Below are positions 1 through 54,871 of a DNA stretch of 54,871 bases, in pieces (position 1 is the stretch's first letter; every line of letters begins with the position of its first letter). Source of the DNA: Candidatus Omnitrophota bacterium (lineage in GTDB: Bacteria; Omnitrophota; Gorgyraeia; B26-G9); the NCBI GenBank assembly GCA_018817585.1, contig JAHITE010000120.1:1-54871 (forward strand). The letters run 5' to 3'. The notes below the pieces were generated by a model. That model saw nothing but the letters and a program-made list of their open reading frames with translations. It did not search any database and had not been told where the DNA came from. The translations under genes and the position numbers were made by a program.

Positions 1-524
1 TCATCAAGATTTTCGATCAATTTACGCGGAGATGTCTCGACAATACGATCTGATTGCTTAAACACAATCCCATTAATACTCTTAAAATCAGGATTTGTTT
101 TTGATAACTCATTTACCAATTCAACAAAAGTTGTCTCTCCCTCACCTTGAACAATAAAATCAATCGGAAATTCGTTAAGAGACTCATGGGCTAAATTAGA
201 AAAATGAGCGCCCCCAGCAACAGTAATTACCTTCGGATTAAGCGCTTTTGCGATTTTAAAAACTCGAATTGCCTCATTGCTATACATTGATTCACTATCA
301 CCAACACCAACGATATCAGGGTTTTCACTTTTAATGTAACTTTCTAAGCTTTTCCAGCCCATTTTCATTGGCATGCAATCAATAACTTTTACTGATACGC
401 CACTCTGCCGTAATGCCGCAGCTAGACAAGGCAGCGATTGGGGAAGTAAAAAATTATCATATTCATTTATAAAAGGCCAATAGTACCTTGGCGATCTTAT
501 CAACAACACTTTCATTTTGCGCAT
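1..524 (-). CDS. Cobalamin-binding radical SAM protein, N-terminus only (partial)
   Basis: The reading frame opens at an ATG ending at 524 and runs off the left edge after 174 codons, so only the N-terminal cobalamin-binding (Rossmann) domain is visible. It starts MRKMKVLLIRSPRYYWPF, has D-I-V-G-V-G-D-S after the second strand, A-G-G-A-H-F near residue 107 and V-Q-G-E-G-E-T-T-F near 130. This is the pattern seen in the other cobalamin rSAM proteins of the window (for example V-R-G-E-G-E-D-T-F in the neighbour at 1005-2489). The D-x-H-x-x-G lower-ligand motif is absent, as is usual for the BchE-like class. The [4Fe-4S] cysteine motif would lie outside the window, so the rSAM part is inferred from the family. 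It is divergent from the plus-strand small ORF at 617. Confidence 0.85.
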   Translation of the reverse strand, partial: MRKMKVLLIRSPRYYWPFINEYDNFLLPQSLPCLAAALRQSGVSVKVIDCMPMKMGWKSLESYIKSENPDIVGVGDSESMYSNEAIRVFKIAKALNPKVITVAGGAHFSNLAHESLNEFPIDFIVQGEGETTFVELVNELSKTNPDFKSINGIVFKQSDRIVETSPRKLIENLD

Positions 525-544
525 GTTATAACTCCAAAAACTAC

Positions 545-573
545 TTGACAATAAATTAAAAAATAGTCATAAT
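545..573 (+). promoter_or_regulatory. Near-consensus sigma70-type promoter
   Basis: A perfect TTGACA (545-550) is followed after exactly 17 bp by CATAAT (568-573, one mismatch to TATAAT). Transcription would begin near 580, about 37 nt before the ATG of the 19-codon ORF at 617. The site points away from the rSAM gene at 1-524, and the small ORF is the only plus-strand gene downstream before 11490. Confidence 0.65.
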
Positions 574-616
574 ATGTTTAATAATACATTAAATATCAAC
601 ATAAAGGAAGCCTATA

Positions 617-676
617 ATGAATACTCGGAATTGGCGCCCAGCGCCTCGCAAACCAAAACCTAAAGGCACAAAATAA
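617..676 (+). CDS. Predicted 19-aa basic, proline-rich peptide
   Basis: A 20-codon ORF (stop TAA at 674-676) encodes MNTRNWRPAPRKPKPKGTK: four prolines, seven Lys/Arg, no acidic residue, one Trp. A good Shine-Dalgarno (AAAGGA, 603-608) sits 8 nt before the ATG, and a near-consensus promoter lies at 545-573. Promoter, ribosome site and start are therefore all well spaced, which is rare for a chance ORF of this size. It is monocistronic, lying between a divergent rSAM gene and the 3' end of the minus-strand rSAM operon. I recognise no family. It could be a small structural or nucleic-acid-binding protein, a modified-peptide precursor, a leader peptide, or part of a small RNA. Bases 677-818 hold no gene or clear terminator. 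Confidence 0.45.
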   Translation: MNTRNWRPAPRKPKPKGTK

Positions 677-818
677 AAGCAGCTTTCGTTTATGCTGAAT
701 AAAACATATGCTTAAAAATACTATCCGAAAAAACATTCTAGGTCGCCCAATGATAAATCTAAAATGCATTATAAAAAAGTTTATTGGATGAATAACTACT
801 TATAGAAAACAGTAGAGA

Positions 819-1008
819 TTAGAATGAATTTGAAACAAACTCCTCCAATTCCTGCTTTGTAAACTCAGCTGTTTCTATATTAGACAACCCATATTCTGCA
901 TCATCAAAAGAAAATTCTTACTAATATACCCCTTGTCTTTGCATTTAAAGCTTTCCCCGTTGAAAAAACTAAAACAACTCTTCGAATCTTAGCATTAAAT
1001 AAATTCAT
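819..1008 (-). pseudogene. Short ORF coupled to the upstream rSAM gene, frame broken
   Basis: The ATG (1006-1008) overlaps the TGA of the rSAM gene (1005-1007) as ATGA, and AAGGAG lies just before it, so translation should be coupled to the rSAM enzyme. The first frame gives 34 residues (MNLFNAKIRRVVLVFSTGKA...) and stops at TGA 904-906. From about 920 the +1 frame continues with plausible protein (E-F-S-F-D-D-A-E-Y-G-L..., ending V-S-N-S-F) to a TAA at 819. Together they would make a ~62-residue protein with a basic N-half and an acidic C-half. The break lies in a T-rich run (TTC TTT TGA), where a +1 slip would re-pair UUU with UUU. It may be a dead gene, an assembly indel or a real frameshift site. 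No family recognised. Confidence 0.45.
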
Positions 1009-2489
1009 TTTACTCCTTTATTACATGCTTTGGATTTGGGAAATCTGATAATCTCCGAGTAATTATCAGAAAATTCAGACATTAGAACCTTCATACCTTT
1101 AAAAATATTTCCTAAAGAAATCAGCCCTCGGCTTAAACTGCGGAATATAACTTTTGGCCTTAAATAGTAACTTATCATCGCCTTGGCCCGGAGTCCTTCA
1201 AGTTCCTTGCTGTTTATCCCTTTAGGCAAATATAGCATTTTGCCACCTTCCTCCGGAGAATACCAGCTACTAAACTTTTCAGGACTTAAATCGGCATCAG
1301 GATTATCTTTTTTCCATATTTCGAAAAATTTTGAACCCGGAGTAGGAATCGCAATGTTAAATTTGACTAAGTCACAATCTAATTCCTGAGCAAATTTAAT
1401 TGTTTTATTAATTGATTGCCTGGTATCACCAGGAAGACCTAAAATAAAAAATCCTAAACTCGGAATTTTTAAATTTTTTGTGTGTCGCATAGCAACTTTT
1501 GATTGTTCTACAGTAATATGCTTATTACAAGAATCTAATATGGCTTGTTCTCCACTTTCAAAACCATACATTATCAAGCTCATTCCCGCTTGTTTAAGTT
1601 TTTCTAGTAAACGGTAACTGACTTTATCTACCCTTGTCTCAGTTGCCCATTTAATTTTTTTATGCAAACCCCTTTTAATCATTTCCTCTGCAAAAGTAAA
1701 TCCATACTCTTCTGTCATGGGAAAATAAGAATCCACAAAAGCAAATTTATTCACATTGTATTTTCGACTTTGATATTCTATTTCATCGACAACGCTTTTA
1801 ACTTTTCTCACTCTAACTTTATGGTGCATATTTTCTTGAGAGCAAAAGTAACATTTATAGGGACAACCTCTAGACGCTTGAATATGCAATAGTATCTCAT
1901 TATCCACCCCAAGCAGAGGAACAGAATTATATTTTTGATAGGGTAAAAGATCCCAGTTCGGAAAACTATTTTTATCAAGATCTACGAATGTATTTCTATC
2001 TGGATTATGAATAATTTTATCATCCTGAGAATAGCTTATACCTTTTATTCCAGAATAATCATCTTCTTTAGCTAAACAATGAACTAACTCGGAAAAAGTA
2101 TCCTCGCCTTCTCCTCTTACAATAATATCAGCTTTGTCTTCTTTTAAAAGTTGATCGGCAAATAAAGAAGCATGTATATTGCCCAAGACTATTTTGGCTT
2201 TAAAATTCTCTTTTTTCATCTGGGCAACTAATTTTTCAACATTTCCCATGGCTGCAGTAAGACATGATATTCCAATAATCTGGGGATTAAAACTTCTAAT
2301 TCTCTCAATTAATTGATTGTTAGATATTTTCTCAACGTACTGGTCTATAATCTGAATATCACTATTTTCCTCTGTTAACCTTGTCGCTAGGTATGCTATT
2401 CCCATCGGAGGCATAGCTGTGCCGAAAATGCTATATTTACCCTGAGATTTGGCTGTATCGCTATCGGGGTTTATTATTGAAACGCGCAT
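1005..2489 (-). CDS. Cobalamin-binding radical SAM protein
   Basis: A 494-aa enzyme of the BchE-like class. Residues ~1-150 form the cobalamin-binding fold, with P-P-M-G-I-A-Y-L (27-34) and V-R-G-E-G-E-D near 124-130. The rSAM core begins at R-G-C-P-Y-K-C-Y-F-C, whose C209, C213 and C216 hold the [4Fe-4S] cluster. G-F-E-S-G and the G-L-P-G-D-T segment complete the barrel. The C-terminal ~100 residues are specific to this class. Members use cobalamin and SAM for methyl transfer or ring and rearrangement chemistry; the substrate here is unknown. The start has AAGGA 7 nt upstream and a promoter at 2674-2702. The next ORF (819-1008) begins within its stop codon. Confidence 0.9.
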   Translation of the reverse strand: MRVSIINPDSDTAKSQGKYSIFGTAMPPMGIAYLATRLTEENSDIQIIDQYVEKISNNQLIERIRSFNPQIIGISCLTAAMGNVEKLVAQMKKENFKAKIVLGNIHASLFADQLLKEDKADIIVRGEGEDTFSELVHCLAKEDDYSGIKGISYSQDDKIIHNPDRNTFVDLDKNSFPNWDLLPYQKYNSVPLLGVDNEILLHIQASRGCPYKCYFCSQENMHHKVRVRKVKSVVDEIEYQSRKYNVNKFAFVDSYFPMTEEYGFTFAEEMIKRGLHKKIKWATETRVDKVSYRLLEKLKQAGMSLIMYGFESGEQAILDSCNKHITVEQSKVAMRHTKNLKIPSLGFFILGLPGDTRQSINKTIKFAQELDCDLVKFNIAIPTPGSKFFEIWKKDNPDADLSPEKFSSWYSPEEGGKMLYLPKGINSKELEGLRAKAMISYYLRPKVIFRSLSRGLISLGNIFKGMKVLMSEFSDNYSEIIRFPKSKACNKGVK

Positions 2490-2673
2490 ATTTTTTATCC
2501 TTAGTTAGAATTATTTTTATATATAAGCATTTGGAATAAACAGAAAATCAGGCAAACTTCATAATTTATAAAACAAATATGAAAAAAGCACTTTTTAGCA
2601 TTGGCTTTGATTTGAATAACACGCAAATACTTTCAAGCAAAAAGTATCCATATACTATATCAAAACAAATATT

Positions 2674-2702
2674 AATATAACATTAAAGGATCATCCTGTC
2701 AA
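2674..2702 (-). promoter_or_regulatory. Sigma70-type promoter for the rSAM gene at 1005-2489
   Basis: On the minus strand a perfect TTGACA (2697-2702) is followed after 17 bp by TATATT (2674-2679, one mismatch). The predicted start near 2667 leaves a leader of about 178 nt before the ATG at 2489. The leader is very A+T-rich, and I found neither a cobalamin-riboswitch box nor a terminator hairpin in it. Confidence 0.55.
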
Positions 2703-2871
2703 GACAGATGAATAAACTTAACTTATTTAAACTATTATAGTTAAAAGTATTGAAAGCCATATCTTATTTGAATTCTTGAAGTCAATTGGCATGAGATAGT
2801 TCAAATTTGCAACTACCAGTATCTGAAGATATTACCCAAGACAAGCTCGGTCAAAAAATCCTTATATAGAA

Positions 2872-2886
2872 GAGTCATTATGACTC
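2872..2886. promoter_or_regulatory. Perfect inverted repeat in a gene-less stretch
   Basis: GAGTCAT-T-ATGACTC is a perfect 7-bp inverted repeat around a single base, the geometry of a small dimeric repressor site. It lies ~115 bp downstream of the gene ending at 3001 and ~170 bp upstream of the promoter at 2674-2702. The rest of 2703-3000 holds no gene or convincing terminator that I can see. A regulatory role is only a possibility. Confidence 0.2.
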
Positions 2887-3000
2887 CGCACTAAATTTCT
2901 AAAAAATAATAATTAAAAGTTGTCTTGTTTAAATCCAAACAAAGCAGGAACACCGGAGATATTAAATAAGCTTTTTTATCGTCATAAAAACCTGTTTTTC

Positions 3001-4419
3001 TCAGTTAAGCTTCAATCTCCTTAGAACGCTATAGATAACAAATAATATCGCTCCCAGATAAGCCCTTCTGGTCATTAGCTTAACATGGCGATTCTTATGA
3101 TAAACAGCATTGGAAATAGTTTTTAAGTTGCAATAATAAGACAATAATCCCATAATAAATTTAAGCATTATCTTTTTTTGATATTTTTTATCTTGCAAGA
3201 CACAATTAAAATAATTCAAATCATCACTGTTTTTTACCGGAGAATCATCAAGTTTTTTTAGCTTTTCAAATAAAATAGAGCCTTCCACTGGAGTAAACAT
3301 CGTTAATCTGAAAAAATCAGAATATTTTTTTCCATATTTAATCGTCATTTTCATATCATAGTCAGTCTGTTTGGGATAAGCAAAAACATGAGACCCCCAA
3401 ATCATAATATTGTTTTCCCTTAGAATTTCTGATGCTTTAGCATTAACGTTCTTTACTAAGCCTTTATTCATTAGCTTCAAACTATCTGAGGTGTAACTCT
3501 CAAACCCAACATTTACCCAAATAACTCCTGCCTGCCTTGCTAATTTTATTAGGTCTTGATTGCGACAAATTGTATCTGCTCTTAAACAAACTCCTAGTTT
3601 GAAATCAAACTTTCCTTTTTCAATCGCTTTAAATAAATTAGCAATCTTTTCCGGAGTATTGCCAAATCCTTTATCTGAGACAAAGCTATCATCATTAAAG
3701 ATTAACTCCTTAAAACCCTGCCCCCTTATTAATTCTAATTCCTTTAATATCCTTTCATTAGAAAAAACTCTTAATTTCTTCCAAAAATTAGGCTGAGAAC
3801 AAAAACTACAGTTATAAGAACATCCCCTTGAGCCCTCAATTGATGTCAAATCCCCATAGCCCCAAAGCGAATACCTTTTTTTAAGCAGCTCTCTTGAAGC
3901 AAAAGGTAAATCATCGAGTTTTTCAATTAGTCCCCTTGGCTGATTAATTTCAATAACTCTATCTTTTTTATATACAATCCCTTTAATATTCGAAATGTTG
4001 CTCTTAGATTTTCCAGACAAATGCTGAACTAGTTCATAAAGCGTGTTTTCTCCTTCTCCCGCGACTAAATAATCAAACCCGCCCGCAAGAAAAGGTTCAT
4101 GAATAAAAGTCGGGATTCTACCTCCAGCGATCAGGATTATTCTCGGGTATTTTGCTTTTATATTTCTGGCTATTTCAATAACATTTTTAGTATACGCCCC
4201 AAAAGAAACCGAAAAACCGATAATCTCAGGGCCGAAGCTTTTAATTGTTTTAAAAATATCATGGGCATGAAATAAATTTATCGTATTATCAAGTATTTCT
4301 ATTTTATGTTCTGTTTTTAATAGTGTTGCTAATTGAGCCAAATTATATGCTGGCAACCTAAAAGTAAAACCCGTCACGTTAAAATATTGATTTGGGGGAG
4401 TTGTTAGTAAAATTTTCAT
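3001..4419 (-). CDS. Cobalamin-binding radical SAM protein
   Basis: A 472-aa protein of the same class as the gene at 1005-2489 but not a close copy. Residues 1-150 are the cobalamin-binding domain (L-V-A-G-E-G-E-N-T-L near 118-127). The rSAM cluster motif is R-G-C-S-Y-N-C-S-F-C with C200, C204 and C207, and G-F-E-S-Y-T follows near 304. The last ~60 residues are basic and hydrophobic and could lie against the membrane. The start has GGAG 8 nt upstream. It is last in the minus-strand run 11122-3001, after two polytopic membrane proteins. The substrate is unknown; the setting suggests a glycan or lipid-linked glycan. Confidence 0.88.
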   Translation of the reverse strand: MKILLTTPPNQYFNVTGFTFRLPAYNLAQLATLLKTEHKIEILDNTINLFHAHDIFKTIKSFGPEIIGFSVSFGAYTKNVIEIARNIKAKYPRIILIAGGRIPTFIHEPFLAGGFDYLVAGEGENTLYELVQHLSGKSKSNISNIKGIVYKKDRVIEINQPRGLIEKLDDLPFASRELLKKRYSLWGYGDLTSIEGSRGCSYNCSFCSQPNFWKKLRVFSNERILKELELIRGQGFKELIFNDDSFVSDKGFGNTPEKIANLFKAIEKGKFDFKLGVCLRADTICRNQDLIKLARQAGVIWVNVGFESYTSDSLKLMNKGLVKNVNAKASEILRENNIMIWGSHVFAYPKQTDYDMKMTIKYGKKYSDFFRLTMFTPVEGSILFEKLKKLDDSPVKNSDDLNYFNCVLQDKKYQKKIMLKFIMGLLSYYCNLKTISNAVYHKNRHVKLMTRRAYLGAILFVIYSVLRRLKLN

Positions 4420-4514
4420 AAAATTTTCTCCAAAAAACTAAAGCTAAAAATTGTTTAATTAAATATATCAATTTATTATTTTTAATTATATAAATACTTA
4501 TTACAATCATACAT

Positions 4515-6371
4515 TTAAAAATCACGGCACCTAATAACAAAAACATCCCCCAATTCAAATAGTATCTTCTTTTTGTCTAAACCAAGCAAAAAGAATCTAG
4601 ATCGCTTAGCATATTCTTTAAATAATGGGGTAAATGGATAAAAATAAGGTTCTCCTTTTAAATACCCCTGGCTAAAATAAGATTTGTCTACTACAAAATA
4701 TATATCGAGTTTTTCATATTTACGACAGAATTCTTTAAATTCATCTTCATTTCTAGAATACAGAGCATTAAAAACATCAAATGTTCTTTGCTTGTATTTT
4801 AACCATATCCCCTTACCCCAAAGCGGAGCTATTTCATAACAAGCTAAAACCTCTCTTTTCCCAAAAAACGGGATAAAATCCATTTGCTTAGGATGTCCAG
4901 CAAAGATTACTGTTTTAGGTAAAGTTTGGGCAAAAGAGTACAGATTTTCATCCTTGGCATGCATTAAATCTCGTTTATAACAACCTAAGTATCCAAAAAC
5001 TAACATTACAAGAACAATCACATTGATTTTTTCAAATAATACTCTATTGTTTTTTTTAATAAGATTTTCATAATTATACAAAACGAAAATTGCCAAAAAC
5101 CACGGAAGGTACAACCCTATTTGCCTTGCAGGAAAATGCATTCCAGCTGAAATTTTGTAGGGTACGCAAAAAAGAATAATAAACATGAGCGCCGATGAAA
5201 AAAAAGTTACAATTAAAGTGCGATGTATCCGCAAAACCCCTTTGCCAAAAAAAACAATAAAAATACTGCTAATACAAAAAAGACCCCATATCAAAGATCC
5301 ATAACAATCTGTTATCTTTATAAGAGTTAAAATTCCCATCAAGATTTCGATGTAAAATATCAGGATTAACGCCGTTTTCTGTTTATTTATCTTTCCAAAA
5401 TTTTTAAATGAAATATTTTTTAAAATAATACAGATTAAAAGCACAATTAAAAAATTTATCGGCCAAACATCTTTCCTGTCTTTTGAAAAAGTCTCAATAT
5501 TAAGTATTTGCTCGTACACAAAATCCAGCGACAACAGATAACCTAAGTTTTTTTTCAATCTGTTCGTGGGATCAGCCCGCCCCTTGATCCCAAATTCAGG
5601 CAAGGACTTAACTTCGTCATAGGAAAATTTCTCTGTCCGTTGATCTTTAAAAAATGGAGAATGGCTATTTGTCAAAACCAAGGGAACAAAATTAGCAAAC
5701 AGAACTAGAACAAATACCAAATATATTACAATATTTTTCCCTTTTTTATTCTTTTCAGAAGCCGGAGTGGACAAAACATCTAGTAAAAAATTAAAAAAGC
5801 TATGCAGAAAAAATATTCCTATTAAAATGGGATAAAACCACCAGGAACAGCATATATATATGTATTGAGTTATTTTTTTATATTTTAAAGTTACTAATAA
5901 AAATCCCAGAATAACCGAAACCCCTAAAGCTCTTAATGTCCCCCCCCTGCCCAGTCCAGAACTATGGTATAAAAGCAAACTAATCAAGCACAGTAAAAAA
6001 ATTAATTTATCACTTTTCAATATTATTTTACCGATCTTAAAAGCCAGCAAGGAAACACTAATACTAAAAATAAACGCAAAAACTATTGTAACTACGTAAA
6101 GACTAAATAACTTACAGAACAAAAAACTGAGTAACACATAAGGAAGAGGCAAAAAATTTTTTAATATTAGTTCGCAAATACTCCATCCGGGATATAAGCG
6201 AGAATCATAAAATCTATTAAAACAAAAATAAATCATTCGATTATCCCCGCTTATAAAATATCCTTTAAATATCGCAGGAAAATATTCGAAACCGGTTAGG
6301 AGAACTGCAGTTATAAGTACTAACCACCTATACTTATCCCAAGCTGATTCTTTTTTTAAAAAACTTTTCAT
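4515..6371 (-). CDS. Polytopic membrane protein, GT-C-like
   Basis: A 618-aa protein with roughly eleven hydrophobic segments up to about residue 470, then a ~150-residue soluble C-terminal domain. The N-terminus (after W-D-K-Y-R-W) is a membrane segment followed by the polar loop F-I-S-G-D-N-R-M, where GT-C glycosyltransferases keep an acidic catalytic residue. The plan of one long loop, many membrane helices and an extracytoplasmic tail fits the GT39/GT83-like superfamily, which moves sugars from polyprenyl phosphates outside the cytoplasm. No exact family is recognised. A fragment that looks like a related gene lies at 14341-14658, in the equivalent place of the second copy of this module. 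It is 26 bp downstream of the gene at 6398-8020. Confidence 0.7.
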   Translation of the reverse strand: MKSFLKKESAWDKYRWLVLITAVLLTGFEYFPAIFKGYFISGDNRMIYFCFNRFYDSRLYPGWSICELILKNFLPLPYVLLSFLFCKLFSLYVVTIVFAFIFSISVSLLAFKIGKIILKSDKLIFLLCLISLLLYHSSGLGRGGTLRALGVSVILGFLLVTLKYKKITQYIYICCSWWFYPILIGIFFLHSFFNFLLDVLSTPASEKNKKGKNIVIYLVFVLVLFANFVPLVLTNSHSPFFKDQRTEKFSYDEVKSLPEFGIKGRADPTNRLKKNLGYLLSLDFVYEQILNIETFSKDRKDVWPINFLIVLLICIILKNISFKNFGKINKQKTALILIFYIEILMGILTLIKITDCYGSLIWGLFCISSIFIVFFGKGVLRIHRTLIVTFFSSALMFIILFCVPYKISAGMHFPARQIGLYLPWFLAIFVLYNYENLIKKNNRVLFEKINVIVLVMLVFGYLGCYKRDLMHAKDENLYSFAQTLPKTVIFAGHPKQMDFIPFFGKREVLACYEIAPLWGKGIWLKYKQRTFDVFNALYSRNEDEFKEFCRKYEKLDIYFVVDKSYFSQGYLKGEPYFYPFTPLFKEYAKRSRFFLLGLDKKKILFELGDVFVIRCRDF

Positions 6372-6397
6372 ATCGACCTAATTTATCATCGTTTAGA

Positions 6398-8020
6398 TTA
6401 AATTATAATTTTACAAAAATATATATTTGCACTTTGCCAAACCACCTGAAATCTAGTCAATAAATCCGAATTATTGGTCCATTTGCTCTTTTCAAACACA
6501 AAGTAGTTTACTCCATATAGCTTATAAAGTTCCTCTGGATGGGAATAAAGCATTTCTGAATTAAATATCTGCTGCTGATAAATAAAAAAAGCATCCCTGT
6601 ATGTTGTGATCATCCCGCCGATCTCCCAGGAAGCAGTAACCGGCCTTTGGGCATACATCCGCAGCAGATCTCCTCTATCAAGAGAACAGGCAATCATTTC
6701 ATGCTTATCCAGATTTTTACTAATAAAATCACTTAACTTCAGCAGTTCCGCGAATTTTAGAGGATTTTTGATTGGCCACGTAATTCCAAAACAAATTTTG
6801 TCTAAATCATAAGGAAATCTCGGCGCCTGGATATGATCTCTTAGCTCAATAGCATTGGGAGCAAATAAAATCAAGCAACCTAAGGCTGTAATTACTTTAT
6901 TTTGTTTCACTTTAAACCAGATATATTCTAAAACCCAAATTCCTGACAAATACATTAATAAGGAAATAAACAAAATAAACCGATGCGCTTTGAGAAAAAA
7001 CAGCGGGTTGATCTGCATAATCGCCAGAATGGCCAGACCCAAAACAAGTACCGCGATAAATAAAAACCGCAGATCAGGATATTTTTTTCTCAGCTCATGA
7101 TTACGGCTAAACATAAACAAAGAACTCGCAAACATTAATAAAAGAATAATTCCGATGTCCTGAAGAATCCGGAAAAAACTCATAAACACATACGGCACCC
7201 GGTTTAAATAAATCTCCCGATGCATATGTAAAAAATCCCAGGAACTAAGATTAATCAAGTTTTTTTGTTTAAATATCCAACAGCCTAGGACATATCCCCC
7301 CAATACCAGGAGCATCACAAGATAAGCATTATCCGCCCTAAGTTTAGTTTGCGTTTTATTCTTCTCAAAAAAGGTTATTAAAAAGAACGCCATCGCAACT
7401 AGCCATAAAATAATAAAAGTATGAGGATGAATCAAAACAAGCAAAAACATAATCAGATTCAAACCCGCGAAATAGCCTATTTTTTTCTGTTTGTTTTTAA
7501 TTTTAAACAAACAGATTAGGCCGATTAAAAAAAGTACCAGACCCAAGCTTCGCGGCAGACCGGAATAAATCGTGTGTCCGATTAAAGCCATCGGGCAAAA
7601 AATCGCGCTAAAAAAAGCAATCTGTTTGTCTGGATATAGCTCCAACCCTAAAAAATAAAACAAAAACGGCGTGATTAAAGCAAGAATTATTCCGAGTAAT
7701 TTAGAACTCTGGGCCACGGATAATTTTAAATTAGTCAATAAAGCTAAAACTAGATGATAACCGCGGGGATAAGTCTTAAGATAATACTCAATTGCCTGAT
7801 CATTTTGAAACAAGCTGGGGTCAATCAGCGTATCAACCAAAGTCTTATGAAAAATCAAAGCCGAGTCCAGAAAACTATATTTATCAAAAAGGCCTATATT
7901 AAAAATTACCAGACAACTCAGCAGAAAAAAAGGAATAACTAAATATACGCGTCTCATTTTATTTAAAGCAAATGGGACAAAAAACATGATGCTGATTAAA
8001 AAAACCAGTATTAGGCTCAT
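6398..8020 (-). CDS. Polytopic membrane protein, GT-C-like (copy 1)
   Basis: About 540 aa from the chosen start. It aligns along its whole length with the protein at 14712-16319: F-D-K-Y near residue 50, Y-P-R-G-Y-H, Y-S-G-L-P-R-S, a H-P-H-T-F loop, T-Y-R-D-A and a C-terminal Y-F-V-F-E-K. It has ten or more membrane helices, then a ~130-residue soluble tail. The open frame reaches back to 8104, but the paralogue begins exactly at the methionine encoded here at 8018-8020. The extra 28 codons lie where the upstream rSAM gene has lost its 3' end, so I treat them as a by-product of that deletion. Likely role: extracytoplasmic sugar transfer from a lipid carrier; the exact function is unknown. Confidence 0.72.
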   Translation of the reverse strand: MSLILVFLISIMFFVPFALNKMRRVYLVIPFFLLSCLVIFNIGLFDKYSFLDSALIFHKTLVDTLIDPSLFQNDQAIEYYLKTYPRGYHLVLALLTNLKLSVAQSSKLLGIILALITPFLFYFLGLELYPDKQIAFFSAIFCPMALIGHTIYSGLPRSLGLVLFLIGLICLFKIKNKQKKIGYFAGLNLIMFLLVLIHPHTFIILWLVAMAFFLITFFEKNKTQTKLRADNAYLVMLLVLGGYVLGCWIFKQKNLINLSSWDFLHMHREIYLNRVPYVFMSFFRILQDIGIILLLMFASSLFMFSRNHELRKKYPDLRFLFIAVLVLGLAILAIMQINPLFFLKAHRFILFISLLMYLSGIWVLEYIWFKVKQNKVITALGCLILFAPNAIELRDHIQAPRFPYDLDKICFGITWPIKNPLKFAELLKLSDFISKNLDKHEMIACSLDRGDLLRMYAQRPVTASWEIGGMITTYRDAFFIYQQQIFNSEMLYSHPEELYKLYGVNYFVFEKSKWTNNSDLLTRFQVVWQSANIYFCKIII

Positions 8021-8135
8021 TGATTTTTCGCAATCTTTTTTATTATAAATTTTTTTATTAATTATTTCTTTATACTGCAAATAAACCTGTTGCGCAAACC
8101 ACATTCTGACAAATACAGCTACTGAAAATTCATTC

Positions 8136-8894
8136 TTAATAAATTAGCCGCTGTCGCCAACACCAATTATCCAAACATTCAAGTGCTGAGGCTGAATTAG
8201 CAATATATTTGCCCAAAGATTTTGATTTCTTTAAGCTTAATAATTTAGACATTGCCTGACGATAAGCAACTGTCTCACAGTATAGAGGATTATCATCTGA
8301 ACTTCCCAGTGTTTTTTTAGTTGCTGGCTGAAAAAACACCATGGAATTTAAATCTTTTGCCGTATTTAAAATATAATCAATATAATCCAAATTCGCCTGG
8401 GATAAAACCGCGCACAAAAGAAGTTTTACTTTGCTCTGTTTGACAATTTTAATTGCCTGCATCAGCTGGGCAAAAGAACCTTCGCCTCTTATCTTATCGT
8501 GAATATTCACCGGCCCGTCAAAGCTAAGTTTTAATACCTGGACCTTATCCAGCACAGCTTGTTTTTTTGCTAATAAAAATCCGTTTGTGTTTAAAATAAT
8601 ATTTATTCCCTTGCTCGCGGTATAACTTATAATCTCCTGAATATCCAGTCGAATCAAAGGCTCTCCGCCGCTGAAATTTATCCAAAGCGTATTACTTTTA
8701 TGTAAAATATCAATAATTTTAAAGATTTGCGCTGTAGTTAATTCCAACACATTCTGCTGCCCAAGATTACAATAGCCGCATTGATTATTACATTTATTCG
8801 TAATCGCCCAATTAATTATCAGCGGCGTGCCTTTACCGAGTAATTTCGCCTTAAGTAAAGCGATCAGAGTTAAAAAATATTGCTTTTTAGTCAT
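8136..8894 (-). CDS. Radical SAM protein, C-terminally truncated (copy 1)
   Basis: A 252-aa frame with the rSAM motif at C35, C39 and C42 (K-C-N-N-Q-C-G-Y-C), S-G-G-E-P and L-N-T-N-G-F. It parallels the 333-aa protein at 16316-17317 up to about residue 243 (K-S-L-G-K-Y-I-A-N-S), then departs into a short unrelated end (W-R-Q-R-L-I-Y). About 89 residues are missing, among them the counterparts of C252, C270, C277, C303 and C305, the likely auxiliary-cluster ligands. The 115 bp to the next conserved start at 8020 probably contain the deletion scar. The barrel is complete, but without the auxiliary site the protein is likely inactive or altered; a pseudogene is possible. Confidence 0.75.
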   Translation of the reverse strand: MTKKQYFLTLIALLKAKLLGKGTPLIINWAITNKCNNQCGYCNLGQQNVLELTTAQIFKIIDILHKSNTLWINFSGGEPLIRLDIQEIISYTASKGINIILNTNGFLLAKKQAVLDKVQVLKLSFDGPVNIHDKIRGEGSFAQLMQAIKIVKQSKVKLLLCAVLSQANLDYIDYILNTAKDLNSMVFFQPATKKTLGSSDDNPLYCETVAYRQAMSKLLSLKKSKSLGKYIANSASALECLDNWCWRQRLIY

Positions 8895-8935
8895 ACTTAA
8901 ACATTGCCCTTGTTCAGTTAATCATCCATAAACAA

Positions 8936-10372
8936 TCAGGTTTGTTTATTAAACATAAAACTCATAATATTTTTCGCGGCAAAGAGTATGCGTTTAAATT
9001 CCTCAAAACTGCCGCAGCAAATCAAACGTTTAAACGCGTAACCTGGTTTTAAATAAAAATTTTGATAGCATTTTCGCACATAGCGTTCCAGCTGTTCCAA
9101 GGAAAAATTTGTCAGGTATTTTGACAAAACAGCTTCCGGAAGATTATTCTCCATCGTCGCGTTTGCCTGTTTATTCTCAGCGCGCAAATTCTCAAATAAC
9201 TCTGTTCCCTTATAAGGAATCAGCACTCCATAAGTTACAATTGTCGGGTCTATTTTCTGGACAAAGCGCATGCTGTTTTTTATCGTCTTATCGTTTTCTC
9301 CGGGGATTCCGAGGACTAAATGCGCGTGCGTATCAATGTTTAGCTGTTTCGCTGACTTAAATACCGCCCTGACCTGCGCCAGATTAATCCCTTTTTTAGC
9401 TTTATCCAATAAGTTTTGATTGCCTGATTCCACACCCATACGCAGCATATGGCAGCCGGCGGCTTTCATTATCCCCATAAGCTCTTTGTCTAGAAAATCA
9501 GCCCGCGTACTGCAAATCCATTTAATGCTTAATTTTGCTTTGATTATCTGCTCACAAATAGCCAATGTTCTTTCCCTAGAAAAAGTAAACAGCTCATCCC
9601 GGAAAAAAACTTCCTTATACCCCATGTGTTTAATCAAACGCAATTCTTCAAGCACATTGTCAACACTACGGCAGCGCACTTTGGCTCCGTAAAATAAAGG
9701 AGAAGTGCAGAAAATACATTCACCGGCACAGCCGCGAGAAGTCAGCATAAGTGTATACGGCGTTTTTTTAATTATTGGGTTAAAATAATCCGCATTCTTG
9801 GCTAAAAGCGTTCTGTCAATAAACGGCAATTCATCAAGATTTTCCATAAAAGGATATGGCGGATTTTCCTGATATTGATTATTTAAATTAAAAGAAATAC
9901 CTTTGATTTCCTGCCAGGGCTGATTATCAGCCATTTTTCGGATTAGATCCCGGATTATCTGCTCCGGCTCAGATCTAACGATAATATCCACAGCAGGAAA
10001 AGATAATAAATATTTTGGATTACAAGTCGGGTAATAACCGAATAAAATAACCTTTAAGCCCGAATGCGCTTTTTTTAAACTGGAAAGCACTGATAAATCA
10101 TCTTCCCAGGTCATTGCTGATGTGGATAAAATCACTACATCATAATTTTTTATATCCAAACACAAGTCAGAAACTGATAAGCCGCTGGCTGGAGCATCAA
10201 TCAGCTTTAGTTCACAACCCTCTGGTTTAAGCACAGCAGCTATCTGCAAAATCGACAAAGGCGGTAAACTCGTACCCCCGATTCTTTTGCCTTTACACCA
10301 GCAGCCATAAAGTAAATCCCTGACTACATTTTCCTTATTTTTATTTGGGGGAACCAGTAATAATATTCTCAT
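8936..10372 (-). CDS. Cobalamin-binding radical SAM protein (copy 1)
   Basis: A 478-aa enzyme. Residues 1-150 are the cobalamin-binding domain, with S-L-P-P-L-S near 35-40 and V-R-S-E-P-E-Q near 132-138 in place of the usual G-E-G-E. The rSAM motif is R-G-C-A-G-E-C-I-F-C with C215, C219 and C222. M-G-V-E-S-G-N-Q lies near 312-319 and T-H-A-H-L near 350. The C-terminal 100 residues are rich in Tyr and Phe (F-Y-L-K-P-G-Y). A C-terminal remnant of the paralogue survives at 17371-17859 and matches from residue ~309. The gene sits 39 bp after the GT2 gene and 41 bp before the small rSAM, and the three are probably co-transcribed. Substrate unknown. Confidence 0.88.
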   Translation of the reverse strand: MRILLLVPPNKNKENVVRDLLYGCWCKGKRIGGTSLPPLSILQIAAVLKPEGCELKLIDAPASGLSVSDLCLDIKNYDVVILSTSAMTWEDDLSVLSSLKKAHSGLKVILFGYYPTCNPKYLLSFPAVDIIVRSEPEQIIRDLIRKMADNQPWQEIKGISFNLNNQYQENPPYPFMENLDELPFIDRTLLAKNADYFNPIIKKTPYTLMLTSRGCAGECIFCTSPLFYGAKVRCRSVDNVLEELRLIKHMGYKEVFFRDELFTFSRERTLAICEQIIKAKLSIKWICSTRADFLDKELMGIMKAAGCHMLRMGVESGNQNLLDKAKKGINLAQVRAVFKSAKQLNIDTHAHLVLGIPGENDKTIKNSMRFVQKIDPTIVTYGVLIPYKGTELFENLRAENKQANATMENNLPEAVLSKYLTNFSLEQLERYVRKCYQNFYLKPGYAFKRLICCGSFEEFKRILFAAKNIMSFMFNKQT

Positions 10373-10411
10373 CGCTTGAAAATTTTTCCTTGCGCATTGC
10401 TTTAATAAAAA

Positions 10412-11122
10412 TTAACCAGCTTCCGCAGATTTAAGAACAGCATCTTCTTTTTTAATAAATATTAACGCGCGAATAATGCAATACAAACTTCTTAATCCGT
10501 CAAAAAACAAGTTAAAGGAACTTCTGCCTATCCGCGGATAATAATCAATCGCTAAATATTGTGTTTTATAATTCTTCTTAGCGAAAATTATTGTGTTCGT
10601 GCTTACCCAGGAATGGCTGCTAGGCATAAAGTTCAAAAAGGGGATTATCGCTTTTTTTCGAAAAATCCGCAGTCCAGAATTTATATCCTTAATTTCCTGA
10701 TTCAAAAACAAAGAAACTGTTTTATTCAAAACACGCTTAATCAAAAAACGCGAATAAATCGGCCAAATCACTTCTTTATCCCTTTGGCCGATAACCATAT
10801 CACATCCATCCATTTTCTGGATTAATTCCGGGATTACGGCAACAGGATAAGTGCAATCGCAATCAATCATAATAATTATTTCGCCCTGGGAAGCAATTAC
10901 TCCGGTGTTCCTAACCGCACCTGCTCCTTTATTTTTTTCATGGCTGATAACCCGAATCCCGGGTATTTTTTTTAGTTTAACAAGAGAATCATCAGTTGAT
11001 TTATCATCTATAGCGATAATCTCATACTCCAAACCAGTGGGACTCATAATTTTAATAATATCAGGAATAACCGATTCAATAGCAGCTGATTCATTATAAA
11101 CTGGAATAATAATACTGATCAC
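10412..11122 (-). CDS. Family 2 glycosyltransferase (DPM1-like)
   Basis: A 236-aa GT-A fold transferase: I-I-P-V-Y-N-E-S at the N-terminus, D-D-K-S-T-D-D-S for the nucleotide site, G-A-G-A-V-R-N-T-G, and the metal-binding M-I-D-C-D-C-T-Y-P. It lacks C-terminal membrane helices, so it resembles the soluble polyprenyl-phosphate sugar synthases. Such an enzyme would load a sugar onto the lipid carrier used by the GT-C-like proteins downstream. It starts with GTG (11120-11122) preceded by AAGGGGG at good spacing. It heads the minus-strand module 11122-3001. A remnant of its paralogue lies at 17855-17983. Confidence 0.85.
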   Translation of the reverse strand: MISIIIPVYNESAAIESVIPDIIKIMSPTGLEYEIIAIDDKSTDDSLVKLKKIPGIRVISHEKNKGAGAVRNTGVIASQGEIIIMIDCDCTYPVAVIPELIQKMDGCDMVIGQRDKEVIWPIYSRFLIKRVLNKTVSLFLNQEIKDINSGLRIFRKKAIIPFLNFMPSSHSWVSTNTIIFAKKNYKTQYLAIDYYPRIGRSSFNLFFDGLRSLYCIIRALIFIKKEDAVLKSAEAG

Positions 11123-11489
11123 TAGCCAGCCCCCTTACAAATGTTTGATAAATAGTTGATTTATTAGTGTGTTTTTCAAAAACTCTAACACAGTAACTCA
11201 TTGTCATGATAACTACTTACAATATTTGGTTAAAGCATTTTATCATAGGACAATTTTATCTTATGATAGCCTAAATACTCTTAAAGGTAAAGGAATTTTC
11301 CTCAATAGCTTATCGCGATATATTGATTTAGGCATTTGTCCCTTTTCTTTGCGATAGCAGCTTAAAATAGCCTTGAACTAAGATTAGCTCAACTTTACCT
11401 CCCTTAATATTAATTAAAAATCCTGATTTCACTCTTAATTTTGTTTAATTAAAGATTAAAATTAATATTTTTTCTGCTATAATATTTAA
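11123..11489. other. Divergent intergenic region with palindromes
   Basis: This 367-bp stretch separates the minus-strand GT2 gene from the plus-strand membrane protein. It holds TATCATA-N14-TATGATA (11241-11268), the perfect palindrome TATCGCGATA (11311-11320) and AGGAA-TT-TTCCT (11291-11302); any could be an operator. On the minus strand, about 11261-11375 reads as a plausible short protein tail (L-L-R-K-I-P-L-P-L-R-V-F) with no start, possibly a gene scrap. I see no strong minus-strand promoter. Confidence 0.3.
11475..11483 (+). promoter_or_regulatory. Extended -10 promoter, probably leaderless transcript
   Basis: TGC-TATAAT (11475-11483) is a perfect extended -10 element. The -35 region is weak (TTAAAA at 11456-11461, 16-bp spacer). 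The -10 ends 6 nt before the ATG at 11490, so transcription would begin at or next to the A of the start codon, and no Shine-Dalgarno is visible. Confidence 0.5.
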
Positions 11490-14192
11490 ATGACCCAAAT
11501 TAAAACCGCATTTAAAATCAATCTGGCTGTTAAAGATCTAATCTGTTTATTAGTCATATTTTGTATGACTTTAATCTATGTATTACCAATTTTCAAAAAT
11601 ATCACTGATATCAGCCATAATACGGACTTAACATCTTATTTATCTATAAGTTACTTCCAAAAACTAGCGATTACGCATTATCAGCAATTTCCTTTATGGT
11701 CACCTTATTTTGGTGGTGGTTATCCGATTATTGGAAATATTGAAGACACATCCTTAACTCCTCTTATGCCGCTGATTCTTTTATTTGGAGAAATGGCTGC
11801 TTTTAAATTGCTTTGCCTATTTCTCTATTTAGCCGGCGGATTTGGCATGTATTATTTGACCCGGAATATATTCAAATACTCAATTAGCGGCGCGCTGTTT
11901 TCGGTTTTGGTGTTTGTGTTTAATCCTTATTTTTATATCTGTATTGCCGGCGGAGACGCGAAACAATTGCATTATCTGCTTTACCCCTTGCTTCTGGCTC
12001 TATTCCTGAAAAGCCGGGAAAATCAAAAGTTTCTTTATCTTTGTTCTCTGATTTTTATGTTTATGCTTTTTCAGGCGGATTTTGTTGGTTTAGTTTTTCT
12101 ACTTTTTCTCGGGCTGTATATTATTCCGCTTATTTTAAAACAAAACCCAAATCAAACTAAAGCGAATTTTGACCTTAGTTATGTTTATAATTTCTTTAAG
12201 CTGATCGGCATATCCTTTTTTTTAGGGGCACTAAAGTTTATCCCTTTGCTTCATATCTTAAGGCATAACTCCCGGGATATCACTTCCTATGATCTATCAG
12301 CCAGTCAGGCCACGAGCTTTAGCGAACTGCTAAATAATCTCCTGGGCACACATTATACCAGCACATTGCATTACAGCGTGGGATTTATTCCGATTATCTT
12401 TACAATTATCTCCATATTTATTTTCCGAAAAAAACTAAAAACTTTGCTTTTACCGCTGTTTATCATTACCTGGATATCTCTGGGCCCGCATGCCCCTCTG
12501 GATCTCTGGCGACTATTCCGACAATTGCCTTTTTTTCATTCCCAGCAAGATCTGGACCAGTATTATCCGATAGTAATTGTGCTGATAATCAGCCTAATAT
12601 CCGGAAAGCTGTTTTCACTTGGGCAAAGTGACAAAAACCATTCCTTTCTGCTTAAAGGATTTTTTAGCATAACTTTGCTGATTTACGCGATATTCCGTCT
12701 AGCTTTTTTACCAGATCATTTTAATCTGTTTTCGCATCCCAAGATAAAAGAAAATTTAAACTCTCAAGCTTTTTCCCAGGCAAAGGTATTTTGTTATTCT
12801 GACCAGGCCAATGCAACCAACATAAACCGCGACTTTATCGGGCCTTTGGAATATTTTCTGATCAAAAATAATATTGGCACAATCAACTGGAAAGCCTGTC
12901 TTACTTTAGCAGAACATGCTCTGCCCAAATATTATATTATGCCTAATTATTTTTTCCTGGCTCATAACCCGGGCTATACGAAAATTATTAATCCTTTCTA
13001 CCGCGGAGAAGCTTTTACTTTAGATAAAACAAATACAGCTGAACTCAAATATTTCAGCCCGCTAAAATTAAGCATCCAAGCAAAATTAAATACTCCGGAT
13101 ACGGTTATTGTTAATCAGAATTACAGTCCTTACTGGAATTCAAATACCGGAAAACTAGAATCACGCGATGGATTGCTCGCCATCAGGTTTAAAGCTCCGG
13201 GAAATTATTCAATTCAATTAAATTATATTCCCTTTGATTTTTATCTTGGACTGTTCATCTCTCTGCTAAGTCTAATTTTTATTTTATTCGGCTTAGCCCC
13301 AAAGATTAAGCCCAGTTACTCGAAAAATCAGGATCAAGTCAAACTGAATCCCTTACTCCAGAGCAATTTTCTAATTCAAAATAATCCGCGCAATATCATC
13401 GTATCTATCGGAATCATTGCGATAATTGCTCAGATCTGCACGCCAGTAATTCCGCCGATTGTTTTAATCAATCGCGGCTGCGATGAAAAAGCCCGCCAGG
13501 ACAAAGAATTTTTAAAATCAACTAAACAGATTAAACCCGCGCAGGCCTTTGCTCTGAAACCCTGGGCAATCGGACAATACGCTGTTTATAAAATGACTGG
13601 CTTAGAACCAAATACTTATTACTATCGAATCATTATTACCGGCAGAGAAAAAATTGCTGGCCAGGATTATTTTTGGCTGGAACATGCTTTGTATAAGAAA
13701 AACTCCAAAACAAAAGTTACGTTTAAAACACTTCGCTCTCCGCTTCCCCAGGATGAGCTGATCGCTGATCCGCTGTTTTTCTTTGAGCAGGGGGTTTATC
13801 CGAGAAATGTAAAAAAAATGTTTATGCGCCTCGAAGATAATCCGGAAATTGAAATCAGCCTAGATAAACTCAAGGAAATTATATCACCTCTGGGGTTTTC
13901 CATTTCAAAGAATCTTCTAGCGACAAATCCTCAGGAGATACTTAAACAGGATATCCGAATTTTCTCAAAAAAAGATTGTTTCAGGCTAGCGAATAAAAAA
14001 ATAGACTGTCAGCATTTATTATTCAACATCAACCCCCAACGGGAGAATTATTGTTTTAACTTGTGGTTTTCCCCGGAAATCCCGATCATGGGATTAGTTC
14101 AGATGGATTGTTATCGGCTGAAACAGGATCCGGATTACAATAGCTATCCGGATAAAATAGTTCTCGTGGATTACGGAACAGAGCTTAAATAG
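11490..14192 (+). CDS. YfhO-like polytopic membrane protein with C-terminal domain
   Basis: A 900-aa protein and the only long plus-strand gene. Residues ~15-415 hold about a dozen membrane helices. The first outer loop ends F-P-L-W-S-P-Y-F-G-G-G-Y-P, the signature region of YfhO-type GT-C proteins, which add sugars to lipid-anchored polymers. Residues ~415-585 are an extracytoplasmic domain, followed by helices near 588-610 and 633-656. The final 240 residues (from N-R-G-C-D-E, ~661) form a soluble domain I do not recognise. The ATG is 6 nt after an extended -10 box, suggesting a leaderless mRNA. The gene lies between the two copies of the duplicated module, so it may have been inserted there. 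No terminator hairpin is evident after the stop. Confidence 0.75.
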   Translation: MTQIKTAFKINLAVKDLICLLVIFCMTLIYVLPIFKNITDISHNTDLTSYLSISYFQKLAITHYQQFPLWSPYFGGGYPIIGNIEDTSLTPLMPLILLFGEMAAFKLLCLFLYLAGGFGMYYLTRNIFKYSISGALFSVLVFVFNPYFYICIAGGDAKQLHYLLYPLLLALFLKSRENQKFLYLCSLIFMFMLFQADFVGLVFLLFLGLYIIPLILKQNPNQTKANFDLSYVYNFFKLIGISFFLGALKFIPLLHILRHNSRDITSYDLSASQATSFSELLNNLLGTHYTSTLHYSVGFIPIIFTIISIFIFRKKLKTLLLPLFIITWISLGPHAPLDLWRLFRQLPFFHSQQDLDQYYPIVIVLIISLISGKLFSLGQSDKNHSFLLKGFFSITLLIYAIFRLAFLPDHFNLFSHPKIKENLNSQAFSQAKVFCYSDQANATNINRDFIGPLEYFLIKNNIGTINWKACLTLAEHALPKYYIMPNYFFLAHNPGYTKIINPFYRGEAFTLDKTNTAELKYFSPLKLSIQAKLNTPDTVIVNQNYSPYWNSNTGKLESRDGLLAIRFKAPGNYSIQLNYIPFDFYLGLFISLLSLIFILFGLAPKIKPSYSKNQDQVKLNPLLQSNFLIQNNPRNIIVSIGIIAIIAQICTPVIPPIVLINRGCDEKARQDKEFLKSTKQIKPAQAFALKPWAIGQYAVYKMTGLEPNTYYYRIIITGREKIAGQDYFWLEHALYKKNSKTKVTFKTLRSPLPQDELIADPLFFFEQGVYPRNVKKMFMRLEDNPEIEISLDKLKEIISPLGFSISKNLLATNPQEILKQDIRIFSKKDCFRLANKKIDCQHLLFNINPQRENYCFNLWFSPEIPIMGLVQMDCYRLKQDPDYNSYPDKIVLVDYGTELK

Positions 14193-14340
14193 TTTAAGCG
14201 AGTGGCGGTTTATTCCAGCTAAAAATAATGATTAATGAATAGTATTTTAGAAGCTCATCTATCACATTAAATATCGGAAAATACCTAAAGCAACCAGCCG
14301 ATATAAATCATTGAATTCATCGATCTAGTTAAATTATGGA

Positions 14341-14658
14341 TTAAGGAAACGCAAGTTTCCGATTGAAAAATACACTGCGGATAAAGGAGTCAAGCATTAG
14401 GAGGATTTTCCACGTCATAATACACATACAAATAAATAAACTAGTAAAAAAAACAACTATAGGGAAATATAATGCTGTTTGCATAAAAAATAAGCCCAAT
14501 AATAACGAGACAATAACAAGCTGCTTGTTAGAAGATATTGATTTAAAAAAGAATGCCACTAAAAGCGGTAATAATACTGTTTCTCTGGCAGTAACAAAAC
14601 CCTTTACTTGCATTACTGAAAAAAGTCCACACATCGAAAAAACTAAGCTCCAAAAATA
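14341..14658 (-). pseudogene. Remnant of a polytopic membrane protein gene (copy 2)
   Basis: The frame is open from just after a TGA at 14659-14661 to the stop at 14341, without a ribosome site. It encodes about 105 residues with three hydrophobic segments (W-S-L-V-F-S-M-C-G-L-F near the start). It follows the GT-C-like gene exactly as 4515-6371 follows its paralogue, and its pattern of helices around a Lys/Arg-rich loop resembles residues ~130-200 of that 618-aa protein. I read it as the surviving internal piece of that gene's copy 2. GGAAAC-GCAA-GTTTCC (14345-14360) near its end is a perfect 6-bp hairpin without a T-tract. Bases 14193-14340 hold nothing recognisable. Confidence 0.5.
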
Positions 14659-14711
14659 TCATATTTAAAAATATCCCTTGTTGTTGAACATCATCTAAAT
14701 AAACAAACTGC

Positions 14712-16319
14712 TTATTTATGATTAATTCTACAAAAACATAGATTTCCACTTTCCCAAAGAACCTGAAATTTCCGAATTAAAGCCGGAGATTTACTGATTA
14801 TCTTCTTTTCCAATAAAAAGTAATCCGCGCCGGAGATTTGCCATAAATAATCAGGATTCGCGTAAAGCAGCTTTGAATTACTTATTTGCTGATTAAAAAT
14901 ACATAACGCGTCCTTATAGGTTGTGATCATCCCTCCGATTTTCCAGGAAGAGGTTACTGCCCTGCCGGCAAACATTCTAATTGTATCGCCTAATTCCATG
15001 GGACAGGCAATTACCGCATCTGGGGGAATATTTTTTTCGATATATTCAGCTAAATCAATCACTTCATTAAATTCTTCCGGACTGGCAAAACATTCATTAT
15101 TATCCTGCAAATAATAGGGATATTTCGTCTTTTTAATTTGTTGATTTATCTGATTTAAGCTCGGAAGCAAAAGAATAAAACAGTAAAAAAATATAAGAAT
15201 TTTACTTTTTTTAATCTTATTCCAAAGATTTTTTAAAACCATACACCCCGAAACAAACATCAGCACAGAAATAAATGTCACGCAGCGATGCGCTTTTAAA
15301 AAGCACAAGGCATTAACATTTAAAACCAGAATCAGGTATAGGACAAGCGTAAACAGACAAACAAATAAGGCCTGCAAATTCAGATATTTATTATTTTTCA
15401 GCCCAAAACGGCAATAATCATATAGCGCGGCAGCAAAAATCATTATCGGTAAAATCCCGATTTCAGTTATCAGTTTATGTAAATCAATAAAAGCGTAAGG
15501 AACTCGGGAAAAGCAAATTTCTTTGTGACTGTTCATGAAATCCCAGGTTGTTAAGGCAATTCCGCGCTCATTTTTCATAACCAATAAACTGATTATATAC
15601 CCAGCTAACATTAGAAAAATAAGCAAAAATTCTCTTATACTCTGTATATTTCTTTTATCTGATTGGCAATATAACCATAAAAAAAAGAACACTGAAATAA
15701 TCCAGACAATAGTAAAAGTATAGGGATGAATAAATATAAGAAGCAGCATCAGCAAATTAAGGAATACCAAAGCCCTGATTTTTTTCTTTGAATTGTGATA
15801 GTTAAACAAACAAATCAAGGCGATTATAAAAATCGCAAGCCCTATGCTCCGAGGAAGCCCGCTATAAACAACATGCCCGATAGATGCCACACCGCAAAAA
15901 ATTCCGGCAAAAAATGCCGTATTTTTGTCGAAAAATATTTCTTTAGCTAAAAAATAGAACAAGAACGGAATTATCAAGGCAAGCGTAATTCCGAAAAATT
16001 TAGAAACCTGGGGAATGCTTAAATCATACTTAATAAATGGTAAAAAAAGAAAATGGTATCCGCGGGGATAAGTTTTTAGATAAAACCTTATTGCCGAATC
16101 ATTCTGAAAAAGCTGCTTATCGACTAATGTATCGATAAGCGCTTTATGAAAAACCGTATCCGTATCAATAATCGTATATTTATCTAAAAATCCAATATTA
16201 TTGATTAATAAAAAACATAGGAGGAAAAAAGGAACAACTAAATATAAACGCTGCATTTTTTTTAATGCAAAGGGAATAAAGAACATCATTGTTATTAAAA
16301 AAATTATTATTTCTTTCAT
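14712..16319 (-). CDS. Polytopic membrane protein, GT-C-like (copy 2)
   Basis: A 535-aa protein collinear with the one at 6398-8020 (M-F-F-I-P-F-A-L-K-K-M, T-Y-P-R-G-Y-H, Y-S-G-L-P-R-S, H-P-Y-T-F, T-T-Y-K-D-A, Y-F-L-L-E-K). It has ten or more membrane helices to about residue 400, then a soluble tail. Its ATG overlaps the stop of the upstream rSAM gene as ATGA (16316-16319), which fixes the start for both copies. The GT-C-like plan suggests extracytoplasmic sugar transfer from a polyprenyl carrier; specificity is unknown. Confidence 0.75.
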   Translation of the reverse strand: MKEIIIFLITMMFFIPFALKKMQRLYLVVPFFLLCFLLINNIGFLDKYTIIDTDTVFHKALIDTLVDKQLFQNDSAIRFYLKTYPRGYHFLFLPFIKYDLSIPQVSKFFGITLALIIPFLFYFLAKEIFFDKNTAFFAGIFCGVASIGHVVYSGLPRSIGLAIFIIALICLFNYHNSKKKIRALVFLNLLMLLLIFIHPYTFTIVWIISVFFFLWLYCQSDKRNIQSIREFLLIFLMLAGYIISLLVMKNERGIALTTWDFMNSHKEICFSRVPYAFIDLHKLITEIGILPIMIFAAALYDYCRFGLKNNKYLNLQALFVCLFTLVLYLILVLNVNALCFLKAHRCVTFISVLMFVSGCMVLKNLWNKIKKSKILIFFYCFILLLPSLNQINQQIKKTKYPYYLQDNNECFASPEEFNEVIDLAEYIEKNIPPDAVIACPMELGDTIRMFAGRAVTSSWKIGGMITTYKDALCIFNQQISNSKLLYANPDYLWQISGADYFLLEKKIISKSPALIRKFQVLWESGNLCFCRINHK

Positions 16320-17317
16320 GAAATTTTTTCTGTTTTTTTCAGCAAATTGACTGATGATTCAAGATTAAGCTCAAGTAAAGAATTAAACTCCAACATTCCT
16401 GTACAGTAGCAAGGCACTTTCTTCTGTTTTCTAAGCATTTCAAAAGATTCCCTGAAATCATGTTTGGGATCGAGTTTTTCCATTCGGCAAGGACCTGCAT
16501 TCCGGGCACAGCGCATTAAATATCCATCAGCGCTTATATGCGCAAAAAGTAAGCCCGCAGCGCAATTAATCTTTCTAACATTAGGCCAATCATACAAATA
16601 TTTAAGCGCTGTATAAGAATTCGCAATATATTTTCCTAGAGATTTTGATCTTTTTAATTCAAGCAAATTATCAATTGCTTTGCGATATTTAGCAATTTCC
16701 GGCAGCAATGGATTTGGCTGAGCACTTCCCAATATTTCCGGAGTTATCGGCTGAAAAAATACCAAAGAATCCAATTTTTTGGTTGCGTTTAAAATATACT
16801 CTATTGAATCTAAATTATACTGCGACAATACCGTACAAAGCATTAGTTTTGCTTTACTTTTTTCAACAGTTTCAATAGCCTGGATTGCTTTAACAAAAGT
16901 ACCTTTTCCTCTTAACTTATCATGAATCTCCATTGGACCGTCAAAACTAAGCTTTACTGTCTGAACATAATCAAGCAATGATTCTTTCTCGCTCAATAAT
17001 ATCCCATTTGTATTCAATATGATACTTATCCCCTTTTCAGCAGTGTATTGTAATATCTTATCAATATCAGGATGAACCAGCGGTTCTCCGCCTGTAAAAT
17101 TTATCATCAAAGAGTTTTCTTTATGCAAAACATCAATTAGTTTAATAATCTGCGATGTTTCTAATTCTTCAACCTTTTGCTCTGCTATTTTACAATACAG
17201 GCATTGATTATTGCATTTATAAGTAATTGCCCAATTAATTAATAAGGGTGTTCCTTTTGCCAAAAATTTTGCTTTAAGTAAAGCCCCCATAGCTTGAAAA
17301 TTTTGTTTTTTAGTCAT
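16316..17317 (-). CDS. Radical SAM protein with SPASM-like tail (copy 2)
   Basis: A 333-aa enzyme. The rSAM motif is K-C-N-N-Q-C-L-Y-C (C35, C39, C42); G-G-E-P lies at 76-79 and L-N-T-N-G near 101-105. The tail has C252, C270, C277, C303 and C305 (C-A-A-G-L at 252, C-Y-C at 303), fitting an auxiliary iron-sulfur site of the SPASM/twitch type. It is the complete version of the truncated protein at 8136-8894. It is coupled by ATGA to the GT-C-like gene downstream. SPASM enzymes are known to modify peptides, proteins or sugars; no short peptide gene is adjacent, so a glycan is as likely a target. Confidence 0.88.
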   Translation of the reverse strand: MTKKQNFQAMGALLKAKFLAKGTPLLINWAITYKCNNQCLYCKIAEQKVEELETSQIIKLIDVLHKENSLMINFTGGEPLVHPDIDKILQYTAEKGISIILNTNGILLSEKESLLDYVQTVKLSFDGPMEIHDKLRGKGTFVKAIQAIETVEKSKAKLMLCTVLSQYNLDSIEYILNATKKLDSLVFFQPITPEILGSAQPNPLLPEIAKYRKAIDNLLELKRSKSLGKYIANSYTALKYLYDWPNVRKINCAAGLLFAHISADGYLMRCARNAGPCRMEKLDPKHDFRESFEMLRKQKKVPCYCTGMLEFNSLLELNLESSVNLLKKTEKIS

Positions 17318-17370
17318 TTAAAGCAGCTATCCTTAATAAATTTTGAAGAAACGATATGCCCTGTCTAAAA

Positions 17371-17859
17371 TCATGATTCTTTTCCGAAAATAAAACCAAT
17401 AACATTTTTAGCGGCAAATAGTATTATTTTAAATTCCGCAAAACTACGGCAATCAAATAAACGCCTGAATAAGTATCTTGGTCTTAAGTAAAAATCAAGA
17501 TAACACATCCTTACATTTTTCTGCAGATGTTCTGACAATAAAACTTCTGATAAATTATTATTAATAGCCGTATTTGCCTGAACATTATTATCCGCCAAAT
17601 TTTGATATAACTCAGTTCCCTGATAAGGAATCAGCACTCCATAAGTAACAATTGTCGGATCTATTTGCCGGATAAACCGTTGACTGGCTTTAATTGTCTG
17701 AGGACTCTCCCCAGAGATTCCGATAATCAAATGAGCATGAGTATTAATTTTAAGCTGTTTAGCCCATTTAAACACCTTTTTGATCTGCCCGAGATCAATG
17801 CCTTTTTTCGCTGCATCCAATAAATGCTGATTGCCTGATTCGACTCCCATCAGCATCAA
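17371..17859 (-). pseudogene. C-terminal remnant of a cobalamin rSAM gene (copy 2)
   Basis: The open frame (TTG at 17857-17859) encodes ~162 residues matching residues ~309-478 of the protein at 8936-10372: M-G-V-E-S-G-N-Q, T-H-A-H-L, D-P-T-I-V-T-Y-G-V-L-I-P-Y and F-Y-L-R-P-R-Y. The cobalamin domain and the cluster-binding cysteines are missing, so it cannot be a working rSAM enzyme. Immediately upstream, in another frame, is a GT2 remnant. The join falls near 17850, where GATGCTGATGGGAG serves both sequences. Confidence 0.8.
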
Positions 17860-17983
17860 TCATTAAAACGATATCACCCTTGCTTGCCAACAAGCCGGTA
17901 TTTCTTGAAGCTCCGACACCTTCATTCTGGTCATGAGTTAAAATTCTAATTCGCGGGATATATTTTAACAGGATCTTAGAGCT
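17855..17983 (-). pseudogene. Internal remnant of a GT2 glycosyltransferase (copy 2)
   Basis: After a TAA at 17984-17986 the frame reads S-K-I-L-L-K-Y-I-P-R-I-R-I-L, then G-V-G-A-S-R-N-T-G and V-L-M-I-D-A-D. This parallels I-P-G-I-R-V-I-S-H, G-A-G-A-V-R-N-T-G and I-M-I-D-C-D of the GT2 enzyme at 10412-11122. It stops matching at the metal-binding D-x-D, where the rSAM remnant begins. Both ends of the transferase are lost. Confidence 0.75.
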
Positions 17984-18000
17984 TTAGAAATATTTTTTCC

Positions 18001-19566
18001 CTATAAAGGTTTACAATAAAAAACCTCTACCCCTTCCCATGGGAATGTATATTTTTCCTTTAAAGAATATTTTCTTTCTATATATCTAAGCAGCTTCCCT
18101 CGATCATACATCCATCCTGGACTAATAATCAGCCAAATCGTCTTTGATTGGTTTTCCAAATTTAAATCTTTTTTGATTATTTCATCTACGTTTTCCCTAA
18201 CAATCCCGATTATAAGATTCGAACCATCCCAGAAATGATCCTGCCATTTACCATCAATTAACCGAACTTTGCCAAGATATCCATGATCAAGGTTTAAAAG
18301 TGATTTTCTCTTATCACTATAATAATACCAAAAATTCGCAAGATTCTGAATAGGCGCTAAGATAACCACATCATTTTCCTCTATATTCTTTTTAACAAAA
18401 CCTGCTACCTCCCGCCATGAATCGTGAGGAATGCAATAATAATAATGCAGCGATACGCAGGATGAGCATAATATTAATCCAATAAATATACCCCTAAAAT
18501 ATCCGCTTATTTTTTTAAGACAAATCGAGATCAAAATAATAAATGCCGGCAAGGAGATAATAATCATCTTAATCCATTTACTAATCGGCAGAAAAAAATT
18601 AGAAGCCATTAAAATAACTAATGGAAAACACAGCCATAGTAATAAAAAAATAGCCTGTTTTTTGAAATAAATTTTTCGTTTTTTTTGGCTAAGAATCAGC
18701 TGAACACTCGCCCCATAAATTAGCAAAATAAATAGATAGAAAGGAATCTTCGTGAAAAACGGCCTTTGGATGATATTATAATCACCTACTCCGCCATGAT
18801 TAATTTTTCTTCCATAACTGAAATCCGCTAATATATTCGGTAGAATCCTTTCATATTCAACTGGACAATATTTATCTGAGTAGTTTTCTACTTCCAAACA
18901 TTTAGAAGCAGGAAAAATTAAAAATAATCCGCAAATTAAAATTAATAATTGAGAAAACAGCCAGCTTCTAGCTCTATAACCACATCCTATATAAAAAAAA
19001 TTGTTTAATAAAAAAATTATTGCAGCCGCAGGAAAATGAGTATACATAGCAAAAATCATTATGACTGTATATAGGACATAATCGCCTACTTTTCCTCTTT
19101 GTATTATTTTCCAAAAATAATATATTAATAGTAAAACAAGCAACATTAAAAAAGCATAAGGTCTTGCCTGTTGAGAACGAATAACATGGTAAACCGATAT
19201 CGAAAGCAAAAAAGCGGCAAAAATCCCAGTCGTTCTGTCAAATAAAATTTTGCCAGTTTTGTATATCAGATATATTGACACAGTCCCTAATAATACTGAG
19301 AAAGACCTGATCGCGTTTTCTGTATAACCGAAAAATCCCGTCCAAATTTTAAGGAGAAGAAAATACCCTGGTCTTATAAGATAACGATGTGAAAATATTG
19401 TTATCCATGGTTTTTGGATAAAACAGATACTACAGGCTTCATCATAAGTAATACTTTTAGAAGCCAACTGAAAAATCCTGATAAAAAAACCAAGAATCAG
19501 AATACTTATAAGCAAAAAATCATACTTCACTATAAAGTTTCTAAATATATTAACGTTTTTTTTCAC
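18001..19566 (-). CDS. GT39/ArnT-like membrane glycosyltransferase
   Basis: A 521-aa polytopic protein. After the first helix it has S-I-T-Y-D-E-A (38-44), with D42-E43 where GT39/ArnT-type enzymes carry the catalytic acid. R-P-G-Y-F-L-L-L-K-I-W and R-S-F-S-V-L-L-G follow, then S-V-Y-H-V-I-R-S-Q-Q-A-R-P-Y-A, a well-known PMT_2 segment. About ten helices end near residue 355, and the last ~150 residues are an extracytoplasmic domain. The family moves a sugar from polyprenyl phosphate to lipid, protein or glycan outside the cytoplasm. It is the last gene of the 15-gene run, overlapping the hydrolase-like gene by 17 bp. Confidence 0.85.
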   Translation of the reverse strand: MKKNVNIFRNFIVKYDFLLISILILGFFIRIFQLASKSITYDEACSICFIQKPWITIFSHRYLIRPGYFLLLKIWTGFFGYTENAIRSFSVLLGTVSIYLIYKTGKILFDRTTGIFAAFLLSISVYHVIRSQQARPYAFLMLLVLLLIYYFWKIIQRGKVGDYVLYTVIMIFAMYTHFPAAAIIFLLNNFFYIGCGYRARSWLFSQLLILICGLFLIFPASKCLEVENYSDKYCPVEYERILPNILADFSYGRKINHGGVGDYNIIQRPFFTKIPFYLFILLIYGASVQLILSQKKRKIYFKKQAIFLLLWLCFPLVILMASNFFLPISKWIKMIIISLPAFIILISICLKKISGYFRGIFIGLILCSSCVSLHYYYCIPHDSWREVAGFVKKNIEENDVVILAPIQNLANFWYYYSDKRKSLLNLDHGYLGKVRLIDGKWQDHFWDGSNLIIGIVRENVDEIIKKDLNLENQSKTIWLIISPGWMYDRGKLLRYIERKYSLKEKYTFPWEGVEVFYCKPL

Positions 19567-21706
19567 TGTCTCTATTTTTCATCCTTTTAATCCAGGAAGA
19601 ATAGATCATCCCGGCTGGTTTAAGAGAACCATCACCATGAACACAACAACCTAATTCATCATCCCACTTTTCGGGTTCTGAAGCATCATCCCAAAGCCTA
19701 TCCTGGCGAGTCCATTGCCAAGGAACAAATCCGGAAGCTTCACTTTTTATAAATTCGCGCAGATCATTTTCCATCTTCTTGGCCTGTTTGATTTCCTCGC
19801 CAAGAGAGCTTCCGGCATCATTCCAAACTTCTCCAAAAATAAACGGTTTTCTCAATTGTCCATCCGTTGTAAATTCTTTAATATTATATGTATGCACAGA
19901 CGCATAATCTAATATATCTATTAACTTTAGACTAATCGGCCCCCCAATAGTTATGAAATGATTATCACCATTATTTCTAAATTGATTTTTACATAATAAA
20001 GCCCATTCCCGCAATATTCCCAAGTCATCATCAGCTAAACGCGGCTCATTCCATAAATCCCAAACAATTCCCGGCGTTCCTTCGTACCGCTCAGCAAGAA
20101 TTTTAATAAATTCTAATTGACGTTTCACCTTATCCTGATCAATAATCCGTTCTTTAAGTCCCAACCAACCTATCGGATTTCCCATTTCTTTAGGGACTAA
20201 AGTAAATAAATCTATGCAAAAAACCATATTATGTTCTCCAGCTAGATAAATTAAGGCATCCAATATCCGCAACGATCTTTCAGAAGGTAAATATGTTTTA
20301 TCCGCAGCCTGCAAATAAGGGTCTATCTCCATCTTTAATATATCTGAGAAATAATCTCGAAACCATTTAGAATGGTGATAATGTATCCGAACAAAATTAA
20401 TTCCCAAATCCCGCATGGACTTAAAATCATTTCTTATTTTTAAAACGTTTGGTTCTACCCATAAGAGTTCTCCGCTCTTACTTTCGTAATAATTGACTCC
20501 AAAGAGCATGCTTTGTTTATCATTAATATAAAACCTACCGTCTCTTATACTCAACACTGGATTATTTTTACCCAGATGGTTAAAGACTAAAAATCCATTT
20601 TCCTTCTTTCCAAAAACAACTCCGCCTGCCTTCACCTCGGCCTGAAGTTTATAAAAATCGCTTTTAAACTCTTCAGGGGCCCACACCAGATCTAAAGAAA
20701 TTTCTCCTCCGGCTTTTAACTTAATTTTTTTATTTTTTTTGAAAATAATTTTTCCATTTTTACCGATAATCCTTAATTCAATATTAAATTTACAAACTTC
20801 CCTTCCAGTGTTTAAAACCTTAGCAAAAATCTTAACTACTTCTCCTTGTTTGTAAACAGGCATATCCGTTGATAATTCACTTAAAACAATCGGGAAAGAA
20901 ACTTGTCTGATAATATTCAGTAAATTTTCACGGGCATGATTATTAGCTGGATTCAAAGGATTATTATCATTATTAGCCCCAATTAAAACCCATTTTTTAG
21001 GCATATCTTTTCTGCTACCTGTATAAGGGTTCAACCAGCTTTCTATAAATATTATCGATTTCGCATAATCATATTTTTTCAAAAGCTCAGAATGGAAAAA
21101 ATCTCTTACTGGGATCCGATAGGGAAAAACATTCCCATACGAGGGAACAATCGGAGTATTTTTAAGCGAATTAGCAACCGTCAATCCAATCATATTTTCA
21201 TCCGGCAGTTCATAATATTTTATACCAAGAGGCGCCAAAAATTCGTTGTAAGGATCTTCGCTTTGCACCTTCTGCCATTTTTCTTTTATCCGCTTGACCG
21301 GCACCCAAAAAGGCCTTCCCGCTATATTAAAGATACCTCCGCCTTGATAAATATAGTTCTTAATAGATTTAAAAGCTTCTTGCGGAAACGCCTCCCCATA
21401 AGGAAGAATAAGCAAATCAACTTTTTCGGTATTTAAGTAGTTTTTATCGGAAAGCTCTTGAGTATCCAGATAACTAACTAAAAATTCTTTGGAAATATTT
21501 TCATATAACCATTGAGGCGTCAATAATCCAGGAACACAAACTGCAGGAAATCCTTCTTCTTTAAATATTGCGATCTTGAATTTATTAGCCCCACTCTTAG
21601 CGCGATCATTATTAGAATCAGCATATATATTCAAAATATTAGGACCCACCAAAACAATATAAATACTAATACTAATACTAATGATTATCCATAATCTTTT
21701 TCTCAT
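19550..21706 (-). CDS. Exported multidomain glycoside-hydrolase-like protein
   Basis: A 718-aa protein. Residues 6-22 are a hydrophobic signal or anchor helix. Residues ~43-270 resemble a glutamine-amidotransferase-like fold (L-I-L-P-Y-G-E near 99-105, Q-G-G-G-I-F). Residues ~275-375 look like a CARDB-type beta domain. From ~395 a clan-A glycosidase barrel follows: F-G-V-N-Y-Y-E-S, F-V-R-I-H-Y-H-H, W-N-E-P with E554 as likely acid/base, V-H-T-Y at 604-607, and F-G-E with E626 as likely nucleophile. This is the GH5/GH2-like catalytic pattern, and both glutamates are present. It probably trims or remodels the glycan made by the operon, or degrades an external one. It overlaps the GT39-like gene by 17 bp. 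Confidence 0.82.
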   Translation of the reverse strand: MRKRLWIIISISISIYIVLVGPNILNIYADSNNDRAKSGANKFKIAIFKEEGFPAVCVPGLLTPQWLYENISKEFLVSYLDTQELSDKNYLNTEKVDLLILPYGEAFPQEAFKSIKNYIYQGGGIFNIAGRPFWVPVKRIKEKWQKVQSEDPYNEFLAPLGIKYYELPDENMIGLTVANSLKNTPIVPSYGNVFPYRIPVRDFFHSELLKKYDYAKSIIFIESWLNPYTGSRKDMPKKWVLIGANNDNNPLNPANNHARENLLNIIRQVSFPIVLSELSTDMPVYKQGEVVKIFAKVLNTGREVCKFNIELRIIGKNGKIIFKKNKKIKLKAGGEISLDLVWAPEEFKSDFYKLQAEVKAGGVVFGKKENGFLVFNHLGKNNPVLSIRDGRFYINDKQSMLFGVNYYESKSGELLWVEPNVLKIRNDFKSMRDLGINFVRIHYHHSKWFRDYFSDILKMEIDPYLQAADKTYLPSERSLRILDALIYLAGEHNMVFCIDLFTLVPKEMGNPIGWLGLKERIIDQDKVKRQLEFIKILAERYEGTPGIVWDLWNEPRLADDDLGILREWALLCKNQFRNNGDNHFITIGGPISLKLIDILDYASVHTYNIKEFTTDGQLRKPFIFGEVWNDAGSSLGEEIKQAKKMENDLREFIKSEASGFVPWQWTRQDRLWDDASEPEKWDDELGCCVHGDGSLKPAGMIYSSWIKRMKNRDSEKKR

Positions 21707-21707
21707 T

Positions 21708-22589
21708 TTAATCCCGCTTTCTAATTAATTCAGGCAATGAATAAACTACTTCAACGATTGCCTTCAAAGTAAATGGATTTGTAAAAAGCATAAATACAAA
21801 CCGCGGCAGATCATAAATAAAAAATCCGGGTATAAACAATAACAGATGTTTCCAATTTCCATTTTTAATCAATAGAAAATACCTATTTCTAAAAGAAAGA
21901 TATTGTTTAAATGGGGTACTGTGAGCTGAACTGTCCCGATAATGATAACAAACTGCCCGAAGAACACACATTGCTTTCCAGCCTTGATTGCGAGCCCGCC
22001 ATGCTAAATCAAAATCTTCAACCAAAAAGAAAAATTTTGGATCAAACACCTCATCTTCATAAATTATATCACTTATTAACTCTTTTCTATATACTGCAGC
22101 TGCTGCGCAAGGTCCAAATATTTCAAATGTTGCTTTAAAATCAGTAGAATCTTTTTTCCCCTCAGCAATATTAAATAATCTAAAAAACAGACCAAGCTTT
22201 AAACCCAGACAATCAATTGTCTTTTTATCCATGCGCAGAAATTTCCCCTGCACCATTCCCACAGACTTATCTATCTTAAGATAATTCAGTAATTTTGAAA
22301 TGTAATCTGGCTCAAGCACTATATCGCTATTCAAAGTCAGGATATAATCGGCTTTGGCTTTATTTATTGCCTGATTATTGGCAGTACAAAATCCCTTATT
22401 CTGTTTATTTTCAATAAGCAGCACCTCGGGAAAAGTTTTTTTTATGATCTCAATGGTTTTATCTGTAGAACCATTATCAACTACAAACACCTCAAAAGGA
22501 GCAATGCTCTGGCTAAAAACAGAATCAAGGCATTTAGCAAGAAATTTTTCCGCATTCCAAGTAACGATAATTGCACTTATTTTGTCCAT
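21708..22589 (-). CDS. Family 2 glycosyltransferase, rhamnosyltransferase-like
   Basis: A 293-aa GT-A transferase: I-I-V-T-W-N-A-E near the start, V-D-N-G-S-T-D-K-T, N-K-G-F-C-T-A-N-N, then L-N-S-D-I-V-L as the D-x-D-like metal site. F-G-P-C-A-A-A-A-V-Y-R-K and D-E-V-F-D-P-K-F-F-F-L-V-E-D-F-D-L follow, the acceptor-site pattern of WbbL-type enzymes. A short hydrophobic stretch near the C-terminus could associate with the membrane. It probably adds a sugar to a growing lipid-linked oligosaccharide on the cytoplasmic face. It overlaps the upstream rSAM gene by 13 bp. Confidence 0.87.
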   Translation of the reverse strand: MDKISAIIVTWNAEKFLAKCLDSVFSQSIAPFEVFVVDNGSTDKTIEIIKKTFPEVLLIENKQNKGFCTANNQAINKAKADYILTLNSDIVLEPDYISKLLNYLKIDKSVGMVQGKFLRMDKKTIDCLGLKLGLFFRLFNIAEGKKDSTDFKATFEIFGPCAAAAVYRKELISDIIYEDEVFDPKFFFLVEDFDLAWRARNQGWKAMCVLRAVCYHYRDSSAHSTPFKQYLSFRNRYFLLIKNGNWKHLLLFIPGFFIYDLPRFVFMLFTNPFTLKAIVEVVYSLPELIRKRD

Positions 22590-24052
22590 CTTATGGTTTG
22601 AAATTTAACCTCTCTGCCAAGGCGTTTAAATCCCTTGACTAAAAACCCGATAAACCCATAGCGTTTAAACACAAAAACCACCCATTGTCCAAAACCGTTT
22701 TTTTTTATTTTCTGTGCCATAAAAATATGGTCGCGGACCAGCAGAGCTTTACGCTTAACTTCCTCGATCTTACTATGAGTATAATCAGGATAATCCAGCA
22801 CAGCAGTGCTGCCTCCGTCATAATCACTGTCTGATATTTTTTTCCTTAAGAACCCCTGGTCTTTAACATAAACATAAAACGGTGTACCGGGCTGTGGAGT
22901 GCATATAGACAGCTGTAAATTGTCCAGCAAATTACTGCTTAAAAGGTTTTCAATTAATTTAACTGTTTTTTCATCCTCTATTTTGTTTGAGCCTAAAGCT
23001 CCAAAAGTAAAAGTCCCATATGTTTTTAAGCCTATATCTTTTGCTGATTTGAGCAAATCTATTGTTTTATTCAAATCCCTAGGTTTACCCATGGCCTGCA
23101 GTACTTTTTCACTGGCGCTTTCAATCCCGATGCGGAGCTTATAATATCCGGCATTTTTCATGGCCCGCATTACCGGTTCATCAAGGAAACGCAGGTCACA
23201 CATTGCTTCAAACTTTAAATCATCAAGCTTATTTTCAATAATCGCGGCTGTAAGGTCAAGGATAAACTGTTTGTCGCTATTATGCGCCTCTTCATCAAAA
23301 AATACTCCCTGCATTTGCGGGTATTTTTCTCTGAGATGCTTGATTTCATTTATAATATCCTTTATTTCCCGTTTACGCCAGTTCGCCTGATTATAATAAA
23401 CATGCCGGGCAACGCAAAAATTACATCCCCCCGGACAGCCGCGAGAAGCATACATCTGAATCTCACGGAATTCACAGCTGGGCTCACCCGGCACTGCATA
23501 ATCCATCCGGCTGACATCATCATCTTCCGGCCAGGGCAGAGTTTTAATATCTAAAAGCGGCCGGCGGCCATTTGGATACAATCCCGGAATCTCATCTTTC
23601 GGTTTTAGCTGCACTATGTCCAAAACCGTAAACTCATATTCACCGATGCAGACATGATCAATCCCCTGATCAATAAGCTGCTGGGGGAAAGCACTGGCAT
23701 GAGGCCCGACAAATACCAGTTTGGTATTGCATACTGCTTTTATCTTCAGTGCCAAAGCAATATTTTCCTCAATCATCCGGGTGGCGCTTTCTATGATCAG
23801 CATATCCGGTTTTTCTGACATGATCAGTTTATAGTATTCCTCCTGATCCAGGCGCTGCAGACAGCCGTCAATAAATTTAACCTGATGTTTTGTCTGCTGC
23901 TTTAACAACGAAGATAAATAAGCCAATTCCCAGGGATAATAAGCAAACCAATGGAATTTGCTTTTAACCGCCTCTGACCAGCGGCTGGGGGAATGAATTA
24001 TATAATCAGCGTTCTTATCTTTTCCAATTGAATTGGCAATAACGATTTTCAT
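22577..24052 (-). CDS. Cobalamin-binding radical SAM protein
   Basis: A 491-aa enzyme. The cobalamin domain covers ~1-150 (P-W-E-L-A-Y-L at 40-46, F-V-G-P-H-A-S near 114-120, C-I-G-E-Y-E-F). The rSAM motif is R-G-C-P-G-G-C-N-F-C with C206, C210 and C213. F-F-D-E-E-A-H-N and R-I-G-I-E-S-A lie in the barrel. The C-terminus is basic and hydrophobic. Embedded in a glycosyltransferase operon, it likely modifies a sugar or its lipid carrier, for example by C-methylation, but this is inference. It overlaps the preceding GT4 gene by 4 bp and the following GT2 gene by 13 bp. Confidence 0.9.
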   Translation of the reverse strand: MKIVIANSIGKDKNADYIIHSPSRWSEAVKSKFHWFAYYPWELAYLSSLLKQQTKHQVKFIDGCLQRLDQEEYYKLIMSEKPDMLIIESATRMIEENIALALKIKAVCNTKLVFVGPHASAFPQQLIDQGIDHVCIGEYEFTVLDIVQLKPKDEIPGLYPNGRRPLLDIKTLPWPEDDDVSRMDYAVPGEPSCEFREIQMYASRGCPGGCNFCVARHVYYNQANWRKREIKDIINEIKHLREKYPQMQGVFFDEEAHNSDKQFILDLTAAIIENKLDDLKFEAMCDLRFLDEPVMRAMKNAGYYKLRIGIESASEKVLQAMGKPRDLNKTIDLLKSAKDIGLKTYGTFTFGALGSNKIEDEKTVKLIENLLSSNLLDNLQLSICTPQPGTPFYVYVKDQGFLRKKISDSDYDGGSTAVLDYPDYTHSKIEEVKRKALLVRDHIFMAQKIKKNGFGQWVVFVFKRYGFIGFLVKGFKRLGREVKFQTIRWTK

Positions 24053-25140
24053 GATTTATTTATTTCTTTCAGCAGTATTTCTGAGACTTTTTTAATAGAA
24101 TATTTATCTTCTACAGTTTTTCGGGCATTAGCGCCTAAAGTCTTGCGCATATTTTTATTTTCCACAAGCAGCTTAAGGGCAGCGACAAATTCCTGTTTTG
24201 TCTTCGCCAATAAACCGTTGATCCCATGTTTAATCATAAGTTCTGTTTCTCCGATCCGAGAAACCACAACCGGCTTGGACATGGCCATGTATTCAAATAA
24301 GCGAGTCGGGCTTTTTGCCTGATTGAATTTTGTCTGCTGAATAAGCGGCATAATCCCAATATCAATCTCATCGAGGTACTGTGGAACATTTTCCGGAGCT
24401 ATCCAGGGCTTTAACAGAACATTGCTGTCAGCTGTGTCTTGGACAAGCTGCTGCACCTGCTCATAGTATATCCCCTCACCCATAATTTCAAGCCTTATAT
24501 CCGGATATTCCGCTGAGACTTGAGCAAAACAATCCAGAAGAAATCCAATATTTTCCAGATTATCTTTTCTGTACATAGTTCCCAGCCAGGACAAAATAAT
24601 CGGCTGCTTATTTTTCTTTTCCTCGCCTGGTTTAAAAATATCTGTATCTACTGCCGTGGGTATATACAGCACTTGTTTATTATACGCCAAGAGATATTCT
24701 CTAAGAAACTTACTAGCCCCAATACACAAACAACTTCGCTTGGCAATGAAACCCATTGCCGCATAGGCCAGAGATTTAGGGAATTTAGCAAAATAATACT
24801 CTATATTCTCCCTGGCTTCCCAGTCATCTAAATCAAAAATAAGCTTTTTACCTTGAAGTAAGCTGATTAATAAAGGCGCTAAAGAATGATAATTACAGCG
24901 CTGCAAAACCAAAACAGCATCTTTGCCCCAAAGATACTTAAATGCTTTTAAGTTATAGCCCAGCTTATCCCATATCGACATTTCCCCTTCTTGTTTACCG
25001 CTTTTTGCCCCCAGATTATCGGCAAAGGAAAATATCTCGGTTTCAATTCCCGCTTGATTTAAATACTTGGCAAATCCATAACAGCGGACTCTTACTGCCG
25101 GCATTTGCTTATGTTCTCGGGTTATAAATATTATTTTCAT
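24049..25140 (-). CDS. Family 4 glycosyltransferase
   Basis: A 363-aa GT-B fold enzyme. The N-domain ends near L-I-F-D-L-D-D-W-E-A; the C-domain has I-L-S-W-L-G-T, I-M-G-E-G, D-I-G-I-M-P-L and the donor site E-Y-M-A-M-S-K-P-V-V-V-S, followed by the acidic residues of the E-x7-E-like motif. It shares the D-D-W-E segment with the other GT4 enzyme at 37530-38687, so the two may be related. No membrane segment is seen. It likely acts in the cytoplasm with a nucleotide sugar donor. Confidence 0.88.
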   Translation of the reverse strand: MKIIFITREHKQMPAVRVRCYGFAKYLNQAGIETEIFSFADNLGAKSGKQEGEMSIWDKLGYNLKAFKYLWGKDAVLVLQRCNYHSLAPLLISLLQGKKLIFDLDDWEARENIEYYFAKFPKSLAYAAMGFIAKRSCLCIGASKFLREYLLAYNKQVLYIPTAVDTDIFKPGEEKKNKQPIILSWLGTMYRKDNLENIGFLLDCFAQVSAEYPDIRLEIMGEGIYYEQVQQLVQDTADSNVLLKPWIAPENVPQYLDEIDIGIMPLIQQTKFNQAKSPTRLFEYMAMSKPVVVSRIGETELMIKHGINGLLAKTKQEFVAALKLLVENKNMRKTLGANARKTVEDKYSIKKVSEILLKEINKS

Positions 25141-25141
25141 T

Positions 25142-26539
25142 TTAATCTTTTCTCTGATAAATTAAATATCCGGTTAGAACCGCTAACTGCTCCCATTTAT
25201 TTTGATCCGCGTTTACCTGTTCAGCAAAGGGTAAGACCAAGTATTCCGGTTTTTCTTGTGTTTCTAAGCTCGGCGAATCCGCGGTTAAATAATGAAAATT
25301 AACCTGCGGCAGTCCGCTTTCCATCGTAATCACACTATGATAACCCTCCGGCTGATTCCGAAGATAAATCAGCGAATCAGCGCTTGCGTTTTCTTTAAGC
25401 CAACAACTCGCTTCTTTTACCGAAAAAGGAACTTTAGGAATTTTATAAAATCCGACAATTAATGATAATAGGCAGATACTGATTATCAGTAATAAGCCAT
25501 ATTTTTTATGTTTTAAACCACAAATCTTCAACAAAGAAAATACCCCTTGAATCAGATAAGGAATCAGTAATGCTGAGACAAAAAGCAATCCCTGGTCCAA
25601 GATTAATATTTCCTTACGAAAAATATTCAGACTAAGCAAAAAGATCAGAAAAACTATGGATAAAATATATTTAAGTTGCTTTTTCTTTTTTAAACTAAAA
25701 AACATGCCGATAAAACTAAGGCAAAACAGCATTGTCTCTGGCTGGAGAAATAAACTAGCCAATATCTGCCGTAAACTTTTTCCCGCTAAAAACAAAAAAG
25801 TATACAAACTGTCAGGATTATGAAAATTCTTATACCATAACCATCCCTGCCCATATTGTTTATCCACAACATAATTCCACCAAAGGGGAAATAAACAACT
25901 TATTCCGAGAAATAAAAATTCATTTAAAAGCTTACTCTGGGAATTTCGCGGCTGTTCTAAAAAAATAGAGACGGCAATTACCGGGATTACCAGCCAAGCC
26001 AAATAACTATAGCCGCAGGCAATCAAACCAAAAACCGCTGCTGAAAAATATTTACGCTCAAAGACCTTGCCCAAACAAAGGAATAAAAATCCAAGAGCAA
26101 TAATATCCGGCATTGTTACCACACTCATTATTATGTGCTGATAATAACTATACAGCAAGACTCCGGACAGCAATCCGATTTTGCGGTTAAATATTTTTTT
26201 AATCAGATAATAATAAGAAATCACTGACAAACTGCCCGTAACGACAATTAAAAACCTAGCACTGATAATCTGCTCAGAACCAAGTTTAACCGCCCCAGCA
26301 AGACTATACAGAAAAAGCGGCAATTGCTGATAAAACACATTCTGAGAAAGAGCGGGATTGGTTAATATATGTAATCCTGTAATAATATTAAGCATCGGCT
26401 CTTGGCCATAGAAGTTATCCGCGGCAAGTAAAAAAGCAAACCGGATAAGAAACGCGTCAACAAATAAGCAAAGCGCTATAATTAAATCCTGTTTCAACAA
26501 TCCCGCGTAAATTAAATTATATTCTAGTTTTTGTTTCAT
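25142..26539 (-). CDS. GT39-like polytopic membrane glycosyltransferase
   Basis: A 465-aa protein with about ten helices. After the first helix comes A-D-N-F-Y-G-Q-E-P-M-L, where D41 or E46 could be the catalytic acid. Q-L-P-L-F-L-Y-S-L-A-G and S-A-R-F-L-I-V match the family plan, as does I-I-M-S-V-V-T-M-P-D. It is a distant relative of the pair at 27757 and 29258 (compare D-F-H-G-I and D-N-F-H-G-I). The C-terminal ~90 residues are extracytoplasmic. It starts within the aminotransferase gene (23-bp overlap) and ends 1 bp before the GT4 gene. Confidence 0.8.
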   Translation of the reverse strand: MKQKLEYNLIYAGLLKQDLIIALCLFVDAFLIRFAFLLAADNFYGQEPMLNIITGLHILTNPALSQNVFYQQLPLFLYSLAGAVKLGSEQIISARFLIVVTGSLSVISYYYLIKKIFNRKIGLLSGVLLYSYYQHIIMSVVTMPDIIALGFLFLCLGKVFERKYFSAAVFGLIACGYSYLAWLVIPVIAVSIFLEQPRNSQSKLLNEFLFLGISCLFPLWWNYVVDKQYGQGWLWYKNFHNPDSLYTFLFLAGKSLRQILASLFLQPETMLFCLSFIGMFFSLKKKKQLKYILSIVFLIFLLSLNIFRKEILILDQGLLFVSALLIPYLIQGVFSLLKICGLKHKKYGLLLIISICLLSLIVGFYKIPKVPFSVKEASCWLKENASADSLIYLRNQPEGYHSVITMESGLPQVNFHYLTADSPSLETQEKPEYLVLPFAEQVNADQNKWEQLAVLTGYLIYQRKD

Positions 26540-27764
26540 AATATTTCTCGATTAATTCAGCTATTTTTCGCGTATCTGACGCAGTTAAGGGTGAATACAG
26601 CGGTAAATATACATTTTCTTGTTCAAGAATCAGGCTGTTCGGACAATCCGCGGCATACGCGGAAAATTCTTTTACATAAGCGCAGGCCCGGACAAATCCC
26701 GGGCTAAGATCAATTCCTTGCGCGAATAAAAAGCTAATTAACTTCTGGCGATCGGCAACGCGGATCACATAGTTCAAATAAATATTTTTTACACTTTTTT
26801 GCTGATTAAAGATACTCACTTGTCTGACTTTTGATAATCCTTGATTAAGAACTTCAGCCTTGTTTATCTTCTCCTGATTTAATTTATCGAGATTTTTAAG
26901 CTGGATTAATCCGACACTAGCCTGAGCCGGAGAAAATAAAACATTAAATCTATCTAATTCAGCTTGGTTCAATATTTTAACTTTCAGCGTTTTACTGATA
27001 TTTTCATCCCGCTGCTTACCGATTAAACTTAATAATGGATATATCAGCCAAGTAAATACAAATGGTCTTGTTAGCCAGGCCAAAATTGCTGCTTTTAAAA
27101 ATCTTAATATCAGCGTTGCTTTAGAAATCTGCCTAAACCCCGTTAGCATTTGCCTTAGATCAGCCGCCAATTTAGGATCATCTGTAACCAGCATTGCCCC
27201 GCCCAAAGTATTTAGATTCTTAAACATATTAAAACTAAAATAAGCGATTTTACCAAAACCGCCGGTTTTTTTAGCTTTATACTCTGCCCCGCAGGCCTGA
27301 GCAGCATCTTCAATAACCGTAAGCCGATACTTATCGGCAATATTTAGCAGTCTATCCAAATCACCGGGATTACCATGCATATGGGTGATTAAAATAAATT
27401 TGGTCTTATCCGTAATTTTCGGCTCGATCAGATCAGGATCCATATTTCCATCCCCCAGACTAATGTCTATAAAAATCGGCCTTAAATTACTGCTGATAAT
27501 CACGTCAATTACTTCGGTAACTGTATAACTCGTGACAATAATCTCATCGCCTGCCTGCGCCCCTAAAACCTTGAGCCCCAGGCTTAAAGCTGTTTTAGCA
27601 CAAGAAACAGCAATTGCTTTTTTAACCTGCACATAGGCGGCAAAATCATTTTCAAATTTCGTAACTAAACTTTCCCCAGGCTTATTTCGACTCAATAAAC
27701 CCCAAAAAAAAGCCTGGATATCTTGGCTGGAAAAATTAATTGTTCCTCTGCAAAATCTACTCAT
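26517..27764 (-). CDS. DegT/DnrJ/EryC1/StrS-type sugar aminotransferase
   Basis: A 415-aa PLP enzyme. V-S-C-A-K-T-A-L-S-L near residues 53-62 binds the cofactor phosphate. E-D-A-A-Q-A-C-G-A holds the ring-contacting D153. S-F-N-M-F-K-N-L-N-T-L-G-G places the Schiff-base lysine at K182. The length is typical of the family, which aminates keto-sugar nucleotides. A hydrophobic stretch near ~215-245 is an unusual insert and may be a membrane-associating loop. In this operon it would provide an amino sugar for the glycan. It overlaps both neighbouring GT-C genes. Confidence 0.88.
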   Translation of the reverse strand: MSRFCRGTINFSSQDIQAFFWGLLSRNKPGESLVTKFENDFAAYVQVKKAIAVSCAKTALSLGLKVLGAQAGDEIIVTSYTVTEVIDVIISSNLRPIFIDISLGDGNMDPDLIEPKITDKTKFILITHMHGNPGDLDRLLNIADKYRLTVIEDAAQACGAEYKAKKTGGFGKIAYFSFNMFKNLNTLGGAMLVTDDPKLAADLRQMLTGFRQISKATLILRFLKAAILAWLTRPFVFTWLIYPLLSLIGKQRDENISKTLKVKILNQAELDRFNVLFSPAQASVGLIQLKNLDKLNQEKINKAEVLNQGLSKVRQVSIFNQQKSVKNIYLNYVIRVADRQKLISFLFAQGIDLSPGFVRACAYVKEFSAYAADCPNSLILEQENVYLPLYSPLTASDTRKIAELIEKYYETKTRI

Positions 27765-29274
27765 TTTTCACAACTCGCTTAATCTCATAGATATAATAAG
27801 GATCACTTTTATATTTCAGGGTAAACAGAAAATTTTGTCTTTGTTGCGTTTCCGCCTCAGAATTTAACTTCAAAATATCATTTAAGCCGCCATAAGGCGA
27901 ATAAACTAAGGTTGTCACATTATTCGCATTAAGCGCTTTAAAAAACTGTTTTTCATCAATCAGATAATCGCCTTTTAGATTAATGCTTTTCGGCATTAAG
28001 ATAAAAAATTTCGGATTGATTTTACTCAGTACTTTAATCGGTTCCCGATATTTTTCATCGCCGCAATCATCGATAATTATATATTCAATAGTCTCCGCGT
28101 TATTCGCCAAATATAAAGCTGTGTTTCGGGCAAACAGCGGCGCAGACAATGGAGTTGTCAGGATTTGCTCTTTGATAGGAATAATCATCGTCCATAACAT
28201 AATCAAGATTATTGTTCTGCTGATTATTTTATTTCGAGTCCCCACTGTTTCATAAAAAAAATAAATACTGAACGGAATTAAGATTAAGCCCAAAGTTATT
28301 CCATATCTAGGCTGTAAGTATAATGTTTCTTTAATCGTATTTAAAACAAACACCGCGAAAAACATTAAAAACAGACTCGATAATAATTTTTTTTCGCGTT
28401 TAAAAACAGCAGCTCCAAGCCCAAATACCCCAAAAGAAAAAACTCCTACTCCTAATGTTTTAATCAAAGATTTCGGCCAAAAGAATAATTTATCAAAAAA
28501 TTCGACCCTAATTCCCTGCTGGCGCATCCAGTTTAGCTGAAAAGGGATAATAAAATTATTACTCTGAATAAATTTAAAAGCATTGCCAAAAGCTGAATAA
28601 TTGACCAGCATCCAAATCGCCGGAATTATTAAAGCATAAATCGTAAATTCAAATAATTGTTTTTTTTCCTTGCCTAAAAAAACAAAATAAAACGGAATCA
28701 ATAATAAACCTTCGTAACGGCACATACTCGCCATTCCAACACATAACCCAAGAATCGATAATAAATATCGCTTTTGCTTAAGCTTGAATACTTCATAAAC
28801 ATAAAGACTGCAAAGCAAAAAGAAATGAAAACTTGTTTCCGATGTTCCGATAATGCTATAAATAATATGCAGGGAATACAAACTAATTCCTAAGATAGAA
28901 AAAAGCGCGATTTCCCGGTTGAATTTAAGTTTAAGATACAAATAAGCAGTAAAAATAGTCATTAACCCGAACCCGAGACTTATAATCCGCGGCGCGATAA
29001 CCAAAGGCGCGAATAATTTTAAGCCCGCGATTACAAACAAAAAATGCGCCGGAGGATGAACTGGAGTCCAATACCCCAGATTGCCGGGATTGTTTATAAT
29101 CAATAAAGCCTGGATAATTTTACCATTGGAAATTCCGTGGAAATCAACAGTATTCAGCAATAGCCCTAAACGAATGATCAATCCCAGCAGAATAATTAGC
29201 GTTACCATTACATATTCTTGGGATTGAATTAATCCTGCCTTTAATTTGTTAAGCCAATTAGTTTGTAATATCAT
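27757..29274 (-). CDS. GT39-like membrane glycosyltransferase (tandem paralogue 2)
   Basis: A 505-aa polytopic protein paralogous to its upstream neighbour. Shared landmarks are D-F-H-G-I with G-K next (likely catalytic acid), P-V-H-P-P-A-H, A-P-R-I-I-S-L, L-H-I-I-Y-S and S-M-C-R-Y-E-G. Ten to eleven helices are followed by a ~130-residue outer domain (D-D-C-G-D-E-K-Y-R-E-P). The tandem arrangement suggests successive transfers to the same glycan or two different sugars. It overlaps the upstream gene by 17 bp and the aminotransferase gene by 8 bp. Confidence 0.82.
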   Translation of the reverse strand: MILQTNWLNKLKAGLIQSQEYVMVTLIILLGLIIRLGLLLNTVDFHGISNGKIIQALLIINNPGNLGYWTPVHPPAHFLFVIAGLKLFAPLVIAPRIISLGFGLMTIFTAYLYLKLKFNREIALFSILGISLYSLHIIYSIIGTSETSFHFFLLCSLYVYEVFKLKQKRYLLSILGLCVGMASMCRYEGLLLIPFYFVFLGKEKKQLFEFTIYALIIPAIWMLVNYSAFGNAFKFIQSNNFIIPFQLNWMRQQGIRVEFFDKLFFWPKSLIKTLGVGVFSFGVFGLGAAVFKREKKLLSSLFLMFFAVFVLNTIKETLYLQPRYGITLGLILIPFSIYFFYETVGTRNKIISRTIILIMLWTMIIPIKEQILTTPLSAPLFARNTALYLANNAETIEYIIIDDCGDEKYREPIKVLSKINPKFFILMPKSINLKGDYLIDEKQFFKALNANNVTTLVYSPYGGLNDILKLNSEAETQQRQNFLFTLKYKSDPYYIYEIKRVVKNE

Positions 29275-30667
29275 AAATTTTACAATCTCCGGCTTTAAAT
29301 ACTAACTTTAGATTCCGCATCCGTCTTTTCGATATTAAAACAACATATTTTAAACGCGTTCTCTCCTGCGGATCGATTAACTCCTGATGTTGAAAAAAAT
29401 AATTATGATCAATAAACCGGTCTACATCGGTATTCGCCTGCAGTTTTAGAGGCTCTTTATAATTATCTTCTTCCGCGTCAACAAAAACAGCATCATCTGC
29501 CTTTAAATTATCATGGAGAAACGCCCCGGAATGAATCAGCCACAAAGGCGTACGCGGTAAAAAAACCGCGGTTAAATAAGTTCCTCTGATTAAAATATAA
29601 AAAACCATACCCCAGATAAGCATCCATTTTTTTCTAAACGAAAACATTTTTCCAAATTCACAAACCGCTAACCCAAAAAAAGGAACAAACAAAATTGCTA
29701 AACTAAGACCATATCTTGGCTGCATCGCTAATTCTTCCTTTACTGTTTTAAAAGCAAAGAAACTAATCAGCGCGAAAAATAAAAAAACCATCCTTCGATT
29801 CCGCGAATACCCCCAGCGGACTAAACCCCATAACCCCACAATAAAAACCGGCCAGCCGAAATAATCAGACAATTGGCTGGGCCAATAAAATAATTTTTCT
29901 TTAAAGCTGATGCTTTGACCTAAACCGCGCAAATAATCAAACTCAGTGCGCACAATCGAATCACTGGCACAGAGAAAAAACAGAAAATTACCTCCATAAA
30001 TATAATTAAAAAACATCCAAACCATCGGCAGAATTGAGGCAACCAGGATAAATCGCAGTAATTTTCCCGGCTGTTTAATTAAGAAAAAACCGCTGAATAA
30101 AATAAATAATCCTCCTTCAAAACGACACATACTCGCCAGACTTAATAAGATTGCTGAATAAATCAAATTATTATCCTGCTGGTTTTTTAAATATCGCTCG
30201 ATGAAAAGCAAACCGCAAGCGAGAAAAAAAAGAAAACAAGTCTCTGCGGTGGAAAGAACACTATGGATAATGTGCAAAGGAAAAAAAGCGGCGACAAAAC
30301 TGCTAAGCAAAGCGATTTTTTGATCAAAAGCCTGTTTAATAAAGCAATAGTACACTGCCACAAAACCTATACCGCTAAATAAACTAATCAACCGCGGCGC
30401 GAATAAAGGATTACCGAACAATTTCAAAACTAACGCGACCAGATATAAATGTACAGGGCCATGCGCCGGAACAATCCAGGAGGCAAGCTCAAATGGATGC
30501 TTAATTAACCGCTGCGCGGAAAAAACCTTTCCCGCGGCAATCCCATGAAAATTATCTGAATTTAAAAGCGCGATCACTCGGATAAAAACCGCCAAAAGCA
30601 TTACCAGATAAAATAAATATTTTATTATTTGGTTTTTATTTAAACATTTCAGATTAAGTTCCGTCAT
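29258..30667 (-). CDS. GT39-like membrane glycosyltransferase (tandem paralogue 1)
   Basis: A 469-aa polytopic protein. D-N-F-H-G-I-A-A-G-K follows the first helix, then P-A-H-G-P-V-H-L-Y, A-P-R-L-I-S-L, L-H-I-I-H-S and S-M-C-R-F-E-G, all matching the gene downstream at 27757. The C-terminal outer domain is shorter than in the paralogue. Likely role: transfer of a sugar from a polyprenyl phosphate on the outer membrane leaflet side. It overlaps the methyltransferase gene by 14 bp. Confidence 0.82.
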   Translation of the reverse strand: MTELNLKCLNKNQIIKYLFYLVMLLAVFIRVIALLNSDNFHGIAAGKVFSAQRLIKHPFELASWIVPAHGPVHLYLVALVLKLFGNPLFAPRLISLFSGIGFVAVYYCFIKQAFDQKIALLSSFVAAFFPLHIIHSVLSTAETCFLFFLACGLLFIERYLKNQQDNNLIYSAILLSLASMCRFEGGLFILFSGFFLIKQPGKLLRFILVASILPMVWMFFNYIYGGNFLFFLCASDSIVRTEFDYLRGLGQSISFKEKLFYWPSQLSDYFGWPVFIVGLWGLVRWGYSRNRRMVFLFFALISFFAFKTVKEELAMQPRYGLSLAILFVPFFGLAVCEFGKMFSFRKKWMLIWGMVFYILIRGTYLTAVFLPRTPLWLIHSGAFLHDNLKADDAVFVDAEEDNYKEPLKLQANTDVDRFIDHNYFFQHQELIDPQERTRLKYVVLISKRRMRNLKLVFKAGDCKIYDITN

Positions 30668-31217
30668 TTTTTGGCCTCAGCAACAAAGCAGTATAAGCAA
30701 AGATACTCTCTGTAAAGCGATATTTTTTTTCAATATCAAATTCTTTTAAAAACAGCTGCTCGAATTTATCGGCGTTTCGCACATACCTTCCTCTGTCAAG
30801 ATAGCGAATCAGCATTCCCGGAAAATTAAGCAGCGAATCAGGATAAACCCCATCAACCATTATCGCCCTTCCCTTATGACTTAAAACATGTTTTATCTGT
30901 CTAATCAACTGTCCAGCCTGCTGATCACTAAAGTGATGAAAAAAGCTTACGGACACAACATAATCAAAAAACTCATCGGGATAAGGTAATCCCCGGCGTA
31001 GATCATGTAATTTGTAAGTTCCATTTTCTCTTTTCTCTAGTTTTTTTAAAATTATCCTATTTACGTCTAAACCAATATAGCTTTGCGAAGCAAATTGCCA
31101 AAAATTACCGCGCAGCCCACAGCCAATATCTAAAATTTTACAATCAGTTTTAAGCTCCAGGTTTTTAAAAGCAAATCGTTTAATGTTTTCATAACACTTT
31201 TCTAAAGGAATAATCAT
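30654..31217 (-). CDS. SAM-dependent methyltransferase, class I
   Basis: A 187-aa Rossmann methyltransferase. I-L-D-I-G-C-G (28-34) is the SAM glycine motif, Y-I-G-L-D-V-N carries the acidic residue that binds the ribose, L-P-Y-P-D-E-F-F-D-Y-V-V-S-V is motif IV, and F-F-H-H-F-S follows. The size is near the minimum for the fold. It may methylate a sugar hydroxyl or a small precursor; the target is unknown. It is coupled to the preceding rSAM gene by a 4-bp overlap. Confidence 0.87.
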   Translation of the reverse strand: MIIPLEKCYENIKRFAFKNLELKTDCKILDIGCGLRGNFWQFASQSYIGLDVNRIILKKLEKRENGTYKLHDLRRGLPYPDEFFDYVVSVSFFHHFSDQQAGQLIRQIKHVLSHKGRAIMVDGVYPDSLLNFPGMLIRYLDRGRYVRNADKFEQLFLKEFDIEKKYRFTESIFAYTALLLRPKNDGT

Positions 31218-32275
31218 AATTTACAACACCGCATACATCCAGGTAAAATTTTCTTACTCAATATTTCCGCGAACTCCCGGCGTTTTTCCTGCTGCCAAAC
31301 AACGGAAAGCGCGTCGGTTTTAATATTCCCCAAAACATAATTAGAAAAAAACTGACAGGGAATTACATCTCCATTAGCTTTTATAAATACTGAATGCCGC
31401 AGAAAAATACATTTTCGCTTAAATTCAAAATTTTTCGCGAACCATTTTTTTCTTTCACTATTAGTCAGATAAGGTTTAAATATAATAAAATTTCTATATT
31501 TTTTCTTTAAACGAGAAACTTCGTTTTGCAGCTTGATCCCGATTTCCGGACAATCAATATCTTTTATATAAGTTGTCATTGTCGCTTCTTGCTCAGTTAA
31601 TAAGCGATTACACGCCTTTAAATGCCCTTGATACTCATCCTGGGACAAAAAAATAAGCTGCTCAAATCTTACCCGATCCACACCCGCGGTTTTACCCTGG
31701 ATAATCACTTTTTCTAAATCCAGATAATTGTCGGGAGTTATTACTGAATTAAGCAATATAGTTGTTTTTTTTCTCTGGGCCACCGCCAGCTTAATCGCTG
31801 TGGACAAAGCCGTAAAAGCGCCTTGTTTGCCGGTTTTAGCATCATGACTAACCGCGTCTCCATGCACTGAAAAAATCATAATTTCCGGGGAAACTGTAAA
31901 TAGTTTTTTAATATTCTTTTCATCAAGCAAAGTTCCATTAGTAACAATCCCGTATTTTAACCCGCGGGTTTTAATACAATCGAGAATTTCAAAGATATCA
32001 TTTCGGATAAACGGCTCTCCCCCGCCCAAAAAAATCGCGGGCTTAGCCGGCGCGATTTCCTTAATAAAGCGGATAATCTCCGCGCTGGAAAGCTCATCGT
32101 TTTTATTCAACATCGAATGAGCTGAGCAAATAACACAGTCAAGATTGCATTGGTTTGTAATTAGAAAATTTACTGTTGCCGGAAAATTATTAATTCCTGA
32201 CAAAATCTGTTTAAAAGAAAACAGTTCGCGAAAAACCAGTAAATTGTTCAATTGAGAACACATGCTCCGCAGCAT
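31214..32275 (-). CDS. Radical SAM protein with SPASM-like tail
   Basis: A 353-aa enzyme. The rSAM motif is N-Q-C-N-L-D-C-V-I-C (C43, C47, C50), G-G-G-E-P follows, and V-T-N-G-T-L marks the barrel. The tail has K-C-I-F-L, then A-N-G-D-V-I-P-C, and ends C347-x2-C350-C351, fitting an auxiliary iron-sulfur cluster. Unlike most rSAMs here it lacks a cobalamin domain. It lies between a GT-C-like gene and the methyltransferase. Possible work: oxidation, epimerisation or cross-linking of a sugar or peptide; neither is shown by sequence. Confidence 0.88.
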   Translation of the reverse strand: MLRSMCSQLNNLLVFRELFSFKQILSGINNFPATVNFLITNQCNLDCVICSAHSMLNKNDELSSAEIIRFIKEIAPAKPAIFLGGGEPFIRNDIFEILDCIKTRGLKYGIVTNGTLLDEKNIKKLFTVSPEIMIFSVHGDAVSHDAKTGKQGAFTALSTAIKLAVAQRKKTTILLNSVITPDNYLDLEKVIIQGKTAGVDRVRFEQLIFLSQDEYQGHLKACNRLLTEQEATMTTYIKDIDCPEIGIKLQNEVSRLKKKYRNFIIFKPYLTNSERKKWFAKNFEFKRKCIFLRHSVFIKANGDVIPCQFFSNYVLGNIKTDALSVVWQQEKRREFAEILSKKILPGCMRCCKL

Positions 32276-33904
32276 TTATTTTTTCCTTTTATAAATATAT
32301 ATGTTTTCAGGAGGATTCAGCTTGTTTAAAACAATTTTATCAGTTTTATCCAAATTTTCATTAAGGGCAACAAGCCTTATTATATCAGATTGTTTGACCT
32401 TTAATTGGTTCGGATTTTTTTCATTCATTTGTTTTACAAATTCATTAAAACTTTTGTTTGTTATCCATTGCTGATCAGAATAAGTAATAAAAATAATCCG
32501 GTCAAAATCATCGAGTGTTTTCCAAAAAACATCAGGACAAAACGAAAAATCCACTATTTGCGCTTTTTTTCGCGGACTTAGGCCGGTTAATCTGACAAAG
32601 TACGCGGGAAAAACTAAATCATTGGCATTGCTATCATAAAAAATTCCAATCTTTACCTGACTAAAAGCGATATTTTCCAGAATTTGAGCAGCTGATTGAG
32701 ATTTATTTTCCGGATAGGCCACAGCCAGGATTGGAACAGACGGATAATAAGTCGCGTAAAAATTTCTGTTTTCATTAGTTGAAATTTGATAATAATCAAA
32801 GACACCGATAATTATAATAACCGCGATTACTAAACCGCTTAAAAATTTTCGATCTATTTTTGTTATTGCCAGTCCAGTGATCAAACTTAATGCCGCTAAA
32901 TAAGCAGTTGTATATTCCCCATATTTAAGTCTGACAAATGTAAAAAAAATCAGCGGCACTAATACCCATAAGATTAAAACATATTTCATCCTTCTTTCAA
33001 TCTTTCTTAAATAAAATAAACCCCCTAAGAGCATCAGCAGAAAAAAGCCTCCAATGGTATTGGGCAATGACTGAAAATAGTAACTAAGATGGGCAAACGA
33101 AAACAAATTTTCATTATTCACCGCGCCGCTAAAACCAGCCCGTTTAAAAACACTCGCGTAGACCTCAGGATTATAATAAAAAATTGAACTGATTAAAATC
33201 CCGATAATTATTGATAAACACAAATTCAGCCCTCTTTTCTTTAATCCGCTCAAGGGTTGTTTTTGAAATAAGCCTAAATAAATATAAAAAATCATTGGTC
33301 CGGACAGATAAATCAGAAATGTTTGTTTCAATAACATCCCTAAACCTAAAAAAATACCGAGCAACAGCGAAAATTTTCTCTGCTCAAAGCCATTAGTTTT
33401 TATTAATAAGAAAATACTCAAAGCCGTGACCGCGCTAAGCGCCAGCTCCAGACTAAAATGCCGGGAGCTTAAAAATACCAGAGGATACATCCCGCAAATA
33501 AACGCGCTGATTATCGCGGCCCGGGCATTGATTGTGCCGGCAATCGCGTAAACACTGCTCAACAGCATAATAAGATAAAACGTATTTGTAAACAAAGCCG
33601 GATTAACCAACAAACTCCCTAACAATAAATTCATCAGATACGCGCTTAAATAAAATAAAGGCGGGTAATCAATCACGCCAAACACAAGATTATACCCTAA
33701 GCTTTTTTCAGTTCGATAAAAAGGATTATTCTGCTTATTTTCTAAAATCCGCTTAAAATTAGAAAATCCGGTTATATGCGCATAGCTGTCCTTGCCCTCA
33801 GCTAAAGGGTTACAAGTTAAAAAATAAAGATTATTCGCGATATGAAAAATCGCTAGACAGCCGAATAAAATTAAACATATGTATTTTATCTTTTTTTTAC
33901 TCAT
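32276..33904 (-). CDS. GT39-like membrane glycosyltransferase
   Basis: A 542-aa polytopic protein. The outer loop after the first helix has N-P-L-A-E-G-K-D-S-Y-A-H, where E36 or D39 may be catalytic. D-Y-P-P-L-F-Y-L and S-S-R-H-F-S-L-E-L-A-L are typical of the family. About eleven helices reach residue ~370, followed by a ~170-residue outer domain. It begins 8 bp inside the preceding gene and directly abuts the rSAM gene. Donor and acceptor are unknown. Confidence 0.82.
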   Translation of the reverse strand: MSKKKIKYICLILFGCLAIFHIANNLYFLTCNPLAEGKDSYAHITGFSNFKRILENKQNNPFYRTEKSLGYNLVFGVIDYPPLFYLSAYLMNLLLGSLLVNPALFTNTFYLIMLLSSVYAIAGTINARAAIISAFICGMYPLVFLSSRHFSLELALSAVTALSIFLLIKTNGFEQRKFSLLLGIFLGLGMLLKQTFLIYLSGPMIFYIYLGLFQKQPLSGLKKRGLNLCLSIIIGILISSIFYYNPEVYASVFKRAGFSGAVNNENLFSFAHLSYYFQSLPNTIGGFFLLMLLGGLFYLRKIERRMKYVLILWVLVPLIFFTFVRLKYGEYTTAYLAALSLITGLAITKIDRKFLSGLVIAVIIIIGVFDYYQISTNENRNFYATYYPSVPILAVAYPENKSQSAAQILENIAFSQVKIGIFYDSNANDLVFPAYFVRLTGLSPRKKAQIVDFSFCPDVFWKTLDDFDRIIFITYSDQQWITNKSFNEFVKQMNEKNPNQLKVKQSDIIRLVALNENLDKTDKIVLNKLNPPENIYIYKRKK

Positions 33905-34682
33905 TAATTTTGACCGGGTTTTCTATTTTCAGGATAACATCATCTATCCAGACTACGGGTGCAGACATATCCTGGGCCTGATTTAAAGTAATTTCAATCA
34001 TTATCGCTCTCGCGTCTTGAGGAAGTTTTTTATTTATCGCCAGCTGAGTCCATTGGCTGGCAGCAACACCGGAAACACTTTCTAAATTTTTCCATTCTCC
34101 ATCTTCTCTTAGATAATTAATCGAAAATTTCACAATATCTCCTTTATACCAAAAGCTGCCGCTCAGCTGATCCCCAGGTAAAACCCCCAGCCAACATTCT
34201 GTTTGTTTAAAGCTATAAGCATTATTAACTAAGCCGTTAATCACTTTTTTTGAGTAATGATATCGATTAGCTGGAGAAACGCACTCTATTTTCAGACTAC
34301 TGGGCGCGGAGTGAAAATCTTTAGTATCAATCATGGCAAGGCTTTTTGAGTCAGGAAACAATCTCCCGCCGTCGGAGGTTACCCAATGCTCAAATCCTTT
34401 GCTAAAATCATTATTTTCCAAGCCAGGATTACGCGCGAAATAATTTTTTTCAATATACTTCTCGATATATTCATTTGCCGCAGGCTGAGGTGGATAAAAA
34501 AAAGCCTTTATCGGTTCAAAAAATATCCAGACTAAAAGCAAAGCGGTCATTGCCAAAATTAGAATTATTTGAATTGGCCCTAGCTCAATAGCCTCTGCTT
34601 CGTTGTTCGCCGGCACTTGATTAACATCTTCTTCAAAGAACCACTGAATAATTCTTGATAATTTATTTTTTTTCTTCATCAT
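33897..34682 (-). CDS. Membrane-anchored protein with jelly-roll-like domain
   Basis: A 261-aa protein with one membrane helix at ~33-53 (I-I-L-I-L-A-M-T-A-L-L-L-V-W-I-F-F), so the rest is extracytoplasmic. From ~90 it reads as a carbohydrate-binding-module-like beta sandwich: N-N-D-F-S-K-G-F-E-H-W opens it, S-L-K-I-E-C lies in the middle, and A-P-V-V-W-I-D-D-V-I-L-K-I closes it in the usual way for such modules. It has no catalytic motif. It may hold the glycan or a transferase complex at the membrane surface. It overlaps the carbamoyltransferase gene by 20 bp. Confidence 0.75.
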   Translation of the reverse strand: MMKKKNKLSRIIQWFFEEDVNQVPANNEAEAIELGPIQIILILAMTALLLVWIFFEPIKAFFYPPQPAANEYIEKYIEKNYFARNPGLENNDFSKGFEHWVTSDGGRLFPDSKSLAMIDTKDFHSAPSSLKIECVSPANRYHYSKKVINGLVNNAYSFKQTECWLGVLPGDQLSGSFWYKGDIVKFSINYLREDGEWKNLESVSGVAASQWTQLAINKKLPQDARAIMIEITLNQAQDMSAPVVWIDDVILKIENPVKINE

Positions 34683-36354
34683 TGCTCCTTTTTACTAAAA
34701 AATCGCCTATGGCCAGATAATCTATCCGGCTTTTCTGAAAACTGTTTATCGCGTCTTGAGGACTACAGACAATCGGTTCTTCATGTAGATTAAAACTCGT
34801 ATTTAATAATGCGGGAATATTGGTGATCTGTTTATATTGTTTTAGAATCTTATAAAAATCATTATTGAAATAACTAGAAACAAACTGCGGGCGGGTTGTC
34901 CCGTCCTTGTGTACCGCCGCTGGACATGTTTTTTGAAAATAATCTGTGGCCTTAAAACTTATATTCATAAATCGCGCTGAATCCTCGGCTTTTTCTATGC
35001 CCAGACAGCATATTGCCTTATCTTCCTCAAGAATACTCGGGCCAAAAGGCATGAACCCATCTCTTCCCAGCTTTTGGTTTAAATAATTTTGCATGCTTAT
35101 GTCTGTGGCCTGGGCAAGAATTGAGCGATTGCCCAAAGCTCTGGGCCCAAACTCCATGGCTCCGCTAAACCTGGCGACAATTTTTTTCTGACTAAGTAAT
35201 TCAGCGATTTGTATTTGGATTTGCTTGGGTTTTATATACTCTATTTTCATTGCTTCCAGTGTCTGCTGGATTTGCTGATCTGAATAGCTGGGTCCCCAAA
35301 AAACATGTTTAACTTGAAACGGTTTTGCTTTTTTAACTGAAAAGGCCGCGCCTAAGGCTAATCCTCCGTCACCCATATGCGGACAGATAAATACTGCCTC
35401 TACCCGCGCGCGTTCAGCTATTTTCTGGTTAACTTTTATATTGGCAAAAAATCCGCCGCTGAGAACTACTTTGGCAATACCAGTTTTTTCTACCCAATAA
35501 GCGACTACTTTTTCCAGACAATCCTCAGCATGTTTTTGAAAAGAGCCCGCGACTTCCTGTTTGCTTATTTTGCTCAGCTGGGCGAATAGTTTCTTATCTT
35601 TCGCAAAAGGATTCTTTGGTTTAAACCTGCCTTTGCTCACACGCAAAAGCTTATTGGCCTGTTCCCTCGCAAAATATTTTTCAGCATAAGCCGCCAGGCC
35701 CATTACCTTTCCTTCATCCTGAATCGGCTTAAACCCGAGAAATTCAGTTAAACGCGAGTAATACAGAGTAATATCACTTAAGGCGCTCTGCCTAAAAACA
35801 GGCTTAATTGCCCCATTTTGCCCAATATTAACCGTAAATGATACTCCATCGCCTAGTCCATCAATTGTAATAATCAAAGCCTTATCAAAGCCGCAAATAC
35901 TGTATCCAGCATAAGCATGCGCTGTGTGATGATCAATGGTAATAACTTTGGCATTGATTCCCAGGCTGCTTAATTTGCGGCTTAAAACCCAACGGCTTAA
36001 AAACGCTTCAATTTTTTTAGGAAAAATAAGCTTCTCAGCCAGAACCTGATAAGTAATATAGCCGGCTAATAAAAAGCTGAATTGCTTATTACTGCTTCTA
36101 AGCTTAGCATGGCTTTGAGAAAATAATCTTAAAATAAATGCCGGAGTCATGTCCGAAGCAGCGGCAACCAAACTGATATCTTCTGGTTTTATTTTTTTTA
36201 AACCTAAAACTTCTTTGATTGACAAAACCGGAAATCCGCCCTGGAGTTTAATCCGGCTCAAACGCTCTTCATTAACCGCGATAATTTCCAAGGATTGCCT
36301 GCTGAGCAAAACCGCGCCCGCGTCCTGGCTGTCACAGATTCCGAGTATATACAT
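34663..36354 (-). CDS. NodU/CmcH-family carbamoyltransferase
   Basis: A 563-aa protein of normal length. The N-terminal Kae1-like part has H-H-T-A-H-A-Y-A-G-Y (the metal-binding H-x3-H, family pattern) and I-T-I-D-G-L-G-D-G. The YrdC-like C-terminal part has F-G-P-R-A-L-G-N-R-S-I. The family makes carbamoyl-adenylate from carbamoyl phosphate and ATP, and transfers the carbamoyl group to a sugar or antibiotic hydroxyl. The N-terminal H-D motif reads S-Q-D-A here (Q10 in place of the usual His), which could affect the transfer step. In this operon it would O-carbamoylate the glycan or its sugar precursor. It directly follows the GT2 gene. Confidence 0.87.
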   Translation of the reverse strand: MYILGICDSQDAGAVLLSRQSLEIIAVNEERLSRIKLQGGFPVLSIKEVLGLKKIKPEDISLVAAASDMTPAFILRLFSQSHAKLRSSNKQFSFLLAGYITYQVLAEKLIFPKKIEAFLSRWVLSRKLSSLGINAKVITIDHHTAHAYAGYSICGFDKALIITIDGLGDGVSFTVNIGQNGAIKPVFRQSALSDITLYYSRLTEFLGFKPIQDEGKVMGLAAYAEKYFAREQANKLLRVSKGRFKPKNPFAKDKKLFAQLSKISKQEVAGSFQKHAEDCLEKVVAYWVEKTGIAKVVLSGGFFANIKVNQKIAERARVEAVFICPHMGDGGLALGAAFSVKKAKPFQVKHVFWGPSYSDQQIQQTLEAMKIEYIKPKQIQIQIAELLSQKKIVARFSGAMEFGPRALGNRSILAQATDISMQNYLNQKLGRDGFMPFGPSILEEDKAICCLGIEKAEDSARFMNISFKATDYFQKTCPAAVHKDGTTRPQFVSSYFNNDFYKILKQYKQITNIPALLNTSFNLHEEPIVCSPQDAINSFQKSRIDYLAIGDFLVKRSNDEEKK

Positions 36355-37311
36355 TTACACTTTTTCCTTGTTCTCTGGTTTTATTCTGTAACTGGAATGG
36401 TCACGCATACCGGAATAAAGCCGGATGACAATCTCCGCCAGAATTCCGATTAAAATAAACTGAATGCCGATAATAAAAAAAAGCACGAATAAAAATAAAA
36501 GCGGGCTGACCCATTGCCCAGCCCATAAAACTTTACGCAAAACAATAAATACTCCGATAAAAACTGAGAATAATACTGAAATAATTCCAATACCGCCAAA
36601 TACATGAATTGGTTTTGCCATAAATTTCCAAGTAAATAATATGGTCAGCATATCGAGGATCACTTTAAAAAAACGGGAAACTCCGTATTTAGAATGTCCA
36701 TGTTTTCGCTTATGATGGCTGACCGTAACTTCCGCGATTTTCGCTCCTTGAATAGCGGCGCACAAAGGTAAAAACCGATGAATTTCCCCTTGAAATTCAA
36801 TATCTTTTAAAACCGCGATTTTGTAAGCTTTTAAAGTACATCCCAAATCATGCAATTTTACTTTTGTCAACCGCGCGCTGATGAAATTAGCGATTAAAGA
36901 CGGTAATTTTTTCTGCCAAAAATTATCCTTGCGATTGATCCGCCAGCCGCTGACGACATCATATCCCTGGTTTAGCTTATTGAGGAGTTTAGGGATATCT
37001 TTGGGATCATTTTGCAGATCAGCATCCATGGTTATAATCAGCTGACCTAAAGCATGATCGACTCCCGCGGCAATTGCCTGGGTCTGACCGTAATTTCTTA
37101 ACAAGGTTATTACCCGCGCATGCTTATCGGCCTTGGCTATCTGTTCAAGCTCAGCAGCGCTATTATCCGTACTGCCATCATCGATAAAAATAATTTCATA
37201 ACTAAGCGCAAGCGAATCCATCACCGGATGAATCTGTCCAGCCAGGATTTTAAGATTGCCTTGTTCATTAAAAACCGGGATTATGATCGACAGCTGTAAA
37301 TTATTTTCCAT
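36355..37311 (-). CDS. Family 2 glycosyltransferase with C-terminal helices (GtrB/ArnC-like)
   Basis: A 318-aa protein: I-I-P-V-F-N-E near the start, D-D-G-S-T-D-N-S, M-D-A-D-L-Q-N-D-P (D-x-D), and R-K-H-G-H-S-K-Y-G. Two membrane helices at ~235-260 and ~268-298 complete the GtrB/ArnC plan, the polyprenyl-phosphate glycosyltransferases that supply lipid-linked sugars to GT-C enzymes. As first gene of the 15-gene run it fits that job for the GT39-like proteins downstream. Upstream, GATAAT (minus strand, 37317-37322) lies 5 bp before the ATG with a poor -35, and AGGA gives a possible ribosome site. Confidence 0.88.
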   Translation of the reverse strand: MENNLQLSIIIPVFNEQGNLKILAGQIHPVMDSLALSYEIIFIDDGSTDNSAAELEQIAKADKHARVITLLRNYGQTQAIAAGVDHALGQLIITMDADLQNDPKDIPKLLNKLNQGYDVVSGWRINRKDNFWQKKLPSLIANFISARLTKVKLHDLGCTLKAYKIAVLKDIEFQGEIHRFLPLCAAIQGAKIAEVTVSHHKRKHGHSKYGVSRFFKVILDMLTILFTWKFMAKPIHVFGGIGIISVLFSVFIGVFIVLRKVLWAGQWVSPLLFLFVLFFIIGIQFILIGILAEIVIRLYSGMRDHSSYRIKPENKEKV

Positions 37312-37529
37312 ACTATATTATCCTGTTTATCTGTACTAGAACAAAGTCAAGTTTACCGTTACAGCTTTAAAAGGTTACGGTCAGGGTTACGATGCCCGTT
37401 TCGTCTTACGGTAAAGGATCTCGCCTTAAAATTTCTTGTTTTTCAGCCTAAACCGTTTAACGTTACCGATACGGGCCTCGTTACCGTTAAACCTTGCCAA
37501 GTGTCAACACATCTCTGTTATTATACAGT
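37312..37529. repeat. Spacer with recurring TTACCG/CGGTAA words
   Basis: Within 218 bp TTACCG occurs at 37353, 37463 and 37481 (two as TTACCGTTA), and the reverse-strand form at 37376-37380 and 37406-37414 (TTACGG, TTACGGTAA). It is more G+C-rich than its surroundings. CTCGCCTTAAAATTT at 37420-37434 nearly recurs in the next spacer (near 38847). It contains the promoter region of the operon starting at 37311, but I find no strong -35/-10 pair. Confidence 0.35.
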
Positions 37530-38687
37530 TTATTCTTTCCATGACTCAGCGTAAATATTAAGTAAATTCTCAGCCGTAGTTTTCCAATTATATAATTCTT
37601 CGGCTCTTTGCCGGGCCTTTTTCGCTAATCTTTTACGTAAAGGCTCATCATCTAACAATCTTTTTATTCCTTGAGCCAAGTCTTCTGAGTCCCCGGGCAG
37701 AGTAAGGATTCCCGCTCCGCCGAGCATCCGCTTCACTTCCCCCACATCACTGGCAATAATCGGCTTACCGCTGGCCAAATACTCGGCAATTTTAAGCGGA
37801 CTTTTACATTGCGTAATCTCATTGTTTTCAAAACAAGCCACAGCAATATCTGTTGCCGCTAAATACAAAGGCGTTTCCTGATGACTAACCGCATTAGTAA
37901 AAACAATATTTTTCTCCATATCTAAATCCTGAGCCAAAGTTTTTAATTCAGCCAAGCGATAGCCTCCGCCGATAATAAAAAAAGTTAGGCCTTTGATCTG
38001 ATTAGTAATTATCTTTGCCGCCCGAATGAACTGTTCAGCGTATTGGCCGCCATGGAGTTGCCCGAGATAGCTGATAATCGGGCCATAAATATTATATTTT
38101 TCCCTTATCCTGATCGAAGAAATATCCGGATGAAATAAGTCCAGATCAGCCCCGACCGGAGCCATGGCGATTTTATTTGGGGCGATACCGTATTTAATAC
38201 ATTCCTGTTTTAAACGCTGGCTGGAAACCGAGATTGTATCACAAAGATTGGGAATATAGCGTTCCAAGGCCCAGAGAAAAGCACCGACCAGCCGCGGCTG
38301 TTTAGCGCAATAATAAAATATCTTTATTTCCCAGTCATCCCAGTCATAGTGCAGCGGCTTATTATTCAGAAAACCGCTGATCAAAGCCGGCAATGCGGCA
38401 TAAGCAAAACACTTTTGAAAATGAATAATATCTGACCATTTCCCCTGTTCACAAACATAGCGGATGTTTTTAAAATAATTAGCTATCCCCAATTTGCGGC
38501 TTAAGGGGATATACTCAATCCCCTGAATCGTAAAACTATCCCGCAGCTCCTGATATTCTAAAGGAAAATAAATTATCTTAATCGCATGACCTTTTTGCTT
38601 AAACTCCTGGGCAATTTTCTTAATTCTGATTGTCCAAGGCTCTTTTCGCGAAAATAAATCATGCGGATGAATCATCAGTATTTTCAT
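37530..38687 (-). CDS. Family 4 glycosyltransferase
   Basis: A 385-aa GT-B fold enzyme: M-I-H-P-H-D near the start, H-Y-D-W-D-D-W-E mid N-domain, I-S-Y-L-G-Q-L-H-G-G-Q-Y, I-I-G-G-G-Y and the donor site E-Y-L-A-S-G-K-P-I-I-A-S-D-V-G-E. The start has AAGGAA about 6 nt upstream. It shares the D-D-W-E segment with the GT4 enzyme at 24049-25140. It stands alone, with 218 bp after it and 431 bp before it. Likely cytoplasmic, using a nucleotide sugar. Confidence 0.88.
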   Translation of the reverse strand: MKILMIHPHDLFSRKEPWTIRIKKIAQEFKQKGHAIKIIYFPLEYQELRDSFTIQGIEYIPLSRKLGIANYFKNIRYVCEQGKWSDIIHFQKCFAYAALPALISGFLNNKPLHYDWDDWEIKIFYYCAKQPRLVGAFLWALERYIPNLCDTISVSSQRLKQECIKYGIAPNKIAMAPVGADLDLFHPDISSIRIREKYNIYGPIISYLGQLHGGQYAEQFIRAAKIITNQIKGLTFFIIGGGYRLAELKTLAQDLDMEKNIVFTNAVSHQETPLYLAATDIAVACFENNEITQCKSPLKIAEYLASGKPIIASDVGEVKRMLGGAGILTLPGDSEDLAQGIKRLLDDEPLRKRLAKKARQRAEELYNWKTTAENLLNIYAESWKE

Positions 38688-39118
38688 AAAAATTCCTTAA
38701 TATAAATAATGAATTACTTCTAACCACTATCCGCTGGGTTCCAAGATGATCAGCAAATTTTACGCGAGTCAAAAATTTTCTTACTATAAAGCAGCAAGAT
38801 CGGTAAATCCGCGTCGTATTTTCGGCACTGCGAAACTCGCCCTTAAAATTTTAATGAATAAGCTCAAACAGGTCCTCGTGCCCTAAAGGGTTCCCAAAAA
38901 TCCAACACGTATTTACCTAAATTTGTGAAAGCTTAAAAATTTCCCAATCATCTTTCACAAAGTTAGCTTTGCGCTTTTTCTTTTGCATTTTTTGCTTTTG
39001 ACCATTAGCTATCGACCATTGACCATCAGCCAAACATGCTTTTCATGCTTAAGCTTTTTCGTCCATCGTCCTAGCCTCGCCGCTTTTTGGCGGGCGGTCG
39101 TCCCTCGTCCTTCGATAA
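38688..39118. repeat. Gene-less spacer with micro-repeats
   Basis: No gene is seen in these 431 bp. The part from about 38941 is built of recurring short words: GACCAT at 39000, 39014 and 39021; TTTTGC/TTTGC several times at 38968-38998; CATGCTT twice at 39036-39050; and CGTCC four times between 39060 and 39112. CGCC-GCTTTTT-GGCG near 39079-39093 can form a hairpin without a T-tract. The base composition is unlike the coding DNA on either side. It may be a decayed dispersed repeat or a slippage-grown spacer. Confidence 0.4.
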
Positions 39119-40753
39119 TCAATTGCCCGGGAAAATAATTGAGCCCCGGAGTTTTTTTAAAATAAACAAATAAAAATCAATAATAATACTAGCGATAAAC
39201 AAAATCAATAACAGTATAAATTTTCCTACTTTTCCTGAACGCTTAAAATTAGATAATTCACGCCCCGCTGAATTAATAATCTTAGTTTGCGGCTCATCTG
39301 CTGGTTTTAAACTCTTATCCCCTGCTGGATTTAGCTTACAGTTTTTATCCTGATAATTCACAATCAGGTTTTTAATCTTTAATTCCCGCAATAAATCACA
39401 GACCCGTTTTACCCGCTGATTGCGTTCAGACTGTGTTAACCCATTAGCATCAGTCCATTTGCCTGGATCAAGCGGATCAAGAAATTTAACCCCAAACCGC
39501 TGCGGATAAATCCCCACATCAGAACCCGGCATCAGCACAAAAGAAGAAACATTAGTCACCTGAGCGATGTATTGGCGATTACTTTGGATAAACTCGATTG
39601 TCTGAATAAAATCTGCTTCGGTTTCTCCGGGAAAACCAACAATAATATTCAGGCTAACTTGAATTTTAGCTTTAAATGTCCGGCGAATTACTTCCTGGGC
39701 ATCAGCCGCGGTATAATGCTTATTCATTTGGCCCAGAATAGCGTCTGATCCGCTTTCTATGCCATAGCATAAAGAATCGCATCCTGCCTGTTTCATGGCA
39801 TCCAGCAGTTCCTGAGTCATGTTCTTTCTGATTGCCGCATAGCTTATCCAAGTAAGATCCAGATTTTCCTGTTTTATCTGTTTGCACAGTTTATCCAATA
39901 AATAAAGATTACCATTACACAGCAGATCATTAAACTCGAGATGCGTAATATTATATTTTTGTTTAAGATATTTCATCTCCTCAATAATCTTCTCTGGCCT
40001 TTTCATCCGAAAACCAAAACAGATATACCAGTCAATACAATAACTGCATTGATTAATACAGCCTCGGCTGATTAACAAGGGCAAGGGATGATATTGGCTG
40101 TTATAATTGTATTTACTTAAATCAAACTCTTCAAATGTCGGATAAGCTAAACTGTTTAAATTTTTTACTGGCTGCCAAGGCAGATAATGAACATCCGCTG
40201 ATTCCTGGGCATAAAGCAGTCCCGAAACTTTTGAACATAAATACTCCGGAGATCGATTGATTTTAAATTCATTTATAAATTTCAGTAAAGCCTCTTCGCC
40301 TTCGCCAATAATAAAGAAATCTATATTTTTTTTGTCCACTGTCTTTCTATCCCAGCTGTGATAAATTCCCGGACCGCCTAATATTATAATTTTATCCGCA
40401 AATCGACGCTTAATTTTTTCAGCCACAAACCCAGCGAAAATCGCGCTGATCAGATTATTGGTGGAAAATCCAATAATTCCATAATCCGCCAGACTCTGAA
40501 CAAATTGATCGATATGAGCTTCAAAAGCTTGATAAATATTTTCCGCGATATTTGCTGGCTTAATCCGGTTTATCTCATCCAGCTGCCAGAATAATCCCTG
40601 TTTTACGTCTGCCTGCTCATAAAGATTAAGATTTAAATCAAAAACATCTGCCTGCGCGCCTTTTGACTTTAAGTATGCTGATAAATAAGCAATGCCCAAG
40701 GGCGGCATCACCACTCCCCAGGGAGGACAATTAACTAAAATTAATTTATTCAT
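39119..40753 (-). CDS. Cobalamin-binding radical SAM protein with C-terminal membrane segment
   Basis: A 544-aa enzyme. The cobalamin domain covers ~1-170 (P-P-W-G-V-V-M-P-P-L-G near 10-20, I-I-G-E-G-E-E-A near 148-155). The rSAM motif is R-G-C-I-N-Q-C-S-Y-C with C232, C236 and C239; Y-G-I-E-S-G-S-D follows. After a ~60-residue polar linker the protein ends with a hydrophobic stretch (F-I-L-L-L-I-L-F-I-A-S-I-I-I), so it is probably anchored to the cytoplasmic face of the membrane. The ATG overlaps the stop of the 1401-aa gene by 4 bp. A membrane-bound substrate such as a lipid-linked glycan would fit. Confidence 0.88.
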   Translation of the reverse strand: MNKLILVNCPPWGVVMPPLGIAYLSAYLKSKGAQADVFDLNLNLYEQADVKQGLFWQLDEINRIKPANIAENIYQAFEAHIDQFVQSLADYGIIGFSTNNLISAIFAGFVAEKIKRRFADKIIILGGPGIYHSWDRKTVDKKNIDFFIIGEGEEALLKFINEFKINRSPEYLCSKVSGLLYAQESADVHYLPWQPVKNLNSLAYPTFEEFDLSKYNYNSQYHPLPLLISRGCINQCSYCIDWYICFGFRMKRPEKIIEEMKYLKQKYNITHLEFNDLLCNGNLYLLDKLCKQIKQENLDLTWISYAAIRKNMTQELLDAMKQAGCDSLCYGIESGSDAILGQMNKHYTAADAQEVIRRTFKAKIQVSLNIIVGFPGETEADFIQTIEFIQSNRQYIAQVTNVSSFVLMPGSDVGIYPQRFGVKFLDPLDPGKWTDANGLTQSERNQRVKRVCDLLRELKIKNLIVNYQDKNCKLNPAGDKSLKPADEPQTKIINSAGRELSNFKRSGKVGKFILLLILFIASIIIDFYLFILKKLRGSIIFPGN

Positions 40754-43700
40754 TTACTGCCTTTTATCTTTATGTTTAAACAACAATCATTTACCTGATT
40801 AGGAAGAAAAACCCTGCCGCCTTGAGCTTCAATATTCTGCGCGGATATTATTCGCGCGTTAATTAACTTATCCGCGTTCTGGATTTGCGGGCTTATATTC
40901 TGATTCTCATTTGCCGAAAAATCAAAGACCAATTCCGGGAGATTTGTGTTTTTCGCTTTTACAGCTAAAACCTTTATTTGTTTTGTATTTATATCTTTGA
41001 TCTCTGCCTGCTGCCAATTCATTGCACTGGGAAATTTTCCGGTTTGGTTTTGAATCTGCCATTTTTTATAAATCGGAGACAGCATAATACTTGATTTAGT
41101 TTGTTCAATCTCTATTTTTGATTCTACTATCGTCTGGATACTCCATTGTAAAACAGAATCATCAATAAATTTTATTTGCCATGTCTGAGAAATCGGGATA
41201 TTATTCCAAGTGCTTTTAAGCTCAAGTTCCTGCTCATTATGCCGGATTACTTCCCACTTTGCCTTGGATGAGTCATACCATAAACCGAAAATAGATACGG
41301 ATGTATTTAATCCAATACTCTGCGTAATTTCCTGATTATCCCAATATAGTTTTATGCCCTCAGAATGATAAACCGCCTGGATCCTGCCTTTTTTAATAAT
41401 CTTTTTGCTGCTGATTTTTCTTTTATCAATTCGTGCTTTAACTACCTGCGAAAAAGTTTTGCCTTTAATATAATTCTTCGCCTTTATAAACAGTAGAAAT
41501 AGCTTTAATATTTTATATTCCACAACAGTTAAAGATTGTATTTTTTTGTGCGTATGAATATTCCGAGCAAGATCATCACAGCCTTTAAAACAGCCGACTT
41601 TAACATTCGGATCATTACCGATAAAGGAAAAGAATACATCCTCTTTAGGTAAAGACATTGCCCGCTTTCTAAACTCCTGTTGTTTGCGATTATTCCAAAT
41701 CTGGCTAAAATCATGAGCATAAATATTCCCTACCGGAATCCGGTGAGCTTTTAAACAAAAATTAACATTCCCATCAGCCAAGATCCGGGCAAACAGCCAG
41801 CCCATATAGCAAGGCATTTGATTCAGAATATTATTATCATATTGAGCGGCTTTAGCATCAGAATTATCCAGCCTGCGGATAAACTGCTCGAACTGCAAAA
41901 TTTTGATCTTATTCTTTAAATCCCCGGTTTCCAAACGCTGTTTGATTTTATTACAATCCGCTAATACAAACTGCCTCTGAGTATCGCTGAGCATTAAAGC
42001 ATCAGTGGCATTAGGGATCGTATCAATAACCGTAAATTCCAGGGAATCACATCCGGATTCCATAGCGAAATCAACCATTTCCGGCAATTCTTTATAATTC
42101 AGATTTGAAATAACATTATAAACATTGACTTGCGGCTTTTCCTGCTTAAGTGAATTAAGTAATTTAAGCATTCCTTTAAGCTGATAAAACATTTCCGCGG
42201 ATTTATTCGGATGAGTTTGCTGATAAGTTTTTGCTGTGCCTGCCCAAACACTGACAACCAGATTATCCACGCCAATATCAACCAGCTGCTTTACCCTATC
42301 TTCAGTTACCAAAGTAAAGTTTGTATTAATATAGCAGCGCAAACCCAAAGCCTTAACATGCGTCAGGATTTCCATAATCCGCGGATGCATAAACGGCTCT
42401 CCGCCTCCGGCAAAATATATTTCTTTTGTCCCCAGGCTTTTAAGCTGGTCTATGGTTTTTCTAACTACTTCTAAAGGCAGCGTTTGCTGCTTTACCTGAG
42501 CGCTGATCTGCTTATCTTTTAATAAAGGCGAATTGCACCAGCAGCCAATGCAGTCATTGTTACAGTCATTAGTAAGATCTATTTGCGCGCAAAACGGGCC
42601 TTTATAAGCAGCGGTTCCATCTAAAATTCCGATTATATCCAAATAATAATCTTTGAGTTTTTGAGGATTAAGATATTTGATGATTTTTTTTACAATTGAT
42701 ATTAAGCCCTGATTACTTACTTGTTCTTTAATAAACTTTAAAGGAACTTTGGTCTTATATGCTTGAATTGACTCTAGCTGTGACTGCTGACTAGACTTCA
42801 AATTAATCTGGAGATCAAAATAATCATAGATTCCCGGCAAAAATCTATTGATTTTCAAACGGCGCATCTGCAATATCCGGCCATTGATTTTTCGCTCCGT
42901 ATTCTGAATCTGCGGATAAATATTATCTTTAAACCCGGTTAAGGTTTTAAGCTCTATATCCGGAAAATCTTTGGTCGCTTTATTCTGAGCCATGGCCCAA
43001 AGCAAAGAGCTATTGGAATTATACAGTTCAATTTCTTCCCATTCAGTTATTTTCGGAAATATCCCTGTGCCTAGATCATCTTTCCACATTGTATATTGAT
43101 TACCGAGAAGTAATCCAGCTTTGTATTCCATAATTTCTATGTCTTGATCAATCTGAATACTGCTAAACCAGTTAATTTGATCATCATCTTCAATTGTAAT
43201 CAGCCATTGCTGACGTACTGGTTCCTGATCCCATTTCAATTTAACCCTGATCTGATTTTCTCCGGATTTTTCCAGTTTCCAATTAGCCAAAGAAGAATCA
43301 ATCCAGCGCTGACCGCAATGCATGGATGTATTTATTCCCACATCTTTGCTTATTTCCTTGTTTTTCCAAAACAGCCTTACCCGGCCTTCACTAAAAATAA
43401 TTTTAGTATTCCCTTTTGAGATTGTTTCTTCCACAATCCAAAGTTTTCGGCTAAAATACTGTCTGAGTCTTAACGGCAAAAATATCAACCTTCTCAGAAT
43501 AAAACTAATTACTTTTAAAAAAGTAGCAAACAATCCTTTATTCCTTAAAGATTCACTTAATTTCTGGTTTAAACTCTGCGCTTTAACTGGCAGCAGTTTT
43601 TTAAGTTTCAGCTGAGTATGCTTTTCCCATTGCTTATAAGCATTATGCTTTGCCTGCTTCAGCTGTTTTGCCGACAAAGCCTGGGTTCTAATCACACAGC

Positions 43701-44955
43701 TGTTATTGCCATCAAAATTTTCCCGGTTTTTATCCAGGATATAACCTTTTTTATCCATTTCTTCATAAAACCTAGTTCCGGGAAAAGGCGTGGCTAAAGA
43801 AAACTGCACCGAAGTCGGATTTAATTTCTTGGCATATTCAATTGTATCCTTGACTGTCCGCGCGTCTTCGCCAGGTAAGCCAAAAGTAAAAGTCAAATGA
43901 GTCCTGATCCCCAAATATTTAGTATAATTAACTACTTCCTCAACTTTTTTTAAGTCAGTACCTTTATTAATATTATCAAGTAATTTTTGCGATGAAGACT
44001 CTACTCCGTATTTCACGGAAAACAGGCCGGCTTTACGCATTCGCTCAAGCATTGGTTCATCCATCAGCTCTGCTCTGGCCATAATTGCCCAGGGTATTTG
44101 AAGATTTCTTTTTTCCAGTTCATCGCAAAAAGCAAAAATCCGCTCTTTGCCAATATTCCAGGTATCATCATCAAAATAAATTGATTTAAATCCCCACTGT
44201 TTAACCAGATATTCCATTTCATCAACAACATCCACAACATTCCTTACCCGGTAAGAACCGCCTTTGTACATTACCTGCGGCCATAAACAAAAACTGCATT
44301 TAAACGGACAACCGCGGCTGGCCCACATTGAAGCGCAAGGAATAGGAATATCTCCCGGAGAATCATTATAGCGTTTTATCAATAGTTTTTTGCGCTCTGG
44401 CCAGGGCAAAGAATCAAGATCCTTGATTAAAGGCCGGCCGGGATTTTTAATTGCTTTATCACCCTGCTTATAAATAAGTCCTTGAACATCACTTAAGCTG
44501 CTTTTATCTCTTAATTTCGCGCACAATTCTAGCAATGTTTGTTCATACTCACCAAACAGCAAATAATCAATAAATTTAGTTTTTTCCAAAAATTCCGGCT
44601 GTTCCAGCTGTGCTTCCGGACCGCAAATTACTATCGGCAGATGATCTTTATGTCTAATCAGCATTCTCAGATCATGGGCTAAAGTCACTGTTGATGTTTC
44701 CGCCACCAGCAAATCAGGCTTTAAACTAATTATCCGGTTAAAAAAAATATTTTCTGATAGTTTCTCGGCAATCGCGTCAATAATTTCTACTTCAAAACCG
44801 TTTTTTTCCAATAAAGCCGCGGCATAAGCCAAATAAAAGGGAAACGGCAAATAATTATCTTCTGTGTGATCTTTTATATGCGGCCAACGCGATCCGGCCC
44901 TAACTCCCCAGCGCTGGCCCTTTTTCCAGGGCAGATTAACTAAAACAATCCTCAT
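40750..44955 (-). CDS. 1401-aa double radical SAM protein with two beta domains
   Basis: Order of parts: cobalamin domain (~1-170); first rSAM core with C216, C220 and C223 (R-G-C-P-F-K-C-S-F-C); a basic, hydrophobic segment (~475-500); beta domain 1 (~515-718); a second, SPASM-type rSAM core with C798, C802 and C805 (D-C-N-N-D-C-I-G-C-W-C) and A-G-G-G-E-P; its auxiliary-cluster tail (C-Y-M-G-W-L-F...G-N-V-N-F-C, then G-C-F-K-G-C); and beta domain 2 (~1200-1398). Both beta domains show W-(I/Y)-D-S-S and P-(V/I)-x-Q-x-W. Two complete rSAM cores of different classes in one chain are rare. I infer consecutive chemistry on one substrate that the beta domains bind. Confidence 0.85.
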   Translation of the reverse strand: MRIVLVNLPWKKGQRWGVRAGSRWPHIKDHTEDNYLPFPFYLAYAAALLEKNGFEVEIIDAIAEKLSENIFFNRIISLKPDLLVAETSTVTLAHDLRMLIRHKDHLPIVICGPEAQLEQPEFLEKTKFIDYLLFGEYEQTLLELCAKLRDKSSLSDVQGLIYKQGDKAIKNPGRPLIKDLDSLPWPERKKLLIKRYNDSPGDIPIPCASMWASRGCPFKCSFCLWPQVMYKGGSYRVRNVVDVVDEMEYLVKQWGFKSIYFDDDTWNIGKERIFAFCDELEKRNLQIPWAIMARAELMDEPMLERMRKAGLFSVKYGVESSSQKLLDNINKGTDLKKVEEVVNYTKYLGIRTHLTFTFGLPGEDARTVKDTIEYAKKLNPTSVQFSLATPFPGTRFYEEMDKKGYILDKNRENFDGNNSCVIRTQALSAKQLKQAKHNAYKQWEKHTQLKLKKLLPVKAQSLNQKLSESLRNKGLFATFLKVISFILRRLIFLPLRLRQYFSRKLWIVEETISKGNTKIIFSEGRVRLFWKNKEISKDVGINTSMHCGQRWIDSSLANWKLEKSGENQIRVKLKWDQEPVRQQWLITIEDDDQINWFSSIQIDQDIEIMEYKAGLLLGNQYTMWKDDLGTGIFPKITEWEEIELYNSNSSLLWAMAQNKATKDFPDIELKTLTGFKDNIYPQIQNTERKINGRILQMRRLKINRFLPGIYDYFDLQINLKSSQQSQLESIQAYKTKVPLKFIKEQVSNQGLISIVKKIIKYLNPQKLKDYYLDIIGILDGTAAYKGPFCAQIDLTNDCNNDCIGCWCNSPLLKDKQISAQVKQQTLPLEVVRKTIDQLKSLGTKEIYFAGGGEPFMHPRIMEILTHVKALGLRCYINTNFTLVTEDRVKQLVDIGVDNLVVSVWAGTAKTYQQTHPNKSAEMFYQLKGMLKLLNSLKQEKPQVNVYNVISNLNYKELPEMVDFAMESGCDSLEFTVIDTIPNATDALMLSDTQRQFVLADCNKIKQRLETGDLKNKIKILQFEQFIRRLDNSDAKAAQYDNNILNQMPCYMGWLFARILADGNVNFCLKAHRIPVGNIYAHDFSQIWNNRKQQEFRKRAMSLPKEDVFFSFIGNDPNVKVGCFKGCDDLARNIHTHKKIQSLTVVEYKILKLFLLFIKAKNYIKGKTFSQVVKARIDKRKISSKKIIKKGRIQAVYHSEGIKLYWDNQEITQSIGLNTSVSIFGLWYDSSKAKWEVIRHNEQELELKSTWNNIPISQTWQIKFIDDSVLQWSIQTIVESKIEIEQTKSSIMLSPIYKKWQIQNQTGKFPSAMNWQQAEIKDINTKQIKVLAVKAKNTNLPELVFDFSANENQNISPQIQNADKLINARIISAQNIEAQGGRVFLPNQVNDCCLNIKIKGSK

Positions 44956-45052
44956 TTACTCAATTCCCTTCCTAAAAAATCAATTTAATTACTTTTTACC
45001 CGCGCGCCTAAAATATTAATTTTGCTTATAAAACATTACTAATCCAACTATT

Positions 45053-48000
45053 TTAATCCAGAAAAGCCTCAAGATTATAAAGCGCGAATTTATCCCAAAC
45101 ATCGCGAATTACCTGATGCGTATCACAATGCTGGCAATAATCATCAAATAAAGGATTTCCATTAAGAAATTTTTCTTGTTTATAATCATTCAGATATTTA
45201 GCTTGATAGCGGAACCGCGCGTACTCTTCAGAATTCCAGATCTCTTTAAATGTCTTATCTTTTAAATATCCGACTGTTCTTAAATGACAGCAAAAGCTGA
45301 CATCACCGGCAGCGGGGATAAGGCTGAAACTCCAACCCAAGGCACAGCCTTTTTCCAAAAACACATCTTTTGACCAGGAACCGGTTTTCTGTTCAAAATT
45401 ATTCAACTGAAATTCTGTAGTATCAAGAAGTTTAATTTCTTTACCCTTAACCATTTGCTTTATTTTCGGCAATGCCAGCTTAACCGCCGCGATATCTTCC
45501 GGCTTTAATTTTAAAAAGTCGATATTCTGATCAAGCCGGACAAGATAAAACCGAAGCACATCAGCGCCAACAGCAATATCATTTTCCGCCATCTCGATGA
45601 GCTCATGAGCATTCATCGCGTGAATAACATGAGTAACGATTAAACGCGGACTTTTAGCTTTAGTCTGTTTTTTATAATCAGTTAAATATTTAAGGTTTTC
45701 AAGTATGGTTAAAAAAGCTTTTTCATTTTGTTTGGTATTAATTTTAGCAAAAGTTTCCGCCTTTCCTGCCGGCAGACTACAGAAGATTTCACTTACCCCG
45801 AAATCAACTGCTTTTTTAGCCACTTCTTTATTCAACAATATCCCATTAGTAAAAAATGAGACATCGATCCCCTTATCCCGGCCATATTTTACCATGTCAA
45901 AAAATCGCTCATGCAATAAAGGTTCGCCATCGCCTTGAAAAATCATCAGATCAGTATAAAGATCACTCAGATCATCGGCGATACTTTTAAAAGCCTCAAA
46001 GGTCAGTTTGCGGTCAAGAAACTCCTGGGGATGTTTTATGCTTGGGGTATGCACCCAGCAATGAACACAGTTCGCGTTACAGCGATGGTATGGGTCAATA
46101 ACCACAATCTGCGGACCGATAAAAGCATGCTCGCAAATAACGCCCAGAAGCCGTAACAGCTGCCGCTCATTACCGGTACCTGCCTGAACAGAAACTGAAG
46201 TCAGTAATTCGAAAAAGCCATTATCGGTTAAAACAAACTCTACATTGCCAATTCCTTTAGCAACAGCCTTTAGCTCATCTAGATATTCAATGAAATTTCT
46301 TCGCAAGCGCCGCAACGGCAGTACAGCAAGTGTTAAAGAACGCAAATCCACGTTCTTACCTAATTCTTTGGCGACAAACTGTAATATCTCATTTAATTTA
46401 AAAAAATTATATCGGCAAACCCCTATTGCGATTTTTACATTTTGCCCTCTTTTGGATAATGACTGCAGCTTGTTTATCTTTTCATTGAATTGAAAAGCTT
46501 TATCAATGCGGTTATGCAAAAATTCATTATCTCCGTAAATATAGATTGCCTCGGTGCTTTTAGTCAAAGGCTGAGACATCAGCTTATAATCCTTAATCTC
46601 CTGTTCTTTTTCTATTATTCTAATCTTACCTTTAAAGCAAACCTGATATTTCGCCGGAAAAATTTTTGCTTCTTTTCCTTCAAGAATTTCCGCCTGCAGC
46701 ACTCTTCCTTTTATATGTTCATCTGTATTTTGTATTAATGATAGAGAGTTATCGTCAATTAAAAACATAATACCCGGCAAGTTGTTTTCCGGAAATGTCC
46801 CAAACGCATCCCCATCTCTATTTCGAATGATATCATGCCAAAAACCGAATTTTTCAGGGAACAGACCTTCTTCAAATGAATTAAACCAACGCCGATATTT
46901 ACCTGTAAGCATACACCCTGCCTTATGTTCATCTATTTGCACAGCTTCTTTTAATAGCGTATTTACCTGCCATGAAATGGTTTTATCATCTTCAAAATAA
47001 ATATCCCAAGTCTGTTGTGCCGGAAAAGGCTTAAAATCAATATCAATTCTTAATTTATCCGTAGATAGCTTTGAGCTCACCCACTTCATTTTTCCTGAAT
47101 CATACCAGCGTCCACTTGAAAATAAAGCAGTATGCATTCCAATATTAGTAGTTAATTCCTGATCTCTCCAAAAAATTCGTAATTTTCCTTTATCAGCAAG
47201 CAGTTTTAGTTTGTCATTTTCTATTCCGCGCTGCATAATTACACCATGCATTATTTTAGAAAGATGTTCTTCGATTATTTCTGGCTCAGGCACAATTTTT
47301 ATTTCCTGCGAGAAAGTAAACTCAGTTGTCCCTTTTTCATTATTGGCTCCCATTAACTCGGGCGTTAGACTCCCACCTGCTGCTATAGATTCATCATCAA
47401 ACGCATTTTCTTTTACAGCTTGCAGAAAACGTGCTTGGGCATTTTTATCCGAGTTTTGAACCACTAACGCTGCTTTGTTCTTCTCGTGATTCTTAAACAT
47501 AATCGCAGGATATTCATTATTATTTTTTAGACCGATAATTCCTTCCGGCAAATCTCTAATCATCTCCTGCCAACCGTCAAATGATTGGGGAAACTGCCCT
47601 GTTTCATAGCCTCCAAACCATTGTTTATATTCTGAACGGAGTATCATTCCTATCACCTGCTTATTAATCTTAAGTGTGCTGTTATTCACGATGGTCTTAA
47701 CTTTCCAAGTAAAAGAATTTTCATCGGAAATACGTAATTGCCAATATTGGTGTATCGGCAAAGGGCGCCAGTCAATATTTATATACAAACATGACGGGCT
47801 TATTCTTTCTACTTGCCATTTGCACTTACTAGCATCAAACCATTCATCATTGATTAACAATGCCGCATGAAGTCCTTGGTTCGCGGTAAGAACTAAATTA
47901 TTCCAAGACAAATGAATAGATGAATTTTTTAGCGTTAGTTTTAGCCGTCCTTCTTCAAGCTGCCTACTCTCAAGTAATTGCTTATTCTTCTGAGACAGGA

Positions 48001-48673
48001 ACTCTGCTGTTTTTGCCTCATTCTCAAACAAACATAAGTTAACATTAAAAGGCTTATAACGGTTAGAGATAATCGATTCATTATGCTTGTCCACCTCTAT
48101 ACGCAAGGCTCGACTCCGACAATCTTCCGGAGAATTCTGAAACAGAAGTTGTCCGTGCTGCAGATTCTCAAAAATAACTGCTGGTAAGTTTTGCGTATTT
48201 TTTACTCCTAATAACTTACCATTTAAATCCAGCAAAAATATTTTTTCCCAAGACTTATTAAAAGCAGGGACTCTCCCTTCTTCAACACCACTCACCCATT
48301 TTTCATATTCCTGACGAATCATAATCCCGCAAATTATTTTTTCAATTCTTAATGGCTCTTTTACATCCATATATACCATCAAGTTAAAACCATTATCTAT
48401 TTTGCTAATCTGCCAAAGCACTCGAAGCGGCAGCTGCTCCCAATCAATTGTAATATGCAAAACGTCTTTTTTATCTTCTACCTGCCAAATCCCACTGCTT
48501 GTATCATGCCAGCATCCATTAATTAAAAAAGCAGTATGCATCCCTAAATCACTGCTGATTTTTGTTTTTCCATAATAAAGATGCAGTTGTTTGTTGCAAA
48601 CAACCAGCCTTGCCATCGCATTAGTAAATTCAGATTTTTTCAGCTTTGATAAGATTTTTTTTAATATCCGCAT
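45053..48673 (-). CDS. 1206-aa protein: three beta domains plus a radical SAM/SPASM core
   Basis: Beta units lie at ~20-218, 240-462 and 485-690; each has W-(H/F/Y)-D-(T/A/S) and a P-x-x-x-x-W strand (W-F-D-A-S with P-I-H-Q-Y-W in unit 2). Residues ~700-855 are an unrecognised alpha/beta linker. The rSAM core follows with C865, C869 and C872 (H-R-C-N-A-N-C-V-H-C), Q-G-D-G-E-P in place of G-G-E-P, and F-F-T-N-G. The tail has G-C-A-L-G-W-S-F, G-D-V-S-F-C-C-H and Y-C-Q-H-C, as in SPASM domains. The start has GGAG 7 nt upstream. It lies 97 bp before the 1401-aa gene, whose second half has the same kinds of parts. Confidence 0.85.
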   Translation of the reverse strand: MRILKKILSKLKKSEFTNAMARLVVCNKQLHLYYGKTKISSDLGMHTAFLINGCWHDTSSGIWQVEDKKDVLHITIDWEQLPLRVLWQISKIDNGFNLMVYMDVKEPLRIEKIICGIMIRQEYEKWVSGVEEGRVPAFNKSWEKIFLLDLNGKLLGVKNTQNLPAVIFENLQHGQLLFQNSPEDCRSRALRIEVDKHNESIISNRYKPFNVNLCLFENEAKTAEFLSQKNKQLLESRQLEEGRLKLTLKNSSIHLSWNNLVLTANQGLHAALLINDEWFDASKCKWQVERISPSCLYINIDWRPLPIHQYWQLRISDENSFTWKVKTIVNNSTLKINKQVIGMILRSEYKQWFGGYETGQFPQSFDGWQEMIRDLPEGIIGLKNNNEYPAIMFKNHEKNKAALVVQNSDKNAQARFLQAVKENAFDDESIAAGGSLTPELMGANNEKGTTEFTFSQEIKIVPEPEIIEEHLSKIMHGVIMQRGIENDKLKLLADKGKLRIFWRDQELTTNIGMHTALFSSGRWYDSGKMKWVSSKLSTDKLRIDIDFKPFPAQQTWDIYFEDDKTISWQVNTLLKEAVQIDEHKAGCMLTGKYRRWFNSFEEGLFPEKFGFWHDIIRNRDGDAFGTFPENNLPGIMFLIDDNSLSLIQNTDEHIKGRVLQAEILEGKEAKIFPAKYQVCFKGKIRIIEKEQEIKDYKLMSQPLTKSTEAIYIYGDNEFLHNRIDKAFQFNEKINKLQSLSKRGQNVKIAIGVCRYNFFKLNEILQFVAKELGKNVDLRSLTLAVLPLRRLRRNFIEYLDELKAVAKGIGNVEFVLTDNGFFELLTSVSVQAGTGNERQLLRLLGVICEHAFIGPQIVVIDPYHRCNANCVHCWVHTPSIKHPQEFLDRKLTFEAFKSIADDLSDLYTDLMIFQGDGEPLLHERFFDMVKYGRDKGIDVSFFTNGILLNKEVAKKAVDFGVSEIFCSLPAGKAETFAKINTKQNEKAFLTILENLKYLTDYKKQTKAKSPRLIVTHVIHAMNAHELIEMAENDIAVGADVLRFYLVRLDQNIDFLKLKPEDIAAVKLALPKIKQMVKGKEIKLLDTTEFQLNNFEQKTGSWSKDVFLEKGCALGWSFSLIPAAGDVSFCCHLRTVGYLKDKTFKEIWNSEEYARFRYQAKYLNDYKQEKFLNGNPLFDDYCQHCDTHQVIRDVWDKFALYNLEAFLD

Positions 48674-48716
48674 AATAATTCTCCAAGTTTACCAGTCAAT
48701 AGCGTGTTAATTAACC

Positions 48717-48816
48717 GTAGGGGCACTGCTTGCCTGCGCCCGCGTATAAATTATTTAATTAATTTTAATAATCTATATTATTATACCCATTCGGCCACGT
48801 CACGCCGTGGCCCTAC
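48717..48816. repeat. 100-bp element with terminal inverted repeats
   Basis: GTAGGGGCAC (48717-48726) and GTGGCCCTAC (48807-48816) are inverted repeats matching at nine of ten bases and frame exactly 100 bp. The core is A+T-rich (TTATTTAATTAATTTTAATA), while the ends are far richer in G+C than the region. GGCCACG-N6-CGTGGCC forms a 7-bp hairpin inside the right end. It looks like a small dispersed repeat or MITE-like element lying between two rSAM genes. Its right end stops 2 bp before the stop codon of the gene at 48818. Confidence 0.5.
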
Positions 48817-48817
48817 C

Positions 48818-49840
48818 CTATTCCTGATCAAAATGACAGCTGACCACCAAATGACAGTTGCGTTTGCACTTATTTATCAGCTCTATATGCTTATCAGCCT
48901 GTTCCGATAAACAAATCTCGGCAAGAGTTTTATTACTCTTTAAATTATCGATTATCCCAACCATCTGACATTTTGAAATATTCCCGGATGGATCTATATT
49001 AAGTATTCCGGCTTTTGCTAAATTACATTTATTTTTTTTGATAAACCTTAAAGGATCTAAAAAATAAGCTTTAAAAACGTTAAATTGCGCTACATCATCG
49101 ATCATTTTATACCCTTTTTCTTTTAGCGCTATAAGTTGATCTATCGTTTCTTTGATTTTCTGTTTATCTTGAGGCCAAAGATTCTTATAGTCCTCTAATT
49201 TAAACCACTCTACATCAGGCGCTTTGTCGTAGGAAAAAGGCTGAGCTATTGCCTGAAAATTTATATAAGAAATCAGCTTATTATTTTCAACCCAGCAGGT
49301 AAGATCAATTATATCGTCAATATTAAGACCACTTATAATAGTATTAATACCTATGCAAGTATTGGGACTAAAAGTAGCAACATTTTCTATTGCTTTTAAA
49401 ACCCCCTCGCATGCCTTATCCGTCCCACGCATAAAATCATGTGTTTCAGCCTTGAGGCTGTCTAGTGAAAAAGAAATAAAACCCAGCCCTGACTCTGCGA
49501 TTTTAGTTGCGATTTGATTATTAACACAAGAGCCATTTGAAATCGTCTGAATTTTAAGCCCCAAGCTTCTTCCATATTTTATTAAATCAAATATACCACT
49601 GCGCAGCAGAGGTTCCCCTGATCCAGATAAATTAATAACACAATTGCCGATATCCACAAATTCACTAAGTTGTTTTAGAATATCCTTCCATTGCTCTATT
49701 GAGAGAATATTATTCGAATTTAAAGGGCTATCTAGCCAAAATTTACACATTTTACATTTAAAATTGCACTGATATGCAATACCCAGATCGCAATAAGTCA
49801 ATTCAATGTTATTTTTTTTACCGCTTAATTTTTCTATCAT
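48818..49840 (-). CDS. Small radical SAM/SPASM-like protein, type B (second pair)
   Basis: I choose the ATG at 49838-49840 because GAGG lies 6 nt upstream; the longer frame to 49879 would overlap the preceding gene. The protein is 340 aa. The rSAM motif is Q-C-N-F-K-C-K-M-C (C25, C29, C32), followed by S-G-S-G-E-P and S-N-G-S. Auxiliary cysteines are at K-C-N-L-A, then S-K-C, then C-K-R-N-C-H-L-V-V-S-C (C-x3-C-x5-C). It is most like the gene at 50869-51909 (A-Q-P-F-S versus T-Q-P-F-S, N-L-W-P versus S-L-W-P). It is the last of four tandem genes. Substrate unknown. Confidence 0.85.
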   Translation of the reverse strand: MIEKLSGKKNNIELTYCDLGIAYQCNFKCKMCKFWLDSPLNSNNILSIEQWKDILKQLSEFVDIGNCVINLSGSGEPLLRSGIFDLIKYGRSLGLKIQTISNGSCVNNQIATKIAESGLGFISFSLDSLKAETHDFMRGTDKACEGVLKAIENVATFSPNTCIGINTIISGLNIDDIIDLTCWVENNKLISYINFQAIAQPFSYDKAPDVEWFKLEDYKNLWPQDKQKIKETIDQLIALKEKGYKMIDDVAQFNVFKAYFLDPLRFIKKNKCNLAKAGILNIDPSGNISKCQMVGIIDNLKSNKTLAEICLSEQADKHIELINKCKRNCHLVVSCHFDQE

Positions 49841-49847
49841 AAATTCC

Positions 49848-50849
49848 TCACAAACTATTAACAGCAGGGTCTTCTTCAAAAAAGCAGTTTATTAAAAAAT
49901 GGCAGTTTTTTTTGCAATTTTTTATTTTAGCCCTAATTACTTCTGCCTCCACAGAACACCAAATTTTTCTAATATCATCTCCTTTCCTAATCTCTCCTAA
50001 CACACCATAATTAAAACACAAAAATATTTGTCCAATAGAACTAACATGTACTGCTTTGTACATATTGCAAACAGAATTTTTAACAAACTTTTCAGGATGG
50101 CGTAAGTATGCTTTAACAGCCCTCAGCTGCGCGATGGAATTGTTGATTTTATAATAGCTTTGCTTCATAAAAATTAACTTATCCATAAGCTTGTCTATAT
50201 CATCTGTATTTTTAGGCCACAAAAACCCGTATTCACCTTTCCACCAATGTTCTTCAGGTTCAGTATTATTCGGCTGCATAGCAACCATTATCAAAACGTG
50301 TTCGATTTTATTGTTATTATTTATCCATTCCATAAGAGGAATAAAATCACGATATGTCTGCTCATATATTACGCTGATCAGCGATACCCGCATATGCGGA
50401 GCAAATCTATGCAAATTATCTATCGCCTTAAGCGCCTTTTCATGCACTCCCTCAACTCCCCGCATATAATCATGTATTTTTGGATCAATACTGTCCAAAG
50501 ATAGCTTTATATCCCGCATCCCTGAATCACCCAGTTTCCGCGCTACATTTTCATCAATCAGAAAACCATTAGAGTTAATATTGGTATAGAAGCCAATATC
50601 AGAAGCGATTTTTATAATTTCGAATATATCCGGGTATAATAAAGCTTCTCCTCCGCCGAAATTAAGCACAAAATCATCATCAACCAGTTCCTTAAGTTCA
50701 GTAAGAAACTTCTTGTATTGGGCTATGCTGGGGCAAGAATTTAGATCCTTTTTTTCGATAAAAATATCCGGTTGCCACTTCTTGCACATTCTGCAGCGCA
50801 GCATACAATTATCCGTAATACCCAGACATCCAAATTCCGGTTCTACCAT
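49848..50849 (-). CDS. Small radical SAM/SPASM-like protein, type A (second pair)
   Basis: The chosen ATG (50847-50849) follows GGGAG by 9 nt and lies 20 bp after the previous stop; the open frame to 50957 would overlap that gene by 89 bp. The protein is 333 aa. The rSAM motif is N-C-M-L-R-C-R-M-C (C15, C19, C22), with F-G-G-G-E-A and N-S-N-G-F. The tail has V-C-N-M-Y, I-F-L-C-F and C-K-K-N-C-H-F-L-I-N-C. It is most like the gene at 51913-52932 (M-Q-P-N-N-T and E-H-W-W versus Q-W-W; H-V-S-S-I-G versus H-I-S-S-V-G). It probably pairs with the type B gene that follows 7 bp downstream. Confidence 0.85.
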   Translation of the reverse strand: MVEPEFGCLGITDNCMLRCRMCKKWQPDIFIEKKDLNSCPSIAQYKKFLTELKELVDDDFVLNFGGGEALLYPDIFEIIKIASDIGFYTNINSNGFLIDENVARKLGDSGMRDIKLSLDSIDPKIHDYMRGVEGVHEKALKAIDNLHRFAPHMRVSLISVIYEQTYRDFIPLMEWINNNNKIEHVLIMVAMQPNNTEPEEHWWKGEYGFLWPKNTDDIDKLMDKLIFMKQSYYKINNSIAQLRAVKAYLRHPEKFVKNSVCNMYKAVHVSSIGQIFLCFNYGVLGEIRKGDDIRKIWCSVEAEVIRAKIKNCKKNCHFLINCFFEEDPAVNSL

Positions 50850-50868
50850 TACTAAGTACTCCCATATT

Positions 50869-51909
50869 CTATTCTGAATAACTTTGCGAATCGTCAAAAT
50901 TACAATTAACCATTGCCTGGCAATTTTTTCGGCATAGCTGAATACGCCCGCGCACATCCCGGGCTAAGTCTGAATTCCACATATCTTTAATACTGGTACT
51001 TTTTATATTTCCTATAGAAGGCATATTAAAACACAAATGTACTTGACCCGCGGGAGTTATATTTATTGCCCAGCTATCTAAATGACACCTCCCTTTTTTA
51101 ATAAACTTATCAGGGTTATTAAAATATTTTTTGAAAGCCCTGAATTGGTTTGCCGGGTTTAGTATCTGAAAAGGCGCTTTAAAATCATTAGCTAACTTAA
51201 GACTATATAACTGCCCCATTGTTTCATTCACTTTGCCTATATCTTTTGGCCACAAAGACGCATACTTTTCGTTCCTGTACCAGAACTCTTCCACTGGGGT
51301 GCTAAAAGGCTGTGTTAGGGCCTGGAATCCCAAACCGTTAATTCGCCCATCATTATCAGCCCATTTTGTAAGATCAATGATTTCATGCATATTAAGCTCA
51401 CAAATAACGCAATTAAGATAAATATTAGTCTGAGGTGAAAACCTTTTAATGAAATCAATGGCTTTTAGGACTTTCTCATGCGCGCCAGTTACTCCTCTCA
51501 TAAAATCATGCGTTTGAGGCCTGAAACCATCAAGAGATATTGAGATATTGCCAAGATTTGACCGGCCAATTTCCACAGCCTTATTCTTATCTATTAAAAA
51601 AGCATTAGTAGCCAAAAGAGTATCAAATCCCAATCCTTGAGCATGTTCAATAAGTACTAGGGTTTCCTCTCTGACCAATGGCTCCCCGCCAGCAAAATTA
51701 ATCTGCGGCTTATTATCTTTGCAAAGTAGTGCAAGATCTGATACCGCCTGTTTCCACTGCTCTAATGCCGGTTCATCCGGCTTGCGGATATTGACATCTT
51801 CGAGCCATTTATAGCACATTTTACAATGCATAAAACAACTCTCAATTAAAGCCAAACAGCAGTAAGACGGCTGTGCTGCTTCAGTAATATATTCCTGCCA
51901 ATAATCCAT
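50869..51909 (-). CDS. Small radical SAM/SPASM-like protein, type B (first pair)
   Basis: A 346-aa enzyme. The rSAM motif is S-C-F-M-H-C-K-M-C (C25, C29, C32), with F-A-G-G-E-P and A-T-N-A-F. H-D-F-M-R-G-V-T-G-A-H-E-K-V-L-K-A-I resembles a stretch present in all four small rSAMs. The tail has R-C-H-L-D, V-H-L-C-F-N and C-R-K-N-C-Q-A-M-V-N-C. The start has AAGGA 7-8 nt upstream. It follows the type A gene with a 3-bp gap. An auxiliary iron-sulfur cluster is likely, so a peptide, protein or sugar could be the substrate. Confidence 0.87.
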   Translation of the reverse strand: MDYWQEYITEAAQPSYCCLALIESCFMHCKMCYKWLEDVNIRKPDEPALEQWKQAVSDLALLCKDNKPQINFAGGEPLVREETLVLIEHAQGLGFDTLLATNAFLIDKNKAVEIGRSNLGNISISLDGFRPQTHDFMRGVTGAHEKVLKAIDFIKRFSPQTNIYLNCVICELNMHEIIDLTKWADNDGRINGLGFQALTQPFSTPVEEFWYRNEKYASLWPKDIGKVNETMGQLYSLKLANDFKAPFQILNPANQFRAFKKYFNNPDKFIKKGRCHLDSWAINITPAGQVHLCFNMPSIGNIKSTSIKDMWNSDLARDVRGRIQLCRKNCQAMVNCNFDDSQSYSE

Positions 51910-51912
51910 AAA

Positions 51913-52932
51913 CTAATCCTTGAAATTGCAATTTAATAGAAAATGACAATTTTCCCGACAATTATTAATTTGTTTACGCACTAATTCCGCATGTTCACTT
52001 TGCCATAATTCATCCAGCGAGATTTTGCGCACATCGCCTAGGCATTGATGCTGATAGCACATAAACATATCGCCCACAGAGCTGATATGTATCGCGTGAT
52101 CAATATTGCAGCTGCTTTGTTTGACATAAGTATTTGGATCAAATGAATAAGTTTTAAATGCCTGCAGATGCTCAATCGGATTACATATCTTATAGCCTTT
52201 TATTTTCAGCTGAATAAGCTCGTCTAAAACCGCGGCAGCCTGGTTATAATCCTTGAGCCATAATTCATTGAATGCCTGCTCCTTCCACCACTGTTCCTGC
52301 TGGTCAGTATTATTGGGCTGCATCAGCACCATCAGGTAAATCATATTTATTTTATTATTTTGCTGCACCCATTTAACCAGATCAACCATTCCCGTAAGTG
52401 TCGGCTGCATTATGATCGAACAAATACTGATCTGAGTATTTGGCGCGTATTGATTAACTAAATCAATTGCCTGCATTACCTTATCATATACTCCTTCTAC
52501 CCCACGCAAATAATCATGGGTTTTTCTATCCAAACTATCCAAAGATATATTTATATAATCAAGTTTGCTATCCCGCATTTTCTCTACCATTGCTCGATCA
52601 ATAATAAACGCATTAGTAGCAATATTCGTTCTAAACCCCAGCTCATGACAAAATTTAATCAGATCAAACAGCCAGGGAACAGTAGTAATCTCTCCTCCGC
52701 CAAAGTTAATAACAAAATCATCAGGCGCAAATTTCCGCAAAGATAATGCGCATTTTTTCCAGTCTTCTAATTCCATCTGTAAGCGGTCAGGTTTAATAAA
52801 AATATCTTTTTTCCATTTAAAGCACATCTTACACTCTAAGAAACAATAATCAGATAGAGTAAAGCAGCAAAATGTAGGCACAGGGATTTCTTTAAAATCC
52901 AAATTATAGTTTAACGACTGATTTTCTTGCAT
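51913..52932 (-). CDS. Small radical SAM/SPASM-like protein, type A (first pair)
   Basis: The chosen ATG (52930-52932) has GGAG about 7 nt upstream; the frame is open to 52974, but those 14 codons lack a ribosome site. The protein is 339 aa. The rSAM motif is Y-C-F-L-E-C-K-M-C (C30, C34, C37), with F-G-G-G-E-I in place of G-G-E-P. M-Q-P-N-N-T and Q-W-W mark the type A core. The tail has S-C-N-I-D, M-F-M-C-Y and C-R-E-N-C-H-F-L-L-N-C. It is first of the four tandem rSAM genes and comes 76 bp after the beta-domain gene. Confidence 0.87.
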   Translation of the reverse strand: MQENQSLNYNLDFKEIPVPTFCCFTLSDYCFLECKMCFKWKKDIFIKPDRLQMELEDWKKCALSLRKFAPDDFVINFGGGEITTVPWLFDLIKFCHELGFRTNIATNAFIIDRAMVEKMRDSKLDYINISLDSLDRKTHDYLRGVEGVYDKVMQAIDLVNQYAPNTQISICSIIMQPTLTGMVDLVKWVQQNNKINMIYLMVLMQPNNTDQQEQWWKEQAFNELWLKDYNQAAAVLDELIQLKIKGYKICNPIEHLQAFKTYSFDPNTYVKQSSCNIDHAIHISSVGDMFMCYQHQCLGDVRKISLDELWQSEHAELVRKQINNCRENCHFLLNCNFKD

Positions 52933-53008
52933 TTTTTTCTCCATTTTAAAAATGAAAATAGCCCAAAGCGGCATTAAGAGTAATCAAGATTTCCCCTCAT
53001 AGCATGGT

Positions 53009-54871
53009 CTAGTTCCCAATTCTAATTTTACCTTTAAAGGAAAGCTGTTTTTGCTTTCCCCTTTCATTTTCACTAATATTACAAACACATTTAAGGACAC
53101 GACTTTTATAAGCAGTATCTGTATTTTCAATAACATTACTAAATTTATTATTTTTAAAAAAACCTTCAAAATACAAATCTGGCAATTTGTGTTTTTCTTC
53201 AAAAACACTGATAGGTTTTCCCGACTCTGCTAAGGTTTTCCATAGCCCGTAATTTTCAGGAAATCTACCTTCTTCATTTGAAGCGGTTTTCCAGCAATCA
53301 TACCCTGGCTCAACCATAAGTACCGCAGCCATATCAGTTATTGTTGTATTTTTAAGATCTGCATTTACCAGCCATTCAATTTCATGTTCATTAACGATTG
53401 AGATTTGCCATGATTGTTTAACAGCCAGTCTGTTCCAAGACAAATCAGCCTGAATTTTTAAATCATGCTTATTTAATTTCCATTTTGCCTGTGTTGAATC
53501 TGTCCATTTATCAAATACTCTAAATGCTGTATAAAGACAAAGAGCATTTGTTATTTTCTTTCCCTTAACCCATAAATCTATTTTAGCCTTTTCTAACCGA
53601 ATTACAGTTTGTCCGGAAACCAATTCCGCTTTATTTATTTTATTATTTTTAACATTATGGACTTTATTTATTGTTTTTTGCTCAGTCAGCATTATTTCTG
53701 CGGAAAAAAATTCAGTCTCTCCTGCTTTCAATATTAAGCCTTTATCTGAGATGAGCGAAGTACAACCGAATGATACGGCATTTCTGTTATTCATTATATA
53801 TATGTGAAGCATCCAATCATTCATATTAATATCCGGAGCTAAAGCAAGCCCTGGGTTTTCTGGAGAAAGGGAACCTTTATGTATAATAATAAATCTGCTG
53901 CGATTATCTATTAAATTTACATCCTGATACTGGCTATCTTGCGGATTTAAATCAAAACTACCTTGCGCTTGCTCACTAATCCAGTTACGGTAATCTAAGG
54001 GCATTAAAACACACAAATCAACCTCATTAAGAACCACTTCTTCTTTAGCATCAAGGATAATCTTCCAGTTAATTTGGTTATTATGCGCAGAGAAAATCCA
54101 TCTTTGTTTAAAAGGCGCATCTTCCCATTCTAAAGTAACCATTATTTTATCAGGACTCAATTTTTCAGCATACCATTCGGCCAGACTGGAATCAAACAAT
54201 TTCTCCTTGTTAGAAATCGCAACAAGAAAACCTGTTTCCGCATTGATTCGTTTGTCTTTATAGATTAGATTTATTGCTTTATTTGTAAATTTAAGCAGAA
54301 AATCATTTCCTGCTGATAATTCAAAATTTTCCCTGCAATATTCAACTATCTGTTCTTCCCATTGTTTTTTTTGTATAAAGCACAACTTGCCTTTGAAAAT
54401 ATCTTTTTTTATTAATGATCCCCCTATTTCTTTTGGAGAAACCGCGCATTGAAACCGCAGAAGCCGCTCATTTTCGAATCCTTCAATCAGAGCCAAAGAT
54501 TTATTATTTAAATCAATTCTTTTAAAAATCAATCCGGGAAAATTATTATTTTCAGCACATACTCCAAGTAAGGGACTCAGCTTATTGCTTAAACCAACAG
54601 AAATCCGACTCTTTTCCCCCGCAGAAGTAAAATAGCCTTTCTCGTACAAATTTCTCCACTGCGAGAATTGTTTTTTTAAAAAAATCCCCGCTTGATAATA
54701 AAATTCCGCTATCGGCCCTTGGGTTGTTATCTCTATTGTCCATTCAATCTCATTATTATTAAGCGCTATCTCCCAGCGCTGCTCAATAGGTAAACTACTA
54801 TGCTTTATCAATATATCCAGCTTATTTCCATTTTTTACAATCTGCTTATCGTTAATTTCAGACTCATACCA
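53009..54871 (-). CDS. Beta-domain repeat protein (5' end outside the window)
   Basis: The frame is open to the last base of the window; the upstream 20 codons (W-Y-E-S-E-I-N-D...) align with the W-Y-D-S motif, so the gene continues to the right and the TTG at 54811 is not its start. About 620 residues are visible, with one nearly complete unit and two full units of the beta domain (L-P-I-E-Q-R-W; F-D-S-S with A-P-F-K-Q-R-W; W-T-D-S with L-A-V-K-Q-S-W). It ends in K-G-K-I-R-I-G-N, close to F-K-G-K-I-R-I-I-E at the end of unit 3 in the 1206-aa protein. No rSAM core is fused at this end. It lies just upstream of the four small rSAM genes, probably co-transcribed. Confidence 0.82.
   Translation of the reverse strand, partial: WYESEINDKQIVKNGNKLDILIKHSSLPIEQRWEIALNNNEIEWTIEITTQGPIAEFYYQAGIFLKKQFSQWRNLYEKGYFTSAGEKSRISVGLSNKLSPLLGVCAENNNFPGLIFKRIDLNNKSLALIEGFENERLLRFQCAVSPKEIGGSLIKKDIFKGKLCFIQKKQWEEQIVEYCRENFELSAGNDFLLKFTNKAINLIYKDKRINAETGFLVAISNKEKLFDSSLAEWYAEKLSPDKIMVTLEWEDAPFKQRWIFSAHNNQINWKIILDAKEEVVLNEVDLCVLMPLDYRNWISEQAQGSFDLNPQDSQYQDVNLIDNRSRFIIIHKGSLSPENPGLALAPDINMNDWMLHIYIMNNRNAVSFGCTSLISDKGLILKAGETEFFSAEIMLTEQKTINKVHNVKNNKINKAELVSGQTVIRLEKAKIDLWVKGKKITNALCLYTAFRVFDKWTDSTQAKWKLNKHDLKIQADLSWNRLAVKQSWQISIVNEHEIEWLVNADLKNTTITDMAAVLMVEPGYDCWKTASNEEGRFPENYGLWKTLAESGKPISVFEEKHKLPDLYFEGFFKNNKFSNVIENTDTAYKSRVLKCVCNISENERGKQKQLSFKGKIRIGN

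Follow-up and report, generated by a model that had tools for sequence, protein, structure and literature searches.

What would bring a single domain into one radical SAM (rSAM) enzyme after another, often in several copies per chain, is the question raised by the right-hand part of a 54,871-nucleotide contig of Candidatus Omnitrophota (JAHITE010000120.1, hereafter the window). A preliminary description of this DNA had counted eight units of an unrecognised domain in three genes, and all eight prove to be copies of one domain of 203 residues, here termed U. All features of the window discussed below lie on the minus strand. In the 1206-aa protein (45053..48673), U occupies residues 15-216 (48026..48631, profile E 3.9e-67), 238-461 (47291..47962, 3.7e-65) and 483-687 (46613..47227, the unit used for modelling); in the 1401-aa protein (40750..44955), residues 511-720 (42796..43425, 6.6e-64) and 1186-1398 (40762..41400, 1.2e-61); and in the protein at the window's edge (53009..54871), residues 1-166 as a partial unit (54374..54871, a profile match) and residues 185-396 (53684..54319, 1.8e-46) and 416-619 (53015..53626, 1.8e-50) as full ones. 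A profile built from the five rSAM-fused window units only matched five U in the edge protein, once this was joined to its missing part as described below, with i-Evalues of 4e-16 to 6e-34, the best value from 200 shuffled controls being 0.011; by this comparison of sequences the units are homologous beyond chance level. The motif said to run in variants through all of them (W-x-D followed by P-x-x-(Q/V)-x-W) is common but loose: across 50 units, W523 is kept in 80%, D525 in 66%, Q554 in 70% and W556 in 80%, and one edge-protein unit reads LFDSS and lacks the motif W. The steadiest columns are G512 (94%), P633 (96%) and R657 (90%). No consistent Pfam or NCBIfam family emerged when the 50 units were scanned, and a sequence profile found no match in the PDB, which rules out a known domain and leaves U, on sequence grounds, as a new and previously unnamed family. 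Beyond Omnitrophota it was probed only by a peptide-pattern scan of 84,980 genomes, a method insensitive to distant units.

The edge gene provides the first part of an answer. It had been taken as a case of the domain occurring without an rSAM core, and a stand-alone binding protein might be envisioned, but the window stops where its contig does, and the gene is divided over two contigs of the same genome. Its 5′ part, on contig C31 (L019:9695-11959), encodes an ATPase domain, two complete U (ten in total with those of the window) and the start of a third; the contig ends overlap in 54 of 55 bases with the frame kept, and a complete orthologue (L020:2316-6437, 1374 aa) has five U and conserved neighbours. 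What the window holds is thus the 3′ portion of a gene for an ABC ATPase, with the third, fourth and fifth of its tandem units. In phmmer searches the U-tailed ATPase matches Aquifex aeolicus Wzt (6amx) at 3.2e-60 and TagH at 5.8e-49; none of these matches runs beyond the ATPase domain, not even where the chain is 404 aa long. The permease beside it matches Wzm (5.5e-18), and on C31 the ATPase part adjoins this permease and a gene resembling UDP-galactopyranose mutase. The canonical tail domain Wzt_C (PF14524) is absent from the window's genome. Since the edge protein is a Wzt-type ATPase with a permease alongside, a tandem array of five U stands in for the glycan-recognition tail of an exporter of O-antigen type.

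The surroundings are those of a glycan cluster. A GT4 glycosyltransferase gene (37530..38687, PF00534 3.7e-23) is kept in many loci that carry the core rSAM gene discussed below, and a GT2 glycosyltransferase with a carbamoyltransferase (34663..37311) belongs to the same cluster and is syntenic in L020. The cluster's content comprises glycosyltransferases, a sugar aminotransferase, a carbamoyltransferase, a UDP-galactopyranose mutase and a WecA/MraY-like transferase, a context in which export of a lipid-linked polysaccharide by the U-tailed exporter is predicted. The system resembles the Wzm/Wzt O-antigen exporters of A. aeolicus, E. coli O9a and Klebsiella O4/O12 in its homologous ATPase and permease, in the beta domain placed C-terminally right after the ATPase, and in the surrounding glycan genes. 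It differs in that the tail consists of 1 to 11 units of predicted mutarotase fold instead of a jelly-roll Wzt_C, and in that U is common to, and sometimes fused with, rSAM enzymes. In classical Wzt the tail serves to read a chemical cap and controls export (PMC9445017; PMC11231755).

A sugar-mutarotase-like fold had been guessed for U, and the predicted structure agrees. The AlphaFold2 model of the third unit of the 1206-aa protein (pLDDT 95.8, pTM 0.91) points, through Foldseek, to a galactose-mutarotase-like supersandwich, with GalM found at E-values down to 4e-5 (TMq 0.62) and galactose mutarotases, glycosidase domains, OpgG and the YidC P1 domain among the matches. The last of these illustrates that the fold is not exclusive to sugar proteins. 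Compared with the superfamily (GalM, YidC P1, OpgG and glycoside hydrolase N-terminal domains), U shares the predicted supersandwich at TM-scores of 0.55-0.7 on the query for representative hits, yet it is shorter (about 205 residues), occurs in tandem, lacks the conserved catalytic His and has no Pfam sequence match. Mutarotase catalysis needs two His and one Glu (H96, H170 and E304 in the Lactococcus lactis GalM). No conserved His/His/Glu set was found in the 50 units, where the best His column reaches 34%, no acidic column exceeds 66%, and G, P, W and R are the residues kept best; an active mutarotase was rejected for the lack of conservation of the catalytic His.

The remainder of the block, from 39119 to 52974, consists of rSAM genes only, as had been described, and both a PF04055 match and an intact CX3CX2C motif are present in them. 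Next to the exporter gene are four paralogues of 31-42% identity: two rSAM/SPASM genes (51913..52974, CFLECKMC, PF04055 3e-17, SPASM 6.7e-6; 50869..51909, CFMHCKMC, 8.7e-16 and 1.1e-8) and two rSAM genes (49848..50957, CMLRCRMC, PF04055 2.3e-21, closest solved structure BlsE at 4.7e-8; 48818..49879, CNFKCKMC, 1.4e-16), of which the latter two probably start downstream of their ORF starts. In the 1206-aa protein, three U and a conserved segment of 169 residues (46106..46612, residues 688-856, kept in 10 orthologues and with weak rSAM similarity) precede an rSAM/SPASM core (45056..46105, PF04055 6.3e-15, SPASM 8e-10) whose CNANCVHC motif is kept in all orthologues. The segment is alpha/beta in the model and might conceivably be a degenerate half of an rSAM barrel (hhalign probability 4%). 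DesII is the top Foldseek match, and its N-terminal domain is made of six helices (PMC11434129); the segment was rejected as a counterpart, being alpha/beta and not helical, with the profile match spanning the rSAM part alone. The 1401-aa protein reads B12-type rSAM, U, rSAM/SPASM, U, with a hydrophobic stretch ahead of each U; its N-terminal core (43546..44955; nearest families HpnJ and AprD4) is conserved and co-distributed with U, and its second core (41656..42582) matches TIGR04317 at 1.5e-38 and SPASM at 4.7e-9. A B12-binding-like rSAM protein without U (39119..40753, PF04055 4.8e-22, B12-binding 2e-7) completes the block and is syntenic in L020, L022, L024 and L025.

What these enzymes act on can be approached through their relatives, which are mostly sugar-acting (HpnJ, AprD4, BlsE and DesII), the similarity being remote. 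None of the NCBIfam equivalog cut-offs was reached by the rSAM cores among the models listed, which rules out identity with HpnJ or another of these equivalogs. HpnJ, the bacteriohopanetetrol cyclitol ether synthase (TIGR03471), is the nearest family of the 1401-aa N-terminal core, which scores 263.7 bits against a cut-off of 577.6 and, unlike HpnJ, shares its chain with U and another rSAM core in an exporter locus; HpnJ itself acts on a membrane glycolipid, at a sugar head group (PMC12583986). AprD4, BlsE and DesII, the nearest solved relatives by sequence or fold, are likewise sugar-modifying, but they are remote, and the small-molecule antibiotic pathways to which they belong have neither glycan-binding tails nor a link to an exporter.

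The association between U, exporter and rSAM genes extends across Omnitrophota. A permease adjoins the U-tailed ATPase gene in 32 of 35 cases, and rSAM genes lie within 10 kb in 33 of 35, with a mean of 4 where about 0.6 would be expected from the genome-wide density (64 rSAM matches above the cut-off in the genome of 2.64 Mb); the two genes that form the exception are one that runs on into this window and one that stops at its contig end. When co-occurrence was tabulated, as the preliminary description had proposed, the core B12-type (cobalamin-type) rSAM gene was found in 36 of 197 genomes of the class, and U in 35 of those 36 as against 8 of the other 161 (Fisher p = 6e-30), several of these eight being incomplete assemblies. 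Exporter and enzymes can even form a single chain, as in L038 (ABC-U-U-B12rSAM-U-rSAM, 1902 aa) and L075 (ABC-U-U-half-rSAM, 1189 aa). Glycosyltransferases are drawn in as well: U is fused to the C-terminus of GT-C enzymes in four genomes, and GT2-rSAM fusions occur in 11 loci. The sole genome with the core rSAM and no U, G019, has a Wzt with a canonical Wzt_C (E 5e-22) at the same locus as the core rSAM gene and a related GT4, and to judge from these genes it is a natural domain swap, with Wzt_C in place of U.

It is therefore rather likely that U is a glycan-recognition domain shared by a Wzm/Wzt-type exporter and rSAM enzymes, the enzymes modifying the glycan and the exporter tail reading the result. 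U would take the position of Wzt_C in an exporter of lipid-linked surface glycan. Either fused to cobalamin-type and SPASM rSAM enzymes or encoded next to them, it would also keep these enzymes at the membrane on that glycan, whether still growing or complete. There they might alter its sugars, on the polymer or its cap (methylation, deoxygenation, epimerisation and ring rearrangement are examples). A chain so modified would be bound by the U tail and let into the exporter, by analogy with the cap-reading domain of classical Wzt. The variation from 1 to 11 units is more than a simple cap-reader requires and counts against this reading, as do the occurrence of the fold in non-sugar proteins, the remoteness of the sugar-acting rSAM relatives, the usual action of SPASM enzymes on peptides and the eight genomes that have U but no detected core rSAM, though several of the latter are incomplete assemblies. 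More tentatively, and at somewhat less than even likelihood, Omnitrophota may carry out rSAM chemistry directly on lipid-linked polysaccharide at the inner membrane, where enzymes, glycosyltransferases and exporter would grip the same chain through their shared tandem U, so that export would be physically tied to modification, with the two united in a single polypeptide in some lineages. The earlier suggestion of a polymer-modifying system is plausible as far as it went but incomplete, because the role of U as the tail of a glycan exporter was not visible from the window; glycan recognition linking rSAM modification with export is the better reading.

Several other arrangements can be envisioned. 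U could be a docking domain, its units on ATPase, rSAM enzymes and glycosyltransferases binding one another, or some shared partner, to assemble a membrane complex without any glycan binding. That nearly every component of one machine carries U in variable copy number, and that enzymes and exporter are sometimes one chain, would suit such a scaffold, yet G019 has a true carbohydrate-binding domain in the same place, the predicted fold is that of sugar enzymes, and the U on GT-C glycosyltransferases would, by analogy with ArnT, face the opposite side of the membrane; we regard docking as unlikely. The rSAM enzymes might instead mature a peptide or glycopeptide that the exporter then carries. 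SPASM-type enzymes are usually peptide-acting, and the weak matches in NCBIfam include models for ribosomal peptide (RiPP) pathways (rSAM_ocin_1 at 149 bits, its cut-off being 282), but none of those listed passes its cut-off, the exporter is of Wzt/TagH type, the neighbourhood is a glycan cluster and GT2-rSAM fusions recur, all of which makes a peptide product quite improbable. Slightly less probable still is that U binds a lipid carrier or nucleotide-sugar precursor on which the rSAM enzymes act before polymerisation: DesII and BlsE, which rank with the closest rSAM structures, act on nucleotide or nucleoside sugars, and the hydrophobic stretches of the 1401-aa protein would fit, but arrays of up to 11 U are better suited to a ligand that repeats than to one small precursor, and the same position in classical Wzt reads the glycan terminus (PMC9445017). 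That U is itself an enzyme on the glycan's sugars (mutarotase, epimerase or lyase), a thought invited by its fold and its association with sugar metabolism, is the least probable of all given the column conservation described above.

In the alginate epimerases of the AlgE type, catalytic and binding modules alternate in a polymer-modifying enzyme, though these are extracellular and calcium-dependent, are not rSAM enzymes and have unrelated domains. In the literature searched we found no account that links rSAM enzymes to a Wzm/Wzt exporter. The caps read by known Wzt tails come from methyltransferases, kinases or glycosyltransferases (PMC9445017; PMC11231755), while here the exporter shares its putative reading domain with rSAM enzymes and both can be one protein. 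U is a new domain family whose fold and ligand class are open to test, and the swap in G019 offers a direct natural experiment. Many rSAM genes of these bacteria would thereby be given a role, and the whole suggests that these Omnitrophota subject a surface glycan to chemical reworking and verify the product ahead of export.

On the minus strand, the stretch 39119-54871 encodes a B12-type radical SAM (rSAM) protein, proteins of 1401 and 1206 residues, four small rSAM proteins and an open-ended protein at the right edge. The eight copies of one beta domain, here termed U, that the preliminary description placed in these genes are all present. Pairwise BLAST matches the U-bearing proteins to one another at E-values down to 1e-39, and homology of the units is borne out by a profile built from the five rSAM-fused units, which recovers all five units of the edge protein, once joined as described below, at E 4e-16 to 6e-34 (best E among 200 shuffles, 0.011). 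The refined domain has 203 positions. The window (1-54871) is 2% of the genome and holds 15 of its 64 rSAM matches over the cut-off. It also contains an rSAM gene remnant at 17371-17889, with two in-frame stops and a PF04055 match spanning positions 98-165 only, and two small rSAM genes at 48818-50957 whose open reading frame starts overlap the upstream genes, their true starts probably being internal Met codons slightly downstream.

U was described as unrecognised, and indeed it has no sequence family match in Pfam, NCBIfam or PDB. An AF2 model made from 50 units is all beta and of very high confidence, both per residue (pLDDT 95.8) and overall (pTM 0.91). Foldseek matches this model to several proteins with the mutarotase-like supersandwich fold, namely galactose mutarotases, glycosidase domains, OpgG and the P1 domain of YidC, and thereby lends model-based support to the earlier guess of a sugar-mutarotase-like fold; the list also holds viral capsid and other proteins, and no Wzt carbohydrate-binding domain is among the matches listed. 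Since the catalytic histidines of mutarotases are not conserved in the units, a role in binding is more likely than one in catalysis.

The edge protein is explained by a split gene. The window is the entire contig C59 of a 2.64 Mb genome in 125 contigs, and another contig, C31, terminates within another U protein; its last 55 bases agree with the first 55 of the window's reverse complement at 54 positions, with frames in agreement. Positions 53009-54871 and L019:9695-11959 (on C31) are thus one gene, and the end overlap lets both contigs be scaffolded. The joined protein, of about 1357 residues, begins with an ABC ATPase and carries five U units, one residue (K or E) being ambiguous owing to the single mismatch. 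A complete orthologue with five units exists at L020:2316-6437, followed, in the order kept in the window, by four rSAM genes, homologues of the 1206-, 1401- and 544-residue proteins, and glycosyltransferases.

The ATPase domain of this orthologue matches Aquifex Wzt at 3e-60 and TagH at 6e-49, and its alignment with the 404-residue Wzt chains ends at the ATPase domain, so the tail of U units is something other than the carbohydrate-binding domain of Wzt. The permease of the exporter locus matches Wzm; it is preceded by a gene resembling UDP-galactopyranose mutase over nearly its full length (7.5e-43), and that gene in turn by a WecA/MraY-like transferase. Glycosyltransferases and sugar-modifying genes abound elsewhere in the window (GT2, GT4, several GT-C, a carbamoyltransferase, a DegT aminotransferase and a methyltransferase), and a 718-residue protein with a GH5 cellulase-like domain lies within the glycan biosynthesis cluster (19550-21706).

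Loci were read in genomes picked from U matches, rSAM being ignored in the choice, with a further set of weaker matches added later. ABC-U tails have 1 to 11 units, and the rSAM arrangements include U-B12rSAM, B12rSAM-U and U-U-U-half-rSAM, as well as ABC-U-U-B12rSAM-U-rSAM (L038) and ABC-U-U-half-rSAM (L075) in single chains. In another class of the phylum, L082:7429-15657 encodes a single 2743-residue ABC ATPase with eleven units, with rSAM genes alongside. GT-C (PMT_2) glycosyltransferases have U as C-terminal domain in four genomes (L090:7155-9470, L097:6176-8440, L062:3667-5934 and L085:2751-5045), those of L090 and L097 being distant from the ABC gene. A GT2 glycosyltransferase is fused to rSAM in 11 U-exporter loci (L043:10861-12762, L046, L050, L052, L061, L063, L067, L070, L074, L091 and L095); in several of these genomes the core B12-type rSAM, which forms the N-terminus of the window's 1401-residue protein, exists unfused and farther off. 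That protein (40750-44955) has a hydrophobic stretch ahead of each U unit (residues 475-493 and 1139-1157), possibly for membrane association. In the 1206-residue protein, a strongly conserved segment ahead of the rSAM core (46106-46612; motifs LHDRIAG, SRYNFF and NERQLLRLLG), with counterparts in L075, L062 and L089, is perhaps half an rSAM barrel.

Profile searches, with E-values per genome and in mostly metagenome assemblies, found U in 43 of 197 class genomes, including every sampled genome of the window's family, and in 73 of 384 phylum genomes, another class included. All organisms found by name in a pattern scan of 84,980 genomes are Candidatus Omnitrophota, the phylum to which the sensitive search was confined. 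Co-occurrence with rSAM genes was tabulated as suggested: of the first 35 U-tailed ATPase genes, 32 have an adjacent permease, and 33 have rSAM genes no more than 10 kb away; of the two that do not, one is the C31 fragment of the window's own gene and the other stands where its contig stops. Such stretches hold a mean of 4 rSAM genes, against about 0.6 expected from genome density (64 over cut-off in 2.64 Mb).

The core rSAM is a tight family (33 matches at 553 bits or more, the next at 237), found in 36 of the 197 class genomes; 35 of these belong to the 43 U-positive ones (Fisher p 6e-30, taking genomes as independent, though they are related). The remaining core-rSAM genome, G019, lacks U. 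Its core-rSAM locus contains a Wzm permease, a related GT4, a Wzt ATPase carrying the canonical Wzt_C tail (PF14524, 79 bits against a cut-off of 30), and the core rSAM itself, which is joined to a SPASM rSAM and likewise has no U. Thus, in this one case, the two domains hold equivalent places in equivalent loci. The swap bears directly on the function of U, since binding of the glycan's chemical cap and gating of export are known functions of Wzt_C (PMC9445017; PMC11231755).

Among characterised proteins, those closest to the rSAM cores are HpnJ (PMC12583986), AprD4, BlsE and DesII; they are mostly sugar-acting, though all are remote. The analysis establishes the homology, fold model, exporter identity, clustering, fusions, co-distribution and swap; ligand, chemistry, timing and checkpoint are inferred. 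The proposed reading is that U would bind glycan: where it is attached to rSAM enzymes or glycosyltransferases, it would hold these on the chain at the membrane, and as the exporter's tail it would read the completed product.
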